Origin: a virus
Virus record (IMG/VR): IMGVR_UViG_3300020469_000072
Span: 1-49,572 of that record
Direction: 5' to 3' (one strand)
DNA length: 49,572 bases
This document shows positions 1-49,572 of the stretch, one piece after another. The position numbers and the translations under genes were made by a program. The notes below the pieces were generated by a model that was given only the letters and a program-made list of their open reading frames with translations, did no database searches and was not told the origin of the DNA. Position 1 is the stretch's first letter. Each line of letters opens with the position of its first letter.

Positions 1-3000
1 CTACAATAAACCAATTGAGATTCAATCTGTAACAGACATCACAATAACTCTTAAAGTTGCTAATACAGTACCTATTACAGATCAGAGTGCACACATCTAC
101 ATCCCTAATTCAGGGATGACTCCTACAAACATAGGTCATAATCCAACAACAGGTATGATGACAGTTACTGTTTCTGGTCATGGTATGGAAAATGGTGACA
201 TGATTAAGATTCAGGATAATGGAATATTACTTACTTGTGCATTAGATGATCATCAGACTACACATGCATATCCACGTCCTTCCGACCCTGCTTCAGGATC
301 ATGGTTAAAGATATCAAATGTAACTACTGACACCTTTGATGTTAAAGTTGTTACTAATACTCCACAGAGTGATACTTCTACTCACTTATTCTCAAGTGCT
401 GTTGGTAATTGTATTACTCAGGCACAGGTAGTAAGTGGTGGTATTTACGATCATACCTATTCAACTTCTACTGCTGATTGTTTACGTCATGCTGGTGATA
501 GTGTTAAGTTGGCAGATGATTCATTAGTATTCCGTTGCGATGAGGATGGTCAGGCAAGTGATCATGCTTATCCAAGATCTGCTACAACATCTGTAACACC
601 TTCTGAAGTATCTTACGATCCTAATATAGGTCATCTTAAGTTTACAGTTAATAATCATGGATTCTTACCTTACTCATATGTTAAGATTGCAGATAATTCT
701 TTAACATTCACATGTAAGAAAGATAACGATGCAACTGATCACTTATATCCAAGATCAACCGATCCTGTAAGTGGTAAGTGGATGCCAATTCATGATGTAA
801 CTCAAGATACATTTGTAGTTGAAGTATTAGATGTTATTCCATCTACAAATACTACAGTCCATTCAATTAGTAATGTTGCTGCAAACTGTGTTACACATAA
901 GAAGGATTACTTCTATGATACAAATATTCCTATCTACGAAGTAGGTAAGACAGATCATACTCCTACAAGTATCAGTTACAATCCTACTCATGGTTACATG
1001 CAAGTTACCATGACTAATAGTTTCACTAATGCAACAGGAATGTCACCAACTGGTGCTACATTCTATCCTGCTACAGGTACTATAAGAATAGATCTTAATG
1101 GTCATACTGTTAAGAATGGAGATATGATATTCATTAATGAGGGAGCATTTACATTCCGTTGTGATGAAGATAGTCAAGCATCTGACCACACATATCCAAG
1201 ATCATCTGATCCTGCTAGTAATAAGTGGATGAAGGCATTTAATGTTGGTAGTAACTCATTCGATATCAACGTTGGTAACTTCTTAGGTGAAGGTGCTATT
1301 TCTAACACCACAACTCACGTTTGCACAAGCATCGTTGGTGGATCAGTTTACAAAGCAAATGACTTTGTGATGTTTGATGAGAATGCAATTACATTTACTT
1401 GCACTAAGGATAACAATGCTACTAACCACACATATCCTAGAAGATCAGATCCTACATTTGGTAAGTGGTTACCTATTGCTAATGTAACCAATACTGGTTT
1501 CACTGTTTGGGTTGGTAAATCTGGTGTTAATGATGTTTATGATCATACCTTTGTATCAGTCGCATCTAACGGTCTTAAGAGACAAACTGGAACTATTACA
1601 TTAGATGTTGGTGACGGTGCTATTACTAACACTACAACTCATGTATTCCAGAGTGCTTCTGCTAATGCATTAATTGGTGGTGGTACTTACACACATATCT
1701 TTAAACCATCAACTCAAACATACACACCTACAGGTGCTAATTACAGTCCAACAACGGGTGTGATGACTCTTACCATACCTAATCATGGATTCTTGGATGG
1801 AGAGAGTATCAAGATTGGACAGAATTCATTAGTCTTTACATGTCTATTAGATGCTAATGGTAGTGACCACCCATATCCAAGAAATACTGACCCAGTATAT
1901 GACAAGTGGCTCACTATTTCTAACTGCACAGATCATACATTTGATGTCCAAGTACTAGAGAATATTCCATCAACTAACACGACTCTTCATACATTTAAGA
2001 GTGCTCTAACTGGTGCTGTTACAAGAGCAACAGTTGCAACTGGTGGTAACTACACTCATAAGTTTGTTGCTCCTGCACAATTAACACCAACCAATGCATC
2101 ATATATTCCTGCTACAGGTATTATGACATTGACTGTTGCTGATCATGGTCTTAAGAATGGTAGCAGAATCATGGTGGAGGATGGATTCGTAACATTCACA
2201 TGTGATCAAGATAGTGATCAAACTAATCATGCTTATCCAAGAGCATCTGACCCATATAGTCAGCAGTGGATGGTAGTTAAAAATGTAACTAAAGATACAT
2301 TTGATGTCCAAGTCTTATTCAATATACCTTCATCTAACACTACAACTCACGCATTTGTATCTGCTAGACCTCAGAGTATAACTGTTGCTACCTTATTCAA
2401 GGGTAATGATAGTATTAAGATTGCTGAGGGTGGTATAACATTTACATGCTCAATGGATGGTGGATCTTCATTGCATCCATATCCTCGCACAACTGATCCT
2501 GCATACAATGATTCACTTAGAATCGTTGATGATGGTATAACAAAATGGACACCAACTGCTGCTAGTTACACACCATCTACAGGTGTATTGGCATTGACAG
2601 TTAGTAAGCATGGATTCTCCAATGGTGACTATATTAGAATTGAAGATTATGCTTTGGACATGTCTTGTGATATGGATAATAATTCCAGTGATCATGCATA
2701 CCCAAGAGGCACAGATCCTATCAGTGGTAAGTGGGTACAAATTTCTAACGTATCTACAGATGGATTCGATGTTAACGTAGGCATAACTGCTGCTGTTAAT
2801 TACACTCCAACAGATGCAGATTATACACCTACTACAGGTGAGATGGAAGTTACTATTGGTACTCATCCACTTAAGGTTGGTCAAAGTATTCAGATTGCTA
2901 CAGGTGGTATAACCTTAGAATGTAGTCAAGACAGTTATGGATCAACACATGCATATCCAAGATCTACTGAAGATAGTTTCACTCCAACAAATGCTGTATA

Positions 3001-6000
3001 TGTTGGAGAGACAGGTTACTTAACAATTACTTCTAATGCTCATGGATTAGATGAAGGATCACTTGTTAAGATTGATGACAATGCAATAACCTTGCGTTGC
3101 ACAATGGACGGAAGTCAACAAGACAAGACTTATCCTAGATCTTCTGATCCTATTAGTGGTAAGTGGAAGCCTATCGAGTATATCGATGCTAACACATACA
3201 AGATCTTTGTTGGTAAGTCTGAATTTAAGAGTTTCGATCCTCAAAATGTAGATTTTACTCCTGGAACAGGTGAAATGGTAGTTACTGTTGGTCCTGACCA
3301 CGGTATTACAACTGCACACAGTGTTTATATTAACCGTGAATCAATGTGCTTTACTTGTGGGCAAGATTCCTACGGTAGTGATCACTTCTATCCACGTCCT
3401 AATGGTAGTGGTGGTGCAACAGGAGATGATCCTGCATACGCTAATGCTGTTTCTGTCGTTTCTGTTAGTGATAGCACAATTACTCTTGACGTTGGTACTT
3501 CTTCTAACGTTACACCTCACGTATTCAAACCTGCTGTCGGTGTAACACCAACTGCAATTTCATATAGTGGTGCTACTGGTCTTATGACTGTTACCATTGC
3601 TAATCATGGAATGATAAATGGTGAGCAAATCATGTTTAATGATAACTCATTAATTTTCACATGTAATCAAGATAGTCATGCAACTGAGCATGCTTATCCT
3701 AGACATAGTGATTATGCAAGTAACACATGGTTAACTATTCAGAATGTTTCTACCGATACATTCCAAGTACAAGTATTGGATAGTATACCTTCTACTAACG
3801 TAACTACTCATACATTTAAGAGAGCAAAGGTTGGTGCTGTTAAGAGAGGATCAATCAGAGGTGGTGGATCATTCACTCATAGTTTCCAATCATTCGCTTC
3901 TAATGGTCTTAAAGCGAAGAGAGATAGAGCATACGATCATGCCCTTGAAATTAAGAAGGTTGGTCACGCTAAGTATTCAGCAACTGGTGCTGCTTACAAT
4001 GCTGCTACTGGTATATTAACACTAACAGTTGCTAACAACCCATTTGCAAATGGTGACCATGTAAGAATTGCTGACGATTCATTGGTCATGACTTGTGACA
4101 TGGATAATAATGGATCTAATCATTCTTATCCAAGAGCAACAGATCCTGCTTCAGGTAAGTGGTTAGAAATCTCAGGTGTATCTGGCAATGACTTCAATGT
4201 TAATGTTGGCACTACACCTCGTGCTAACTACCTAGTTTCTGCTGCAACATATGAGCCTACTACAGGTGTCATGACAATGACTATTGGTGCTCACAACTAT
4301 AATGCTGGTGAGTCAGTATACATTGAAGAAGAGTCACTAGTATTCAAGTGTCAAGCAGATAACTTTGGTAGTGAGCATAAGTATCCTCGTGCTAATGGTA
4401 ATAGTGGTGCTACTGCTGATGACCCATATTATGATGATGCATGTCCTATAATTTCCGTTACTGCTGACACTATAACAGTTAACGTTGGTATCTCTAGTAA
4501 CGTTACAACTCACCAGTTTGTAAGATCTGAAAATGCATTTACCCCAAGCACAGCTTCTTATGTCCCAGGTACAGGCGTATTAACAATAACTGTTAATGGT
4601 CACCCATTTGAGAATGGAGATAAGGTACAACTTAAGAATGGTGCATTTGTATTCGAGTGTAATGAGGATAGTTATGGATCTCTGCATCCATATCCTAGAG
4701 CACAAGATCCTGCTGCTGGCGAATGGTTAGTAATCTCTAATAAGCAAACAAATACATTTGATGTTAACGTAGGAGTTTCTTCTAACACTTCAACTCACCA
4801 GATTTCATCTATTGTTACAGGTGCTGTTATTAGAGGTACAATCCGAGGTGGTGGTGAATATACACACGCATTTGTCTCTGCTGTTGCTGATGGATTAGAG
4901 AAGAAGAATTCTACAATTACGGTGAACGTGGGATCAACTGTTGCTGGTAATCATACACACAGATTTGCTTCTGCTACATCTGGTGCTATTACTGCTGGTG
5001 GTAACCACACTCACACATTTGAAAGATTTAAGAATAAGTCTCTACACAGACAAAGTGGTAAGATTACAGTTAATGTAAATATTGCAGCATCTAACAATCT
5101 ATACGATCATACATTTGCAAGTGCGTTACCTGGAGCAGTAATTGCTGGTGGTAAGTATCAACATGCATTTGTATCTGCTAAGACAGATGGTGTTTGGAAA
5201 GCAAATAGTTATATTAAGATTTCAGATCATGCATTATCATTCCAATGTGATCTTGACAATTACGCTACAGATCACCTGTATCCTAGAGCAACTGACCATG
5301 CAAGTAATGAATGGTTAGCAGTATCTAATGTAGACGCTAATGGAAATGACTTTGAGGTACAAGTCCTTAAGGGTGTCCCATCAACCTTCTTAGGTGCACA
5401 TACATTTGTATCCTGTATCGATGACGGTATACAAATACAGAATGGTAAGATACGAGTTAATGTTGGTGTATCTCCTGCTGGTCAGACTTATCAACATACA
5501 TTCGTAAGTGCAAACTCTGGATGTGTAATACAGGGTGGTAATTATAAGCACAATTTTGTGAGTGCTGCATCCAATTGTATTGAAGTAGTTAATGATGGCA
5601 CTAAGTTAACACCTACAGATGCATACTATGATCCAATTACAGGTGAGTTAACTCTAACTGTTGCTGGTCATAGTTTGAGAGCTGATGATGCTGTGATTAT
5701 TGTTAGTAACGCACTAACATTTACATGTAGTCAGGATAGTAATGCTACCAACCACACATACCCTCGTGTAACAGATTATGCTGATGGTAAAGTATTACCT
5801 GTATTGGGACTTACATCTTGGGCATATCCATTTAGATCTAAACTAGAATATTACAGACAACGTAGGGTTAGCACTGATTACACTGGTAATGAGGGATCTA
5901 ATGTTGAGGCAGAAATTTCTACTTTGATGCAATTTGTAACTGATGCAATAACAACTCCTGCTAACGTTGCAACAAGATCTTACATAATGCCAACCATATG

Positions 6001-9000
6001 GCCTGTTAAGTATACTCCAGAAGTTATGGTAAGGGATCTAACGATTACCTATGATACTGCTGCTGGTGGATCTGGAAGTAACGGCACTTGGAATCAAGTA
6101 TGTGGTGAAGTAGCATCTGGTATAGACACATTATCAGAGATTATTATTGATACAATATCTAAAGCAGCAAATGGTCAAGGTAATCATCTTGCTACTGTAA
6201 CTAAAACATATCCATACAACTCTAATGCAAATTATCAGGCAGGTACATGTTACAACGTAACATCTGCTATTGATACTGTATTCGATCTAATGATTGATGC
6301 ATTGGGTGCTGGAGAAAATAATGCTAAAATGATATCTAATATGATATTATTCAATCAGCAAGCAATTGCTGCTAGAGCATTTGCAGATACACAAGCATCA
6401 TATCCAACTACCAATCTTACTATTGACTTTGCTAATAATGTAGTTAAGGGAGTCCGTTATGACTTAGTAACTAGTGGTAATGCTGGAGCATTTAGATTAG
6501 CACAAACATGGTTTGATGGTGAAGGCAACTTCATTGCATATAGCAACGTTACTAGAACACATCTATTATTCTGCTTATCTAAACTTCGTCAGTATTGTAA
6601 GAGTATATTATATGAGCCTGATGCAGCAGGATGGGCATCTTACGATGTATACATCCCATCAGATAGATTAGAGTGGAATCAAGAAGCAGCTGAGTTTGAA
6701 ATTGATTCTTCACTTAACCCACTTGAGTTCTCATTGGAAATGTCACAATTCCCAACTGAAGCAAGGGCAACATTTATCGCATCTACTGATGCTCTTAACA
6801 GAGTTACTAAGAATGAGATGGGTGTTGATTACAACACAGATCCAGAATTGGTAAGTCTAACTCCAGAAATTAATGTAGGTTATGATCGTGCTGAGTATAG
6901 AGTTAGAATTTACCAACCTAACTTCTTCCGTCGTGGAGATGTATTACAATACATTCCAGCATCAGAGACTTCATTAACTGGTCTTTCTGGACAAGAATTC
7001 TTCTATTGTTTAACTGCTACATCTGAGTGGTTTGAAATAGGTGCTTCTTATATTCACGATGGTAGATTTAGAAAATTAGAAGTAGATAAGTCTAATAGTG
7101 GATCTCAGATCTTTGCGGTTGTAAGAAGATCAGGTGTTACTAGAACTGCTTCTACTTACCCAACAGATACTTCTGAGACACCAATACAAGGTGGATTCAA
7201 TCCTGCTGATGTTATCTACGGATTTACATCAAATGCAAATGCTGAAGTTGGTCAAGTATTGCAAAACGAAGGTAAGATTTATAAACTCTATACACATTAT
7301 CCATCTGTTGCTGGTCAAACAATACCTCCAACATATGACAATCTAACTAATGGTGAATTAGTCACTGTTGATGGTGCTCCATCAAACACTGGTTATGTTT
7401 TACAAACTGCTCAACCAAATAGTGAAACAGGTGCATCTATTGTTAAGATTCATACTATAGCTGGTACAATATCTGACACTAACGTTATTACTGGTGCTGA
7501 TAGTGGCACTCAACATACACTTGGTGCACCATCTGATAGATTCTTAATTAACGTTGAGAATGGATCATTTGCTTCAGGTGATTGGTTCTTCAGTAAAGTT
7601 GGATCAGTTGAAGGTTATATGGATAACTATGAATCTAAGTCTGGATCCATAACTGGTAATGATGGTGGTAGAATTACGATGGATGTTGAGACCTTACAAG
7701 GTCAATGGGATATTGGAGATCTAATCTACGGTAGTATTACAGATTACATTTTAGAGATTAAGGGTATTACTGGTACACAGATTCAATTGAATCAGTATCT
7801 ACATGGAGTGCAGACTCTAGAGTTAGATCTAGGTGTAGCAATAATTGATACTGGTATCACAGATACATTTAATGTTGGTGATGAAGTAAGTCTTCTACAA
7901 GGTACTATTCAAAAGAATCCAGGATTCACTGCTATAGTTACTAAGTATCAACCTGAAGATTTAACTGCAACTCCACCGCTATCACACAAACTCTGGATTG
8001 CTAACTTAAATGATGTTGGTGTTGGTGCTGCTATAAGTGAATTAACACAAGCAGGTAACCATATTGGTAAGATAGAATTGGGATCTAACTTCCCAACAAT
8101 ATATGCTGGTGTATCAGGTTACACTGCAACAGACTATCAGTCTTATGGTAAGGTTGTTGCAATAGAGCAACAAGGTATTACTGCTACAATATGGATAGAG
8201 AATGCTAATGGCACATTTGTTGATAACATGTCACTTAAGTCTGACTTTGGATGGGGTGGTGGAGTTTCTAAAGCTAAGACTTTAGAAGGTAGAGTTGATC
8301 GTTACTTCCGTGGATTTGATGGCACTCAATCAACATTCGACTTAACCATCTCTAATGGTCAGGCATACTATCCAGATCCTGCTGGTCACTTACTAGCATT
8401 CGTTAATGGAATCTTGCAACCTCCTGGCGGTAACCAATCTTACGTTGCATTCTCAGACAAGATACAATTCTCTGAACCACCTGAAATTGGATCTGAGTTT
8501 ATTGGATACTACGTTGGTAAGTTACGTCAGTTAGATGATATCTCCTTCGAGTTTGACTCATTGAGATCCTCATTCAACCTTAAGCGTCAGGGTCTATTCT
8601 ACTCCTTGACACTGACTGAAGGTGTTTCCTCTAACGTTATACGTCCTGAGAATAACATTATCGTTTCACTTAACGGTATCATTCAGGAACCAGGAGTTGC
8701 ATATGAGATCGTTGGATCACGTATCATCTTCGCTGAAGTCCCACGTGCGGGATCAACCTTTGTTGGTTTCTCATATATTGGATCTGACGCAGACGTTATT
8801 GCAGCAACAGTTGTCCCACCAATTGAAGCTGGTGACAGATTGGATATTGACGGTGAGGAATTCCCTCGTGAAGTTGCTCTAATTGAGTCTTCTAACTCAC
8901 TAATCACATTTGAATATACTGGATCTGTTAAGGGTAGAAACGCAGCTGCTCTTGCTAATATAACTTCTGGTCAAATTACTAATGCCATAATAACCAATCC

Positions 9001-9601
9001 TGGCGATGGTTACTCCTCACGACCTAATGTTGACGTTATCTCTTCCTCTGGATTTGATTCACGTATTACAGCATTAATGGGTATTACTAGAATTGATGTT
9101 AAGACTTCTGGTAGTAATTACGCTGCACCATCCGTACTTATTGATAATGAAGTACCTGATGACTTTACACCTCCTACAGGCGGTGCAATTAACGGTGGAT
9201 TTGATGTCCTCGCAGGCGAAGGTCCATCAGGAGGCGAAGGTGGCGGTGGAGTTGATCCTGGCACAATTGCAATTACTCAAGATCCAGTTAACGTAACAGT
9301 TAACCAAGGTCAGACTGCTGGATTCACAGTCGTCTCAACTGTTACTAACAGTCAGACAATGAATTATCAGTGGCAGAAGAAGGAGTATGGCACACAGACA
9401 TGGAGCAACATTATTGGTGCTAACCAAGCAACATACTTAACAAATAATGCTGCACAGGCAGATGATGGAGATGAATTTAGAGTCGCTATCACTGCTGCTG
9501 GTGCAACCCCAGTTTACTCACTCTCTGCAATATTGAGTGTCCAGACTGGTGCTACTGTAATCAGTAACTTCACACCTAACCTCATCTTCGATGACATCTA
9601 A
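1..9601 (+). CDS. Giant repeat virion structural protein, 5' partial
   Basis: The reading frame is open from base 2 to the stop at 9599-9601, so at least 3199 residues are present and the true start lies upstream. The ATG at 116 is internal: the residues before it (IQSVTDITITLKVANTVP) are the end of another repeat unit. From about 2 to 5800 the protein is built of about 107-residue units with the pattern [Y-x-P-T-T-G-x-M-T-x-T]-[H-G-x-x-x-G]-[F-T-C-x-x-D]-[D-H-x-Y-P-R]-[T-D-P-x-S-G-K-W]-[D-T-F-x-V-x-V]; I count 18 Y-P-R sites. A non-repeat, partly helical part (about 5830-6900), a long beta-rich part and a Gly-rich linker follow, then an Ig-like domain (about 9260-9545). There is no signal peptide or catalytic motif. 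Its place before other tail and baseplate genes suggests a tail-fibre or baseplate-appendage protein. Identity as a virion protein is inferred. Confidence 0.85.
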   Translation, partial: YNKPIEIQSVTDITITLKVANTVPITDQSAHIYIPNSGMTPTNIGHNPTTGMMTVTVSGHGMENGDMIKIQDNGILLTCALDDHQTTHAYPRPSDPASGSWLKISNVTTDTFDVKVVTNTPQSDTSTHLFSSAVGNCITQAQVVSGGIYDHTYSTSTADCLRHAGDSVKLADDSLVFRCDEDGQASDHAYPRSATTSVTPSEVSYDPNIGHLKFTVNNHGFLPYSYVKIADNSLTFTCKKDNDATDHLYPRSTDPVSGKWMPIHDVTQDTFVVEVLDVIPSTNTTVHSISNVAANCVTHKKDYFYDTNIPIYEVGKTDHTPTSISYNPTHGYMQVTMTNSFTNATGMSPTGATFYPATGTIRIDLNGHTVKNGDMIFINEGAFTFRCDEDSQASDHTYPRSSDPASNKWMKAFNVGSNSFDINVGNFLGEGAISNTTTHVCTSIVGGSVYKANDFVMFDENAITFTCTKDNNATNHTYPRRSDPTFGKWLPIANVTNTGFTVWVGKSGVNDVYDHTFVSVASNGLKRQTGTITLDVGDGAITNTTTHVFQSASANALIGGGTYTHIFKPSTQTYTPTGANYSPTTGVMTLTIPNHGFLDGESIKIGQNSLVFTCLLDANGSDHPYPRNTDPVYDKWLTISNCTDHTFDVQVLENIPSTNTTLHTFKSALTGAVTRATVATGGNYTHKFVAPAQLTPTNASYIPATGIMTLTVADHGLKNGSRIMVEDGFVTFTCDQDSDQTNHAYPRASDPYSQQWMVVKNVTKDTFDVQVLFNIPSSNTTTHAFVSARPQSITVATLFKGNDSIKIAEGGITFTCSMDGGSSLHPYPRTTDPAYNDSLRIVDDGITKWTPTAASYTPSTGVLALTVSKHGFSNGDYIRIEDYALDMSCDMDNNSSDHAYPRGTDPISGKWVQISNVSTDGFDVNVGITAAVNYTPTDADYTPTTGEMEVTIGTHPLKVGQSIQIATGGITLECSQDSYGSTHAYPRSTEDSFTPTNAVYVGETGYLTITSNAHGLDEGSLVKIDDNAITLRCTMDGSQQDKTYPRSSDPISGKWKPIEYIDANTYKIFVGKSEFKSFDPQNVDFTPGTGEMVVTVGPDHGITTAHSVYINRESMCFTCGQDSYGSDHFYPRPNGSGGATGDDPAYANAVSVVSVSDSTITLDVGTSSNVTPHVFKPAVGVTPTAISYSGATGLMTVTIANHGMINGEQIMFNDNSLIFTCNQDSHATEHAYPRHSDYASNTWLTIQNVSTDTFQVQVLDSIPSTNVTTHTFKRAKVGAVKRGSIRGGGSFTHSFQSFASNGLKAKRDRAYDHALEIKKVGHAKYSATGAAYNAATGILTLTVANNPFANGDHVRIADDSLVMTCDMDNNGSNHSYPRATDPASGKWLEISGVSGNDFNVNVGTTPRANYLVSAATYEPTTGVMTMTIGAHNYNAGESVYIEEESLVFKCQADNFGSEHKYPRANGNSGATADDPYYDDACPIISVTADTITVNVGISSNVTTHQFVRSENAFTPSTASYVPGTGVLTITVNGHPFENGDKVQLKNGAFVFECNEDSYGSLHPYPRAQDPAAGEWLVISNKQTNTFDVNVGVSSNTSTHQISSIVTGAVIRGTIRGGGEYTHAFVSAVADGLEKKNSTITVNVGSTVAGNHTHRFASATSGAITAGGNHTHTFERFKNKSLHRQSGKITVNVNIAASNNLYDHTFASALPGAVIAGGKYQHAFVSAKTDGVWKANSYIKISDHALSFQCDLDNYATDHLYPRATDHASNEWLAVSNVDANGNDFEVQVLKGVPSTFLGAHTFVSCIDDGIQIQNGKIRVNVGVSPAGQTYQHTFVSANSGCVIQGGNYKHNFVSAASNCIEVVNDGTKLTPTDAYYDPITGELTLTVAGHSLRADDAVIIVSNALTFTCSQDSNATNHTYPRVTDYADGKVLPVLGLTSWAYPFRSKLEYYRQRRVSTDYTGNEGSNVEAEISTLMQFVTDAITTPANVATRSYIMPTIWPVKYTPEVMVRDLTITYDTAAGGSGSNGTWNQVCGEVASGIDTLSEIIIDTISKAANGQGNHLATVTKTYPYNSNANYQAGTCYNVTSAIDTVFDLMIDALGAGENNAKMISNMILFNQQAIAARAFADTQASYPTTNLTIDFANNVVKGVRYDLVTSGNAGAFRLAQTWFDGEGNFIAYSNVTRTHLLFCLSKLRQYCKSILYEPDAAGWASYDVYIPSDRLEWNQEAAEFEIDSSLNPLEFSLEMSQFPTEARATFIASTDALNRVTKNEMGVDYNTDPELVSLTPEINVGYDRAEYRVRIYQPNFFRRGDVLQYIPASETSLTGLSGQEFFYCLTATSEWFEIGASYIHDGRFRKLEVDKSNSGSQIFAVVRRSGVTRTASTYPTDTSETPIQGGFNPADVIYGFTSNANAEVGQVLQNEGKIYKLYTHYPSVAGQTIPPTYDNLTNGELVTVDGAPSNTGYVLQTAQPNSETGASIVKIHTIAGTISDTNVITGADSGTQHTLGAPSDRFLINVENGSFASGDWFFSKVGSVEGYMDNYESKSGSITGNDGGRITMDVETLQGQWDIGDLIYGSITDYILEIKGITGTQIQLNQYLHGVQTLELDLGVAIIDTGITDTFNVGDEVSLLQGTIQKNPGFTAIVTKYQPEDLTATPPLSHKLWIANLNDVGVGAAISELTQAGNHIGKIELGSNFPTIYAGVSGYTATDYQSYGKVVAIEQQGITATIWIENANGTFVDNMSLKSDFGWGGGVSKAKTLEGRVDRYFRGFDGTQSTFDLTISNGQAYYPDPAGHLLAFVNGILQPPGGNQSYVAFSDKIQFSEPPEIGSEFIGYYVGKLRQLDDISFEFDSLRSSFNLKRQGLFYSLTLTEGVSSNVIRPENNIIVSLNGIIQEPGVAYEIVGSRIIFAEVPRAGSTFVGFSYIGSDADVIAATVVPPIEAGDRLDIDGEEFPREVALIESSNSLITFEYTGSVKGRNAAALANITSGQITNAIITNPGDGYSSRPNVDVISSSGFDSRITALMGITRIDVKTSGSNYAAPSVLIDNEVPDDFTPPTGGAINGGFDVLAGEGPSGGEGGGGVDPGTIAITQDPVNVTVNQGQTAGFTVVSTVTNSQTMNYQWQKKEYGTQTWSNIIGANQATYLTNNAAQADDGDEFRVAITAAGATPVYSLSAILSVQTGATVISNFTPNLIFDDI
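2..5800 (+). repeat. Protein-level tandem repeat array, 18 'YPR' units
   Basis: Degenerate repeats of roughly 300-330 nt encode units carrying F-x-C-x-x-D/N-x-x-x-x-D-H-x-Y-P-R. Most units also carry a T-D-P-x-S-G-K-W turn and a D-T-F-x-V-x-V strand. Some end in G-G-x-Y-x-H-x-F, and a minority replace the TDP turn with a Gly-rich loop (near 3400 and 4390). The DNA has diverged while the protein signature is kept, so the array is old and under selection rather than a recent expansion. Confidence 0.85.
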
Positions 9602-9609
9602 ATAAGGAT

Positions 9610-11205
9610 ATGACAGCCACAGCATCTTATAACAATGCCACTAAGGTTATAACAGTGGAGTCCAACGGACTCCCTGCACCTGTATCCTTTGGCACGTTCC
9701 CAAATGATAATAACCCAAATACTGTAACTGAACAGGACTTCGATCATGACTTCTTATACCGTGGAGGAACATTTGGAATTGCTCGCACATTTGATAATAA
9801 TGGATATACACATGACGGATACATTAGAAGAATTACTATTTCAGTAAACGATCTTACATTGTTTACTAATAATCAAATATCTACTGAAGATAATATATTT
9901 GTCCATTTTAGTGATGGGTTAAAGCAAAAATTCATTTATAGAGGTACAATATTTACTTCTATTGCTGGTGAGTGTTGGTTATCGTCAGATGATCAATTAG
10001 ATTTTATTGTAGATACACAGGCAACTACTCCTGTTAGTGGCACATATGAATATTATGATCAAAGAAATGGAAGAACTGAGACACCTTTAGGTGCTATAGG
10101 AATTTCAGGTAATGGAGTAACTATTTTTAATCCTTCTGCTGGTGCTGGACTTAATCCACCATCAGGGTTTAGTTGGGTTGCTGCTGGAGATCTACCTTTT
10201 GTTAGTTCTGGGGAAGATTCTTGTGGTGGACACCCAGAACAAACAGGTCAATATCATTACCATGACCCACATTTCCTAGATTGTTGGAAAGCAAACTCTG
10301 CAATGGCGGGTTACAACGATTATTATGGGTCAACTCAGTTTAATGGAGACAATATTCGTCACCCTGATGGTCATTCTAAGATGATCGGTATATCATTTGA
10401 TGGATTTCCTATCTATGGACCTTATGGATATGATGTTGCATTCAATAATTTGAGTGGCGTTAGAACAATGAGGACTTCATACGGTGTCAAAGACACTGAG
10501 GCAGCTGGTAGACCTGATTATGGGTCTACTACAGACAATCCTCCTGCTGGAACTCTCATGGAGGACTATGAATATGTTGAAGGAACTGGTGATCTAGACA
10601 GTCATAATGGTAGATTTGCAATTACACCTGAATATCAGAATGGTACCTATGCTTATTTTCTTACTGTTGATGAAAATAATGTAGATAATACTAAATTCCC
10701 ATATATTATGGGATTTACAACTAGAGAAGTTATTGACACAACCTTCACTGTCTCACCTGTCCAACAAGGTGGAGGCGGTGGCGGTGATCAAGGTGGCGGT
10801 GGTGTAGTTCCAACATTGTCATTCGCCAACCAACCGCAAAACGTAACTGTAAATGCCAATCAAACTGCAACATTTACAGTCACAAGTTTAATAACACCCG
10901 AAGACGGACCAGTTACTTATCAATGGTATAGGTCTACAGACGGTGGATTTGCATTTGCTGCTCTTACTGGAGCAACAACAGACACATATGCAGTCACTGC
11001 ACTGTCATATATGACTGGATATCGTTATCGTTGTAGAATTACTGGTCCTGTAGGTGCTGCAACTCAAGCATCCAACTCACCATTAGATTCTAATCAAGTA
11101 TTATTAACTGTAACTGGTGGAGGTGGCAGTGGTAGCACCGATAATCGATTCGATAGCACCAGTAGCACATTAGATTCTACCTCACAAACCTTCGATGGTA
11201 CCTAA
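9610..11205 (+). CDS. YHYH-domain structural protein with C-terminal Ig-like domain
   Basis: This is a 531-residue protein. The middle carries the YHYH signature: G-H-P-E-Q-T-G-Q then Y-H-Y-H at residues 215-218, followed by S-F-D-G-F-P-I-Y-G-P-Y-G, which is typical of the YHYH family (Pfam PF14240), whose biochemical role is unknown. A Gly-rich linker near residue 395 leads to an Ig-like domain (about 400-500: N-Q-P-Q-N-V-T-V, Y-Q-W-Y, Y-R-C-R-I-T) resembling the Ig-like end of the upstream giant protein. The tail is Ser/Thr/Asp rich. The ATG at 9610 has AAGGAT just upstream and follows the previous stop by 8 nt. It is probably a tail or baseplate decoration protein. The His-rich motif could bind metal, but that is inference. 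Confidence 0.8.
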   Translation: MTATASYNNATKVITVESNGLPAPVSFGTFPNDNNPNTVTEQDFDHDFLYRGGTFGIARTFDNNGYTHDGYIRRITISVNDLTLFTNNQISTEDNIFVHFSDGLKQKFIYRGTIFTSIAGECWLSSDDQLDFIVDTQATTPVSGTYEYYDQRNGRTETPLGAIGISGNGVTIFNPSAGAGLNPPSGFSWVAAGDLPFVSSGEDSCGGHPEQTGQYHYHDPHFLDCWKANSAMAGYNDYYGSTQFNGDNIRHPDGHSKMIGISFDGFPIYGPYGYDVAFNNLSGVRTMRTSYGVKDTEAAGRPDYGSTTDNPPAGTLMEDYEYVEGTGDLDSHNGRFAITPEYQNGTYAYFLTVDENNVDNTKFPYIMGFTTREVIDTTFTVSPVQQGGGGGGDQGGGGVVPTLSFANQPQNVTVNANQTATFTVTSLITPEDGPVTYQWYRSTDGGFAFAALTGATTDTYAVTALSYMTGYRYRCRITGPVGAATQASNSPLDSNQVLLTVTGGGGSGSTDNRFDSTSSTLDSTSQTFDGT

Positions 11206-11209
11206 ATAA
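11202..11209 (+). promoter_or_regulatory. Late-promoter-like box CTAAATAA
   Basis: CTAAATAA resembles the T4 late -10 element TATAAATA recognised by the gp55 sigma factor. It overlaps the stop codon of the YHYH gene and lies 19 nt before the next ATG, leaving room for a short leader. Confidence 0.4.
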
Positions 11210-11228
11210 CCCTGTAAAGACTTCAATC

Positions 11229-12710
11229 ATGGCAAAGCAAACCCTAGCAATTGGATCGTCAGCTAATGACGGGACTGGTGACAGTCTGAGAGATGGTGCT
11301 ATAAAATTAAATAGCGTCATTGATGAGTTGTATACCAATCTCGGCAACGATACCAATTTACAAGTAAATATAGGAACTCCTAGTTCAGGACAACTTCTAA
11401 AATGGAATGGAGCTCAGTTCGCTGAGGGTAATTTTGATAGTTTTACTGGTGATGTAGATGTTAATGGACATAAAATTGTATCAGCAGCAAATGGTGACAT
11501 AACTGTCCAACCAAATGGCAGTGGAGATATTAAACTCTGGGCTGGTGGCACAGGATCTGCTCTAACATACATCGATGGTGCTGATGGTAAGTTAAAGTAT
11601 ACTAATTCTTTTGCTACTACTGGAGATTTACCAGACAATGCCACCCATGATGGTATGTTTGCTCTTGTAGTTGCTGATAATACAGCAAGAGTTGCAACCA
11701 GTGGTGGTTGGAAGAAGATTATAGGTGAAGATCATAGTCTTGGTGATCTTGGTGATGTAGATATGACTGTTGGAGGTGGACCTTCCGACGGACAAGTCAT
11801 TAAATGGAATGATTCCAATAGTAAATGGGAACCTGCTAATGATGACTCATCAGGTGGAGGTGGTGGAGGCACTACTCAAAACTTATTTGAAACTATTAAT
11901 GGTGACACTGGTACCACAACAGCATCTGCTGCTACAGACACATTAATATTTGCTGGTGGCACTAATATTGCTACTGCTATAACAGGAGATACAGTCACAA
12001 TTAATATGACTGGTACTCTTGGAGAGGTTAATCAAAATGCTTACGGAATTATAGGAAGTGACTCAGGAAACAAAACCGCAGATAGTGCATCTACTACTAT
12101 TAACGTCATTGGTGGGACTGGTATTAGTACTGCTATCAGTGGAAGTGATCTCACAGTTACAAATGACTCTCCTAACGTAACTCAAGTTGTCTATAGGACA
12201 ATCACAGGAGACTCAGGATCAACTACTGCTGCACTATCAACATCAACATTAAGTATTGCTGGTGGTACTGGTGTTACTACTAGTGCTACTTCAAATACAT
12301 TGACAGTCAATGCATCAATGTATACAGCATCATCACCTGAACAAAATGACAATATTATATACAATGGCACTTCATGGGATGCTGTAGAATCTCCTACAAT
12401 AGGATTTGAGATTGTTTCTAATGGATCATCAGCATATAGATTTACTGGTGGTGGAGTTGGTACAACAACAGATAATCCTACAATATATGTCTATAGAGGT
12501 TTCACCTATAGGTTTAATAACATAACTGGAGCAGCGCACCCATTTGCTCTTAGACAAACATCAGGTGGTAGCTCAGTAACTGCTGGTGTTAGTGGTAGTG
12601 AAAATGGTGTCCAATATTGGACAATCCCGATGAATTTAGCTGTTGGAACAACTTATGTGTATCAGTGCACATTACATGCAGCAATGGTTGGAAACTTAAC
12701 GGTAGTCTAG
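11229..12710 (+). CDS. Fibre-like protein with C-terminal cupredoxin-like domain
   Basis: This is a 493-residue protein. The N-terminus (I-G-S-S-A-N-D-G-T-G-D-S-L-R ... K-L-N-S-V-I-D-E-L-Y) is a motif common at the start of phage fibre proteins. The middle (about 45-385) is Gly/Thr/Asn-rich beta repeat, including three related T-x-x-I-x-G-G-T-x-I/V-x-T-A segments. The last ~100 residues look like a cupredoxin: V-Y-R-G-F-T-Y-R-F, then H437-P-F, then Y-Q-C480-T-L-H483-A-A-M486-V-G-N-L-T-V. His, Cys, His and Met match the four ligands of a type-1 copper centre, and C-x2-H-x2-M has the spacing of amicyanin. The protein lacks a signal peptide, so an electron carrier of the cell envelope is unlikely. 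A virion domain that binds copper or uses only the fold is more likely. Fold assignment is by motif only. Confidence 0.75.
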   Translation: MAKQTLAIGSSANDGTGDSLRDGAIKLNSVIDELYTNLGNDTNLQVNIGTPSSGQLLKWNGAQFAEGNFDSFTGDVDVNGHKIVSAANGDITVQPNGSGDIKLWAGGTGSALTYIDGADGKLKYTNSFATTGDLPDNATHDGMFALVVADNTARVATSGGWKKIIGEDHSLGDLGDVDMTVGGGPSDGQVIKWNDSNSKWEPANDDSSGGGGGGTTQNLFETINGDTGTTTASAATDTLIFAGGTNIATAITGDTVTINMTGTLGEVNQNAYGIIGSDSGNKTADSASTTINVIGGTGISTAISGSDLTVTNDSPNVTQVVYRTITGDSGSTTAALSTSTLSIAGGTGVTTSATSNTLTVNASMYTASSPEQNDNIIYNGTSWDAVESPTIGFEIVSNGSSAYRFTGGGVGTTTDNPTIYVYRGFTYRFNNITGAAHPFALRQTSGGSSVTAGVSGSENGVQYWTIPMNLAVGTTYVYQCTLHAAMVGNLTVV

Positions 12711-12711
12711 T

Positions 12712-14589
12712 ATGACAAGAACAGTCCCTGGTAGTGGTGCAGAAATCTTCCCTATATTTAATAGTATATTTGGGGTAAGGGATGTCTATGTCGTTAATAG
12801 TGGAAGTGGTTATTCTGCTGCTGATCCCCCAAGACTTCGTATAGGAAATTGCGGTACTCCAATTAGAGATGCTGTTCTTAGAGCAGTTATTGAAGGAGAT
12901 AGTGGTGAGATTACTGCTGTAGAAGTTATAGATCCTGGTGAAGGATATGATCCGTTACGTCTTAAAATAGAAGATGCTAATGGTGATGGTGCTGCTACTG
13001 GTAATGTATTTCTTAAACCTGATGGATCCCTAGATTTTGTACAAGTTACTGTACCTGGTGATGGTTACTTTGATGCAGCTGCTCAAATTGTTGGGGGTGG
13101 TGGAAGTGGATCAGAATTAGTACCTATAACAGGTCTTGTTACGGGTCTTTCTATTGAACAGCAAGGTAGAAATTACACAGAAGAAGATGTTAATATTATT
13201 ATCTCTGGGGGAGGTGGTGCTGGTGCTACTGGTGTTGCTAATGTAAACCAATTTGGTGAAGTTTCTTCTATAACCTTAACAAATCAAGGTGAATTCTTTG
13301 AGGAGCCTCCACTAATACAGATTATTAAAGGTGGTGGATCTGGTGCTTCTGCTGAGGCATTTATAGATCTTGGTCAAATTACTAATATAGATTTATTGAC
13401 AGGTGGAGGTGGATATACTACTCCCCCAGAGATTATCTTTACTAGAGATACTAACCTAATTAGAGAAGCTAGAAATAGGCAATCTTTAAATTCTAATGTA
13501 TATAATTTAACTGGATTAACAACTAATATAACTTCTTCTGGTGGTACAATATATGTTGAAACTACCGATCCATATGCTGGTTCAGGTAAGATACTACTTG
13601 GTAGAGAAATAATCAGATATACTGGTAAGACTGCTAGATCTGCTGGTGATGATTTTGATTCATTCACTGGTTGTGATAGAGGAGTTAATTTCCGATTTGA
13701 TCAGAAAGTTATCTTAGATAATCTGCAAGATGATCCTAATACTGGTCTAACAAACTATGATTTTCAAGTAACTGATAAGGTTAGAAGAGTCCTTGAATCC
13801 TCCAATAACCGAGTTGCTATCGTATATGATTGGGATAGAGTAAATAGAGCACTCTACTTAACCTTTGAGGTTGATGAATTAGCATTCATTGATGGTGGTA
13901 GGTCTAACGAAAAATCTAAGATCATTGCATTTGTAGCTGGTACTGCTGGTGCTTCTGGCACGGGTGTTGAGCCTCACGTATTATTAGAAGCACTTGGTCA
14001 AAATATTGTTACTTTTGTTGATGGTTTAGGTGTTATTCTTGATAGAGCATTCGAGGATGATGATGAATTAGATGGTGTGGGTGATGGAATTATTGATCTT
14101 GTTAATACTGGCACAGAGTTTGAAAATCAAATTAACTTAGATGGTGGTATTGCATCGTCTAAATATGGTATAGAGGAAACATTGGGTGGACAAAATACTA
14201 CTCTATTCCAAATTGGTACTCAGATATATGATGGTAATAATACACCTTTAGTAGCAACTGTGCAATCTGCTGGTGCTTTAGGTGATGGAGATTCCCATTC
14301 TGCAACTGCAACCATCATAGTTGAATATACCAATGCTGCTGTATTTACGGCAACTGAGATAGTCACTGGACAAACTTCTGGACTTAGTGCTACTAACACT
14401 TCTGTAATGTTAGGACCAACAATTGGCACTAACGAGAATCTATACACTTTATTAGTGAAAGACGTTGTTATTAATGACCCCACATACTATTGGACAGTGG
14501 GTGAGACACTACAAGGAAACACCTCTGGTGCTCAAGCCAAGATATTCTCAGTTGAATATACAACGGCTGTCAGAAATGAAGATGAATAA
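12712..14589 (+). CDS. Gly-rich GSGY-repeat virion structural protein
   Basis: This is a 625-residue protein. Residues 20-245 contain repeats of the form V-x-N-x-G-S-G-Y-x-x-P-P-x-I-x-I followed by G-G-G-G-S-G-A-x-A-x-A, a short beta-repeat also present in gp8 downstream and near the end of the giant protein upstream. Around residues 280-330 is an 'RG module' (K-I-L-L-G-R-E-I-I-R-Y-T-G ... D-R-G-V-N). The C-terminal third has two 'TSGA modules' (G-Q-T-S-G-L-S-A, G-N-T-S-G-A-Q-A-K-I). The ATG follows the previous stop with one base between, so the two genes are probably translationally coupled. It is probably a baseplate or fibre-attachment protein; no enzymatic motif was seen. Confidence 0.75.
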   Translation: MTRTVPGSGAEIFPIFNSIFGVRDVYVVNSGSGYSAADPPRLRIGNCGTPIRDAVLRAVIEGDSGEITAVEVIDPGEGYDPLRLKIEDANGDGAATGNVFLKPDGSLDFVQVTVPGDGYFDAAAQIVGGGGSGSELVPITGLVTGLSIEQQGRNYTEEDVNIIISGGGGAGATGVANVNQFGEVSSITLTNQGEFFEEPPLIQIIKGGGSGASAEAFIDLGQITNIDLLTGGGGYTTPPEIIFTRDTNLIREARNRQSLNSNVYNLTGLTTNITSSGGTIYVETTDPYAGSGKILLGREIIRYTGKTARSAGDDFDSFTGCDRGVNFRFDQKVILDNLQDDPNTGLTNYDFQVTDKVRRVLESSNNRVAIVYDWDRVNRALYLTFEVDELAFIDGGRSNEKSKIIAFVAGTAGASGTGVEPHVLLEALGQNIVTFVDGLGVILDRAFEDDDELDGVGDGIIDLVNTGTEFENQINLDGGIASSKYGIEETLGGQNTTLFQIGTQIYDGNNTPLVATVQSAGALGDGDSHSATATIIVEYTNAAVFTATEIVTGQTSGLSATNTSVMLGPTIGTNENLYTLLVKDVVINDPTYYWTVGETLQGNTSGAQAKIFSVEYTTAVRNEDE

Positions 14590-14594
14590 CCCAC

Positions 14595-14601
14595 ATAAAT
14601 A
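14595..14601 (+). promoter_or_regulatory. Late-promoter box ATAAATA
   Basis: CATAAATAA matches the T4 late -10 element TATAAATA at all but the first base and lies 21 nt before the gp8 start. A transcript starting just downstream would carry a short leader. Confidence 0.55.
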
Positions 14602-14622
14602 AAACTAGGCAATCCGTAGACA

Positions 14623-16158
14623 ATGGCGTTACTTACCGACCAATTTAGAATCTTTACTGCCGAAAGGTTTAGAAAGTCACTTGAAGGACCAGATCCTACA
14701 CAGTCTGACCTGTTGGCAGGTAGTGCTAGGGATCGTCTTTATGTGTTCATAGGCAGACCACAACCGTGGGATAATGAGAATGCAGCCCCAGACCCAGTAG
14801 ATTCATTCCAAGAATTCTCGGATGATTATGCTGATATGATCTCCCTGAAAAGGGTATTGGCAAATGACACTATTCAGGTAGTTAGAAGAACTGACTGGAT
14901 ACCACCCGAACAGACCACTGGTGGTTTGGGTTATGTTTATGATATGTATCGTCATGATTACTCCTCGACTAAAACTGCATCATCGGGTGCGACTAAACTT
15001 TACGACTCTGATTTCTACGTTGTTAACTCGTCGTATCAGACTTATAAATGCATTTACAACGGGACATCTCCTGCTGATCCTAACGGTAAACCTTCTACTG
15101 TTGAACCTACAGGAACGTCCACTTCAGTTATCACAACTGCTGATGGCTACCGTTGGAAGTATATGTACACGATCCCTGTTGGTCAAGTCTTAAAATTCTT
15201 CTCCAACGAGTACATGCCTGTGCTTGAAGATACTGCTGTTGTAGCAGACGCTATTGGTGGAGAGATTGACACTATTATTATTGGATCATCTGGTAGTGGT
15301 TATAACAATGGTACCTATGAAAACTGTCCTATTAAAGGTGACGGTGTAGGTGGTAGGGTTTCATTAGTTGTAGACGGTGGTCGTATTGCTTCTGCTACTG
15401 TTACATCTGGTGGATCTGGATATACCTTCGGTAAAGTTATCATCGATGAGGTTAATGGTATTGGTGCTGGAACAGGTACTGGTGGTAATGTTGAGGTTGT
15501 TATTCCTCCTACACTAGGACATGGTGCTTCTCCTGCTACCGAATTGGGTGGATTCCGTGTGATGATCAACACTAAATTCACTTATGCTGAAGGATCAGGT
15601 GACTTCCCAACTGATAACGACTACCGTCGTATCGGTCTAGTTATCAACCCTAACAAGTATGGCACACAGGAATTAACATCAGACCTGACATTAAGTGCTA
15701 CTAAAGCTGCAATCTTTGCACCTACGTTTACTGGAAACTTCCAAACTGATGAGATTATAACACAATCTCGTACTGTTGGTGGACAGCAAGTAACTGCAAG
15801 AGGACGTGTTATATCATGGAACAATACCACTAAGGTGCTTAAATATTATCAGAATAGAGTTGACGGTATCTTCCCAGAATTTACTGGTAACCTAATCGAG
15901 TTTGAAGGCGGTAACCCAATCGTGGGTTCTACTTCAGGTGCATCTGCTGACCCAGATATCAACTTCCCAATTGTTTCAGGATCCTCAACAAGGGTTATAA
16001 ACAATGCGGAATACGATCTAGGTATGGCATTCACCAATGGTTATGCTAAAGCAGAAGTTGATCCTAACTCTGGTGACGTTATCTACATAGATAATAGAGG
16101 AGCAATCACCCGTGCTGGTGACCAGATAGAAGATATCAAAATCGTAATCGAGTTCTAA
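14623..16158 (+). CDS. 8: Baseplate wedge subunit gp8-like
   Basis: This is a 511-residue protein related to T4 gp8 (about 334 residues), a baseplate wedge component. Family hallmarks are F-I-G-R-P-Q-P-W-D-N-E near residue 43, P-D-P-V-D-S, the V-V-R-R-T-D-W segment near residue 90 and Y-R-W-K-Y-M-Y-T-I-P near residue 176. The excess length is inserted beta-repeat: a GSGY segment (about residues 205-300) and a TSGA module (about 370-445), both shared with other structural proteins in this window. The C-terminus (R-A-G-D-Q-I-E-D-I-K-I-V-I-E-F) matches the end of gp8 in style. It starts a baseplate block with the DUF4815 gene, whose ATG is 4 nt after this stop. Confidence 0.85.
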   Translation: MALLTDQFRIFTAERFRKSLEGPDPTQSDLLAGSARDRLYVFIGRPQPWDNENAAPDPVDSFQEFSDDYADMISLKRVLANDTIQVVRRTDWIPPEQTTGGLGYVYDMYRHDYSSTKTASSGATKLYDSDFYVVNSSYQTYKCIYNGTSPADPNGKPSTVEPTGTSTSVITTADGYRWKYMYTIPVGQVLKFFSNEYMPVLEDTAVVADAIGGEIDTIIIGSSGSGYNNGTYENCPIKGDGVGGRVSLVVDGGRIASATVTSGGSGYTFGKVIIDEVNGIGAGTGTGGNVEVVIPPTLGHGASPATELGGFRVMINTKFTYAEGSGDFPTDNDYRRIGLVINPNKYGTQELTSDLTLSATKAAIFAPTFTGNFQTDEIITQSRTVGGQQVTARGRVISWNNTTKVLKYYQNRVDGIFPEFTGNLIEFEGGNPIVGSTSGASADPDINFPIVSGSSTRVINNAEYDLGMAFTNGYAKAEVDPNSGDVIYIDNRGAITRAGDQIEDIKIVIEF

Positions 16159-16162
16159 TTCA

Positions 16163-19100
16163 ATGCCACAGAATACCAATCTAAATATTAGTCCTTATTT
16201 TGACGATTTCGATAAGGATAAAAACTTTTACAGAGTCTTATTCCGACCAGGATATCCGATTCAGGCAAGAGAGCTCACGACTATGCAGTCGATTCTCCAG
16301 AATCAAATGGAGTCGATTGGTCAGCACTTCTTTAAAGAAGGCACAATGGTCATACCAGGTCAGGTAGGTTATGACCTGCAAGTGCAAGCAGTTGTTTTAC
16401 AACAGTCTTTCTTAGGAGTAGACCTAGAGACATACCGTACCCAAATAAACGGTCAAATTATTGAGGGTATTACAACAGGTATTAAGGCAAAAGTATTATA
16501 TTCAATCCCTTCTACAGAGAGTAGTAAGGGATATGTTACATTGTACGTTAAGTATGTTGAGTCAGGTGACACTGTATCTTCCTCAACTACCCAAACATTT
16601 CAACCCAACGAGCAGTTATTGGCCGAAAATGAGATAACTTTCGGTACTACTTTAATTGAGGTTGGATCTCCATTCGCTCAGTTACTACCAGTAGATTCAA
16701 CTGCTGTAGCATCAACTGCATATATTAATGCAGGTGTATACTTTATTAGAGGACACTTCGTAGATGTACCAAGCTCATATCTTATCCTGGATCAATACAG
16801 TAACAACCCTTCATACAGAGTTGGACTTGAAGTCAGCGAGTCAATCGTTACGCCAGAAGATGATCCATCACTTAATGATAATGCAGCTGGGACATCAAAC
16901 TATTCTGCTCCAGGTGGTCATAGGTTTAGAATTAAGACTACGCTTACTAAGAAGCCAATCAACGATGAGACCGATAAGAACTTCATTGAATTACTGCGTA
17001 TTAACAACTCAAAGGTTGAGCAATTTGTTACTCACACAGCATATTCAGAGTTGGAAAGGTCAATGGCAAGACGGACTTTTGAAGAGTCTGGAGACTATGT
17101 AATTGATACCTTTGCAATTAAAGCAAGAGAAACACTTGATGATGGTTTTAATAATGGTGTGTATACGGTTGGAGACACAACACAATCTAAGAATACTGCA
17201 TCAGATGATTTAGTAACATTTGAAATATCACCAGGTAGAGCATACGTTAAAGGATATAGGACTGAGTTTCTAACACCACAATACGTTGATGCTCCCAAAC
17301 CAAGAGATTTTGATTCAGTACAAAACGCTATCTTAGCATTCCGTCTAGGACAGATGTTTAAAGTTTATGATGTATATGGATGGCCCGAGCTAACTGGAGA
17401 AGGTGTAGCTGCTGCATACCAAGTACTTGAATTGTATGATGAGTGGACTGCTAATACTACTAATACTGTAACTGGTAGAAAGATTGGTAGAGCACGTTGT
17501 GTGCAGTTACAAGAGTCTAGTATAACTGGTGTTTGGGAACTATGGATAATGGATCCCACCATGTTTACTGGTTTCAACTTTGCTGCTGGTAACAATGCAG
17601 TTGCTATTGGTGACGTGTTGAAAGGACGTACGTCTGGTGCTAAAGGATACGTTGGTGATGCTGGATCAGGTACACACTGTTGGTTAGAGCAAGTATCAGG
17701 TGCTTTCTTAAATGGCGAGGTTATCGAGCGTGATGGCCGAGTTGTTGGTACACTAGAAGCAGCACATACATTTAACCTTACAGATACTAGAAGTGTATTA
17801 GGTAGAGCAGACTCTGCTGGTTCTGGTACTGTAGTATTTGGTTGCAACTTACAACTTAATGATGTAAGAATCATTGAAGGCACAACTATTACCATTGATA
17901 GTGCAGGTAATGGAAGATTAGAAGGATTCAGATCTAAGTTTTCAAATGACCTACGACCAGGTGATGTAGTTACATCTACTAATACATCTGAAGAAGGTGA
18001 GAATACTCTTAGAGTTCAAAGAGTAGACGTTGCTGGTGGTATTAATGTAACATCTACTAATGCTGCTACAGGTCAGTCAGGATTTATATTTGATTATCTT
18101 AATCAGTATGCTTTACTAGAAACAGGACTTAAGAAAGGTAGTGGTAATAGTGACGGTGAGGTAACTGCATTAGCAAGAATGCGTCCTTTCTTATTCCAAA
18201 AAGATTATCAGAATGGTGAGTTATCTATTGACACACCTAGGACATCGATGAAGTCAATTGCTGACGAATCATTCTTTGTATACAGGACATTTAATAATAA
18301 AACTGTAGTGTCTGGTGGTGTTACAATATCTCTACCAGAATCTGAGCAGTTTGCAACACTAGATGATGAAAACTATATCCTAACTATCATGGCAGAGTCA
18401 GGATCTGTATGGTCAGTTGGTGGTAACCTTAATATAGATGCTCTTAATGAAGCAGGTACCCTAACAGTTACCTTTGGTGCTGACAGACAATCAATTACTA
18501 TTGATGGTTTAGCAAACGTCAATACTATTAAATTGACAGCATTGATATCTAAAAATATTGTATCGAAGAAGATTAAGACTGCTGCTAAGATGAGATGTCT
18601 TAACGTCCTTCGTACAAGAATTAACAACGACCAACCAAAATACGGTTTATCATATGGTAACCTATACGGCACACGTATTGAAGATGAAGAAATATCATTT
18701 GCATTAAACGATGTATATAATCTACATGCTGTATATGAATCAGATAATGATGCAGATGCGTCTGCACCATATGTTGTACTAACAGAATCAACCTTCTTTG
18801 ACAACGGATCTGTTGTAATTGGTAAGACTTCTGGAGCACGTGGTAGAGTTATTCAATTCATTAACTCCACATTAAGATTATACTTTGTGCAGTTAAATGA
18901 GATTCCATTTGCTGCTGGTGAGACTATAACAGGCCAGGATGATGATGGTAACGTATTAACTGCTATCATTGACGATGCTGATGGATCAGTTGTTAAGGGT
19001 AGTAAGGTAGTTACCTCCCAATATACATTAGAACATGGTCAGAAACCACACTTCTATGATGTATCTAAAATTACAAGATATCCTCAGTATACACCTCCAA

Positions 19101-22100
19101 TTCGTAAACTGTTAATCATATTTGATTACTTTGTTCATGAATCTTCAGGAGATTACTTTGCATCTCAATCATATACTGGTATATCATATAAAGAAATTCC
19201 TACTTATAAGTTAGATGGATCTATCAACTTCCTAAGAGACCAAGTAGACTTCCGTCCAGGTGTAGGTGAATTGGCATCGAGAGATGGTACAGTTTCTAAC
19301 CCATACTTAGTAGAATGTGCTTCTTTAGATTTTGCTGCAAGACAATTTGATACCTCTGGTGGTGCAGGTGGATCTACAATCTTCGACATACCGAAGGTCA
19401 ATACTGAGATCCGTATGGACTATTCATACTATCTTCCTCGTGCTGACAAGTTATACTTAACACATGATAACCAACTTAAGATAGTATCAGGTATATCCGA
19501 TGAGGAATTACCACCCCCAGATGGAATTGAGAATGCCATGCTATTGGCACAGATTGAATACCGTCCATATGTTTATGACGTAGAAAGAGATATTCTTATT
19601 AACCCTGAGATTATCCGTCGTTATACTATGAAGGATATTGGTGATCTTGAAACAAGACTAGAGCATGTAGAATACTATACTTCACTATCTCTATTAGAAG
19701 TCCAAGCAGAGAATACTAAGACTTATGACGATAATGGATTTGACCGTCTCAAGAACGGTTACGTTGTTGATGACTTCACAGACCACAATGTCGGTGACGT
19801 ACTCAGCGTTGACTACAAGTGCTCCCTTGATTTTAAGGAGGGTCATTTAAGACCATCACACTTCACAACTAACGTGCCACTTCAGTTGAATATGACTGAC
19901 TCACAGAATATTGTGAAAACTATTGGTAATATGGCATTGTTACCTTGGGATGACCATGCAATCATTACCCAACCATATGCATCTAGGACAGAAAATGTAA
20001 ACCCATTTAACGTGTTTACCTTTATTGGTCGTGTTGACTTAACTCCTGCATCAGATGATTGGGTTGATACTGCTCGTCAACCAGCTAGAGTAGAAAACGT
20101 AGAAGGAGACTTCTCTTCTGTATCTGCTGATATGCAAGTAGATGGTGATGGATTCGCTCCTATTCAGTGGGGATCATGGAAGACCAACTGGACTGGTGAG
20201 TCATTACAATCTACATCACAGTTTAGAAATAGATCAGGTTCATTCAGTGCAGGTGGTCGTAGACTCGGTAGATTGGGTCATGGACAAGGAAGACAAGCAT
20301 TATTTGTACATGAAAGAAGGACTTGGAGAGTTGTTAACAACCAAGCAAGACAGGGTATTAGGACTAAAGTTGTACCTAAGATTGATAAGAGATCTTTAGG
20401 TGATCAGGTTTTATCACAGACAGCAATTCCTTGGATTAGATCACGTAACGTTGCATTTAACGTTGAAAGAATGAAACCTCGCACAAGAGTCTATGCATTC
20501 TTCGATGGAGTTAATGTAACTACTTACATTACACCTAAAGTTATTGAGTTAGTTAAGTCATCTAGTGCTGATCCTAACACTAACGAAACACCTTTTGTTG
20601 TTGGTGAGACAGTTGTCGGTAGTATATCTGGATGCCAGTTAAAGATCGCAGCTGCAAATGATGGTTATACAACTGACCCATATGCTACTGGAGCTACTGC
20701 TTTAGCAGAGTCTTACGCATCTAATACGTCATACATTAATATAGATACTGCTTCATTAGCAGAAAGTGTTAACCCTAACTACTACGGTAATGTTAACGTC
20801 GGTGAGGTGCTAATTGGCCAGACTTCTGGTGCACGTGCAGTTGTTAGAGATCGTCGTCTACTAACTGATAATATTGGTAGTATAAAGGGTACTTTCTTTA
20901 TACCTAATCCAGGTAATGATTCCAACCCACGTTGGGCAACTGGATCTAGGACAGTCAGATTTACCACATCTAATACTAATGCTAAGAGCACTGGTAGTGT
21001 CCAGTCATCTGCTGAAACAATTTACACAGCAGCAGGTACATTGAAGACTGTTAGAGAAAATATACTCGCAGTCCGTAATGCTGAGTTAGTTAAGGATACT
21101 GTCAATGATGAAAGACAGGTCATGACCACTAGGACTGAGACCAGACAAATTGGTTGGTATGACCCTCTTGCACAATCATTCATATGTGATGAAGAAGGTG
21201 GCGTATTCCTAACTGGTGTTGATGTATTCTTCAAGACTAAGGATGCTAACATTCCTATCTCTATGCAGATAAGGACAATGGAAAATGGTTATCCTACTAA
21301 GGATATTCTTCCTTTCTCTGATGTAACAATAGCACCAGCACAGATTGAATTATCTGACAATGCTGCTATCCCATCAAGATTTACATTCAGATCTCCTGTA
21401 TACGTTAAGCAATCTATTGAATATTGTTTCGTATTACTATCTGACTCTAATGAGTATAATGTATGGATATCCCGAATGGGTGACATAGATGTCTCAGGAA
21501 CAAGGACTATATCTGAGCAACCATATGCAGGTGTCTTATTCAAGTCACAAAACGCATCTACATGGACTGCCGATCAGTATGAAGATCTTAAATTTACCGT
21601 TTATCGTGCTAAGTTTAACCAGACTACTGGTATTGCAATGCTCAACAACGCTGAGTTAGGTAAAGGTAACGGTGGTATGAAGAATCTAATAGAGAATCCA
21701 ATACTGACACTGAAACCAACTCAACAACTATCTTTACCAAGTGGTAATAACTATAACTTTACTATTGGTGCAAGGATTAAACAGACTCCATCAGGTGCTT
21801 CAGCAACTATTAAAGAGTTTGATGCTGTATCAGATCCAGAGAAAATTACTATCACAGATATTGATGGAGCGTTTGCAGCAGGTTTCCTAGATGCTAACAG
21901 TAATCCATTCCAAGGATTGTCTTCATCACAGTCTGTTGTAGTAATGGAATTATCAGCAATATACAATGGTGTGTTTACTGTTGGTAATGTCTTAAGTGGA
22001 TCTACTTCTTCTGCTGGTGCTATTGTTACAGCATACTATGGTGTAGGTTCTACACTTCCTGGCGGAGGCACAGCGAGCACGATTACAGTATATGCAAATT

Positions 22101-23521
22101 ATGTTACTAAGGCATTTGACCTGAGTGATACTGTATCAGAACCAGGTGGTACTAGTGCAACAGTTTCATCTCTAACTTATAGTGGTGATTCTTATACTGC
22201 ATATCCAACTGCTCAACCTTCTTATCCTTCTGATGATAAAGAGGTGTTGGTATATCATAGAAATCATGGTATGCATCAACGCACAAACAATATAGACATA
22301 AGTGGTATTATTTCTGAGGTACCTGATACTACCTTGACTACTACTCTTGCTCAAGGTGCTACTACTATTCAATTATCTGATGCAAGTCAATTCCATTCAG
22401 TAATTGGTGGTACTGCAATTGGTAACCTAAATCCAGGATATGTCAAGATTGGAGATGAAATTATTAAATACTCTGCAATTGCTTCAGATGGTAAATCTAT
22501 AACAGTTGCAACTAGTGGACGTGGTGCTAACAGTACTGCTGACGTAGAGCATGGATCTGGATCTGTAGTTGAGTGCTACAACTTAGATGGTATTCCTCTA
22601 ATTGAATTGAATAAAGTCCACACTTCTATATCATGTCCATGGCTTGACACCTATATGTTACACATTGATAGTGTTGCAACCAATGGTATTCGTGGGGGTG
22701 GTACACATGTATGGGCATCACAGAATGTCCAGTTTGAAACATTGACACCAACTGTTTCTACTATGGTATTACCAGAAACAACTGTTTCTTCTCGTGTGAA
22801 TACTACAACAGCAACATCTATAGGTAATGGATCAACATTAGTTGATCAAAATTCATTTATTAACAATGGTCAGTACTTGGATGTTGTATTAAATCAGGTT
22901 AATTACTTCACTGCCCCACAAATGATTTGCTCTAATATCAATGAGCAGAATAAATTAGATGGTAATAAGTCATTCACAATGGCAGTTACCCTAACTACAG
23001 ATAAAGACACTCTATCACCATGTATCGACTTGGATAGAATGTCATTGATTACGACTTCAAATAGAATCAATATGTGGCCTGGTGGACCTGAACCATACGG
23101 TCAGCAGAGTAATATAGATACTACACAGGATGTATCTACATTACCTCAAGGTGATCAGAATGATGCTGTATATGTTTCACGTCTCGCTCGCCTCGGTTCT
23201 GAGGCCAGATCTTTGAAGATAGATTTCCAGACTACTAGACATCCATCTACTGAGATCAAAGTCTACTTTAAGGCATTCAAGACTGGTGATAATACTGATC
23301 CTGCCACTATTGGTTGGACTTATGTTGGTGCACCAATAGAGTCTGCAAATGCTGTAGATTATGATACTACTGCCACAGATGAAAATCTATGGAAGGATTA
23401 TCCTTATGAAGTCCGAGGTTTGGATTTTAATGCATTCCAAATTAAAATTGTTATGAGATCTAAAAACCAAGCACGAGTTCCGTTAATTGCTGATCTCCGT
23501 GCTATAGCGTTAGCTAGTTAG
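16163..23521 (+). CDS. DUF4815-type giant baseplate/tail structural protein
   Basis: This is a 2452-residue protein. The N-terminus (N-I-S-P-Y-F-D-D-F ... F-Y-R-V-L-F-R-P-G-Y-P-I-Q-A-R-E-L-T-T-M-Q-S) is the start of the DUF4815 family found in marine T4-like phages; the domain spans about the first 500 residues and recurs in pieces to about residue 1250. Between family blocks are TSGA modules (for example near 17625, 18820, 20620, 20820 and 21990) and one RG module near 22400-22580. The C-terminal 300 residues are a beta-rich globular part. The gene stands where T4 has genes 9-12, so it may replace the gp9/10/11/12 proteins that connect baseplate and fibres. That role is inferred from position. 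No catalytic motif was recognised. Confidence 0.8.
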   Translation: MPQNTNLNISPYFDDFDKDKNFYRVLFRPGYPIQARELTTMQSILQNQMESIGQHFFKEGTMVIPGQVGYDLQVQAVVLQQSFLGVDLETYRTQINGQIIEGITTGIKAKVLYSIPSTESSKGYVTLYVKYVESGDTVSSSTTQTFQPNEQLLAENEITFGTTLIEVGSPFAQLLPVDSTAVASTAYINAGVYFIRGHFVDVPSSYLILDQYSNNPSYRVGLEVSESIVTPEDDPSLNDNAAGTSNYSAPGGHRFRIKTTLTKKPINDETDKNFIELLRINNSKVEQFVTHTAYSELERSMARRTFEESGDYVIDTFAIKARETLDDGFNNGVYTVGDTTQSKNTASDDLVTFEISPGRAYVKGYRTEFLTPQYVDAPKPRDFDSVQNAILAFRLGQMFKVYDVYGWPELTGEGVAAAYQVLELYDEWTANTTNTVTGRKIGRARCVQLQESSITGVWELWIMDPTMFTGFNFAAGNNAVAIGDVLKGRTSGAKGYVGDAGSGTHCWLEQVSGAFLNGEVIERDGRVVGTLEAAHTFNLTDTRSVLGRADSAGSGTVVFGCNLQLNDVRIIEGTTITIDSAGNGRLEGFRSKFSNDLRPGDVVTSTNTSEEGENTLRVQRVDVAGGINVTSTNAATGQSGFIFDYLNQYALLETGLKKGSGNSDGEVTALARMRPFLFQKDYQNGELSIDTPRTSMKSIADESFFVYRTFNNKTVVSGGVTISLPESEQFATLDDENYILTIMAESGSVWSVGGNLNIDALNEAGTLTVTFGADRQSITIDGLANVNTIKLTALISKNIVSKKIKTAAKMRCLNVLRTRINNDQPKYGLSYGNLYGTRIEDEEISFALNDVYNLHAVYESDNDADASAPYVVLTESTFFDNGSVVIGKTSGARGRVIQFINSTLRLYFVQLNEIPFAAGETITGQDDDGNVLTAIIDDADGSVVKGSKVVTSQYTLEHGQKPHFYDVSKITRYPQYTPPIRKLLIIFDYFVHESSGDYFASQSYTGISYKEIPTYKLDGSINFLRDQVDFRPGVGELASRDGTVSNPYLVECASLDFAARQFDTSGGAGGSTIFDIPKVNTEIRMDYSYYLPRADKLYLTHDNQLKIVSGISDEELPPPDGIENAMLLAQIEYRPYVYDVERDILINPEIIRRYTMKDIGDLETRLEHVEYYTSLSLLEVQAENTKTYDDNGFDRLKNGYVVDDFTDHNVGDVLSVDYKCSLDFKEGHLRPSHFTTNVPLQLNMTDSQNIVKTIGNMALLPWDDHAIITQPYASRTENVNPFNVFTFIGRVDLTPASDDWVDTARQPARVENVEGDFSSVSADMQVDGDGFAPIQWGSWKTNWTGESLQSTSQFRNRSGSFSAGGRRLGRLGHGQGRQALFVHERRTWRVVNNQARQGIRTKVVPKIDKRSLGDQVLSQTAIPWIRSRNVAFNVERMKPRTRVYAFFDGVNVTTYITPKVIELVKSSSADPNTNETPFVVGETVVGSISGCQLKIAAANDGYTTDPYATGATALAESYASNTSYINIDTASLAESVNPNYYGNVNVGEVLIGQTSGARAVVRDRRLLTDNIGSIKGTFFIPNPGNDSNPRWATGSRTVRFTTSNTNAKSTGSVQSSAETIYTAAGTLKTVRENILAVRNAELVKDTVNDERQVMTTRTETRQIGWYDPLAQSFICDEEGGVFLTGVDVFFKTKDANIPISMQIRTMENGYPTKDILPFSDVTIAPAQIELSDNAAIPSRFTFRSPVYVKQSIEYCFVLLSDSNEYNVWISRMGDIDVSGTRTISEQPYAGVLFKSQNASTWTADQYEDLKFTVYRAKFNQTTGIAMLNNAELGKGNGGMKNLIENPILTLKPTQQLSLPSGNNYNFTIGARIKQTPSGASATIKEFDAVSDPEKITITDIDGAFAAGFLDANSNPFQGLSSSQSVVVMELSAIYNGVFTVGNVLSGSTSSAGAIVTAYYGVGSTLPGGGTASTITVYANYVTKAFDLSDTVSEPGGTSATVSSLTYSGDSYTAYPTAQPSYPSDDKEVLVYHRNHGMHQRTNNIDISGIISEVPDTTLTTTLAQGATTIQLSDASQFHSVIGGTAIGNLNPGYVKIGDEIIKYSAIASDGKSITVATSGRGANSTADVEHGSGSVVECYNLDGIPLIELNKVHTSISCPWLDTYMLHIDSVATNGIRGGGTHVWASQNVQFETLTPTVSTMVLPETTVSSRVNTTTATSIGNGSTLVDQNSFINNGQYLDVVLNQVNYFTAPQMICSNINEQNKLDGNKSFTMAVTLTTDKDTLSPCIDLDRMSLITTSNRINMWPGGPEPYGQQSNIDTTQDVSTLPQGDQNDAVYVSRLARLGSEARSLKIDFQTTRHPSTEIKVYFKAFKTGDNTDPATIGWTYVGAPIESANAVDYDTTATDENLWKDYPYEVRGLDFNAFQIKIVMRSKNQARVPLIADLRAIALAS

Positions 23522-23580
23522 AACTTGTTTCCCAACCCTTACATGGTTGAGTTTAATATTTATTATTCCTTTTGTCAAGT

Positions 23581-23850
23581 ATGCAAGAAAACCAGGACCA
23601 TATACAAATATTTAAAGCAGACCTAATCCCTGTCGAAAACAGGGAAGGCTGGTTTAGAGATCCTGATTCTCATGCCGTAGTGAATTGTAACAAATCACAG
23701 TATGAGCAATACATGGCATCATATAATAAACGTGAGATGAAGGAGAAATCCTTCAACACTTTACAAAATGACGTGGATGCATTAAAATCAGATATAAGTG
23801 ACATGAAGTCAATGCTTTTAAAATTAGTGGAGAAAAACAATGCCAGTTGA
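23581..23850 (+). CDS. Small conserved phage protein, C-terminal coiled coil
   Basis: This is an 89-residue protein from the ATG at 23581 (a TTG three codons earlier is also open). It has an N-terminal globular part (N-R-E-G-W-F-R-D-P-D-S-H-A-V-V-N-C near residues 22-38) followed by a heptad-rich C-terminus (about 60-85: L-Q-N-D-V-D-A-L-K-S-D-I-S-D-M-K-S-M-L) that looks like a coiled coil. Its last 11 nt overlap the next small gene. I recall similar small proteins beside fibre genes in marine T4-like phages but do not know a function. A virion or assembly adaptor is a guess from position. Confidence 0.7.
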   Translation: MQENQDHIQIFKADLIPVENREGWFRDPDSHAVVNCNKSQYEQYMASYNKREMKEKSFNTLQNDVDALKSDISDMKSMLLKLVEKNNAS

Positions 23851-24058
23851 TGTGACAGAAAACAAAGCCCCAGAAGAACTTCTAGGGGAATTTAAAGAAA
23901 GATATCAAACAATCCTCGGTGAGAATCAACAACTCGCTAAGAAGATTAAAGATAACGAGCAGACTGCTCTTAAGCTATTAGGTGCTATAGAAACACTAGA
24001 GTACCTTAATCCTCCAGAAGAGGTACCAGCAGAAGAGCCAGCACCTGTGGACGCATAA
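23840..24058 (+). CDS. Small acidic coiled-coil protein
   Basis: This is a 72-residue protein. Residues 10-55 are helical with heptad spacing (L-L-G-E-F-K-E-R-Y-Q-T-I-L-G-E-N-Q-Q-L-A), and the C-terminus is Pro/Glu rich (P-P-E-E-V-P-A-E-E-P-A-P-V-D-A). The ATG lies inside the end of the preceding coding region, and GTGGAGAAAA upstream may serve as the ribosome binding site. The overlap suggests co-translation with the 89-residue coiled-coil protein and perhaps a shared complex. Function unknown. Confidence 0.7.
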   Translation: MPVDVTENKAPEELLGEFKERYQTILGENQQLAKKIKDNEQTALKLLGAIETLEYLNPPEEVPAEEPAPVDA

Positions 24059-24061
24059 ATA
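24055..24061 (+). promoter_or_regulatory. Late-promoter box ATAAATA before the tail fibre
   Basis: CATAAATAAA overlaps the stop codon of the small coiled-coil gene and lies 39 nt before the ATG of the giant fibre gene. Spacing and sequence fit a T4-type late promoter. Confidence 0.55.
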
Positions 24062-24100
24062 AACCAGTAAGACTGTGCTCTGAAGGATCCCCTTAAGTAA

Positions 24101-27100
24101 ATGGCAAATAGAATACAACTAAGACGTGATGGTGCACAGCAGTGGGCTAACGTCAACCCCATCCTTGCTCAAGGTGAGTTAGGTATCGAAATTGATACTT
24201 CTCGACTGAAAGTAGGAGATGGTGTCACCGCTTGGAACTCTCTTAAATATGAGAGACCAATAGAAACTGAGTCAAACACTGCAAACACACTAGTAAAAAG
24301 AGATGCTGACGGTAACTTTGAAGCAGGTGCCATTACTGCCTCACTCGTTGGTAACTCTGCAACTGCAACAAGATTAGCAAACGCTCGACAAATTGCCCTA
24401 GGTGGTGATATGTCGGGTAGTGGTACGTTCGATGGATCCTCGAATTTAACCATTACTTCAGAGTTGAATTATGTTACAACTCTTCCACATTATGATGCTA
24501 ACGATCTTGCTGCAACAGGTACGTACAGTCAGGTAACAATTGACTCTAGAGGTCGTATTGTTAATGCTTCAACACCTACAAGCTTAACTGCTTATGGTAT
24601 TACTGACGCACAACCATTAGATAGTGATCTAACATCGCTAGGTGCGATGACTACCTTTGGTTTACTTTCACGTCAATCTGAGGGTACCATAGTCAGTAGG
24701 ACAATTACTGGTGGTAGTCAACGTATTATTGTTAACAATGGTAATGGACAATCATCCAACCCATTCATTGATCTAGCAGACACAACAGTTGTTGTTGGTA
24801 GTTACAACCCCGTAGGTAACTTAGACACACCTCTTATCTCTGCTACGACTGGTGATGAAACAGTTAACACAACTAACCTTACTGTAGACAGATATGGTCG
24901 TCTGACATATGCTCAGACTTCTGCTATTGCTACTGCCAAACAAGGTACTAAAGTTGCTGTATATAACGCAGGTAGTGCATATCCTCGTTATAGCATAGTA
25001 AAGAATGCTGCTGATAAACTCTATCAAGCAATTTTAGATATCGGTGCTGGTGCTGGTGAACCATCTCATACTGATACATCTGATGCAGGATCATGGAGAT
25101 ACCTATCAAGTGCTGTTGCACCTCAGAAAGGTATAGCATCATTTGCTCAAGAAGATTTCGATGTAACTTCATGGATTGACCCAGAGCAGGGTGGTCATGT
25201 TACAATCGCAGAAAGAGGTGTAGATAATTTACAACTACAAAATAATAGAATTGGTTTTGCTGATGGCAATACCTTAGAGAATTTTGAATTAGATCAGGAG
25301 TTGACAGCAACTACTGGTTACAGAGGATTTAATTACCTTAACTATACGAAGGTAAACGATACAACTGGTAATCTATTAGTTGGTGCTAATAACCAAGGTA
25401 ATGGTAGTTCTGGTGCTATACAGGCAGTTACTAACATAGTAGTTACAGTAGGTGTAGACACAGTAGGTGGTCAAGTAACAGGTGTATTCTATATTGACGG
25501 TGTAGAAACACCTGTGATGAATCTTAAGAGAGGAATAAAATACATATTCAATCAGAATGATTCTTCAAACGCTACTTATGGTGGAGTAGGTCAACCTCAT
25601 CCATTAATGTTTAGTCTCACAGAAGATGGAGACTTAATCCCTGGTGGTGCTCACTATATGCCTGGGATTCACTACTTCTTGGATGGTGTTGAGAAAACTA
25701 TGGCAGAGTATACTGCTCAGTTTACTGGTGCTACAAATAAAATAGTAGAATTCTTAGTGCAAGATGAAGCACCTGCTACACTCTATTATTGGTGTCATCA
25801 TCATACAGGACAAGGTAGTAGTATTAATATTACTGATGGTGGTGCAGGTGAATTTGATGTTAATGTAAGATCATACTTCAGTCATCCTGATATTACCTTA
25901 GATGGTGCAATTACTCAGACAATTGATAAGACTGGTGATGGTCATCTAAATCTCCAACTTACCCAGAATACTGGGATGGATAGAAACTTAAGTATTCTTT
26001 CTACTAATGCTGGAGCTGGTAATGCTACCATTCTCATACAATCTGAGAATGATATAACAATAGCAGCAAGTAATGTTGCTAATAGAGTCCATGTAGAGGA
26101 CTATTGGTTACAGGATAACGTCCTGTCTACAACCAATGCCACTATGATATTAGACCCTAATGATGACGATGATGTCACAGGTCTAGTACAGATTCGTGGA
26201 GATCTACAGGTAGATGGTACAACGACCACGGTAAATTCAACTGTTGTTACCATTGATGATCCTATTTTCACACTGGGTGGAGACACTGCTCCTGTAGCAG
26301 ATGATAATAAAGATCGTGGTATAGAATTTAAGTATTATGACACGCAAGCAAGACTCGGATTCTTCGGGTGGGATGAAAATTATGCAGACTCTAACATATG
26401 GTCTAGCACTGGTGGGTTTAGGTTCCTCTACAACGCCACTAACACCTCTGAAGTTTTCACTGGTACTGACGCTCCTCTCATTGCTGGTAACCTCAGGCTC
26501 ACAACCAACACAGGATCAACCTCAACCACGACGGGCACGTTGGTGGTCACGGGGGGATTAGGACTCTCTGAAAATGCACACGTAGGTGGCACTGTTACTA
26601 TTGCAGGACAGTCAGAAGTTAATAATAATGTAATCCTTAAGGCAGATAATAAGTCATTTAATATACAGACTGCTGCTGGAGTAGATAAGTTTACTGTTGA
26701 TTATGATAACGGTAATACAGTAATAGAAGGTACAGTTGATATTCAACTAGAGACCACAGTTACAGATAATCTTATTGTAAAGGCAGACGCTAAGAAATTT
26801 GATATTCAGACTGCTGCTGGTGTAAGCGTATTCGACGTAGATACTGACAACGGTAACACACATACAGATGGTACTCTTGACGTAGACAGTGGAGTAACAT
26901 TTAATAGCACATTAGATGTAGATCTTGCTACTACTCTTAACAGCACATTGGATGTTGATGATGATGTAGTCTTCCATAATGACTTCCTAATGGATGTCAC
27001 TGGTAAGACATTTACTATTACCAATGGTACTGATCAGAAGTTTAAGGTAACTAGCACTAATGGTAATACAGATATTGAAGGCACTCTTAATGTCAATTCA

Positions 27101-30100
27101 CTAAGCACATTTGAGAAGACAACAAATATAACAGTTGATACTTCTGCTGATGATGCTATTACACAGACAGCAACTGGATCTGTAGATATAGACGGTGGTC
27201 TTAATGTAGATGTTGACCTTCGTGTTGGTGGAGATCTATATGTCTCAGACAGAATTGATTCTAAGGATGCTGGCACAGCAAGGACACGTCCTTCTCTACT
27301 TAATAACTTAGATGTAAGATATCGTGAGTATATCGGTAGTGTTGCAGCACATAATGCAGACTTTGCTAATGACCCAGATGCAAACTTAAGGGTTGCTGGT
27401 GGTGCAGGTATCGTAGCAGACCTACATGTAGGAGATGACTTCTATGTTGGTAAGGTTGGCACTAACGATAACGTAGAATTTTCTATTTTAGGTGAGTCTG
27501 GATATACAACTATAGGTCGTGCAGGACAGGGTGGTGCAACAGATGGTGCTATCGTAGTCCACGGTGACGCAACATTTAATAGAGAAGTTAATATAACTGG
27601 TAGTCTAACAACTGTAGGTAATGCAAACACTGATGTATTAACAGTCAATGCAGTATCACAGTTTACAGATAACGTCACAGTAGATGGCAACTTAACAGTT
27701 AACACCAACGCAGTTGTTGAAGGTAACCTCACAGTTAATGGTACAACGACCACGGTAAATTCAACTGTAGTTACTATAGATGACCCTGTATTTACTTTAG
27801 GTGGTGACACAGCTCCTGGTAGTGATGATGCTAAAGATCGTGGTATTGAATTCAAATACTATGATTCTCAAGCACGTGTAGGATTCTTTGGTTGGGACAA
27901 CTCTGCTTCAAGATATCTATTTGCTCATAATGTAACTAACAGCTCTGAAGCATTCTCAGGCACTAAGTCTGGTATTGATGCTGGTAGTATAAAACTATTT
28001 GATACAACTAATTCAACAACTGCATCTTCAGGTGCTCTAATCGTAGGTGGTGGTGCTGGTATAGGTCTTAATCTATATGTTGGTGCAAACTTAGATGTTA
28101 ATACTAATACTGACATCGGTGGAAACCTTAATGTTGTAGGTGATTTTGATCTAACTGATGACTTTAGAATTAATACTGATAAGTTTACAGTAGATGCTGG
28201 TACTGGCAACACATATGCAGAGGGCACACTACAGGTTGATGGTAACGTCACCCTAGGTAATGCTTCTGGTGATTCTCATAGTGTCACAGGTACAGTACAG
28301 TTCAACCAAGCAATCACTTCCACAGATATCACTGCTGATCAGATTCAGATTGGTGTTGATGCTGCTAATGAGATCAGCACTACTTCTGGTAATTTAGTAT
28401 TAGATTCTGATGGTGGCACAGTAAATGTTACCGATGATCTAGACGTAGATCTTAACTTAAATGTAGATGGAAATACAAAAATCGATGGCACTCTTACAGT
28501 TGACGGGAATGCTACTATCGGCAATGCTTCTGGTGACAATCATATTGTTACTGGAACAGTTACTTTCAACCAAGCCATTACATCAACAAACATCACTGCG
28601 GATTCTGTTACCATTGGTGTGGATTCTGACGGTGAAATTAGCACAACTACTGGCGTTAACCTCATCCTCGATTCCGCAACTGGAGAAACTCAGGTTGATG
28701 ATAACCTAACTGTTACAGGCACATTAGATGTAGATGGTAATACACAGATTGGTAATAACTCTTCTGACGCTCATGCCTTTACAGGTACAGTAACATTTAA
28801 TCAGGCAGTTACTTCAACTGACATCACTGCCGATAACGTGCAGTTGGGTGTATCAGGTTCATCTGAAGTTGATACTTCATCAGGTAACTTAACTCTTGAC
28901 TCTGCCACAGGTGAGACAATTGTTGATGATAACTTAACTATCAATGGTACATTGGATGTTGATGCGTTAACAACAATTACTGATGCTCTAACAGTCAAGG
29001 CAGATAACAAACTAGTCTCTATTCAGAATGCTGCTGGTCTAACTAAGTTTGAAGTTGATACTGATAACGGTAATACAGATATTCAAGGCACGGTAAACAT
29101 AGAGGGTGCTACAGTAATTGATGACACTCTTAATGTTACACAGGCAGTAGATCTAGACACTACATTGAATGTAGATGGTGCTGCAACATTCCAAGACAAT
29201 GTTGTATTAAATGCTGACAACAAAGAATTTGCTATACAATTAAATGATGGTACTGACAAGTTTACAGTCCAGTCGGCAACTGGTAATACAGACATTCAAG
29301 GAACATTGGATGTCAATGGAGCTACTAATGTTACTAACACTGTTGGTATTACTGGTGTTACCTCCGTTACTAATGCTACTAATCCTGCTAACCTAATTGA
29401 CACTGCTGCGTTTAACGTAACAGGTGGTGCAATAATTTCTAAGGATGTCTTCCTTGGTGAAGACTTCTACATGGGTCCAAATAATGCATCAACATTCTCT
29501 GTTGTTGGATCATCTGGTAATACTCTAATTGGGGGCACACTTGGTGTAACAGGTACAACTACTTTAGGCACTGCTGACGTTAGCACATTAAATCTTACAT
29601 CTAACGCTAACATCTCTGGATCTATTATCGTTAACACCAGCAAGTTTATTGTTGCAGGTGCTTCTGGTAATACTACTATCGATGGTACATTGGATGTTGC
29701 TGGTGCAACTACTATAGATGACACTCTTAATGTCACACAAAATGTAGACCTTGATTCTAATCTTAATGTAGATGGTAATGCTCAGATAGATGGCACACTT
29801 ACTGTTGATACAACCTCACTATTAAAAGACAGTGTTGTATTACGTGGTGGATCTAAGACTCTGAAACTACAGAATGGTAGCAGCACTGATAAGATCACAC
29901 TGCACTCCACATCTGGTAACGCAGAGATCACTGGTACTTCAACTCTTGGTACTCTTGACGTAACAAATAACACTACTATAGGTGGCACACTTGGTGTAAC
30001 AGGTCAGATCACTGGTAATGTAACTGGTGAGTTAACTGGTAATGCTGCCACTGCATCTCTAATTGACGTTACTGAGACTGCTTCTTCTAACCTAACTTAC

Positions 30101-31792
30101 TATCCTACTTTCGTTTCTACCACATCTGGTAACACTGAAATAAGGACAGACTCTTCAAACTTACAATACAATCCATTCTCCAATACTCTTACAGTAACTA
30201 ACTTTAAGTCAACTACTGACTTTGAGATTCAGGGTAACTTAAACGTTACTGGAGCATTAACATTCTTCCAGTCACAGGTTGGTAGTATTGCTAACCATAC
30301 TACTGATGCTCTTGCTGAAGGATCAACTAACTTATACTATACAGCAGAGCGTGTAGATGATAGAGTTTCTAACTTAATCAATGGTGGCACAGGTATTACT
30401 GCTACCTATGATGATGCTGGTAATATGCTGACCTTGAGTGCTACTCAGTCAGATCTTAATACTGACAACTTTACTGAAGGATCAACTAATCTATTTACTA
30501 CTGCTGTAAGGACAAGGACTCACTTCTCTTATGGCACAGGTATTGAATTATCTGGTGCTGGTGCTCTATCAGTCACACAGGCAGACATTAATACTGATAA
30601 CGTAACTGAAGGATCTACAAATCTATTCATAACTGCTGCTAGGACTCGTGGACATTTAAGTGCTAGTGGATCATTGGCATACAATGCTTCTACTGGTGAC
30701 TTCTCATACACAACTCCAACTACTATTGCATCTCTATCCAACCATGATACAGATGATGTAGCAGAAGGATCAAGCAATAAGTATTATACAGATGAGAGAG
30801 TAGATGATAGAGTTAATGCTTTAATCATTGCAGGTACTGGTGTTACTAAGGCATACGATGATGGTGCTAATACATATACATTATCTGTTACTCAGGCAGA
30901 CGTTAATACTGACACAGTAACTGAAGGATCAACAAATCTCTTTACTACTGCTGCTAGAACAAGGACACACTTTACATATGGCACAGGTATTACACATTCG
31001 GGTGGCACACTTTCTGTTACTCAATCTGATATTGACACCGATAACGTCACAGAAGGATCCACAAATCTATTTACAACTGCTGCTCGCACTAGAGGACATA
31101 TAAGTGTCAGTGGATCGTTAGCATACAACAGTGGCACTGGTGTTATTTCATTCACACAACGCACTGATGCTGAGGTAAATACTCTTGCAGACGCAAGAAT
31201 TACTGCTGCTGATACTGATGCTTTATCAGAAGGATCATCTAACCTTTACTACACAGATGCTAGAGCAGACGCACGTATCGCTGCTGCTGACACAGATAAT
31301 CTATCTGAAGGATCAACTAACCTTTACTATACTAATGCTAGAGCAGACGCAAGAATTGCTGCTGCTGATACCGATGATCTATCAGAAGGATCAAGCAATC
31401 TTTATCATACAACCGCTAGAGCACGTGCTTCCATAAGTGCTGGTGGAGATCTTGCTTATAACTCCTCTACAGGTGTGATGAGTGTTACTCTCCCAACTGT
31501 ATTCTCTGGAGCATATGCTGACCTATCTGGCAAACCTACATTATTCTCTGGTGCATATGCAGATCTGACTGGCAAACCTACATTATTCTCTGGTGATTAT
31601 GATGACCTATCTAACAAACCTACATTAGGTAGTGCTGCTGCAACTGCTACAACTGCATACGCTACTGCTGCACAAGGTGCAACTGCTGACTCTGCATTAC
31701 AGGCAGAGACAATTACATTAGCAACCCTTAAGTCTGTTACAGCAGCGTCTGCTGACTTTGCTGACTTCCAGACTAGAATCGCTGCTCTATAA
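24101..31792 (+). CDS. Giant tail fibre protein, Mtd-N domain and beta repeats
   Basis: This is a 2563-residue protein. Residues 1-50 (R-I-Q-L-R-R-D-G ... L-A-Q-G-E-L-G-I-E-I-D-T-S-R-L-K-V-G-D-G-V-T-A-W-N-S-L) match the N-terminal domain of the major tropism determinant family (Mtd_N), used to attach fibres. Residues about 445-590 look cupredoxin-like (H500-P, then Y-W-C565-H-H-H568-T-G-Q571). Residues 690-2000 are many units of G-T-L-D-V-D-G-N-T-x-I, giving a long beta shaft, with a duplicated T-V-N-S-T-V-V-T-I-D-D-P-x-F-T-L-G-G-D block near 705 and 1213. Residues 2080-2450 are E-G-S-T-N-L-F/Y-T-x-A-R repeats. The end holds A-D-L-S-G-K-P-T-L-F-S-G repeats. No self-cleaving chaperone domain is visible. 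It is probably a host-recognition fibre. Confidence 0.85.
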   Translation: MANRIQLRRDGAQQWANVNPILAQGELGIEIDTSRLKVGDGVTAWNSLKYERPIETESNTANTLVKRDADGNFEAGAITASLVGNSATATRLANARQIALGGDMSGSGTFDGSSNLTITSELNYVTTLPHYDANDLAATGTYSQVTIDSRGRIVNASTPTSLTAYGITDAQPLDSDLTSLGAMTTFGLLSRQSEGTIVSRTITGGSQRIIVNNGNGQSSNPFIDLADTTVVVGSYNPVGNLDTPLISATTGDETVNTTNLTVDRYGRLTYAQTSAIATAKQGTKVAVYNAGSAYPRYSIVKNAADKLYQAILDIGAGAGEPSHTDTSDAGSWRYLSSAVAPQKGIASFAQEDFDVTSWIDPEQGGHVTIAERGVDNLQLQNNRIGFADGNTLENFELDQELTATTGYRGFNYLNYTKVNDTTGNLLVGANNQGNGSSGAIQAVTNIVVTVGVDTVGGQVTGVFYIDGVETPVMNLKRGIKYIFNQNDSSNATYGGVGQPHPLMFSLTEDGDLIPGGAHYMPGIHYFLDGVEKTMAEYTAQFTGATNKIVEFLVQDEAPATLYYWCHHHTGQGSSINITDGGAGEFDVNVRSYFSHPDITLDGAITQTIDKTGDGHLNLQLTQNTGMDRNLSILSTNAGAGNATILIQSENDITIAASNVANRVHVEDYWLQDNVLSTTNATMILDPNDDDDVTGLVQIRGDLQVDGTTTTVNSTVVTIDDPIFTLGGDTAPVADDNKDRGIEFKYYDTQARLGFFGWDENYADSNIWSSTGGFRFLYNATNTSEVFTGTDAPLIAGNLRLTTNTGSTSTTTGTLVVTGGLGLSENAHVGGTVTIAGQSEVNNNVILKADNKSFNIQTAAGVDKFTVDYDNGNTVIEGTVDIQLETTVTDNLIVKADAKKFDIQTAAGVSVFDVDTDNGNTHTDGTLDVDSGVTFNSTLDVDLATTLNSTLDVDDDVVFHNDFLMDVTGKTFTITNGTDQKFKVTSTNGNTDIEGTLNVNSLSTFEKTTNITVDTSADDAITQTATGSVDIDGGLNVDVDLRVGGDLYVSDRIDSKDAGTARTRPSLLNNLDVRYREYIGSVAAHNADFANDPDANLRVAGGAGIVADLHVGDDFYVGKVGTNDNVEFSILGESGYTTIGRAGQGGATDGAIVVHGDATFNREVNITGSLTTVGNANTDVLTVNAVSQFTDNVTVDGNLTVNTNAVVEGNLTVNGTTTTVNSTVVTIDDPVFTLGGDTAPGSDDAKDRGIEFKYYDSQARVGFFGWDNSASRYLFAHNVTNSSEAFSGTKSGIDAGSIKLFDTTNSTTASSGALIVGGGAGIGLNLYVGANLDVNTNTDIGGNLNVVGDFDLTDDFRINTDKFTVDAGTGNTYAEGTLQVDGNVTLGNASGDSHSVTGTVQFNQAITSTDITADQIQIGVDAANEISTTSGNLVLDSDGGTVNVTDDLDVDLNLNVDGNTKIDGTLTVDGNATIGNASGDNHIVTGTVTFNQAITSTNITADSVTIGVDSDGEISTTTGVNLILDSATGETQVDDNLTVTGTLDVDGNTQIGNNSSDAHAFTGTVTFNQAVTSTDITADNVQLGVSGSSEVDTSSGNLTLDSATGETIVDDNLTINGTLDVDALTTITDALTVKADNKLVSIQNAAGLTKFEVDTDNGNTDIQGTVNIEGATVIDDTLNVTQAVDLDTTLNVDGAATFQDNVVLNADNKEFAIQLNDGTDKFTVQSATGNTDIQGTLDVNGATNVTNTVGITGVTSVTNATNPANLIDTAAFNVTGGAIISKDVFLGEDFYMGPNNASTFSVVGSSGNTLIGGTLGVTGTTTLGTADVSTLNLTSNANISGSIIVNTSKFIVAGASGNTTIDGTLDVAGATTIDDTLNVTQNVDLDSNLNVDGNAQIDGTLTVDTTSLLKDSVVLRGGSKTLKLQNGSSTDKITLHSTSGNAEITGTSTLGTLDVTNNTTIGGTLGVTGQITGNVTGELTGNAATASLIDVTETASSNLTYYPTFVSTTSGNTEIRTDSSNLQYNPFSNTLTVTNFKSTTDFEIQGNLNVTGALTFFQSQVGSIANHTTDALAEGSTNLYYTAERVDDRVSNLINGGTGITATYDDAGNMLTLSATQSDLNTDNFTEGSTNLFTTAVRTRTHFSYGTGIELSGAGALSVTQADINTDNVTEGSTNLFITAARTRGHLSASGSLAYNASTGDFSYTTPTTIASLSNHDTDDVAEGSSNKYYTDERVDDRVNALIIAGTGVTKAYDDGANTYTLSVTQADVNTDTVTEGSTNLFTTAARTRTHFTYGTGITHSGGTLSVTQSDIDTDNVTEGSTNLFTTAARTRGHISVSGSLAYNSGTGVISFTQRTDAEVNTLADARITAADTDALSEGSSNLYYTDARADARIAAADTDNLSEGSTNLYYTNARADARIAAADTDDLSEGSSNLYHTTARARASISAGGDLAYNSSTGVMSVTLPTVFSGAYADLSGKPTLFSGAYADLTGKPTLFSGDYDDLSNKPTLGSAAATATTAYATAAQGATADSALQAETITLATLKSVTAASADFADFQTRIAAL
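26214..26244 (+). repeat. 31-nt exact direct repeat, copy 1
   Basis: These bases are identical to 27738-27768 inside the same fibre gene, within a longer block similar at protein level (T-V-N-S-T-V-V-T-I-D-D-P). The run uses the codons ACG-ACC-ACG for Thr, unlike the ACA/ACT used in most of the gene. Confidence 0.9.
27738..27768 (+). repeat. 31-nt exact direct repeat, copy 2
   Basis: This is the second copy of the 31-nt repeat at 26214-26244. The flanking protein block (G-G-D-T-A-P, D-R-G-I-E-F-K-Y-Y-D, G-F-F-G-W-D) is also repeated but its DNA has diverged. Confidence 0.9.
31187..31420 (+). repeat. Three tandem 78-nt repeats in the fibre gene
   Basis: Units start at 31187, 31265 and 31343 and each encodes 26 residues of the pattern A-D-A-R-I-x-A-A-D-T-D-x-L-S-E-G-S. 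They are the most regular part of a wider series of E-G-S-T-N-L-F-T-T repeats that starts near 30310. Confidence 0.85.
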
Positions 31793-31796
31793 GTAA

Positions 31797-32603
31797 ATGG
31801 CAAAACCTAATTCCAAAGCTACTCTAAAAGAATATGCTCTACGCAGGTTAGGTAAACCTGTACTGGAGATCAACGTCTCTGATGATCAATGCGATGATGC
31901 AATTGATTATACATTACAGAAATTTCAACAGTTTCATTACGATGGTGCTGAGAGAGTCTATTTAAAACACAAGATAACCCAAGCAGATCTTGATAGGAAT
32001 CTTGCTGCCAATGATGATACAACTACTTCTACTGCTGGTAACTCTGAGTGGTCAGAGAGGAAGAGTTATATAGAGATACCACAGCATATACTTTCTGTTG
32101 AAGGACTATTCTCCTTTACTGATAAAGGTACCGCAAACATGTTTGATATTAGATATCAAATGCGTTTGAATGACTTGTATGACTTTACGTCTACACAGTT
32201 TTATCATTACTACATGATACAGCAACATTTGGGATCAATTGATTTCTTATTAGAAGGTTTAAAACCTACTCGTTATGTTGCTACTCAGGATAGATTATAT
32301 CTTGATATGGATTGGTCAACAGATGTCCAACTTGATACCTATATTGTTATTAAAGCATGGAGAGCACTAGATCCTCTCACATGGACAGAGATATATGATT
32401 GTATGTGGGTCAAAGATTATACTGCTGCTAAGATTAAGAAGCAGTGGGGTAGTAATATGACTAAATTCCAAAACGTCCAGATGCCAGGTGGTGTCACGTT
32501 AAATGGAGAAATGATTTACAACGATGCGGTGCAAGAGATTAAAGATCTTGAAGAGCAACTGCGTACAGAATGGGAAACTCCACCTCTAGACATGATAGGA
32601 TAA
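31797..32603 (+). CDS. 13: Head completion / neck protein gp13
   Basis: This is a 268-residue protein (T4 gp13 is about 309). The N-terminal block K-A-T-L-K-E-Y-A-L-R-R-L-G-K-P-V-L-E-I-N-V and the following D-D-A-I-D-Y-T-L-Q-K-F-Q-Q-F-H are typical of gp13 in T4-like phages. gp13 and gp14 bind the portal vertex after packaging and form the site for tail joining. The ATG at 31797 is 4 nt after the fibre stop. The order gp13-gp14-gp15-gp16 downstream supports the call. No odd insertion is seen here, in contrast to gp14. Confidence 0.92.
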   Translation: MAKPNSKATLKEYALRRLGKPVLEINVSDDQCDDAIDYTLQKFQQFHYDGAERVYLKHKITQADLDRNLAANDDTTTSTAGNSEWSERKSYIEIPQHILSVEGLFSFTDKGTANMFDIRYQMRLNDLYDFTSTQFYHYYMIQQHLGSIDFLLEGLKPTRYVATQDRLYLDMDWSTDVQLDTYIVIKAWRALDPLTWTEIYDCMWVKDYTAAKIKKQWGSNMTKFQNVQMPGGVTLNGEMIYNDAVQEIKDLEEQLRTEWETPPLDMIG

Positions 32604-32604
32604 C

Positions 32605-33480
32605 ATGGCTACTAACACTTATTTCTCTCAAGGTACTACAGGTGAGCAAGACTTAACACAGAGTCTTGTTAACGAGCAGATTAAGATGTTCGGTAAAGAT
32701 GTATACTATATCCCTAGGACTTTAGTAAAACAAGATACGGTCTTCGGTGAAGATACGATGTCAAAGTTTGAGGGTGCATATTTAATCGAAGCTTTTATCG
32801 AAGACAACTCAGGATTCAGAGGAGATGGTGACATGTTCTCCAAGTTTGGTGTACAAATTGCTGACCAAGCAACCTTTGTTATATCAAGGACTCGTTTCAC
32901 TGAGGCAGTTGACGATAATGCAACACTAATTGTAGAGGGTAGACCAAATGAAGGCGATCTCGTATACTTCCCTATGGCAAATAAGATCTTTGAGATCCAG
33001 TTTGTCGAATATGAAGTACCATTTTTCACGTTGGGTAAAATCTATACATGGGGATTACGATGTGAACTCTTCCAGTACAGCGACGAAGACATCGACACTG
33101 GAATCACAGAGGTTGATGCAATTGAGGTCAACTATGCCAATGCAATAAGTGTTAACGTTGCTGAAGGTGGCAGTGGAGACTTTGTTGCTGAGGAGATTAT
33201 TACAGGTGGTAACACTAATGTAACTGCTACAGTTAAATCTTGGAATAGTGCCACACGTCAGTTGGTTTTATATAATAGATCTGGTATCTTTGCTATACCT
33301 GAGACACTTACAGGTAATACATCTAGTGCTGCGTGGACAAGTGCTACATATAATACCCTAAATAATACGAATGATGACTCTCAGTCCAACTTCGTTATCG
33401 AAACGCAGTCGGATGCTATCATTGATTTCACTGAAGGTAATCCTTTTGGTGAGTTTGGAAATAAAGGAAGTAGTATCTAA
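32605..33480 (+). CDS. 14: Neck protein gp14, with inserted TSGA module
   Basis: This is a 291-residue protein (T4 gp14 is about 256). Family features are the E-Q-I-K-M-F-G-K-D-V-Y-Y-I-P-R-T segment near residues 25-40, D-T-V-F-G-E-D, and I-Y-T-W-G-L-R-C-E-L-F-Q-Y-S-D near 146-160. It works with gp13 to complete the head and accept the tail. Residues about 181-252 look inserted and contain the TSGA-type module found in gp8 and the DUF4815 protein: E-E-I-I-T-G, V-T-A-T-V-K-S-W-N-S-A-T-R-Q-L and L-T-G-N-T-S-S-A. The gene starts 1 nt after the gp13 stop, and its stop shares one base with the gp15 start. Confidence 0.92.
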   Translation: MATNTYFSQGTTGEQDLTQSLVNEQIKMFGKDVYYIPRTLVKQDTVFGEDTMSKFEGAYLIEAFIEDNSGFRGDGDMFSKFGVQIADQATFVISRTRFTEAVDDNATLIVEGRPNEGDLVYFPMANKIFEIQFVEYEVPFFTLGKIYTWGLRCELFQYSDEDIDTGITEVDAIEVNYANAISVNVAEGGSGDFVAEEIITGGNTNVTATVKSWNSATRQLVLYNRSGIFAIPETLTGNTSSAAWTSATYNTLNNTNDDSQSNFVIETQSDAIIDFTEGNPFGEFGNKGSSI

Positions 33481-34283
33481 TGTTAGGAACGTATTCATAC
33501 CACGAAATTATTAAGAAGACAGTTGTTGCTTTTGGTACATTGTTCAATAATATTGAACTAAAACGTGTAGCATCAGGAAAAACAGAGGTCATGAAAGTGC
33601 CTTTAGCATATGGTCCTCGTCAGAAATTCTTGCAGAGATTAAATCAGGTAGGTCTTAATAAGACTAGTGTCCAGATTACTCTTCCTAGAATCTCTTTTGA
33701 GATACAAGGGTTTGCATATGATGCAACTAGAAAGGTATCTCCTACTCAATACATTAGAAACACACAAGCTGATGGTAAAGAGTTTAAATCTTTCATGCCA
33801 ATACCATATAATTTGAATTTTGAATTGTCAATCATGGCAAAGAATCAAGACGATGGTCTTCAGATTCTTGAGCAGATACTCCCAGTCTTCCAACCTAGTT
33901 TTAATATTACATTAAATTTAGTATCAACTTTAGCTGAGAAGAGGGACTATCCAGTCACTTTAACTTCTATTGATTATGAGGATGTGTATGAAGGTGACTA
34001 CGATACTCGTAGGACATTGGTATATACATTACAATTTGTTGCTAAGACTTACCTATACGGTCCTGTCCAAGACAAGTCTGGTGAGGTTATTAAGAAGGCA
34101 ATTATTGACTACTCTACTAAGACTGAGTTAGCACCTAATGCACCACGTGAAGTTAGATATCAGGTCACACCAGATCCAGTCACTGCTGATGCAGATGACA
34201 ATTTTGGATTTAATGAATTGACAAGTGAGTTTGTTGATTCTCAGCAATGGAACCCAACCACAGGACAAGATGAAACAGTTTGA
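33480..34283 (+). CDS. 15: Tail terminator / sheath stabiliser gp15
   Basis: This is a 267-residue protein (T4 gp15 is about 272). The N-terminus (G-T-Y-S-Y-H-E-I-I-K-K-T-V-V-A-F-G-T-L-F-N-N-I) and the R-K-V-S-P-T-Q-Y segment fit gp15, which caps the finished tail tube and sheath and forms the tail side of the head-tail joint. The start codon overlaps the gp14 stop (TAATG). The 3' end overlaps the gp16 start by 14 nt, so gp13-16 look translationally coupled. Confidence 0.92.
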   Translation: MLGTYSYHEIIKKTVVAFGTLFNNIELKRVASGKTEVMKVPLAYGPRQKFLQRLNQVGLNKTSVQITLPRISFEIQGFAYDATRKVSPTQYIRNTQADGKEFKSFMPIPYNLNFELSIMAKNQDDGLQILEQILPVFQPSFNITLNLVSTLAEKRDYPVTLTSIDYEDVYEGDYDTRRTLVYTLQFVAKTYLYGPVQDKSGEVIKKAIIDYSTKTELAPNAPREVRYQVTPDPVTADADDNFGFNELTSEFVDSQQWNPTTGQDETV

Positions 34284-34680
34284 TGGGATCGAAGAAGCTC
34301 TGGACGTTGAAACATCTATTGTTCCTAAAAAGGAGCCTAAGATGGAAATTGTACCAACGACGACTACGGAGCAACTCAAGAAAGACTATGACTACACGAG
34401 GGGCAACCTCTACTCGCTTATTGAAAAAGGTCAGGAAGCGGTGGACGGTATCCTCGAAGTGGCTCAGAGCTCTGATCAACCAAGGGCGTATGAAGTAGCA
34501 GCAACTACAATTAAAGCAGTTGCTGATGTTGCTGATAAACTTGCTGATCTTCATAAAAAAGTTGGTGAGATAGAAAATCCAAAAGGAACTATCGCAGATA
34601 AACAAGTTACTAACAACACCATGTTTGTTGGTAGCACAGCAGAACTTGCTAAATTTCTAAAACAAAAGCAAGATAAATAA
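34270..34680 (+). CDS. 16: Small terminase subunit gp16
   Basis: This is a 136-residue protein (T4 gp16 is 164). The ATG at 34270 overlapping gp15 was chosen over an upstream in-frame start at 34225, which would lie deep inside gp15. The central helical part (L-K-K-D-Y-D-Y-T-R-G-N-L-Y-S-L ... R-A-Y-E-V-A-A-T-T-I-K) and the C-terminal N-N-T-M-F-V-G-S-T-A-E-L parallel T4 gp16, where N-A-T-V-F-M-G-S-P-T-D-L stands at the same place. The protein forms rings and regulates the gp17 motor ATPase and nuclease. The gp17 gene lies about 4 kb downstream, after an unusual block of small genes. Confidence 0.88.
   Translation: MKQFDGIEEALDVETSIVPKKEPKMEIVPTTTTEQLKKDYDYTRGNLYSLIEKGQEAVDGILEVAQSSDQPRAYEVAATTIKAVADVADKLADLHKKVGEIENPKGTIADKQVTNNTMFVGSTAELAKFLKQKQDK
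34673..34679 (+). promoter_or_regulatory. Late-promoter box ATAAATA after gp16
   Basis: GATAAATAA overlaps the gp16 stop codon and lies 23 nt before the next ATG. It is a strong match to the T4 late -10 element. Confidence 0.55.
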
Positions 34681-34702
34681 CATAGTAAAGGTAACTTAAA
34701 CC

Positions 34703-35239
34703 ATGTCGGTATTAAATGTAATTGACACACAGACAATCAGTGCATCTGGTACTGGCTATATTGTAGTCAAGTCTGGTGTAATAAGAGTCTATAGTGCAAG
34801 TGCATCTACCATCAAGATTGATGCTGGACCTGCAATCACACTTGCAGCAGCAACACCTGAGTTGATCTCAGTTGGCAAACCAAAATCATCAAGAATTAAA
34901 GCAGCAACTGATGCTGCTGCTATGGTAGTAACCGTTGATCACGGTGGCACACCAGCACACACTTTTGCAGTAGGAGATTATGTCGCTACTGTTGATGGTG
35001 GTGATACTGATGGATTTGTTGCAGCGTTTGAAACTGCTGCCTCTGCTGGAAAAAAAGTAACTGCAATCTCAGATACTACTATCACAACTGACTACGATTC
35101 ATCTTCTGCCTCTGCTGACTATGCAGTGTCTTCTGCTGATGTCATTGCTGGTACACTCCCACAAATACAGAAAGCAGTCTTGCTTACTGCTGGTGGTGCT
35201 GATGTAGTAGTAGAGCAAGTCCAAATTGTAGGTGGCTAA
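34703..35239 (+). CDS. Hypothetical Ala/Thr-rich virion-type protein
   Basis: This is a 178-residue protein of beta-rich, low-complexity composition with few charged residues except near K-P-K-S-S-R-I-K. It begins S-V-L-N-V-I-D-T-Q-T-I-S-A-S-G-T-G-Y and ends V-V-V-E-Q-V-Q-I-V-G-G. I recall similar proteins at this position in marine T4-like phages, but their role is unknown to me. There is no signal peptide, membrane segment or catalytic motif. The promoter box upstream and position between gp16 and the basic protein suggest a late structural protein. Confidence 0.7.
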   Translation: MSVLNVIDTQTISASGTGYIVVKSGVIRVYSASASTIKIDAGPAITLAAATPELISVGKPKSSRIKAATDAAAMVVTVDHGGTPAHTFAVGDYVATVDGGDTDGFVAAFETAASAGKKVTAISDTTITTDYDSSSASADYAVSSADVIAGTLPQIQKAVLLTAGGADVVVEQVQIVGG

Positions 35240-35240
35240 C

Positions 35241-36983
35241 GTGTCAAACCCTAAAGGTAAATCTGCAGCTCATCGATCCTTCTCTAAGAAGAAGAATCCT
35301 GCTATTGATAGACTTAATACTAGACAACATACTAGTGTTGGTTTAGCAGCAGAAGCAAGAGTTGCTAATTCTGATAGAGGTCTTACAGCAGTTGCTAGTG
35401 TAGGTCGCCAAGCGAAAGCAGGTAACGTAAACCGTAAAGGTAAATCAGTTACTGGTGGTGCAGCTATGGGTGGTATGAATATCCGTGGTGCTGGCGGTAT
35501 TGGAAAGTCTAAACCAAAAAACGTTGAGACTATTAATAAAAAGTATAAGAAACAAGTTTCTTCTGACAGAAAAGCAGCTGCTAAGGAGAGAGCATCCATG
35601 AGGTCTAAAGGTATGAAGTATGAAACCGTACAGTCTTTCGGACAATTCTTAGAAAAGACTTGTTGGAAAGGTTACAAGCGTAAACCTGGTACCAAGAAGT
35701 TTGCACCTGGCTCTTGTGTAAAAGAGGAAGGGTATGATAGAATGAGGGATGACCGTTTAGTGAAGTATGGTGCTGGTGGTAACAGTAAACCTTCAGTTAG
35801 TCGTGCACCTAAGACAAACGCAAAAGGTAAAACCAATTTCCAAAAACAAGCTGAGAAAGAGCATGGTAAGGGTGTAACCGCACTTGATATTGTTAAAAAA
35901 AACATTGAAAAGAAACACGGTAAAGGAGCTATTATGAAAAATGAAGAAGTAATCAGTGAGTTATCATCTGATACCTTACAAAAAGCATCTAAGGCTGCTG
36001 ACATAGACCGTGGTAAGAAAGCGGTTGCTGGCGATAAGGAAGGTGCTAAGAAGAGAGTTAAGCAAGCATCTCGTTTCTTTAAAGCTGCATCTTCAAAGCG
36101 TAAGGAAGAAGCAAAAGAAGGTACTGCATATGGTATTACCAAAGGAGATGGTAAGGCAAAAGGTGTGATGAAAGATTATCTTGATAAGAAAGCAAAGAAA
36201 TTATCAGACGAAAAGAAAAAACAAAAACCTGAATATAAAAATAATCCTGCATTTGGTGATGCATCACATCATTCAAATGCTAAGAGCAAGAATGAAGAGT
36301 ATACAGTTACCAATGCTGACAAGAAAGGTAACACACCTGCATACCAAGGTTACAAAGCTGGTAAGAAAAATGCTAAGACGGGCAAACCTCTATACAAAGC
36401 TGCTGATCATATGAAAGAGGATGGGACAAGACCTCACCCAGATGGACAGTGGGAGTATCATGAGAAGGAAGGTCTAAGGACATTCAAGGATTTCGTGCAA
36501 GAAGGTAACCCTACTACTCGTATGTTGAGTAAGTCTAAGTCACAACAAACTGGAAACATTAGTGCTGATAGGGGTACAGACGCAAAAAAGAATAAAGAGT
36601 CCCGTAAGGGGCTCGAAAAAGACCTAAAGAAGAAAGGTATCGGATACAAGAAAGGTACTGGTGAATATAAATATGATGATGGATCAAAGGGACGTGAAGT
36701 TTCGTATCAAACATCACCTGCAAAGGGTATGAGTAAGAGACGTTTTGGTAAAACAATGCGTCGTCTAGGTAGGAAGCATGGACAAGAGTCTGTTATTACT
36801 AAGGACAAAAACAAACCAGCACGTTTACATGACACTGAGTCTAAGAAACCAGGTAAGTCAGTAAACATAGGTAAGTCTAAACCTGGTAAGCATCCTTCTG
36901 GTCAGGGAGAAACTTCTGGCACTAAGGTCAGAGGTAAGAAATTATCTAAGACAACCAATAAACCAAGTTATCACTATGGCTGA
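35241..36983 (+). CDS. Large, very basic multi-module protein
   Basis: This is about 580 residues, extremely rich in Lys and Gly with few hydrophobics. The GTG at 35241 was preferred because AGGTGG precedes it by 5 nt; an in-frame GTG at 35232 is possible. Modules: a basic N-terminus (1-125); a motif with C141-W-K-G-Y-K-R-K-P-G and C159 seen in other marine phage proteins; E-V-I-S-E-L-S-S-D-T-L-Q-K-A near residue 236; and a C-terminal part (about 450-520: S-R-K-G-L-E-K-D-L-K-K-K-G, G-R-E-V-S-Y, L-G-R-K-H-G-Q-E-S-V-I) that resembles the DUF3293 pattern. An internal in-frame ATG at 35934 has its own AAAGGAG site. The charge suggests DNA or polyanion binding, for example a packaged internal protein. 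This is inference. Confidence 0.7.
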   Translation: MSNPKGKSAAHRSFSKKKNPAIDRLNTRQHTSVGLAAEARVANSDRGLTAVASVGRQAKAGNVNRKGKSVTGGAAMGGMNIRGAGGIGKSKPKNVETINKKYKKQVSSDRKAAAKERASMRSKGMKYETVQSFGQFLEKTCWKGYKRKPGTKKFAPGSCVKEEGYDRMRDDRLVKYGAGGNSKPSVSRAPKTNAKGKTNFQKQAEKEHGKGVTALDIVKKNIEKKHGKGAIMKNEEVISELSSDTLQKASKAADIDRGKKAVAGDKEGAKKRVKQASRFFKAASSKRKEEAKEGTAYGITKGDGKAKGVMKDYLDKKAKKLSDEKKKQKPEYKNNPAFGDASHHSNAKSKNEEYTVTNADKKGNTPAYQGYKAGKKNAKTGKPLYKAADHMKEDGTRPHPDGQWEYHEKEGLRTFKDFVQEGNPTTRMLSKSKSQQTGNISADRGTDAKKNKESRKGLEKDLKKKGIGYKKGTGEYKYDDGSKGREVSYQTSPAKGMSKRRFGKTMRRLGRKHGQESVITKDKNKPARLHDTESKKPGKSVNIGKSKPGKHPSGQGETSGTKVRGKKLSKTTNKPSYHYG

Positions 36984-37092
36984 AGAAAGAAGAAAGAAGT
37001 GTAAGTACTGCGGACTTACAGCACCATTAGGTCATCCAAGACCATACACATGGATTGAGAAGCACGAAAAAAACTGTGCTGCAAGGAGTTAA
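36976..37092 (+). CDS. 38-residue zinc-finger-like protein
   Basis: A short gene (start overlaps the previous stop by 8 nt) encodes a Lys/Arg-rich peptide with C9-x2-C12 (K-C-K-Y-C-G-L), then H-x3-C near the C-terminus (E-K-H-E-K-N-C). This C2HC arrangement is that of a single zinc knuckle. It starts M-A-E-E-R-R-K-K and ends A-A-R-S. The intact zinc ligands and tight overlap support a real gene. It may bind nucleic acid or the neighbouring basic protein. Function unknown. Confidence 0.65.
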   Translation: MAEERRKKCKYCGLTAPLGHPRPYTWIEKHEKNCAARS

Positions 37093-37095
37093 ATT

Positions 37096-37335
37096 ATGCC
37101 ACCATTACATATGAGAGAACAATTATTACGTGCTGTATTAGCACATGCACAGGGTGAAATTGAAAAGCATAAGGTAAATGTTAATGTTTATCTTGAGCAT
37201 CCTGTAGGTATCGGAGAGCACTCTGATATTACTGAAGCAATTCAAGGTGAGTTGGACAAGATTGCTAGATACCAAGATCAAGTGGAAGTTATTAATAAAT
37301 ATTTCAGAGGACCATCGCAGAATCTTAACGGGTGA
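37096..37335 (+). CDS. Small conserved phage protein (79 aa)
   Basis: A helical protein with R-E-Q-L-L-R-A-V-L-A-H-A-Q-G-E-I-E-K-H-K-V-N near the N-terminus, then V-Y-L-E-H-P-V-G-I-G-E-H-S-D-I and a C-terminal helix. I recognise the pattern as a conserved small protein in the gp16-gp17 interval of marine T4-like phages. Its role is unknown. It starts 3 nt after the zinc-finger gene and its stop overlaps the next GTG. Confidence 0.75.
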   Translation: MPPLHMREQLLRAVLAHAQGEIEKHKVNVNVYLEHPVGIGEHSDITEAIQGELDKIARYQDQVEVINKYFRGPSQNLNG

Positions 37336-37472
37336 ATGATAAGAAGGCAGCAAAGAAGTTAATCAAGGCAGCAAAGAAGCATCCTGACTGGTATTCCAAG
37401 AGGGAAATTTACTATGCAAAGCAGGTTAGGAAAGCAATACGAGAAGAGGAAAAAGAAGACAAAAAAGTATAA
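37332..37472 (+). CDS. Small basic phage protein (46 aa)
   Basis: The GTG start at 37332 overlaps the stop of the preceding gene (GTGA). The product is Lys-rich: N-D-K-K-A-A-K-K-L-I-K-A-A-K-K-H-P-D-W-Y, then Y-Y-A-K-Q-V-R-K-A-I-R and an acidic/basic tail. The H-P-D-W-Y core is familiar from small cyanophage proteins in this interval. A second reading frame starting at 37336 is not supported. Function unknown. Its stop codon is inside the following promoter box. Confidence 0.65.
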   Translation: MNDKKAAKKLIKAAKKHPDWYSKREIYYAKQVRKAIREEEKEDKKV

Positions 37473-37475
37473 ATA
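37468..37475 (+). promoter_or_regulatory. Perfect T4 late-promoter -10 TATAAATA
   Basis: TATAAATA is identical to the T4 late consensus, overlaps the stop of the 46-residue gene and lies 32 nt before the next ATG. It is the best promoter match in the window and would drive the small-gene/SNase/gp17 operon. Confidence 0.7.
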
Positions 37476-37507
37476 CTTAGACTTCGACGATTGGGATTGA
37501 AATAATC

Positions 37508-37675
37508 ATGCCCCAGACTAAGTATACCGTGGGATACCACGATGCAGCATTAAATCATTATGAGATATGTGAGTATGCGATAGACGCATATGAAGCAATT
37601 CAACACAGCAAGGAGGATGTCCCTGAATTAGGGGAGCATCCTCATTTTATTGACTATGCGACGGTGGAAAGATGA
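37508..37675 (+). CDS. Small acidic hypothetical protein (55 aa)
   Basis: Encodes a His/Tyr/Glu-rich peptide with Y-H-D-A-A-L-N-H-Y-E-I-C-E-Y-A-I-D-A-Y-E-A and E-H-P-H-F-I-D-Y. It has no membrane segment or recognised motif. The ATG lies 32 nt after a perfect late promoter box. Its stop overlaps the next start (ATGA), so it is probably coupled to the following membrane peptide. I do not recognise the family. Confidence 0.6.
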   Translation: MPQTKYTVGYHDAALNHYEICEYAIDAYEAIQHSKEDVPELGEHPHFIDYATVER

Positions 37676-37785
37676 GCACTATAACTAAAAATAAACATGA
37701 GATAATGTGGTGGATGAGTAGACTCACCATCATGGGTGTCTCTCTATCAATGGCAGTAGCACTTGCTGCAACTGCTTGGGTCTAA
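37672..37785 (+). CDS. 37-residue single-pass membrane peptide
   Basis: Starts in an ATGA overlap with the preceding gene. The N-terminus is basic (T-I-T-K-N-K-H-E), followed by W-W-M-S-R and a hydrophobic stretch (about 17-37: L-T-I-M-G-V-S-L-S-M-A-V-A-L-A-A-T-A-W-V) that would cross a membrane once and ends at the C-terminus. The next gene begins at its stop (TAATG). Function unknown; small membrane peptides of this type are easily missed. Confidence 0.6.
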   Translation: MSTITKNKHEIMWWMSRLTIMGVSLSMAVALAATAWV

Positions 37786-37958
37786 TGGTTGTTTGGGGTG
37801 TGATCTGGATGGTCGCAATTCTTCTCGTAATCGTGAGTTGGTATATCTACTATATACTAAAGATGGCTTATGCGGAGATGAATGATGGGAAAGATGACCC
37901 CACCAAGCAGGAAGAGTTGTTACAACTTCCGAGTAACAGAGATAACGAAAGTAGTTGA
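37785..37958 (+). CDS. 57-residue single-pass membrane protein
   Basis: The ATG at 37785 overlaps the previous stop. The N-terminal 28 residues are strongly hydrophobic (V-V-W-G-V-I-W-M-V-A-I-L-L-V-I-V-S-W-Y-I-Y-Y-I-L) and the remainder is charged (N-D-G-K-D-D-P-T-K-Q-E-E), giving an N-terminal anchor with a small soluble tail. Its 3' 77 nt overlap the start of the nuclease gene in another frame. Function unknown; coupling to the nuclease is suggested by the overlap. Confidence 0.65.
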   Translation: MVVWGVIWMVAILLVIVSWYIYYILKMAYAEMNDGKDDPTKQEELLQLPSNRDNESS

Positions 37959-38454
37959 TGGAGATACCATTGACGTAGTAATAGATTTAGGATTTGATAT
38001 CTATAAGCACGAACGTGTACGTATAGCTGGTATCGATACTCCTGAGAAGAGGACAAGAGATTTAGAAGAGAAGGCATTGGGTATAGACGCAACTAACTGG
38101 ATGAAGTATACTCTTGAGGATACTATTAATGGAGAGCATGAACTCACTATTAGAACAGAACTTAAGGGTGGCATGGGGAAGTATGGTAGGCTTCTTGGTT
38201 GGCTCTATGTTGGCGACTCTACTGTTTCATTAAATGAGCAGATGATAGAAGAGGGATATGCATGGGAGTATGATGGTGGCACTAAGAATAAAAACTTTGA
38301 AGAGTTAAGAGAGATTCGTATTGCACAAGGTACTCTTGAACCTGAAGAGGGTGATCCATTACCTGAGAATGGTACAGGAATTGAGGCAGCAGCAGATGCT
38401 CCTGAATATAATACACCTCTGAATAGTACCAGTAACATGGCGGGGTTATACTAA
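37882..38454 (+). CDS. Staphylococcal-nuclease-like (thermonuclease) protein
   Basis: This is a 190-residue protein with the SNase fold signature. The catalytic set looks complete: D26-G-D28-T, R47 in R-V-R-I-A-G-I, D52-T-P-E55, and the Arg in G-K-Y-G-R-L-L-G-W, equivalent to Asp21/Arg35/Asp40/Glu43/Arg87 of the Staphylococcus enzyme. Such enzymes are Ca2+-dependent and cleave DNA and RNA. No signal peptide is seen, so it acts in the infected cell or virion. The last ~45 residues are an acidic, Pro/Asn-rich tail outside the domain. Starts at 37882 or 37885 both follow the GGAG at 37874. Placed just before gp17, it could degrade host DNA or process packaging intermediates. The role is inferred. 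Confidence 0.88.
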   Translation: MMGKMTPPSRKSCYNFRVTEITKVVDGDTIDVVIDLGFDIYKHERVRIAGIDTPEKRTRDLEEKALGIDATNWMKYTLEDTINGEHELTIRTELKGGMGKYGRLLGWLYVGDSTVSLNEQMIEEGYAWEYDGGTKNKNFEELREIRIAQGTLEPEEGDPLPENGTGIEAAADAPEYNTPLNSTSNMAGLY

Positions 38455-38663
38455 TGGTAGGACCTGGAGAATACATAGCAATGTTAAATGTCGTAGAGGC
38501 ATGGAATGAAATCAGTTGGGCTGATGCTATTCCATTTACTCTAGTATTAATAGGTCTTTACTGGGTTAAGGTAAAGATAGATGCATCTGTTGGTATCAGT
38601 AAGAAACAGCAGAAGCAGTTGAAGAGAACTATTGTAGAGGCAATTAAAGAAGCCAATGCCTGA
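38454..38663 (+). CDS. 69-residue membrane-associated protein
   Basis: Starts at a TAATG overlap with the nuclease stop. A hydrophobic segment (about 24-40: A-I-P-F-T-L-V-L-I-G-L-Y-W-V-K-V) is followed by a basic helix with many Lys and Gln residues (S-K-K-Q-Q-K-Q-L-K-R-T-I-V-E-A-I-K-E-A). Its last 8 nt overlap the gp17 start. It is the third predicted membrane peptide in this operon. Function unknown. Confidence 0.7.
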   Translation: MVGPGEYIAMLNVVEAWNEISWADAIPFTLVLIGLYWVKVKIDASVGISKKQQKQLKRTIVEAIKEANA

Positions 38664-40314
38664 GAAGCAGGAGATATATCTAGGTAACCCCAATCTCAAA
38701 CGGGCTAACGTTAACACTAGTTTCTCACCTGAAGAGGTGCAGGAGTTTATAAAGTGTAGTCAAGATCCCGTTTATTTTATTCGTAATTATATTAAGATTG
38801 TTAACCTAGATGAAGGTATAGTTAACTTTGACCTCTATGATTTTCAAGAGGACATGGTTAATCGTTTTCATGAACACAGATTTAATATAGCAAAGTTACC
38901 ACGTCAGTCTGGTAAGTCCACAGTAGTTACTGCATACCTTTTGTGGTATGCAATCTTTAATGATAATGTCAACATCGCAATCCTCGCAAACAAAGCAGCC
39001 ACTGCAAGAGAAATGTTGGGAAGGTTACAACTTTCTTACGAAAATCTCCCTAAATGGCTTCAACAAGGTGTGGTCAACTGGAACAGGGGCTCCTTGGAGT
39101 TGGAGAATGGAAGTAAGATCTTGGCTGCTTCTACTTCTGCAAGTGCTGTACGGGGTATGTCCTTTAACATTATATTTCTGGACGAATTCGCCTTTATTCC
39201 GACGCATATTGCTGATGAGTTCTTTAGTAGTGTCTACCCTACTATATCTTCTGGTAAGAAAACTAAGGTTATAATCATATCTACCCCCAAGGGTATGAAT
39301 ATGTTCTATAAACTGTGGCATGATGCGGAGAAAGGACAGAATGAATACACTACAACGGAGGTGCATTGGCAACAGGTACCAGGTAGAGATCAGGTATGGA
39401 AAGAGCAGACGATTAAAAACACGTCCGAGGAGCAATTCAACCAAGAGTTTGAGTGTGAATTCCTAGGATCTGTTAATACTCTTATCAGTAGTACTAAATT
39501 AAAGACATTAGTATATGAAGAACCTAAGAGGAAGGAAGCAGGACTGTCTATATACGATGATCCAGAGGAAGGACACTCATATCACATCTGTGTTGACGTT
39601 GCCAGAGGTCTAACTAAGGATTATTCTGCATTTACAGTGATAGATACTACAGAAATACCCTATCAGGTGGTAGGAAAGTATAGAAACAATACAATTAAAC
39701 CTCTTTTATTCCCAGATATCATTCATAAGGTTGCTACGGCATACAATCAGGCGTATATAATGATAGAAGTTAATGATATTGGTGGACAGGTAGCAGATAT
39801 CATACAATTTGATCTAGAATATGAGAATTTACTCATGTGTGCCATGAGAGGTAGAGCTGGTCAGGTAGTAGGACAAGGATTTAGTGGCACTAAGGTGCAA
39901 CTTGGAGTCAAAATGAGCACAACAGTTAAGAAAACTGGTTGCTCTAACCTTAAACAGTTAATTGAAGATGATAAACTAATCTTTAGAGACTATGACATCA
40001 TGGCAGAGTTAACTACCTTCATTCAGAAAGGTCCAGCATGGCAAGGAGAGGAAGGATGTAACGATGACCTTGCTATGTGTCTGGTTATCTTTGCATGGTT
40101 AGCAACTACTGACTATTTCCGTGAGTTACATGACGATGATGTACGTGCAAAGATGTATGAAGAGCAGAAAGAGGGAATAGAAGCGGACATGGCTCCATTT
40201 GGTTTCATAGATAACCACGTGGACTATGAGCAGACTATAGTGGATGATGAAGGCACTCAGTGGAATGTAGATGAGTATGGAGATAACTCACACATGTGGG
40301 AATATCTGTCGTGA
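38656..40314 (+). CDS. 17: Terminase large subunit gp17
   Basis: This 552-residue packaging motor and headful nuclease (T4 gp17 is 610) has its N-terminal ATPase intact: Walker A L-P-R-Q-S-G-K87-S, Walker B I-I-F-L-D176-E177, and coupling motif I-I-I-S-T-P-K-G near 206-213. The C-terminal RNase H-like nuclease has C-V-D314-V-A-R-G, I-E-V-N-D-I-G-G near 377 and N-D-D-L-A-M near 473 as acidic metal ligands. It overlaps the preceding membrane-peptide gene by 8 nt. It pairs with gp16 and docks on portal gp20. No intron or intein is present. Confidence 0.96.
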   Translation: MPEKQEIYLGNPNLKRANVNTSFSPEEVQEFIKCSQDPVYFIRNYIKIVNLDEGIVNFDLYDFQEDMVNRFHEHRFNIAKLPRQSGKSTVVTAYLLWYAIFNDNVNIAILANKAATAREMLGRLQLSYENLPKWLQQGVVNWNRGSLELENGSKILAASTSASAVRGMSFNIIFLDEFAFIPTHIADEFFSSVYPTISSGKKTKVIIISTPKGMNMFYKLWHDAEKGQNEYTTTEVHWQQVPGRDQVWKEQTIKNTSEEQFNQEFECEFLGSVNTLISSTKLKTLVYEEPKRKEAGLSIYDDPEEGHSYHICVDVARGLTKDYSAFTVIDTTEIPYQVVGKYRNNTIKPLLFPDIIHKVATAYNQAYIMIEVNDIGGQVADIIQFDLEYENLLMCAMRGRAGQVVGQGFSGTKVQLGVKMSTTVKKTGCSNLKQLIEDDKLIFRDYDIMAELTTFIQKGPAWQGEEGCNDDLAMCLVIFAWLATTDYFRELHDDDVRAKMYEEQKEGIEADMAPFGFIDNHVDYEQTIVDDEGTQWNVDEYGDNSHMWEYLS

Positions 40315-40547
40315 GTATAGAGTCAGACCTAGAACTTGAGCATTTATTATTTGTTGAAAGGAAGTGTAGGTTTTGTGGTAAGATAAAGAATTTATTAGAA
40401 GATTTTTATTTAACTAGAAAGGATAGAGGTGCAACTCCATCAGCATATGCATATGAGTGTAAGTCCTGTACCATCTGGAGAGTCAACAGAAAGAGAAATA
40501 GAAAGAGACCTTTGCCTCCATACCTAGCAGACTATCCAGACTGGTAA
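40311..40547 (+). CDS. Small CxxC..CxxC zinc-binding protein
   Basis: This is 78 residues from the GTG at 40311, which overlaps the gp17 stop (GTGA); a GTG at 40296 in the same frame is possible. It has two Cys pairs, R-K-C-R-F-C-G-K and E-C-K-S-C-T-I-W, separated by about 28 residues, as in treble-clef or HNH-type zinc sites. The C-terminus is very basic (R-V-N-R-K-R-N-R-K-R-P). The Cys layout resembles the zinc site of endonuclease VII-like proteins, but no catalytic His/Asn motif is evident, so nuclease activity is not claimed. Confidence 0.7.
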   Translation: MSIESDLELEHLLFVERKCRFCGKIKNLLEDFYLTRKDRGATPSAYAYECKSCTIWRVNRKRNRKRPLPPYLADYPDW

Positions 40548-40583
40548 TCACGGCTTGATTCCCCAGTGAAAAAACACCTTTGA

Positions 40584-40590
40584 ATAAATA
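40584..40590 (+). promoter_or_regulatory. Late-promoter box ATAAATA before gp18
   Basis: GAATAAATAATT lies 42 nt before the gp18 ATG in an 85-nt gap between genes. The leader that follows contains CTAGGAG as the ribosome binding site. Confidence 0.6.
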
Positions 40591-40632
40591 ATTTCAGCAT
40601 CCAAATTGGAATTCACCTAGGAGATATCACAA

Positions 40633-43404
40633 ATGGCATCCACACAACTTTCACCAGGAGTTGTCGTACTTGAAAGAGATCTGACCAACGTAGTCAATGC
40701 AACAGTAGATAATATTGCTGCTATCGTTGGATCATTTGAAAAAGGACCTGTAGAGCAGGTAACTAGTATAACTAGTGAAAAAGAATTACTTTCAATCTTC
40801 GGCAAACCTACCAATTACAATTACGAGTATTGGTTTAGCGCAGCACAATTCTTACTTTACGGAGGAACCGTTAAAGTAGTTCGTGCGATGAATGATTCGT
40901 TAAAGAATGCTATCGACACTGCACAGTTCACTGTTTCTACATTCAGTGCTTCTGATACAACTCTGACAGTTTCTTCATCTACTGATTTTGATGTTAACGA
41001 TGTCCTATTAATTGATGCTGAATTAGTTACCATCTCTGCTGTTTCTGGTAACGACGTTACTGTTTCACGTGGACAGTTAGCAACTTCTTCTGTATCTCAC
41101 GCTGCTGCAACTTCAATCACATTGATTGAACCTGCTGGCACATCATCTACCATCGCTGAAGGTGGTACCTATAGTGATTCTGATGTTACTCTAACAGTTA
41201 CATCTGCTGCTGCACTTGGTGCAGGTACTAACTCATACATCAGGATTGATGATGAGATTCTTCAAGTATCTTCTATTGCTGGTAACGATCTAACCGTTGT
41301 CCGTGGACAGTTGGGCACAACTGCTGCATCTCACGCTGATGGATCTTCTGTTTCACTACAGACAGTTACAACAAACAAGACTGAGATTAATGAGCAAACT
41401 GCAACTGGTGTTTCTGCTCCTTTAATTAAGAATCTTGACACATATGAAGCAAACGTTGAGACTGCTTCTAACAACTGGAAGTGGGGAGCTAAGACTTCTG
41501 GTAGTTTCGGTAACTCAATTCGTGTTGTCATAACAGATGCTGGACCTGATCAATTATTATATCTTGCTCAACCAACTTCTAGTGAGTGGGAGTTTGTAAA
41601 CAACGCTGAGATTTCATTTTCTAATGCTAACATCTATGGTCGTGTGTATGACTATACTGTTGTCATTACACTTAAGGATGATTCAAACTTAGTAGGTAAG
41701 TTTGAGAAAGACAATTATATCACTGCTGTTAGTGGTGGTGTTACAGGTCGTGTGGTTGCTTATGATCAAGTAAATCGTAAGTTGGAAATTGCTGTTGATG
41801 ACACTGCATCTGATATTCTTGAAATCAATGATACCATTACTGAGTTAGCAAATAACTCTAACACACCTGGCTCTGCCACTGGTGATTCTGGTGCTGTTGA
41901 ATCAATTAGTCGTCAGTTGCGTGTTGCTCTTAATCAGGGATCACCTAACTTCCAAGCAAACCAGACAGTTGTTGATAAAAATGCTGCAACAATCTCTATT
42001 GCTAACGTAGAGTCTGACTACGAGTCAAGACTATACGGAGAGAATACAAAGTGGATTAACGTTGCTGCACGTCCTACTACTTCTGCATGGGTTGCAGAGC
42101 GTGGTGGTCACAATGACTTGATGCACATCTTGGTTATTGATGGAGATGGTAAGATCACAGGTACTCCTGGATCAGTTCTTGAGAAGCACCTTAATGTTTC
42201 TAAAGCAAATGATGCTAAGTCACCTCAAGGTGATAACATCTATTACAAGGATGTAGTCAAGACATACTCTGAGTACCTATATTGGGGATCTCATGAGACT
42301 GCTAATGTCTATGATAAAAACACTTCTGCAAGTGGTGTCTTTGGTGTATCTGGTATTAACAGAGAGTTTGACCTTATTAAGTCAGCTGCATCTCTTAACA
42401 ATCTAGATGATCCAACTGGTACTAACCCACTAGCAATACCTCTACTAGGTACTAAGAATAGAGCAACCTTACGTTACTCTTTACAAGGTGGTGTTGATGG
42501 TTATACCATTGCACGTCCTGATATTCTTGGTGCATATGATCTCTTTGCAGATGCAGAGACTGTAGACATTGATTACCTACTAATGGGTCCATCCATGAGT
42601 GGTATTGATGATACAATTGCTAAAGCGCAGCATGTAATTTCTATTGCAGCTTCACGTAAGGATTGTATTGCATACGTCTCACCTTATCGTGGTGATGTAA
42701 TTGGTCAAGCAAAGACTTCTACTATTGTCTCACGCACAGTTAACTACTTCGATCAGTTGAGTAGTACTTCTTATGCGGTATTTGACAATAACTACAAATA
42801 CATATATGATAAGTATAACGACAAGTATCGTTATCTTCCATGTAATGCTGACGTTGCTGGACTAACACTTAGCACAACACTTCAGCAAGAGCCTTGGTAT
42901 TCACCTGCTGGTTTCAATAGAGGACAGTTGAGAAATGCAATTAAACTTGCTTACTCACCTCTAAAGGATCACAGAGATACCCTTTATGCTTCACGTGTTA
43001 ACCCAATCGTAGCTTTCCCTGGACAGGGCATTGTCCTCTTCGGTGATAAGACTGCATTGAGTTATGTTTCTGCCTTTGACAGAATTAACGTTAGACGTTT
43101 ATTCCTAGTCATGGAAGAAGCAATTTCTGACGCAGCAAAGACCCAACTATTCGAGTTGAATGACGAGTTTACTCGCCAACAATTCAAGAACATTGTTGAG
43201 CCATACCTACGCAGTGTCCAATCAAGACGTGGTATTGTTGACTTCCTCGTAGTTTGCGACGGAACAAACAACCCTGCTGAATCGATTGACCGTGGTGAAT
43301 TCTATGCAGAGATATTTGTGAAACCCACAAGATCTATCAACTTCATCACATTGACCTTCACTGCAACCAGAACAGGCGCAAGCTTCTCTGAGTTAGTTAC
43401 TTAA
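40633..43404 (+). CDS. 18: Contractile tail sheath gp18, enlarged
   Basis: This is 923 residues (T4 gp18 is 659). The N-terminus (L-S-P-G-V-V-V-L-E-R-D-L-T-N, V-G-S-F-E-K-G-P-V) and the C-terminus (R-R-G-I-V-D-F-L-V-V-C-D, F-Y-A-E-I-F-V-K-P-T-R-S-I-N-F-I) are typical of sheath proteins. The extra length sits after residue 100: two copies of an 'RG module' (103-168 and 178-243), then a G-V-T-G-R-V-V-A-Y segment near 358-405 resembling the TSGA module. In T4 the variable, protruding domains of gp18 lie in the corresponding N-terminal half, so these would decorate the outer sheath. A ribosome binding site (AGGAG) precedes the ATG. Confidence 0.95.
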   Translation: MASTQLSPGVVVLERDLTNVVNATVDNIAAIVGSFEKGPVEQVTSITSEKELLSIFGKPTNYNYEYWFSAAQFLLYGGTVKVVRAMNDSLKNAIDTAQFTVSTFSASDTTLTVSSSTDFDVNDVLLIDAELVTISAVSGNDVTVSRGQLATSSVSHAAATSITLIEPAGTSSTIAEGGTYSDSDVTLTVTSAAALGAGTNSYIRIDDEILQVSSIAGNDLTVVRGQLGTTAASHADGSSVSLQTVTTNKTEINEQTATGVSAPLIKNLDTYEANVETASNNWKWGAKTSGSFGNSIRVVITDAGPDQLLYLAQPTSSEWEFVNNAEISFSNANIYGRVYDYTVVITLKDDSNLVGKFEKDNYITAVSGGVTGRVVAYDQVNRKLEIAVDDTASDILEINDTITELANNSNTPGSATGDSGAVESISRQLRVALNQGSPNFQANQTVVDKNAATISIANVESDYESRLYGENTKWINVAARPTTSAWVAERGGHNDLMHILVIDGDGKITGTPGSVLEKHLNVSKANDAKSPQGDNIYYKDVVKTYSEYLYWGSHETANVYDKNTSASGVFGVSGINREFDLIKSAASLNNLDDPTGTNPLAIPLLGTKNRATLRYSLQGGVDGYTIARPDILGAYDLFADAETVDIDYLLMGPSMSGIDDTIAKAQHVISIAASRKDCIAYVSPYRGDVIGQAKTSTIVSRTVNYFDQLSSTSYAVFDNNYKYIYDKYNDKYRYLPCNADVAGLTLSTTLQQEPWYSPAGFNRGQLRNAIKLAYSPLKDHRDTLYASRVNPIVAFPGQGIVLFGDKTALSYVSAFDRINVRRLFLVMEEAISDAAKTQLFELNDEFTRQQFKNIVEPYLRSVQSRRGIVDFLVVCDGTNNPAESIDRGEFYAEIFVKPTRSINFITLTFTATRTGASFSELVT
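40939..41136 (+). repeat. RG module copy 1 within gp18
   Basis: Encodes T-L-T-V-S-S-S-T-D-F then L-L-I-D-A-E-L-V-T-I, V-T-V-S-R-G-Q-L-A-T-S and S-H-A-A-A. It is paralogous to the copy at 41164-41361. Confidence 0.8.
41164..41361 (+). repeat. RG module copy 2 within gp18
   Basis: Encodes T-L-T-V-T-S-A-A-A-L then I-R-I-D-D-E-I-L-Q-V, L-T-V-V-R-G-Q-L-G-T-T and S-H-A-D-G. It matches copy 1 across about 65 residues. Confidence 0.8.
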
Positions 43405-43417
43405 TGAGTAAACTGTG

Positions 43418-43431
43418 GCACGTCTTCGTGC
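43418..43431 (+). other. Short hairpin between gp18 and gp19
   Basis: GCACG-TCTT-CGTGC can form a 5-bp stem with a 4-nt loop in the transcript. There is no T-tract, so it is not a standard terminator. It could modulate mRNA processing or be incidental. Confidence 0.3.
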
Positions 43432-43454
43432 TCAACCTTAAATAGGAGAATAAC

Positions 43455-44144
43455 ATGTCAGCATTCGACAGCCAGACTTATCCTGGTCAGTCTGAAGGAA
43501 AGCAAATAAACGCACCAATCCTAGACTTCCGTAATAGGATTGGTGACTTAGCCCGCCCTAACCTGTTTCAGGTTGAAGTAGGTTTCCCTCAGATCGTAGA
43601 TAACGGTACACCTCAGTCAGGTGCTACCCCTGGATCACAAGAGCAACGTGGAGAAGAAAGTGCGGGACAATCCCGTGCTGGATCAGGCGCATCTTCAGGA
43701 TCACTAGCTACTTTCCTAGTGAAAGCAGCAAACATACCAGCTTCAACAGTTGGAGTAATCGAAGTACCCTACAGAGGTAGGTCACTTAAGATTGCTGGAG
43801 ACAGAACCTTTGAACCATGGACTATTACAGTTCTTAATGATAAAGGATTCGCACTACGCTCCAAGTTTGAAGAGTGGTCTACTAAGATTCAAGCACTTCA
43901 TCAAAACCTTCAGTCACCTCGTGTTATTGCTGAGTATCAATCAGATGCTTTGGTAAGACAATATGATAGACAAGGTGCAGTAGTTAGATCTTACAAGTTT
44001 GTAGGTATCTGGCCCTCTACTATTTCCGCAATTGATCTTGCATGGGATAGTAATGATACTCCAGAAGAGTATACTGTTGAGTTCCAAGTTCAGTACTGGA
44101 CATACGCTAATGACGCTAACTCTGGTAACGCTGTTTCAGTTTAG
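43455..44144 (+). CDS. 19: Tail tube protein gp19
   Basis: This is 229 residues (T4 gp19 is 163). The N-terminal D-L-A-R-P-N-L-F-Q-V-E-V-G-F-P, the central I-E-V-P-Y-R-G-R-S-L-K-I-A-G-D-R-T-F-E-P-W and the C-terminal V-E-F-Q-V-Q-Y-W are tube-protein hallmarks. It polymerises into the inner tube along which DNA passes. Residues about 48-84 are a Gly/Ser/Gln/Glu-rich low-complexity insertion absent from T4. The ribosome binding site AGGAG ends 5 nt before the ATG. Confidence 0.94.
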   Translation: MSAFDSQTYPGQSEGKQINAPILDFRNRIGDLARPNLFQVEVGFPQIVDNGTPQSGATPGSQEQRGEESAGQSRAGSGASSGSLATFLVKAANIPASTVGVIEVPYRGRSLKIAGDRTFEPWTITVLNDKGFALRSKFEEWSTKIQALHQNLQSPRVIAEYQSDALVRQYDRQGAVVRSYKFVGIWPSTISAIDLAWDSNDTPEEYTVEFQVQYWTYANDANSGNAVSV

Positions 44145-44151
44145 ATAAATA
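44145..44151 (+). promoter_or_regulatory. Late-promoter box ATAAATA before gp20
   Basis: GATAAATAC starts within the gp19 stop codon region and lies 27 nt before the gp20 ATG. AAGGAAGGAC downstream supplies a ribosome binding site. Confidence 0.6.
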
Positions 44152-44178
44152 CTTTATAATGCAAAGGAAGGACTAATA

Positions 44179-45789
44179 ATGTCACAACTATTTGGTTATT
44201 CAATTGAACGTAAGAAGAAGGGCAAGGCAGGAGTCGGCCCTTCTTTTGTTACGAAAGATTCGGATGATGCAGCACAACCCATTGTGGCAGGTGGTTACTT
44301 TGGTCAATACGTTGATCTAGGTGATGCTGCCAACAAGTCAAGCGATGTAGATCTTATAGGTAGATATCGTGAGATGTCCTTGCATCCAGAAGTGGATCAA
44401 GCGATTGGAGATATAACAGCAGAAGCAATAGCAGGTGACTTAGATGATCATCCTGTAGATGTTGAGCTCTCAAACCTTAAGGTTTCTGAGCCTGTAAAGA
44501 AAAGAATTAGAGAAGAGTTTAATAATGTATTATCATTACTAGACTTTGATCGCAAAGCATATGATATCTTTCGTAGGTGGTACATCGACGGAAGACTTTT
44601 TTATCATAAGATGATTGATCCTGATAATCCTCAAGAGGGATTAACAGAGTTGAGGTATATTGATCCTAGAAAGATTAGAAAGGTTATCGAATATGATAAG
44701 CCCAAGGATAGAATATCACCTGCCGACCCAGAAGTTAATACATTAGTCCCTAAGAGTGTAGAGTATTACATTTATTCACCCAAGGGGTTACGTGGGTATG
44801 AGAATAGAGGAATTAAAATAGCAAATGATGCTATCTGTTTTGCTCACTCAGGGCAATTAGATATGCAACGCAACTATGTGTTGTCACATTTACACAAAGC
44901 TATTAAGGCAACTAACCAGTTGAGAATGATTGAAGATTCTCTGGTTATATACCGCATGTCACGTGCACCAGAGCGCAGAATATTCTATATTGATGTAGGT
45001 AATTTACCTAAGCAGAAGGCAGAGCAATACCTTAAAGAGGTAATGTCTCGCTATAGAAATAAGTTAGTCTATAATGCAGACACGGGAGAAATAAGAGATG
45101 ACAAGAAATTCATGTCAATGCTCGAAGACTTCTGGTTACCCAGACGAGAAGGTGGACGAGGCACTGAGATCACTACGTTGCCAGGTGGACAAAATCTTGG
45201 AGAACTTGAAGACATCAAGTACTTCCAGAAGAAACTTTACCGAGCATTAAACGTACCTGAGTCAAGGTTGGAATCTGATTCATCATTTAACGTTGGTAGA
45301 TCCGCAGAGATCACACGTGATGAAGTTAAATTCCAAAAGTTTATCGCTAGATTGCGTAAGAGATTCTCTGATCTATTCAATGATCTTCTCAAGACACAAT
45401 TGGTACTCAAGGGTGTGTTTACTTTAGAAGAGTGGGATGAAGCAAAGGAGCATATTCAATATGATTTCGTTGCTGATAACTACTTTGCTGAGTTAAAAGA
45501 GCAAGAGATCATGAATGAGCGCATGGCTCTCATCGCTCAAATGGATCCTTTCTGTGGTAAATATTTCTCACTTGAATACATGCGTCGTCAGATATTACGT
45601 CAGACAGATGAAGAGTTTAATGAGATAGGAAGTCAGATGGAGACTGAGATTTCAGAGGGTAGACTTGTTGATCCTGTAGAGATGCAGAAACTAGAAGTTG
45701 CTCAAATGGAAATGTCTTTGATGCCTCCAGAACCTGATCCTGCGGAAGCAGGTATCAGTGATGCGGACTACAAAAAAGGAAACATCTAA
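44179..45789 (+). CDS. 20: Portal vertex protein gp20
   Basis: This is 536 residues (T4 gp20 is 524). Characteristic segments are R-Y-R-E-M-S-L-H-P-E-V-D-Q-A-I-G-D-I near residue 54, F-R-R-W-Y-I-D-G-R-L-F-Y-H near 133 and S-R-L-E-S-D-S-S-F-N-V-G-R near 364, the region used as a marker gene for cyanophages. Twelve copies form the ring through which DNA is packaged by gp17 and to which gp13/14 bind. The C-terminal tail is acidic and Met-rich. Confidence 0.96.
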   Translation: MSQLFGYSIERKKKGKAGVGPSFVTKDSDDAAQPIVAGGYFGQYVDLGDAANKSSDVDLIGRYREMSLHPEVDQAIGDITAEAIAGDLDDHPVDVELSNLKVSEPVKKRIREEFNNVLSLLDFDRKAYDIFRRWYIDGRLFYHKMIDPDNPQEGLTELRYIDPRKIRKVIEYDKPKDRISPADPEVNTLVPKSVEYYIYSPKGLRGYENRGIKIANDAICFAHSGQLDMQRNYVLSHLHKAIKATNQLRMIEDSLVIYRMSRAPERRIFYIDVGNLPKQKAEQYLKEVMSRYRNKLVYNADTGEIRDDKKFMSMLEDFWLPRREGGRGTEITTLPGGQNLGELEDIKYFQKKLYRALNVPESRLESDSSFNVGRSAEITRDEVKFQKFIARLRKRFSDLFNDLLKTQLVLKGVFTLEEWDEAKEHIQYDFVADNYFAELKEQEIMNERMALIAQMDPFCGKYFSLEYMRRQILRQTDEEFNEIGSQMETEISEGRLVDPVEMQKLEVAQMEMSLMPPEPDPAEAGISDADYKKGNI

Positions 45790-45793
45790 ATAA
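45786..45793 (+). promoter_or_regulatory. Late-promoter-like box CTAAATAA before gp67
   Basis: CTAAATAATATTATAG overlaps the gp20 stop and is 21 nt before the next ATG. The first base deviates from the T4 late consensus. Confidence 0.4.
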
Positions 45794-45814
45794 TATTATA
45801 GTTAATGAATTATT

Positions 45815-46078
45815 ATGCCTACTGATGTCGCAAGAGATATAGTAAATGCTCTTTTTGCAGGACAGAAAGATCTGTCCGATTATGTTGTTCAGGGTATGAA
45901 CGCAAAATCAGTCGAAGCAATTGACGCTAAGAAGCAAGAGATGGGGAAGGTTTTATTTAAACCACAGGAAGACGGTCCTGAAAACACCGAGCAACCTGCG
46001 GATGCTGAACCACCTGAAGCTTCAACTGAAACAGAAACCGAGGAACCTAAAGATGAAACTGATCAGGGAAGAGATTGA
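45815..46078 (+). CDS. 67: Prohead core protein gp67-like
   Basis: This is 87 residues, close to T4 gp67 (80). An N-terminal helix (A-R-D-I-V-N-A-L-F-A-G-Q-K-D-L-S-D-Y-V) and the M-N-A-K-S-V-E-A-I-D-A-K-K-Q-E segment are followed by a long acidic, Pro/Glu/Thr-rich tail. The length, charge pattern and place between gp20 and gp21 match T4 gp67, which is part of the prohead core and is cut by gp21. It overlaps gp21 by 26 nt in a different frame. The call rests on position and composition more than on sequence identity. Confidence 0.7.
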   Translation: MPTDVARDIVNALFAGQKDLSDYVVQGMNAKSVEAIDAKKQEMGKVLFKPQEDGPENTEQPADAEPPEASTETETEEPKDETDQGRD

Positions 46079-46700
46079 GACCGCCAAAGTAACTATCACT
46101 GAAGGTAAGAATGGTAAGAAAAACCATTTTATTGAAGGTGTATTCTTGCAAGGTGAGATCAAGAACCGTAATGGTCGGATGTATCCATTAGCTACCTTAC
46201 AAAGAGAAGCTGCAAGTTACAATCAAAAGTATATTGAGAAAGGACGTGCACTAGGAGAATTGGGTCATCCCGATGGTCCTACTATCAACCTAGATAGAGT
46301 GTCACATCTTATCACCTCTCTTAAGCAAGAGGGTACTAATTATGTTGGTAAGGCAAGACTATTGGATACACCAATGGGTAACATTGCCAAGAATCTCATT
46401 GATGAGGGTGTCAAGTTGGGAGTTTCATCCCGTGGACTTGGTACTATAAGAGAAAGAGATGGTGTTAAAGTTGTCATGGATGACTTTATGCTCGCAACTG
46501 CTGCTGATATAGTAGCAGACCCTTCCGCACCAGATGCTTTTGTCAATGGAATCATGGAAGGAAAGGAATGGATCTACAATAGTGGGGCAATTCAGGAGCA
46601 AACAGTGGAGCAAATCAAGAAAAGAATTGATAATGCTGCGCTAAATCAAATGGAAGAGGTAAAACTTTCCGCATTTAATCAGTATTTACAGCAATTGTAA
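46053..46700 (+). CDS. 21: Prohead core scaffold protease gp21
   Basis: This is 215 residues from the ATG at 46053 (T4 gp21 is 212). An upstream in-frame ATG at 45921 would encode a basic, non-homologous leader inside gp67 and was rejected. The candidate catalytic His is H72 in G-E-L-G-H-P-D-G, and the Ser is in G-V-S-S-R-G-L-G near 123-130; A-D-P-S-A-P-D-A-F follows near 172. It matures the prohead by cutting the core, gp23 and itself. Confidence 0.93.
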   Translation: MKLIREEIETAKVTITEGKNGKKNHFIEGVFLQGEIKNRNGRMYPLATLQREAASYNQKYIEKGRALGELGHPDGPTINLDRVSHLITSLKQEGTNYVGKARLLDTPMGNIAKNLIDEGVKLGVSSRGLGTIRERDGVKVVMDDFMLATAADIVADPSAPDAFVNGIMEGKEWIYNSGAIQEQTVEQIKKRIDNAALNQMEEVKLSAFNQYLQQL

Positions 46701-46712
46701 ATGCCTGGTTGT

Positions 46713-46720
46713 CTAAATAA
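46713..46720 (+). promoter_or_regulatory. Late-promoter-like box CTAAATAA before gp22
   Basis: TCTAAATAAT lies 36 nt before the gp22 ATG in the 56-nt gap after gp21. Confidence 0.45.
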
Positions 46721-46756
46721 TAAAAGCAATCGCAATTTGTCGCAACGGAGACTACA

Positions 46757-47800
46757 ATGTCAGAAGAGAATACTAAAACTCTGGATGAATCAAGTGTAAC
46801 CGCAGGAGCAAAACCAGCAGAACCCCAAGGTAAACTTGGAGCAGATGGTAGTAGTCTCGGTGGAGTACAAGATTTAGGTGGACCTACACCTTTCAATTCT
46901 AAACCAGATGACGATAGTAACAAGTATAAAACTATCGCTGGTGGAAATGCCCAAGCACCTACAACTAAACCAAGTGATGCTTCCGCATCTACTCAAACGT
47001 TTAGTGACAAGGGTGATGTCAAAGCAGGACACGAGCCAGAAGGCGACGTGATTGCTGAAACCCCTGCTGAAGAAAGCGTCATAGAAGTAGATTTATCTGC
47101 TGACGTTGCTGCACTTACTGAAGGTGAGAACCTATCAGAAGAATTCAAAGAGAAAGCAAAGACTATCTTTGAAGCTGCGGTAGTTTCTAAGCTAAACGAA
47201 GAACTAGACCGAATGCATGAAGACTATGCAAAGGCACTAGACACAGAAATTGAGACAGTTAAAACTGAACTCGCTGAGAAAGTTGACGACTATCTTACCT
47301 ATGCTGTTGAATCTTGGATGAAGAAGAATTCTCTCCAAGTTGAAAGCGGTATTAAGGCAGAGATGGGAGAGCAAGTTCTTGCTGGTCTCAAACAAGTTTT
47401 TGTCGAGAATTACATTGATCTTCCCGACGAAAAAGTTGACCTTGTAGATGGTCTACAAGAGCAACTCAATACTATGGAATCGAAACTCAACGAATCAATT
47501 GAAGAAAACGTTGGACTGTCTAAGGCAGTTGGCGGCTATATTAAGAATGGGATTGTGACAGAGATTGCAGAGGGCTTAAGTCTCTCTCAAAAGGAGAAAC
47601 TTGTTTCTCTCGCAGAAGCTGTTGAGTTTGAAAATGAAGATGCTTTTAAAGCAAAGGTATCTACTTTACGTGAATCCTACTTTTCTACAAAGCCTGAGAA
47701 GACTACGGTCTCTGAGGATGTCCAAGTAGAAAACGCTCCCGAAGCAGGTAGTTCTATGGATGCATATTCACAGGCTATTGCTAGATGGGCAAACAAATAA
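46757..47800 (+). CDS. 22: Prohead core scaffolding protein gp22
   Basis: This is 347 residues (T4 gp22 is 269). The N-terminus is disordered and Pro/Gly/Thr/Asp-rich (about 1-110), and the rest is acidic alpha-helix and coiled coil (about 115-310). Possible gp21 cut sites of the (I/L)-x-E-(G/A/T) type are visible: V-I-A-E-T, E-I-A-E-G and S-L-A-E-A. The position between gp21 and gp23 fixes the identity. The end D-A-Y-S-Q-A-I-A-R-W-A-N-K is typical of cyanophage gp22. Confidence 0.9.
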   Translation: MSEENTKTLDESSVTAGAKPAEPQGKLGADGSSLGGVQDLGGPTPFNSKPDDDSNKYKTIAGGNAQAPTTKPSDASASTQTFSDKGDVKAGHEPEGDVIAETPAEESVIEVDLSADVAALTEGENLSEEFKEKAKTIFEAAVVSKLNEELDRMHEDYAKALDTEIETVKTELAEKVDDYLTYAVESWMKKNSLQVESGIKAEMGEQVLAGLKQVFVENYIDLPDEKVDLVDGLQEQLNTMESKLNESIEENVGLSKAVGGYIKNGIVTEIAEGLSLSQKEKLVSLAEAVEFENEDAFKAKVSTLRESYFSTKPEKTTVSEDVQVENAPEAGSSMDAYSQAIARWANK

Positions 47801-47835
47801 TCCACATTCAAAAAAAATTCGGAGTTAGTTAACTA

Positions 47836-49203
47836 ATGTTTAACGCAGAATCACTCCAAGAGAAGTGGAACCCTATTCTTGAGCATTCAGAGCTCGATCC
47901 TATTAAGGATACCTATAGAAAAGCGGTTACCTCAGTCCTCTTGGAAAACCAAGAAAAATTTCTGAAAGAAGAGCGTGGTCTCGTAACTGAAGCAGCACCT
48001 ACCAACTCACTTGGTGGTACTGGATATTCAGGCGGTAGCACAGCTACAGGTCCTGTTGCAGGTTTCGACCCAGTTCTTATTTCACTTATCCGTCGTAGTA
48101 TGCCTAAGCTTATTGCTTATGACATATGCGGAGTTCAACCAATGACAGGTCCTACTGGACTTATCTTTGCGATGAGATCCACGAAGGGTACAAACAGAGA
48201 CATCAACAACAGTGCAGTTGAGACATTCTTCAACGAAGTTGACTCTGAGCATTCATCTGAGAACAGTGCTAATGGTTTAGCATCTAATACTCAGACTGGA
48301 TCAAACCCAGGTCTACTTGCTGACGGTGCTGGAAACTACACCATCGGTGGTCAGGGTATGACTACTGCTCAGTCTGAAGCATTAGGCGACGCAGCTAACA
48401 ACCACTTCAACGAGATGGGATTCTCGATTGAGAAGGTTACTGTTACTGCTAAGTCACGTGCTTTGAAAGCTGAGTACAGTTTAGAGCTTGCTCAAGACCT
48501 TAAGGCTGTGCATGGATTGGACGCTGAGTCTGAGCTTGCAAACATCCTATCAACAGAAGTCCTTGCTGAAATCAACAGGGAAGTTGTTAGAACTGTTTAC
48601 AAGATCGCTAGACCTGGTGCTCAAAACAATACAGCTACTGCTGGTACTTTCGACCTTGACGTTGATAGTAATGGTAGATGGTCAGTTGAGAAATTCAAAG
48701 GATTACTCTTCCAGATCGAAAGAGATATGAATGCCATCGGGCATGAAACTCGTCGTGGGAAGGGCAACATTCTCATCTGCTCTGCTGATGTAGCATCTGC
48801 TCTCTCAATGGCTGGAGTCCTTGACTATTCATCAGGCATCAACGGTGCTGTAGGTGGACTAGGACAAGTTGATGACAACTCATCTACTCTAGTTGGAACT
48901 CTTAACGGAAGAATCAAGGTCTATGTTGACCCTTACTCTGCAAACGTAAGTGACAATCACTTCTATGTTTCTGGATACAAAGGATCATCTGCATACGATG
49001 CTGGATTATTCTACTGCCCTTACGTGCCTCTACAAATGGTCAGAGCCGTAGGTCAGGACACCTTCCAACCAAAAATCGGGTTTAAAACTCGTTACGGAAT
49101 GGTTGCTAACCCATTTGCTGAAGGTCTTACACAAGGTGTAGGTGCTCTCACAGCTAATGCTAACCGCTACTACAGAAGGGTCAAGGTAACAAACCTAATG
49201 TAA
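47836..49203 (+). CDS. 23: Major capsid protein gp23
   Basis: This is 455 residues (T4 gp23 is 521), a HK97-fold capsid protein forming the hexamers. Family blocks are F-D-P-V-L-I-S-L-I-R-R-S-M-P-K-L-I-A-Y-D near residue 76, G-P-T-G-L-I-F-A-M-R-S near 104 and F-K-T-R-Y-G-M-V-A-N-P-F near 415. A likely gp21 processing site is V-T-E52/A53, giving removal of about 52 residues (65 in T4). The insertion domain of T4 gp23 seems shortened. No separate vertex protein gp24 is visible in the window. Confidence 0.97.
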   Translation: MFNAESLQEKWNPILEHSELDPIKDTYRKAVTSVLLENQEKFLKEERGLVTEAAPTNSLGGTGYSGGSTATGPVAGFDPVLISLIRRSMPKLIAYDICGVQPMTGPTGLIFAMRSTKGTNRDINNSAVETFFNEVDSEHSSENSANGLASNTQTGSNPGLLADGAGNYTIGGQGMTTAQSEALGDAANNHFNEMGFSIEKVTVTAKSRALKAEYSLELAQDLKAVHGLDAESELANILSTEVLAEINREVVRTVYKIARPGAQNNTATAGTFDLDVDSNGRWSVEKFKGLLFQIERDMNAIGHETRRGKGNILICSADVASALSMAGVLDYSSGINGAVGGLGQVDDNSSTLVGTLNGRIKVYVDPYSANVSDNHFYVSGYKGSSAYDAGLFYCPYVPLQMVRAVGQDTFQPKIGFKTRYGMVANPFAEGLTQGVGALTANANRYYRRVKVTNLM

Positions 49204-49226
49204 ATCGTATCACGATATACACACCA

Positions 49227-49252
49227 AGAGACCCTGCGGGGTCTCTTTTTTT
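49227..49252 (+). terminator. Intrinsic terminator after gp23
   Basis: AGAGACCC-TGCG-GGGTCTCT forms an 8-bp GC-rich stem with a 4-nt loop and is followed directly by a run of T. It is the only strong rho-independent terminator seen in the window and would end the structural transcript after the capsid gene. Confidence 0.92.
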
Positions 49253-49263
49253 ATGCTAGTATA

Positions 49264-49271
49264 CCTAAATA
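49264..49271 (+). promoter_or_regulatory. Late-promoter-like box CCTAAATA
   Basis: CCTAAATATT lies after the gp23 terminator and 22 nt before the next small gene. It would restart transcription beyond the terminator. Confidence 0.4.
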
Positions 49272-49293
49272 TTCATGTAGAATAGGTATAGCC

Positions 49294-49458
49294 ATGAACG
49301 GTAGGCTAAGCAAAGTAGAGATGACTTCAAAACTTATGCAATTAAAACGAGAATTACACTATAAGTGTGAGATAGGAGAGAAAGGTAGGTGGGAATGCAC
49401 TGGTGCTAATGAGTATCTAAATAAGACACTCGACGTACTAGACGAATATTACATGTAA
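49294..49458 (+). CDS. Small conserved hypothetical protein (54 aa)
   Basis: A short gene after gp23 encodes a helical peptide: L-S-K-V-E-M-T-S-K-L-M-Q-L-K-R-E-L-H-Y-K-C-E, then N-E-Y-L-N-K-T-L-D-V-L-D-E-Y. I recall similar peptides (R-L-S-K-I-E-M-T-x-x-L...L-K-R-E-L-H) in cyanophage genomes; the function is unknown to me. A TAAATA box lies upstream and another is inside the gene. Confidence 0.65.
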   Translation: MNGRLSKVEMTSKLMQLKRELHYKCEIGEKGRWECTGANEYLNKTLDVLDEYYM

Positions 49459-49473
49459 TGCTACAATATATAC

Positions 49474-49572
49474 ATGACTGAAGAAACCATCAAGAAATAT
49501 ACCTATACCAAAGAGGAAGTGGATAGGATGATTGCACACGCAGTTGATGTGGCAGTTGCTCAGGCACGTGCT
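49474..49572 (+). CDS. Hypothetical protein, 3' partial
   Basis: An open frame from the ATG at 49474 runs to the window end (33 residues: T-E-E-T-I-K-K-Y-T-Y-T-K-E-E-V-D-R-M-I and onward). It looks helical and charged. It is cut off by the window edge, so no family can be named. Confidence 0.5.
   Translation, partial: MTEETIKKYTYTKEEVDRMIAHAVDVAVAQARA

Follow-up and report, generated by a model that had tools for sequence, protein, structure and literature searches.

The C-terminal ~105 residues of the gp9 protein of a marine virus (record IMGVR_UViG_3300020469_000072 of IMG/VR, analysed over its whole 49,572-nucleotide stretch, here called the window) probably form a cupredoxin module with a complete type-1-like site, which would serve the fibre joint as a docking domain or adaptor and hold one metal ion, most likely copper. 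Cupredoxins have been described chiefly in electron transport and as oxidase domains, and the module is here a fixed part of the baseplate connector in cyanophages; the fold and site are known and the structural setting is new. Among the openly accessible journal papers searched, none describes a cupredoxin domain as part of a phage virion, and the one match joining cyanophages with cupredoxins concerned Borgs. Support comes from the identity of gp9, the structure model and its fold matches, a profile match, invariant ligands, and the recurrence of the domain in virion proteins. All coordinates given are those of the window and all features lie on the plus strand.

The open reading frame at 11229-12710 encodes 493 amino acids and is a gp9 homologue, the T4-type baseplate wedge and tail-fibre connector. 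The N-terminal half of the protein matches PHROG 677 ("baseplate wedge tail fiber protein connector") with an E-value of 4.5e-139, and residues 3-69 (11235-11435) form a T4 gp9/gp10-type domain that scores above the cut-off of PF07880 (T4_gp9_10_N, E 1.2e-8) and matches the T4 gp10 and gp9 chains of the PDB in a phmmer search. This combination of N-terminal domain and family is that of the T4-like gp9 connectors, and the gene position equals that of the annotated wedge gene of P-TIM40 and S-SZBM1. In a comparison based on gene size and position, the order of giant structural protein, ~530-residue protein, gp9, ~620-residue protein and gp8 is matched in P-TIM40 and similar in S-SZBM1. The preliminary description had taken the N-terminus to be fibre-like; it is rather of the T4 gp9/gp10 type, and the protein is not simply a fibre. 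A fibre-like stalk does occur further along, as three repeats of ~50 residues (11895-12347) that begin near residues 223, 274 and 325, carry the motif G-D-S/T-G-x-T-T-A...GGT, resemble PHROG tail fibre proteins and are followed by the ~105-residue C-terminal domain. The source virus is most likely a cyanomyovirus near P-TIM40 and P-RSM6, because its packaging and head region is nearest to these two Prochlorococcus phages (76-77% DNA identity over part of the region).

Within the last ~100 residues of gp9, the complete His, Cys, His and Met set noticed in the preliminary description is present, as H437-P-F (12537-12545) and C480-T-L-H483-A-A-M486-V-G (12666-12692). The candidate metal ligands are H437 (12537-12539), the thiolate of C480 (12666-12668), H483 (12675-12677) and, as axial ligand, M486 (12684-12686). 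The protein has one Cys, five His and seven Met residues, so C480 is its only cysteine. The spacing C-x2-H-x2-M, which had been likened to that of amicyanin, aligns without gaps on the amicyanin ligands in a profile alignment (YqCtlHaaM against YHCTaHPFM). H437 falls two residues off the amicyanin His in the sequence-profile alignment, and the context of this first His is PHN in amicyanin versus HPF in the gp9 domain. In multicopper oxidases the type-1 His likewise stands in an HPF motif.

The conserved His, Cys, His and axial residue of type-1 copper proteins are all found in the family. H437, P438, C480, H483 and M486 are unsubstituted across 69 distinct domains wherever the sequence reaches those columns. 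In a set of 29 diverse domains with a median pairwise identity of 46% (minimum 28%), ten of the 104 well-occupied columns are invariant, comprising three Gly and two Tyr columns together with H437, P438, C480, H483 and M486; the hypergeometric probability of all four named ligand columns falling among these ten is 4.6e-5. Because the motifs used in the first retrieval overlapped the ligands, gp9 copies were retrieved again with residues 358-434 only, leaving out the ligand region, and the four ligands are kept in every complete copy obtained in this way. The length of the ligand loop varies in some copies (C-G-I-P-S-H-T-S-M, C-T-I-H-E-T-N-M) with the ligands retained. As judged from these alignments, conservation of the four candidate ligands is far above background.

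Residues 385-493 (12381-12707) are, according to the predicted structure, a Met-type cupredoxin-fold domain with the ligands at their canonical places. The AlphaFold2 model, computed from 28 sequences (the window domain and its environmental relatives), has a pLDDT of 91.9, a pTM of 0.84 and nine strands, in keeping with the Greek-key beta sandwich of about eight strands that defines the cupredoxin superfamily. In the cupredoxin topology the first His lies near strand 4, the Cys ends the next-to-last strand, and the second His and the axial residue precede the last strand; in the model, residue 53 (H437) comes before strand E55-58, residue 96 (C480) ends strand E91-96, and residues 99 and 102 (H483 in the loop that joins the final two strands and M486 at its end) stand before strand E103-108. 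Copper proteins make up 49 of the best 50 Foldseek matches in the PDB, the exception being one coagulation factor VIII chain, and all 38 of the matches at E <= 0.001. They include nitrite reductase, rusticyanin, amicyanin, plastocyanin, a Nitrosopumilus cupredoxin, laccase and a pseudoazurin engineered to carry an amicyanin loop. The cupredoxin matches have a probability of 1.00 and moderate TM-scores of about 0.5-0.6, so the modelled domain shares the fold of solved cupredoxins and is not a close likeness of them. The blue-copper type of domain proposed in the preliminary description is thus borne out at the level of the predicted fold.

Profile searches agree with the model in part. Independently of the model, an HMM of the 29 viral domains finds amicyanin first in the PDB (E 1.5e-4), followed by plastocyanins, nitrite reductases and azurins, and a fibre-like relative from P-SSM2 exceeds the Pfam Copper-bind cut-off on its whole-protein score (23.3 versus 21.2 bits). 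The profile comparison proposed in the preliminary description thus supports a cupredoxin-type domain. Taken alone, the window domain has no match to Copper-bind (PF00127; 16 of 29 relatives weakly matched) and matches no NCBIfam family, including the amicyanin model TIGR02657 (20 of 29 relatives weakly matched, best E 0.0011).

Amicyanin of Paracoccus (TIGR02657, PDB 1aac), the best PDB profile match, shares with the gp9 domain the cupredoxin fold and the C-x2-H-x2-M loop. It is a soluble, single-domain periplasmic electron carrier for methylamine dehydrogenase, whereas the gp9 domain is fused to a baseplate protein; no partner genes of methylamine dehydrogenase are found near gp9, where the genes that match known families encode phage structural proteins, packaging proteins and nucleases. 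Plastocyanin, of the Copper-bind family, has the fold and ligand types in common with the gp9 domain, and its Cys-to-His and His-to-Met spacings are longer. The petE plastocyanin of cyanophages is a metabolic electron carrier (PMC3037559). An origin of the domain from a petE copy is unsupported, as the domain profile found virion domains and no separate open reading frame of plastocyanin size in cyanophage genomes.

The domain is a recurrent module in cyanophage virion proteins. A tblastn search finds it in 316 phage records, nearly all of them Synechococcus or Prochlorococcus phages, and the N-terminal part of gp9 in 303 phage records at a stricter E-value than that of the domain search. It is C-terminal in gp9 of P-SSM7, P-RSM4, S-B64 and further phages, N-terminal in a protein of the podovirus P-GSP1, internal to the long tail fibre of S-SCSM1, and present twice in a fibre-like protein of P-SSM2. 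The domain, of a kind that the preliminary description considered unusual for a virion, is standard in cyanophage gp9 and recurs in other cyanophage tail proteins. Recognition of the fold puts a structural name on a domain that over 300 phage records carry without one, in proteins labelled "connector" or "hypothetical". In T2 the domain is absent from gp9 and has no match in the whole genome. A strict restriction to phages of photosynthetic hosts does not hold, as the Methylophilales phage Melnitz-1 has a gp9 lacking the domain and one match in another open reading frame. Fold matches in BFVD are chiefly cyanophage structural proteins, plus giant-virus "beta-sandwich proteins"; three of these small proteins, from metagenomic relatives of Pithovirus and Marseillevirus (A0A481Z6J5, A0A481Z7Q7, A0A481YWX9), match the cupredoxin model. 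A genome scan for cellular copies gives 12 loci only, mostly on marine MAG contigs that are possibly viral. The domain is encoded on a small number of MAG contigs from marine bacteria and on a single-cell contig of Prochlorococcus (L169-L180), several of which may be viral.

The window encodes a second cupredoxin-like domain, of Gln type (25421-25834), in a 2563-residue virion protein with an Mtd_N N-terminus (24101-31792; PHROG 697 "structural protein", E 0; PF18454, E 2.8e-13). Its candidate ligands are H500 (25598), C565 (25793), H568 (25802) and Q571 (25811), in the motifs H500-P and C565-H-H-H568-T-G-Q571, i.e., C-x2-H-x2-Q. None of these four ligand positions varies in 23 sequences, the AlphaFold2 model has a pLDDT of 87.5 and a pTM of 0.84, and hhalign aligns the domain with that of gp9 at a probability of 97% with Cys and His matched. 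Its PDB fold matches are rusticyanin and AcoP, the best, and copper oxidases, and a profile search of the PDB with this domain gives no match. Rusticyanin natively has Met as the axial residue, in contrast to the Gln of the second window domain; Gln stands at the equivalent axial position in stellacyanin.

Further arrangements of these domains occur in other viruses. Some gp9 open reading frames, of 641-645 residues (L097, L098, L099 and L242), have a Gln-type domain mid-protein and a Met-type domain at the C-terminus. In other cyanophages, the wedge protein encoded downstream of gp9 (L093, at residues ~353 and ~557; L086, L082 and L169) contains tandem cupredoxin-like domains, one with C-x2-H-x2-M and the other lacking the Cys and second His (residue 557 in L093). 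The Gln-type, Met-type and site-less domains therefore constitute a family of cupredoxin-fold domains in cyanophage tails. A virion protein neighbouring gp9 (9610-11205) combines an Ig-like stretch with a YHYH domain (PF14240, E 3.8e-35); YHYH may be a further metal-binding domain, and the YHYH protein of L101 and L196 also contains a Gln-type cupredoxin-like domain.

The fold can survive loss of the site, since some related cyanophage baseplate domains no longer have the Cys or the second His, and this bears on whether gp9 keeps fold and residues without copper, with the site empty or holding zinc or another metal and the Cys, His and Met serving packing. The site-less sister domains, as at residue 557 in L093, are consistent with this explanation, and the protein folds in the host cytoplasm, where free copper is scarce. 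The gp9 domain differs from some of its sisters, however, in that the site is kept in every complete copy examined, and none of the four positions varies between the gp9, fibre and podovirus settings, even at identities as low as 28%. Packing alone is disfavoured because this invariance exceeds what packing would be expected to need, and a copper-free site is on balance unlikely.

In the preferred reading, the metal-holding cupredoxin module would cap the wedge-to-fibre connector of the cyanomyovirus baseplate. The window gp9 shares its N-terminal domain family with T4 gp9, the socket of the long tail fibres. T4 gp9 is trimeric; it binds gp7 through its N-terminal domain, and its C-terminal domain receives the long tail fibres in coaxial attachment (PMC3004832). 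By analogy, the module is most likely a compact domain for docking, or an adaptor, where fibre and baseplate join, because the end of gp9 to which the T4 fibres attach is the end that the cyanophage module occupies. One metal ion would lock the ligand loop, and this would most likely be copper from the host or seawater, copper being the expected metal because of the ligand set. The docking role draws on T4 by analogy, although gp9 of the T4 group has 288 residues, lacks a cupredoxin-like domain and is unrelated in its C-terminal sequence, as in T2. Also weighing against the preferred reading are the moderate TM-scores, the offset of H437, the site-less sister domains, and the lack of a Copper-bind or amicyanin match for the window domain.

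The same metal could instead act as a lure, the copper or other metal of the domain being recognised by a metal receptor in the host outer membrane as a copper version of the Trojan Horse. In favour, the domain occurs among isolates almost exclusively in marine cyanophages, and in some genomes it is repeated in several virion proteins. Against, no such host receptor is known, and gp9 sits at the connector and not at the distal fibre tip. The precedent is an iron one, the HxH iron site of T4 gp37 and the Trojan Horse hypothesis reported for tail fibres (PMC11705849). The HxH repeats, found in T4 gp37 and in marine tail fibres, resemble the gp9 site in placing metal on a tail protein of marine phages, but they are pairs in a trimeric fibre that bind iron without a cupredoxin fold or a Cys or Met ligand (PMC11705849). 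The case for a lure is purely one of analogy, and a lure is distinctly unlikely.

A redox switch or sensor, in which Cu(I)/Cu(II) exchange or oxidation of the sole Cys alters the conformation of the fibre joint with the surrounding redox state, would make use of a ligand set that is that of electron-transfer cupredoxins and of a Cys that is invariant, and the second domain, with Gln as its axial residue, should differ in potential. The virion is extracellular and lacks an obvious electron source, and none of the window genes that match a known family encodes an evident electron-transfer partner, which makes such a switch very improbable. That the short C-x2-H-x2-M motif arose by chance in an unrelated beta domain is ruled out for practical purposes by the agreement of fold search, profile search and conservation.

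The predicted blue-copper fold and the unchanged ligand residues in all relatives suggest, short of proof, that cyanophages of this kind, common in the ocean, have metal on their tails. A bolder proposal, held tentatively and at slightly short of even chances, is that cyanophage virions are copper metalloparticles, in which each gp9 (18 copies, if T4 is a guide) and the further Met- and Gln-type domains of other tail proteins hold type-1-like copper needed for joint stability or attachment. The blue-copper fold would then be used in a virion without electron transfer, in an abundant group of ocean viruses. If the domain does bind metal, cyanophages could need traces of copper (or another metal) to be infective, marine viruses would make up a reservoir of bound copper, and the site would offer a simple handle for testing fibre attachment in cyanophages.

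Two other structural proteins of the window have unusual features. A 3161-residue virion protein (116-9601) contains 17 copies of the motif C-x2-D-x5-H-x-Y-P-R, spaced 59-196 residues apart. The tail sheath protein (40633-43404) has 923 residues, about twice the length of the PHROG 23 profile (496), which implies a large insertion.
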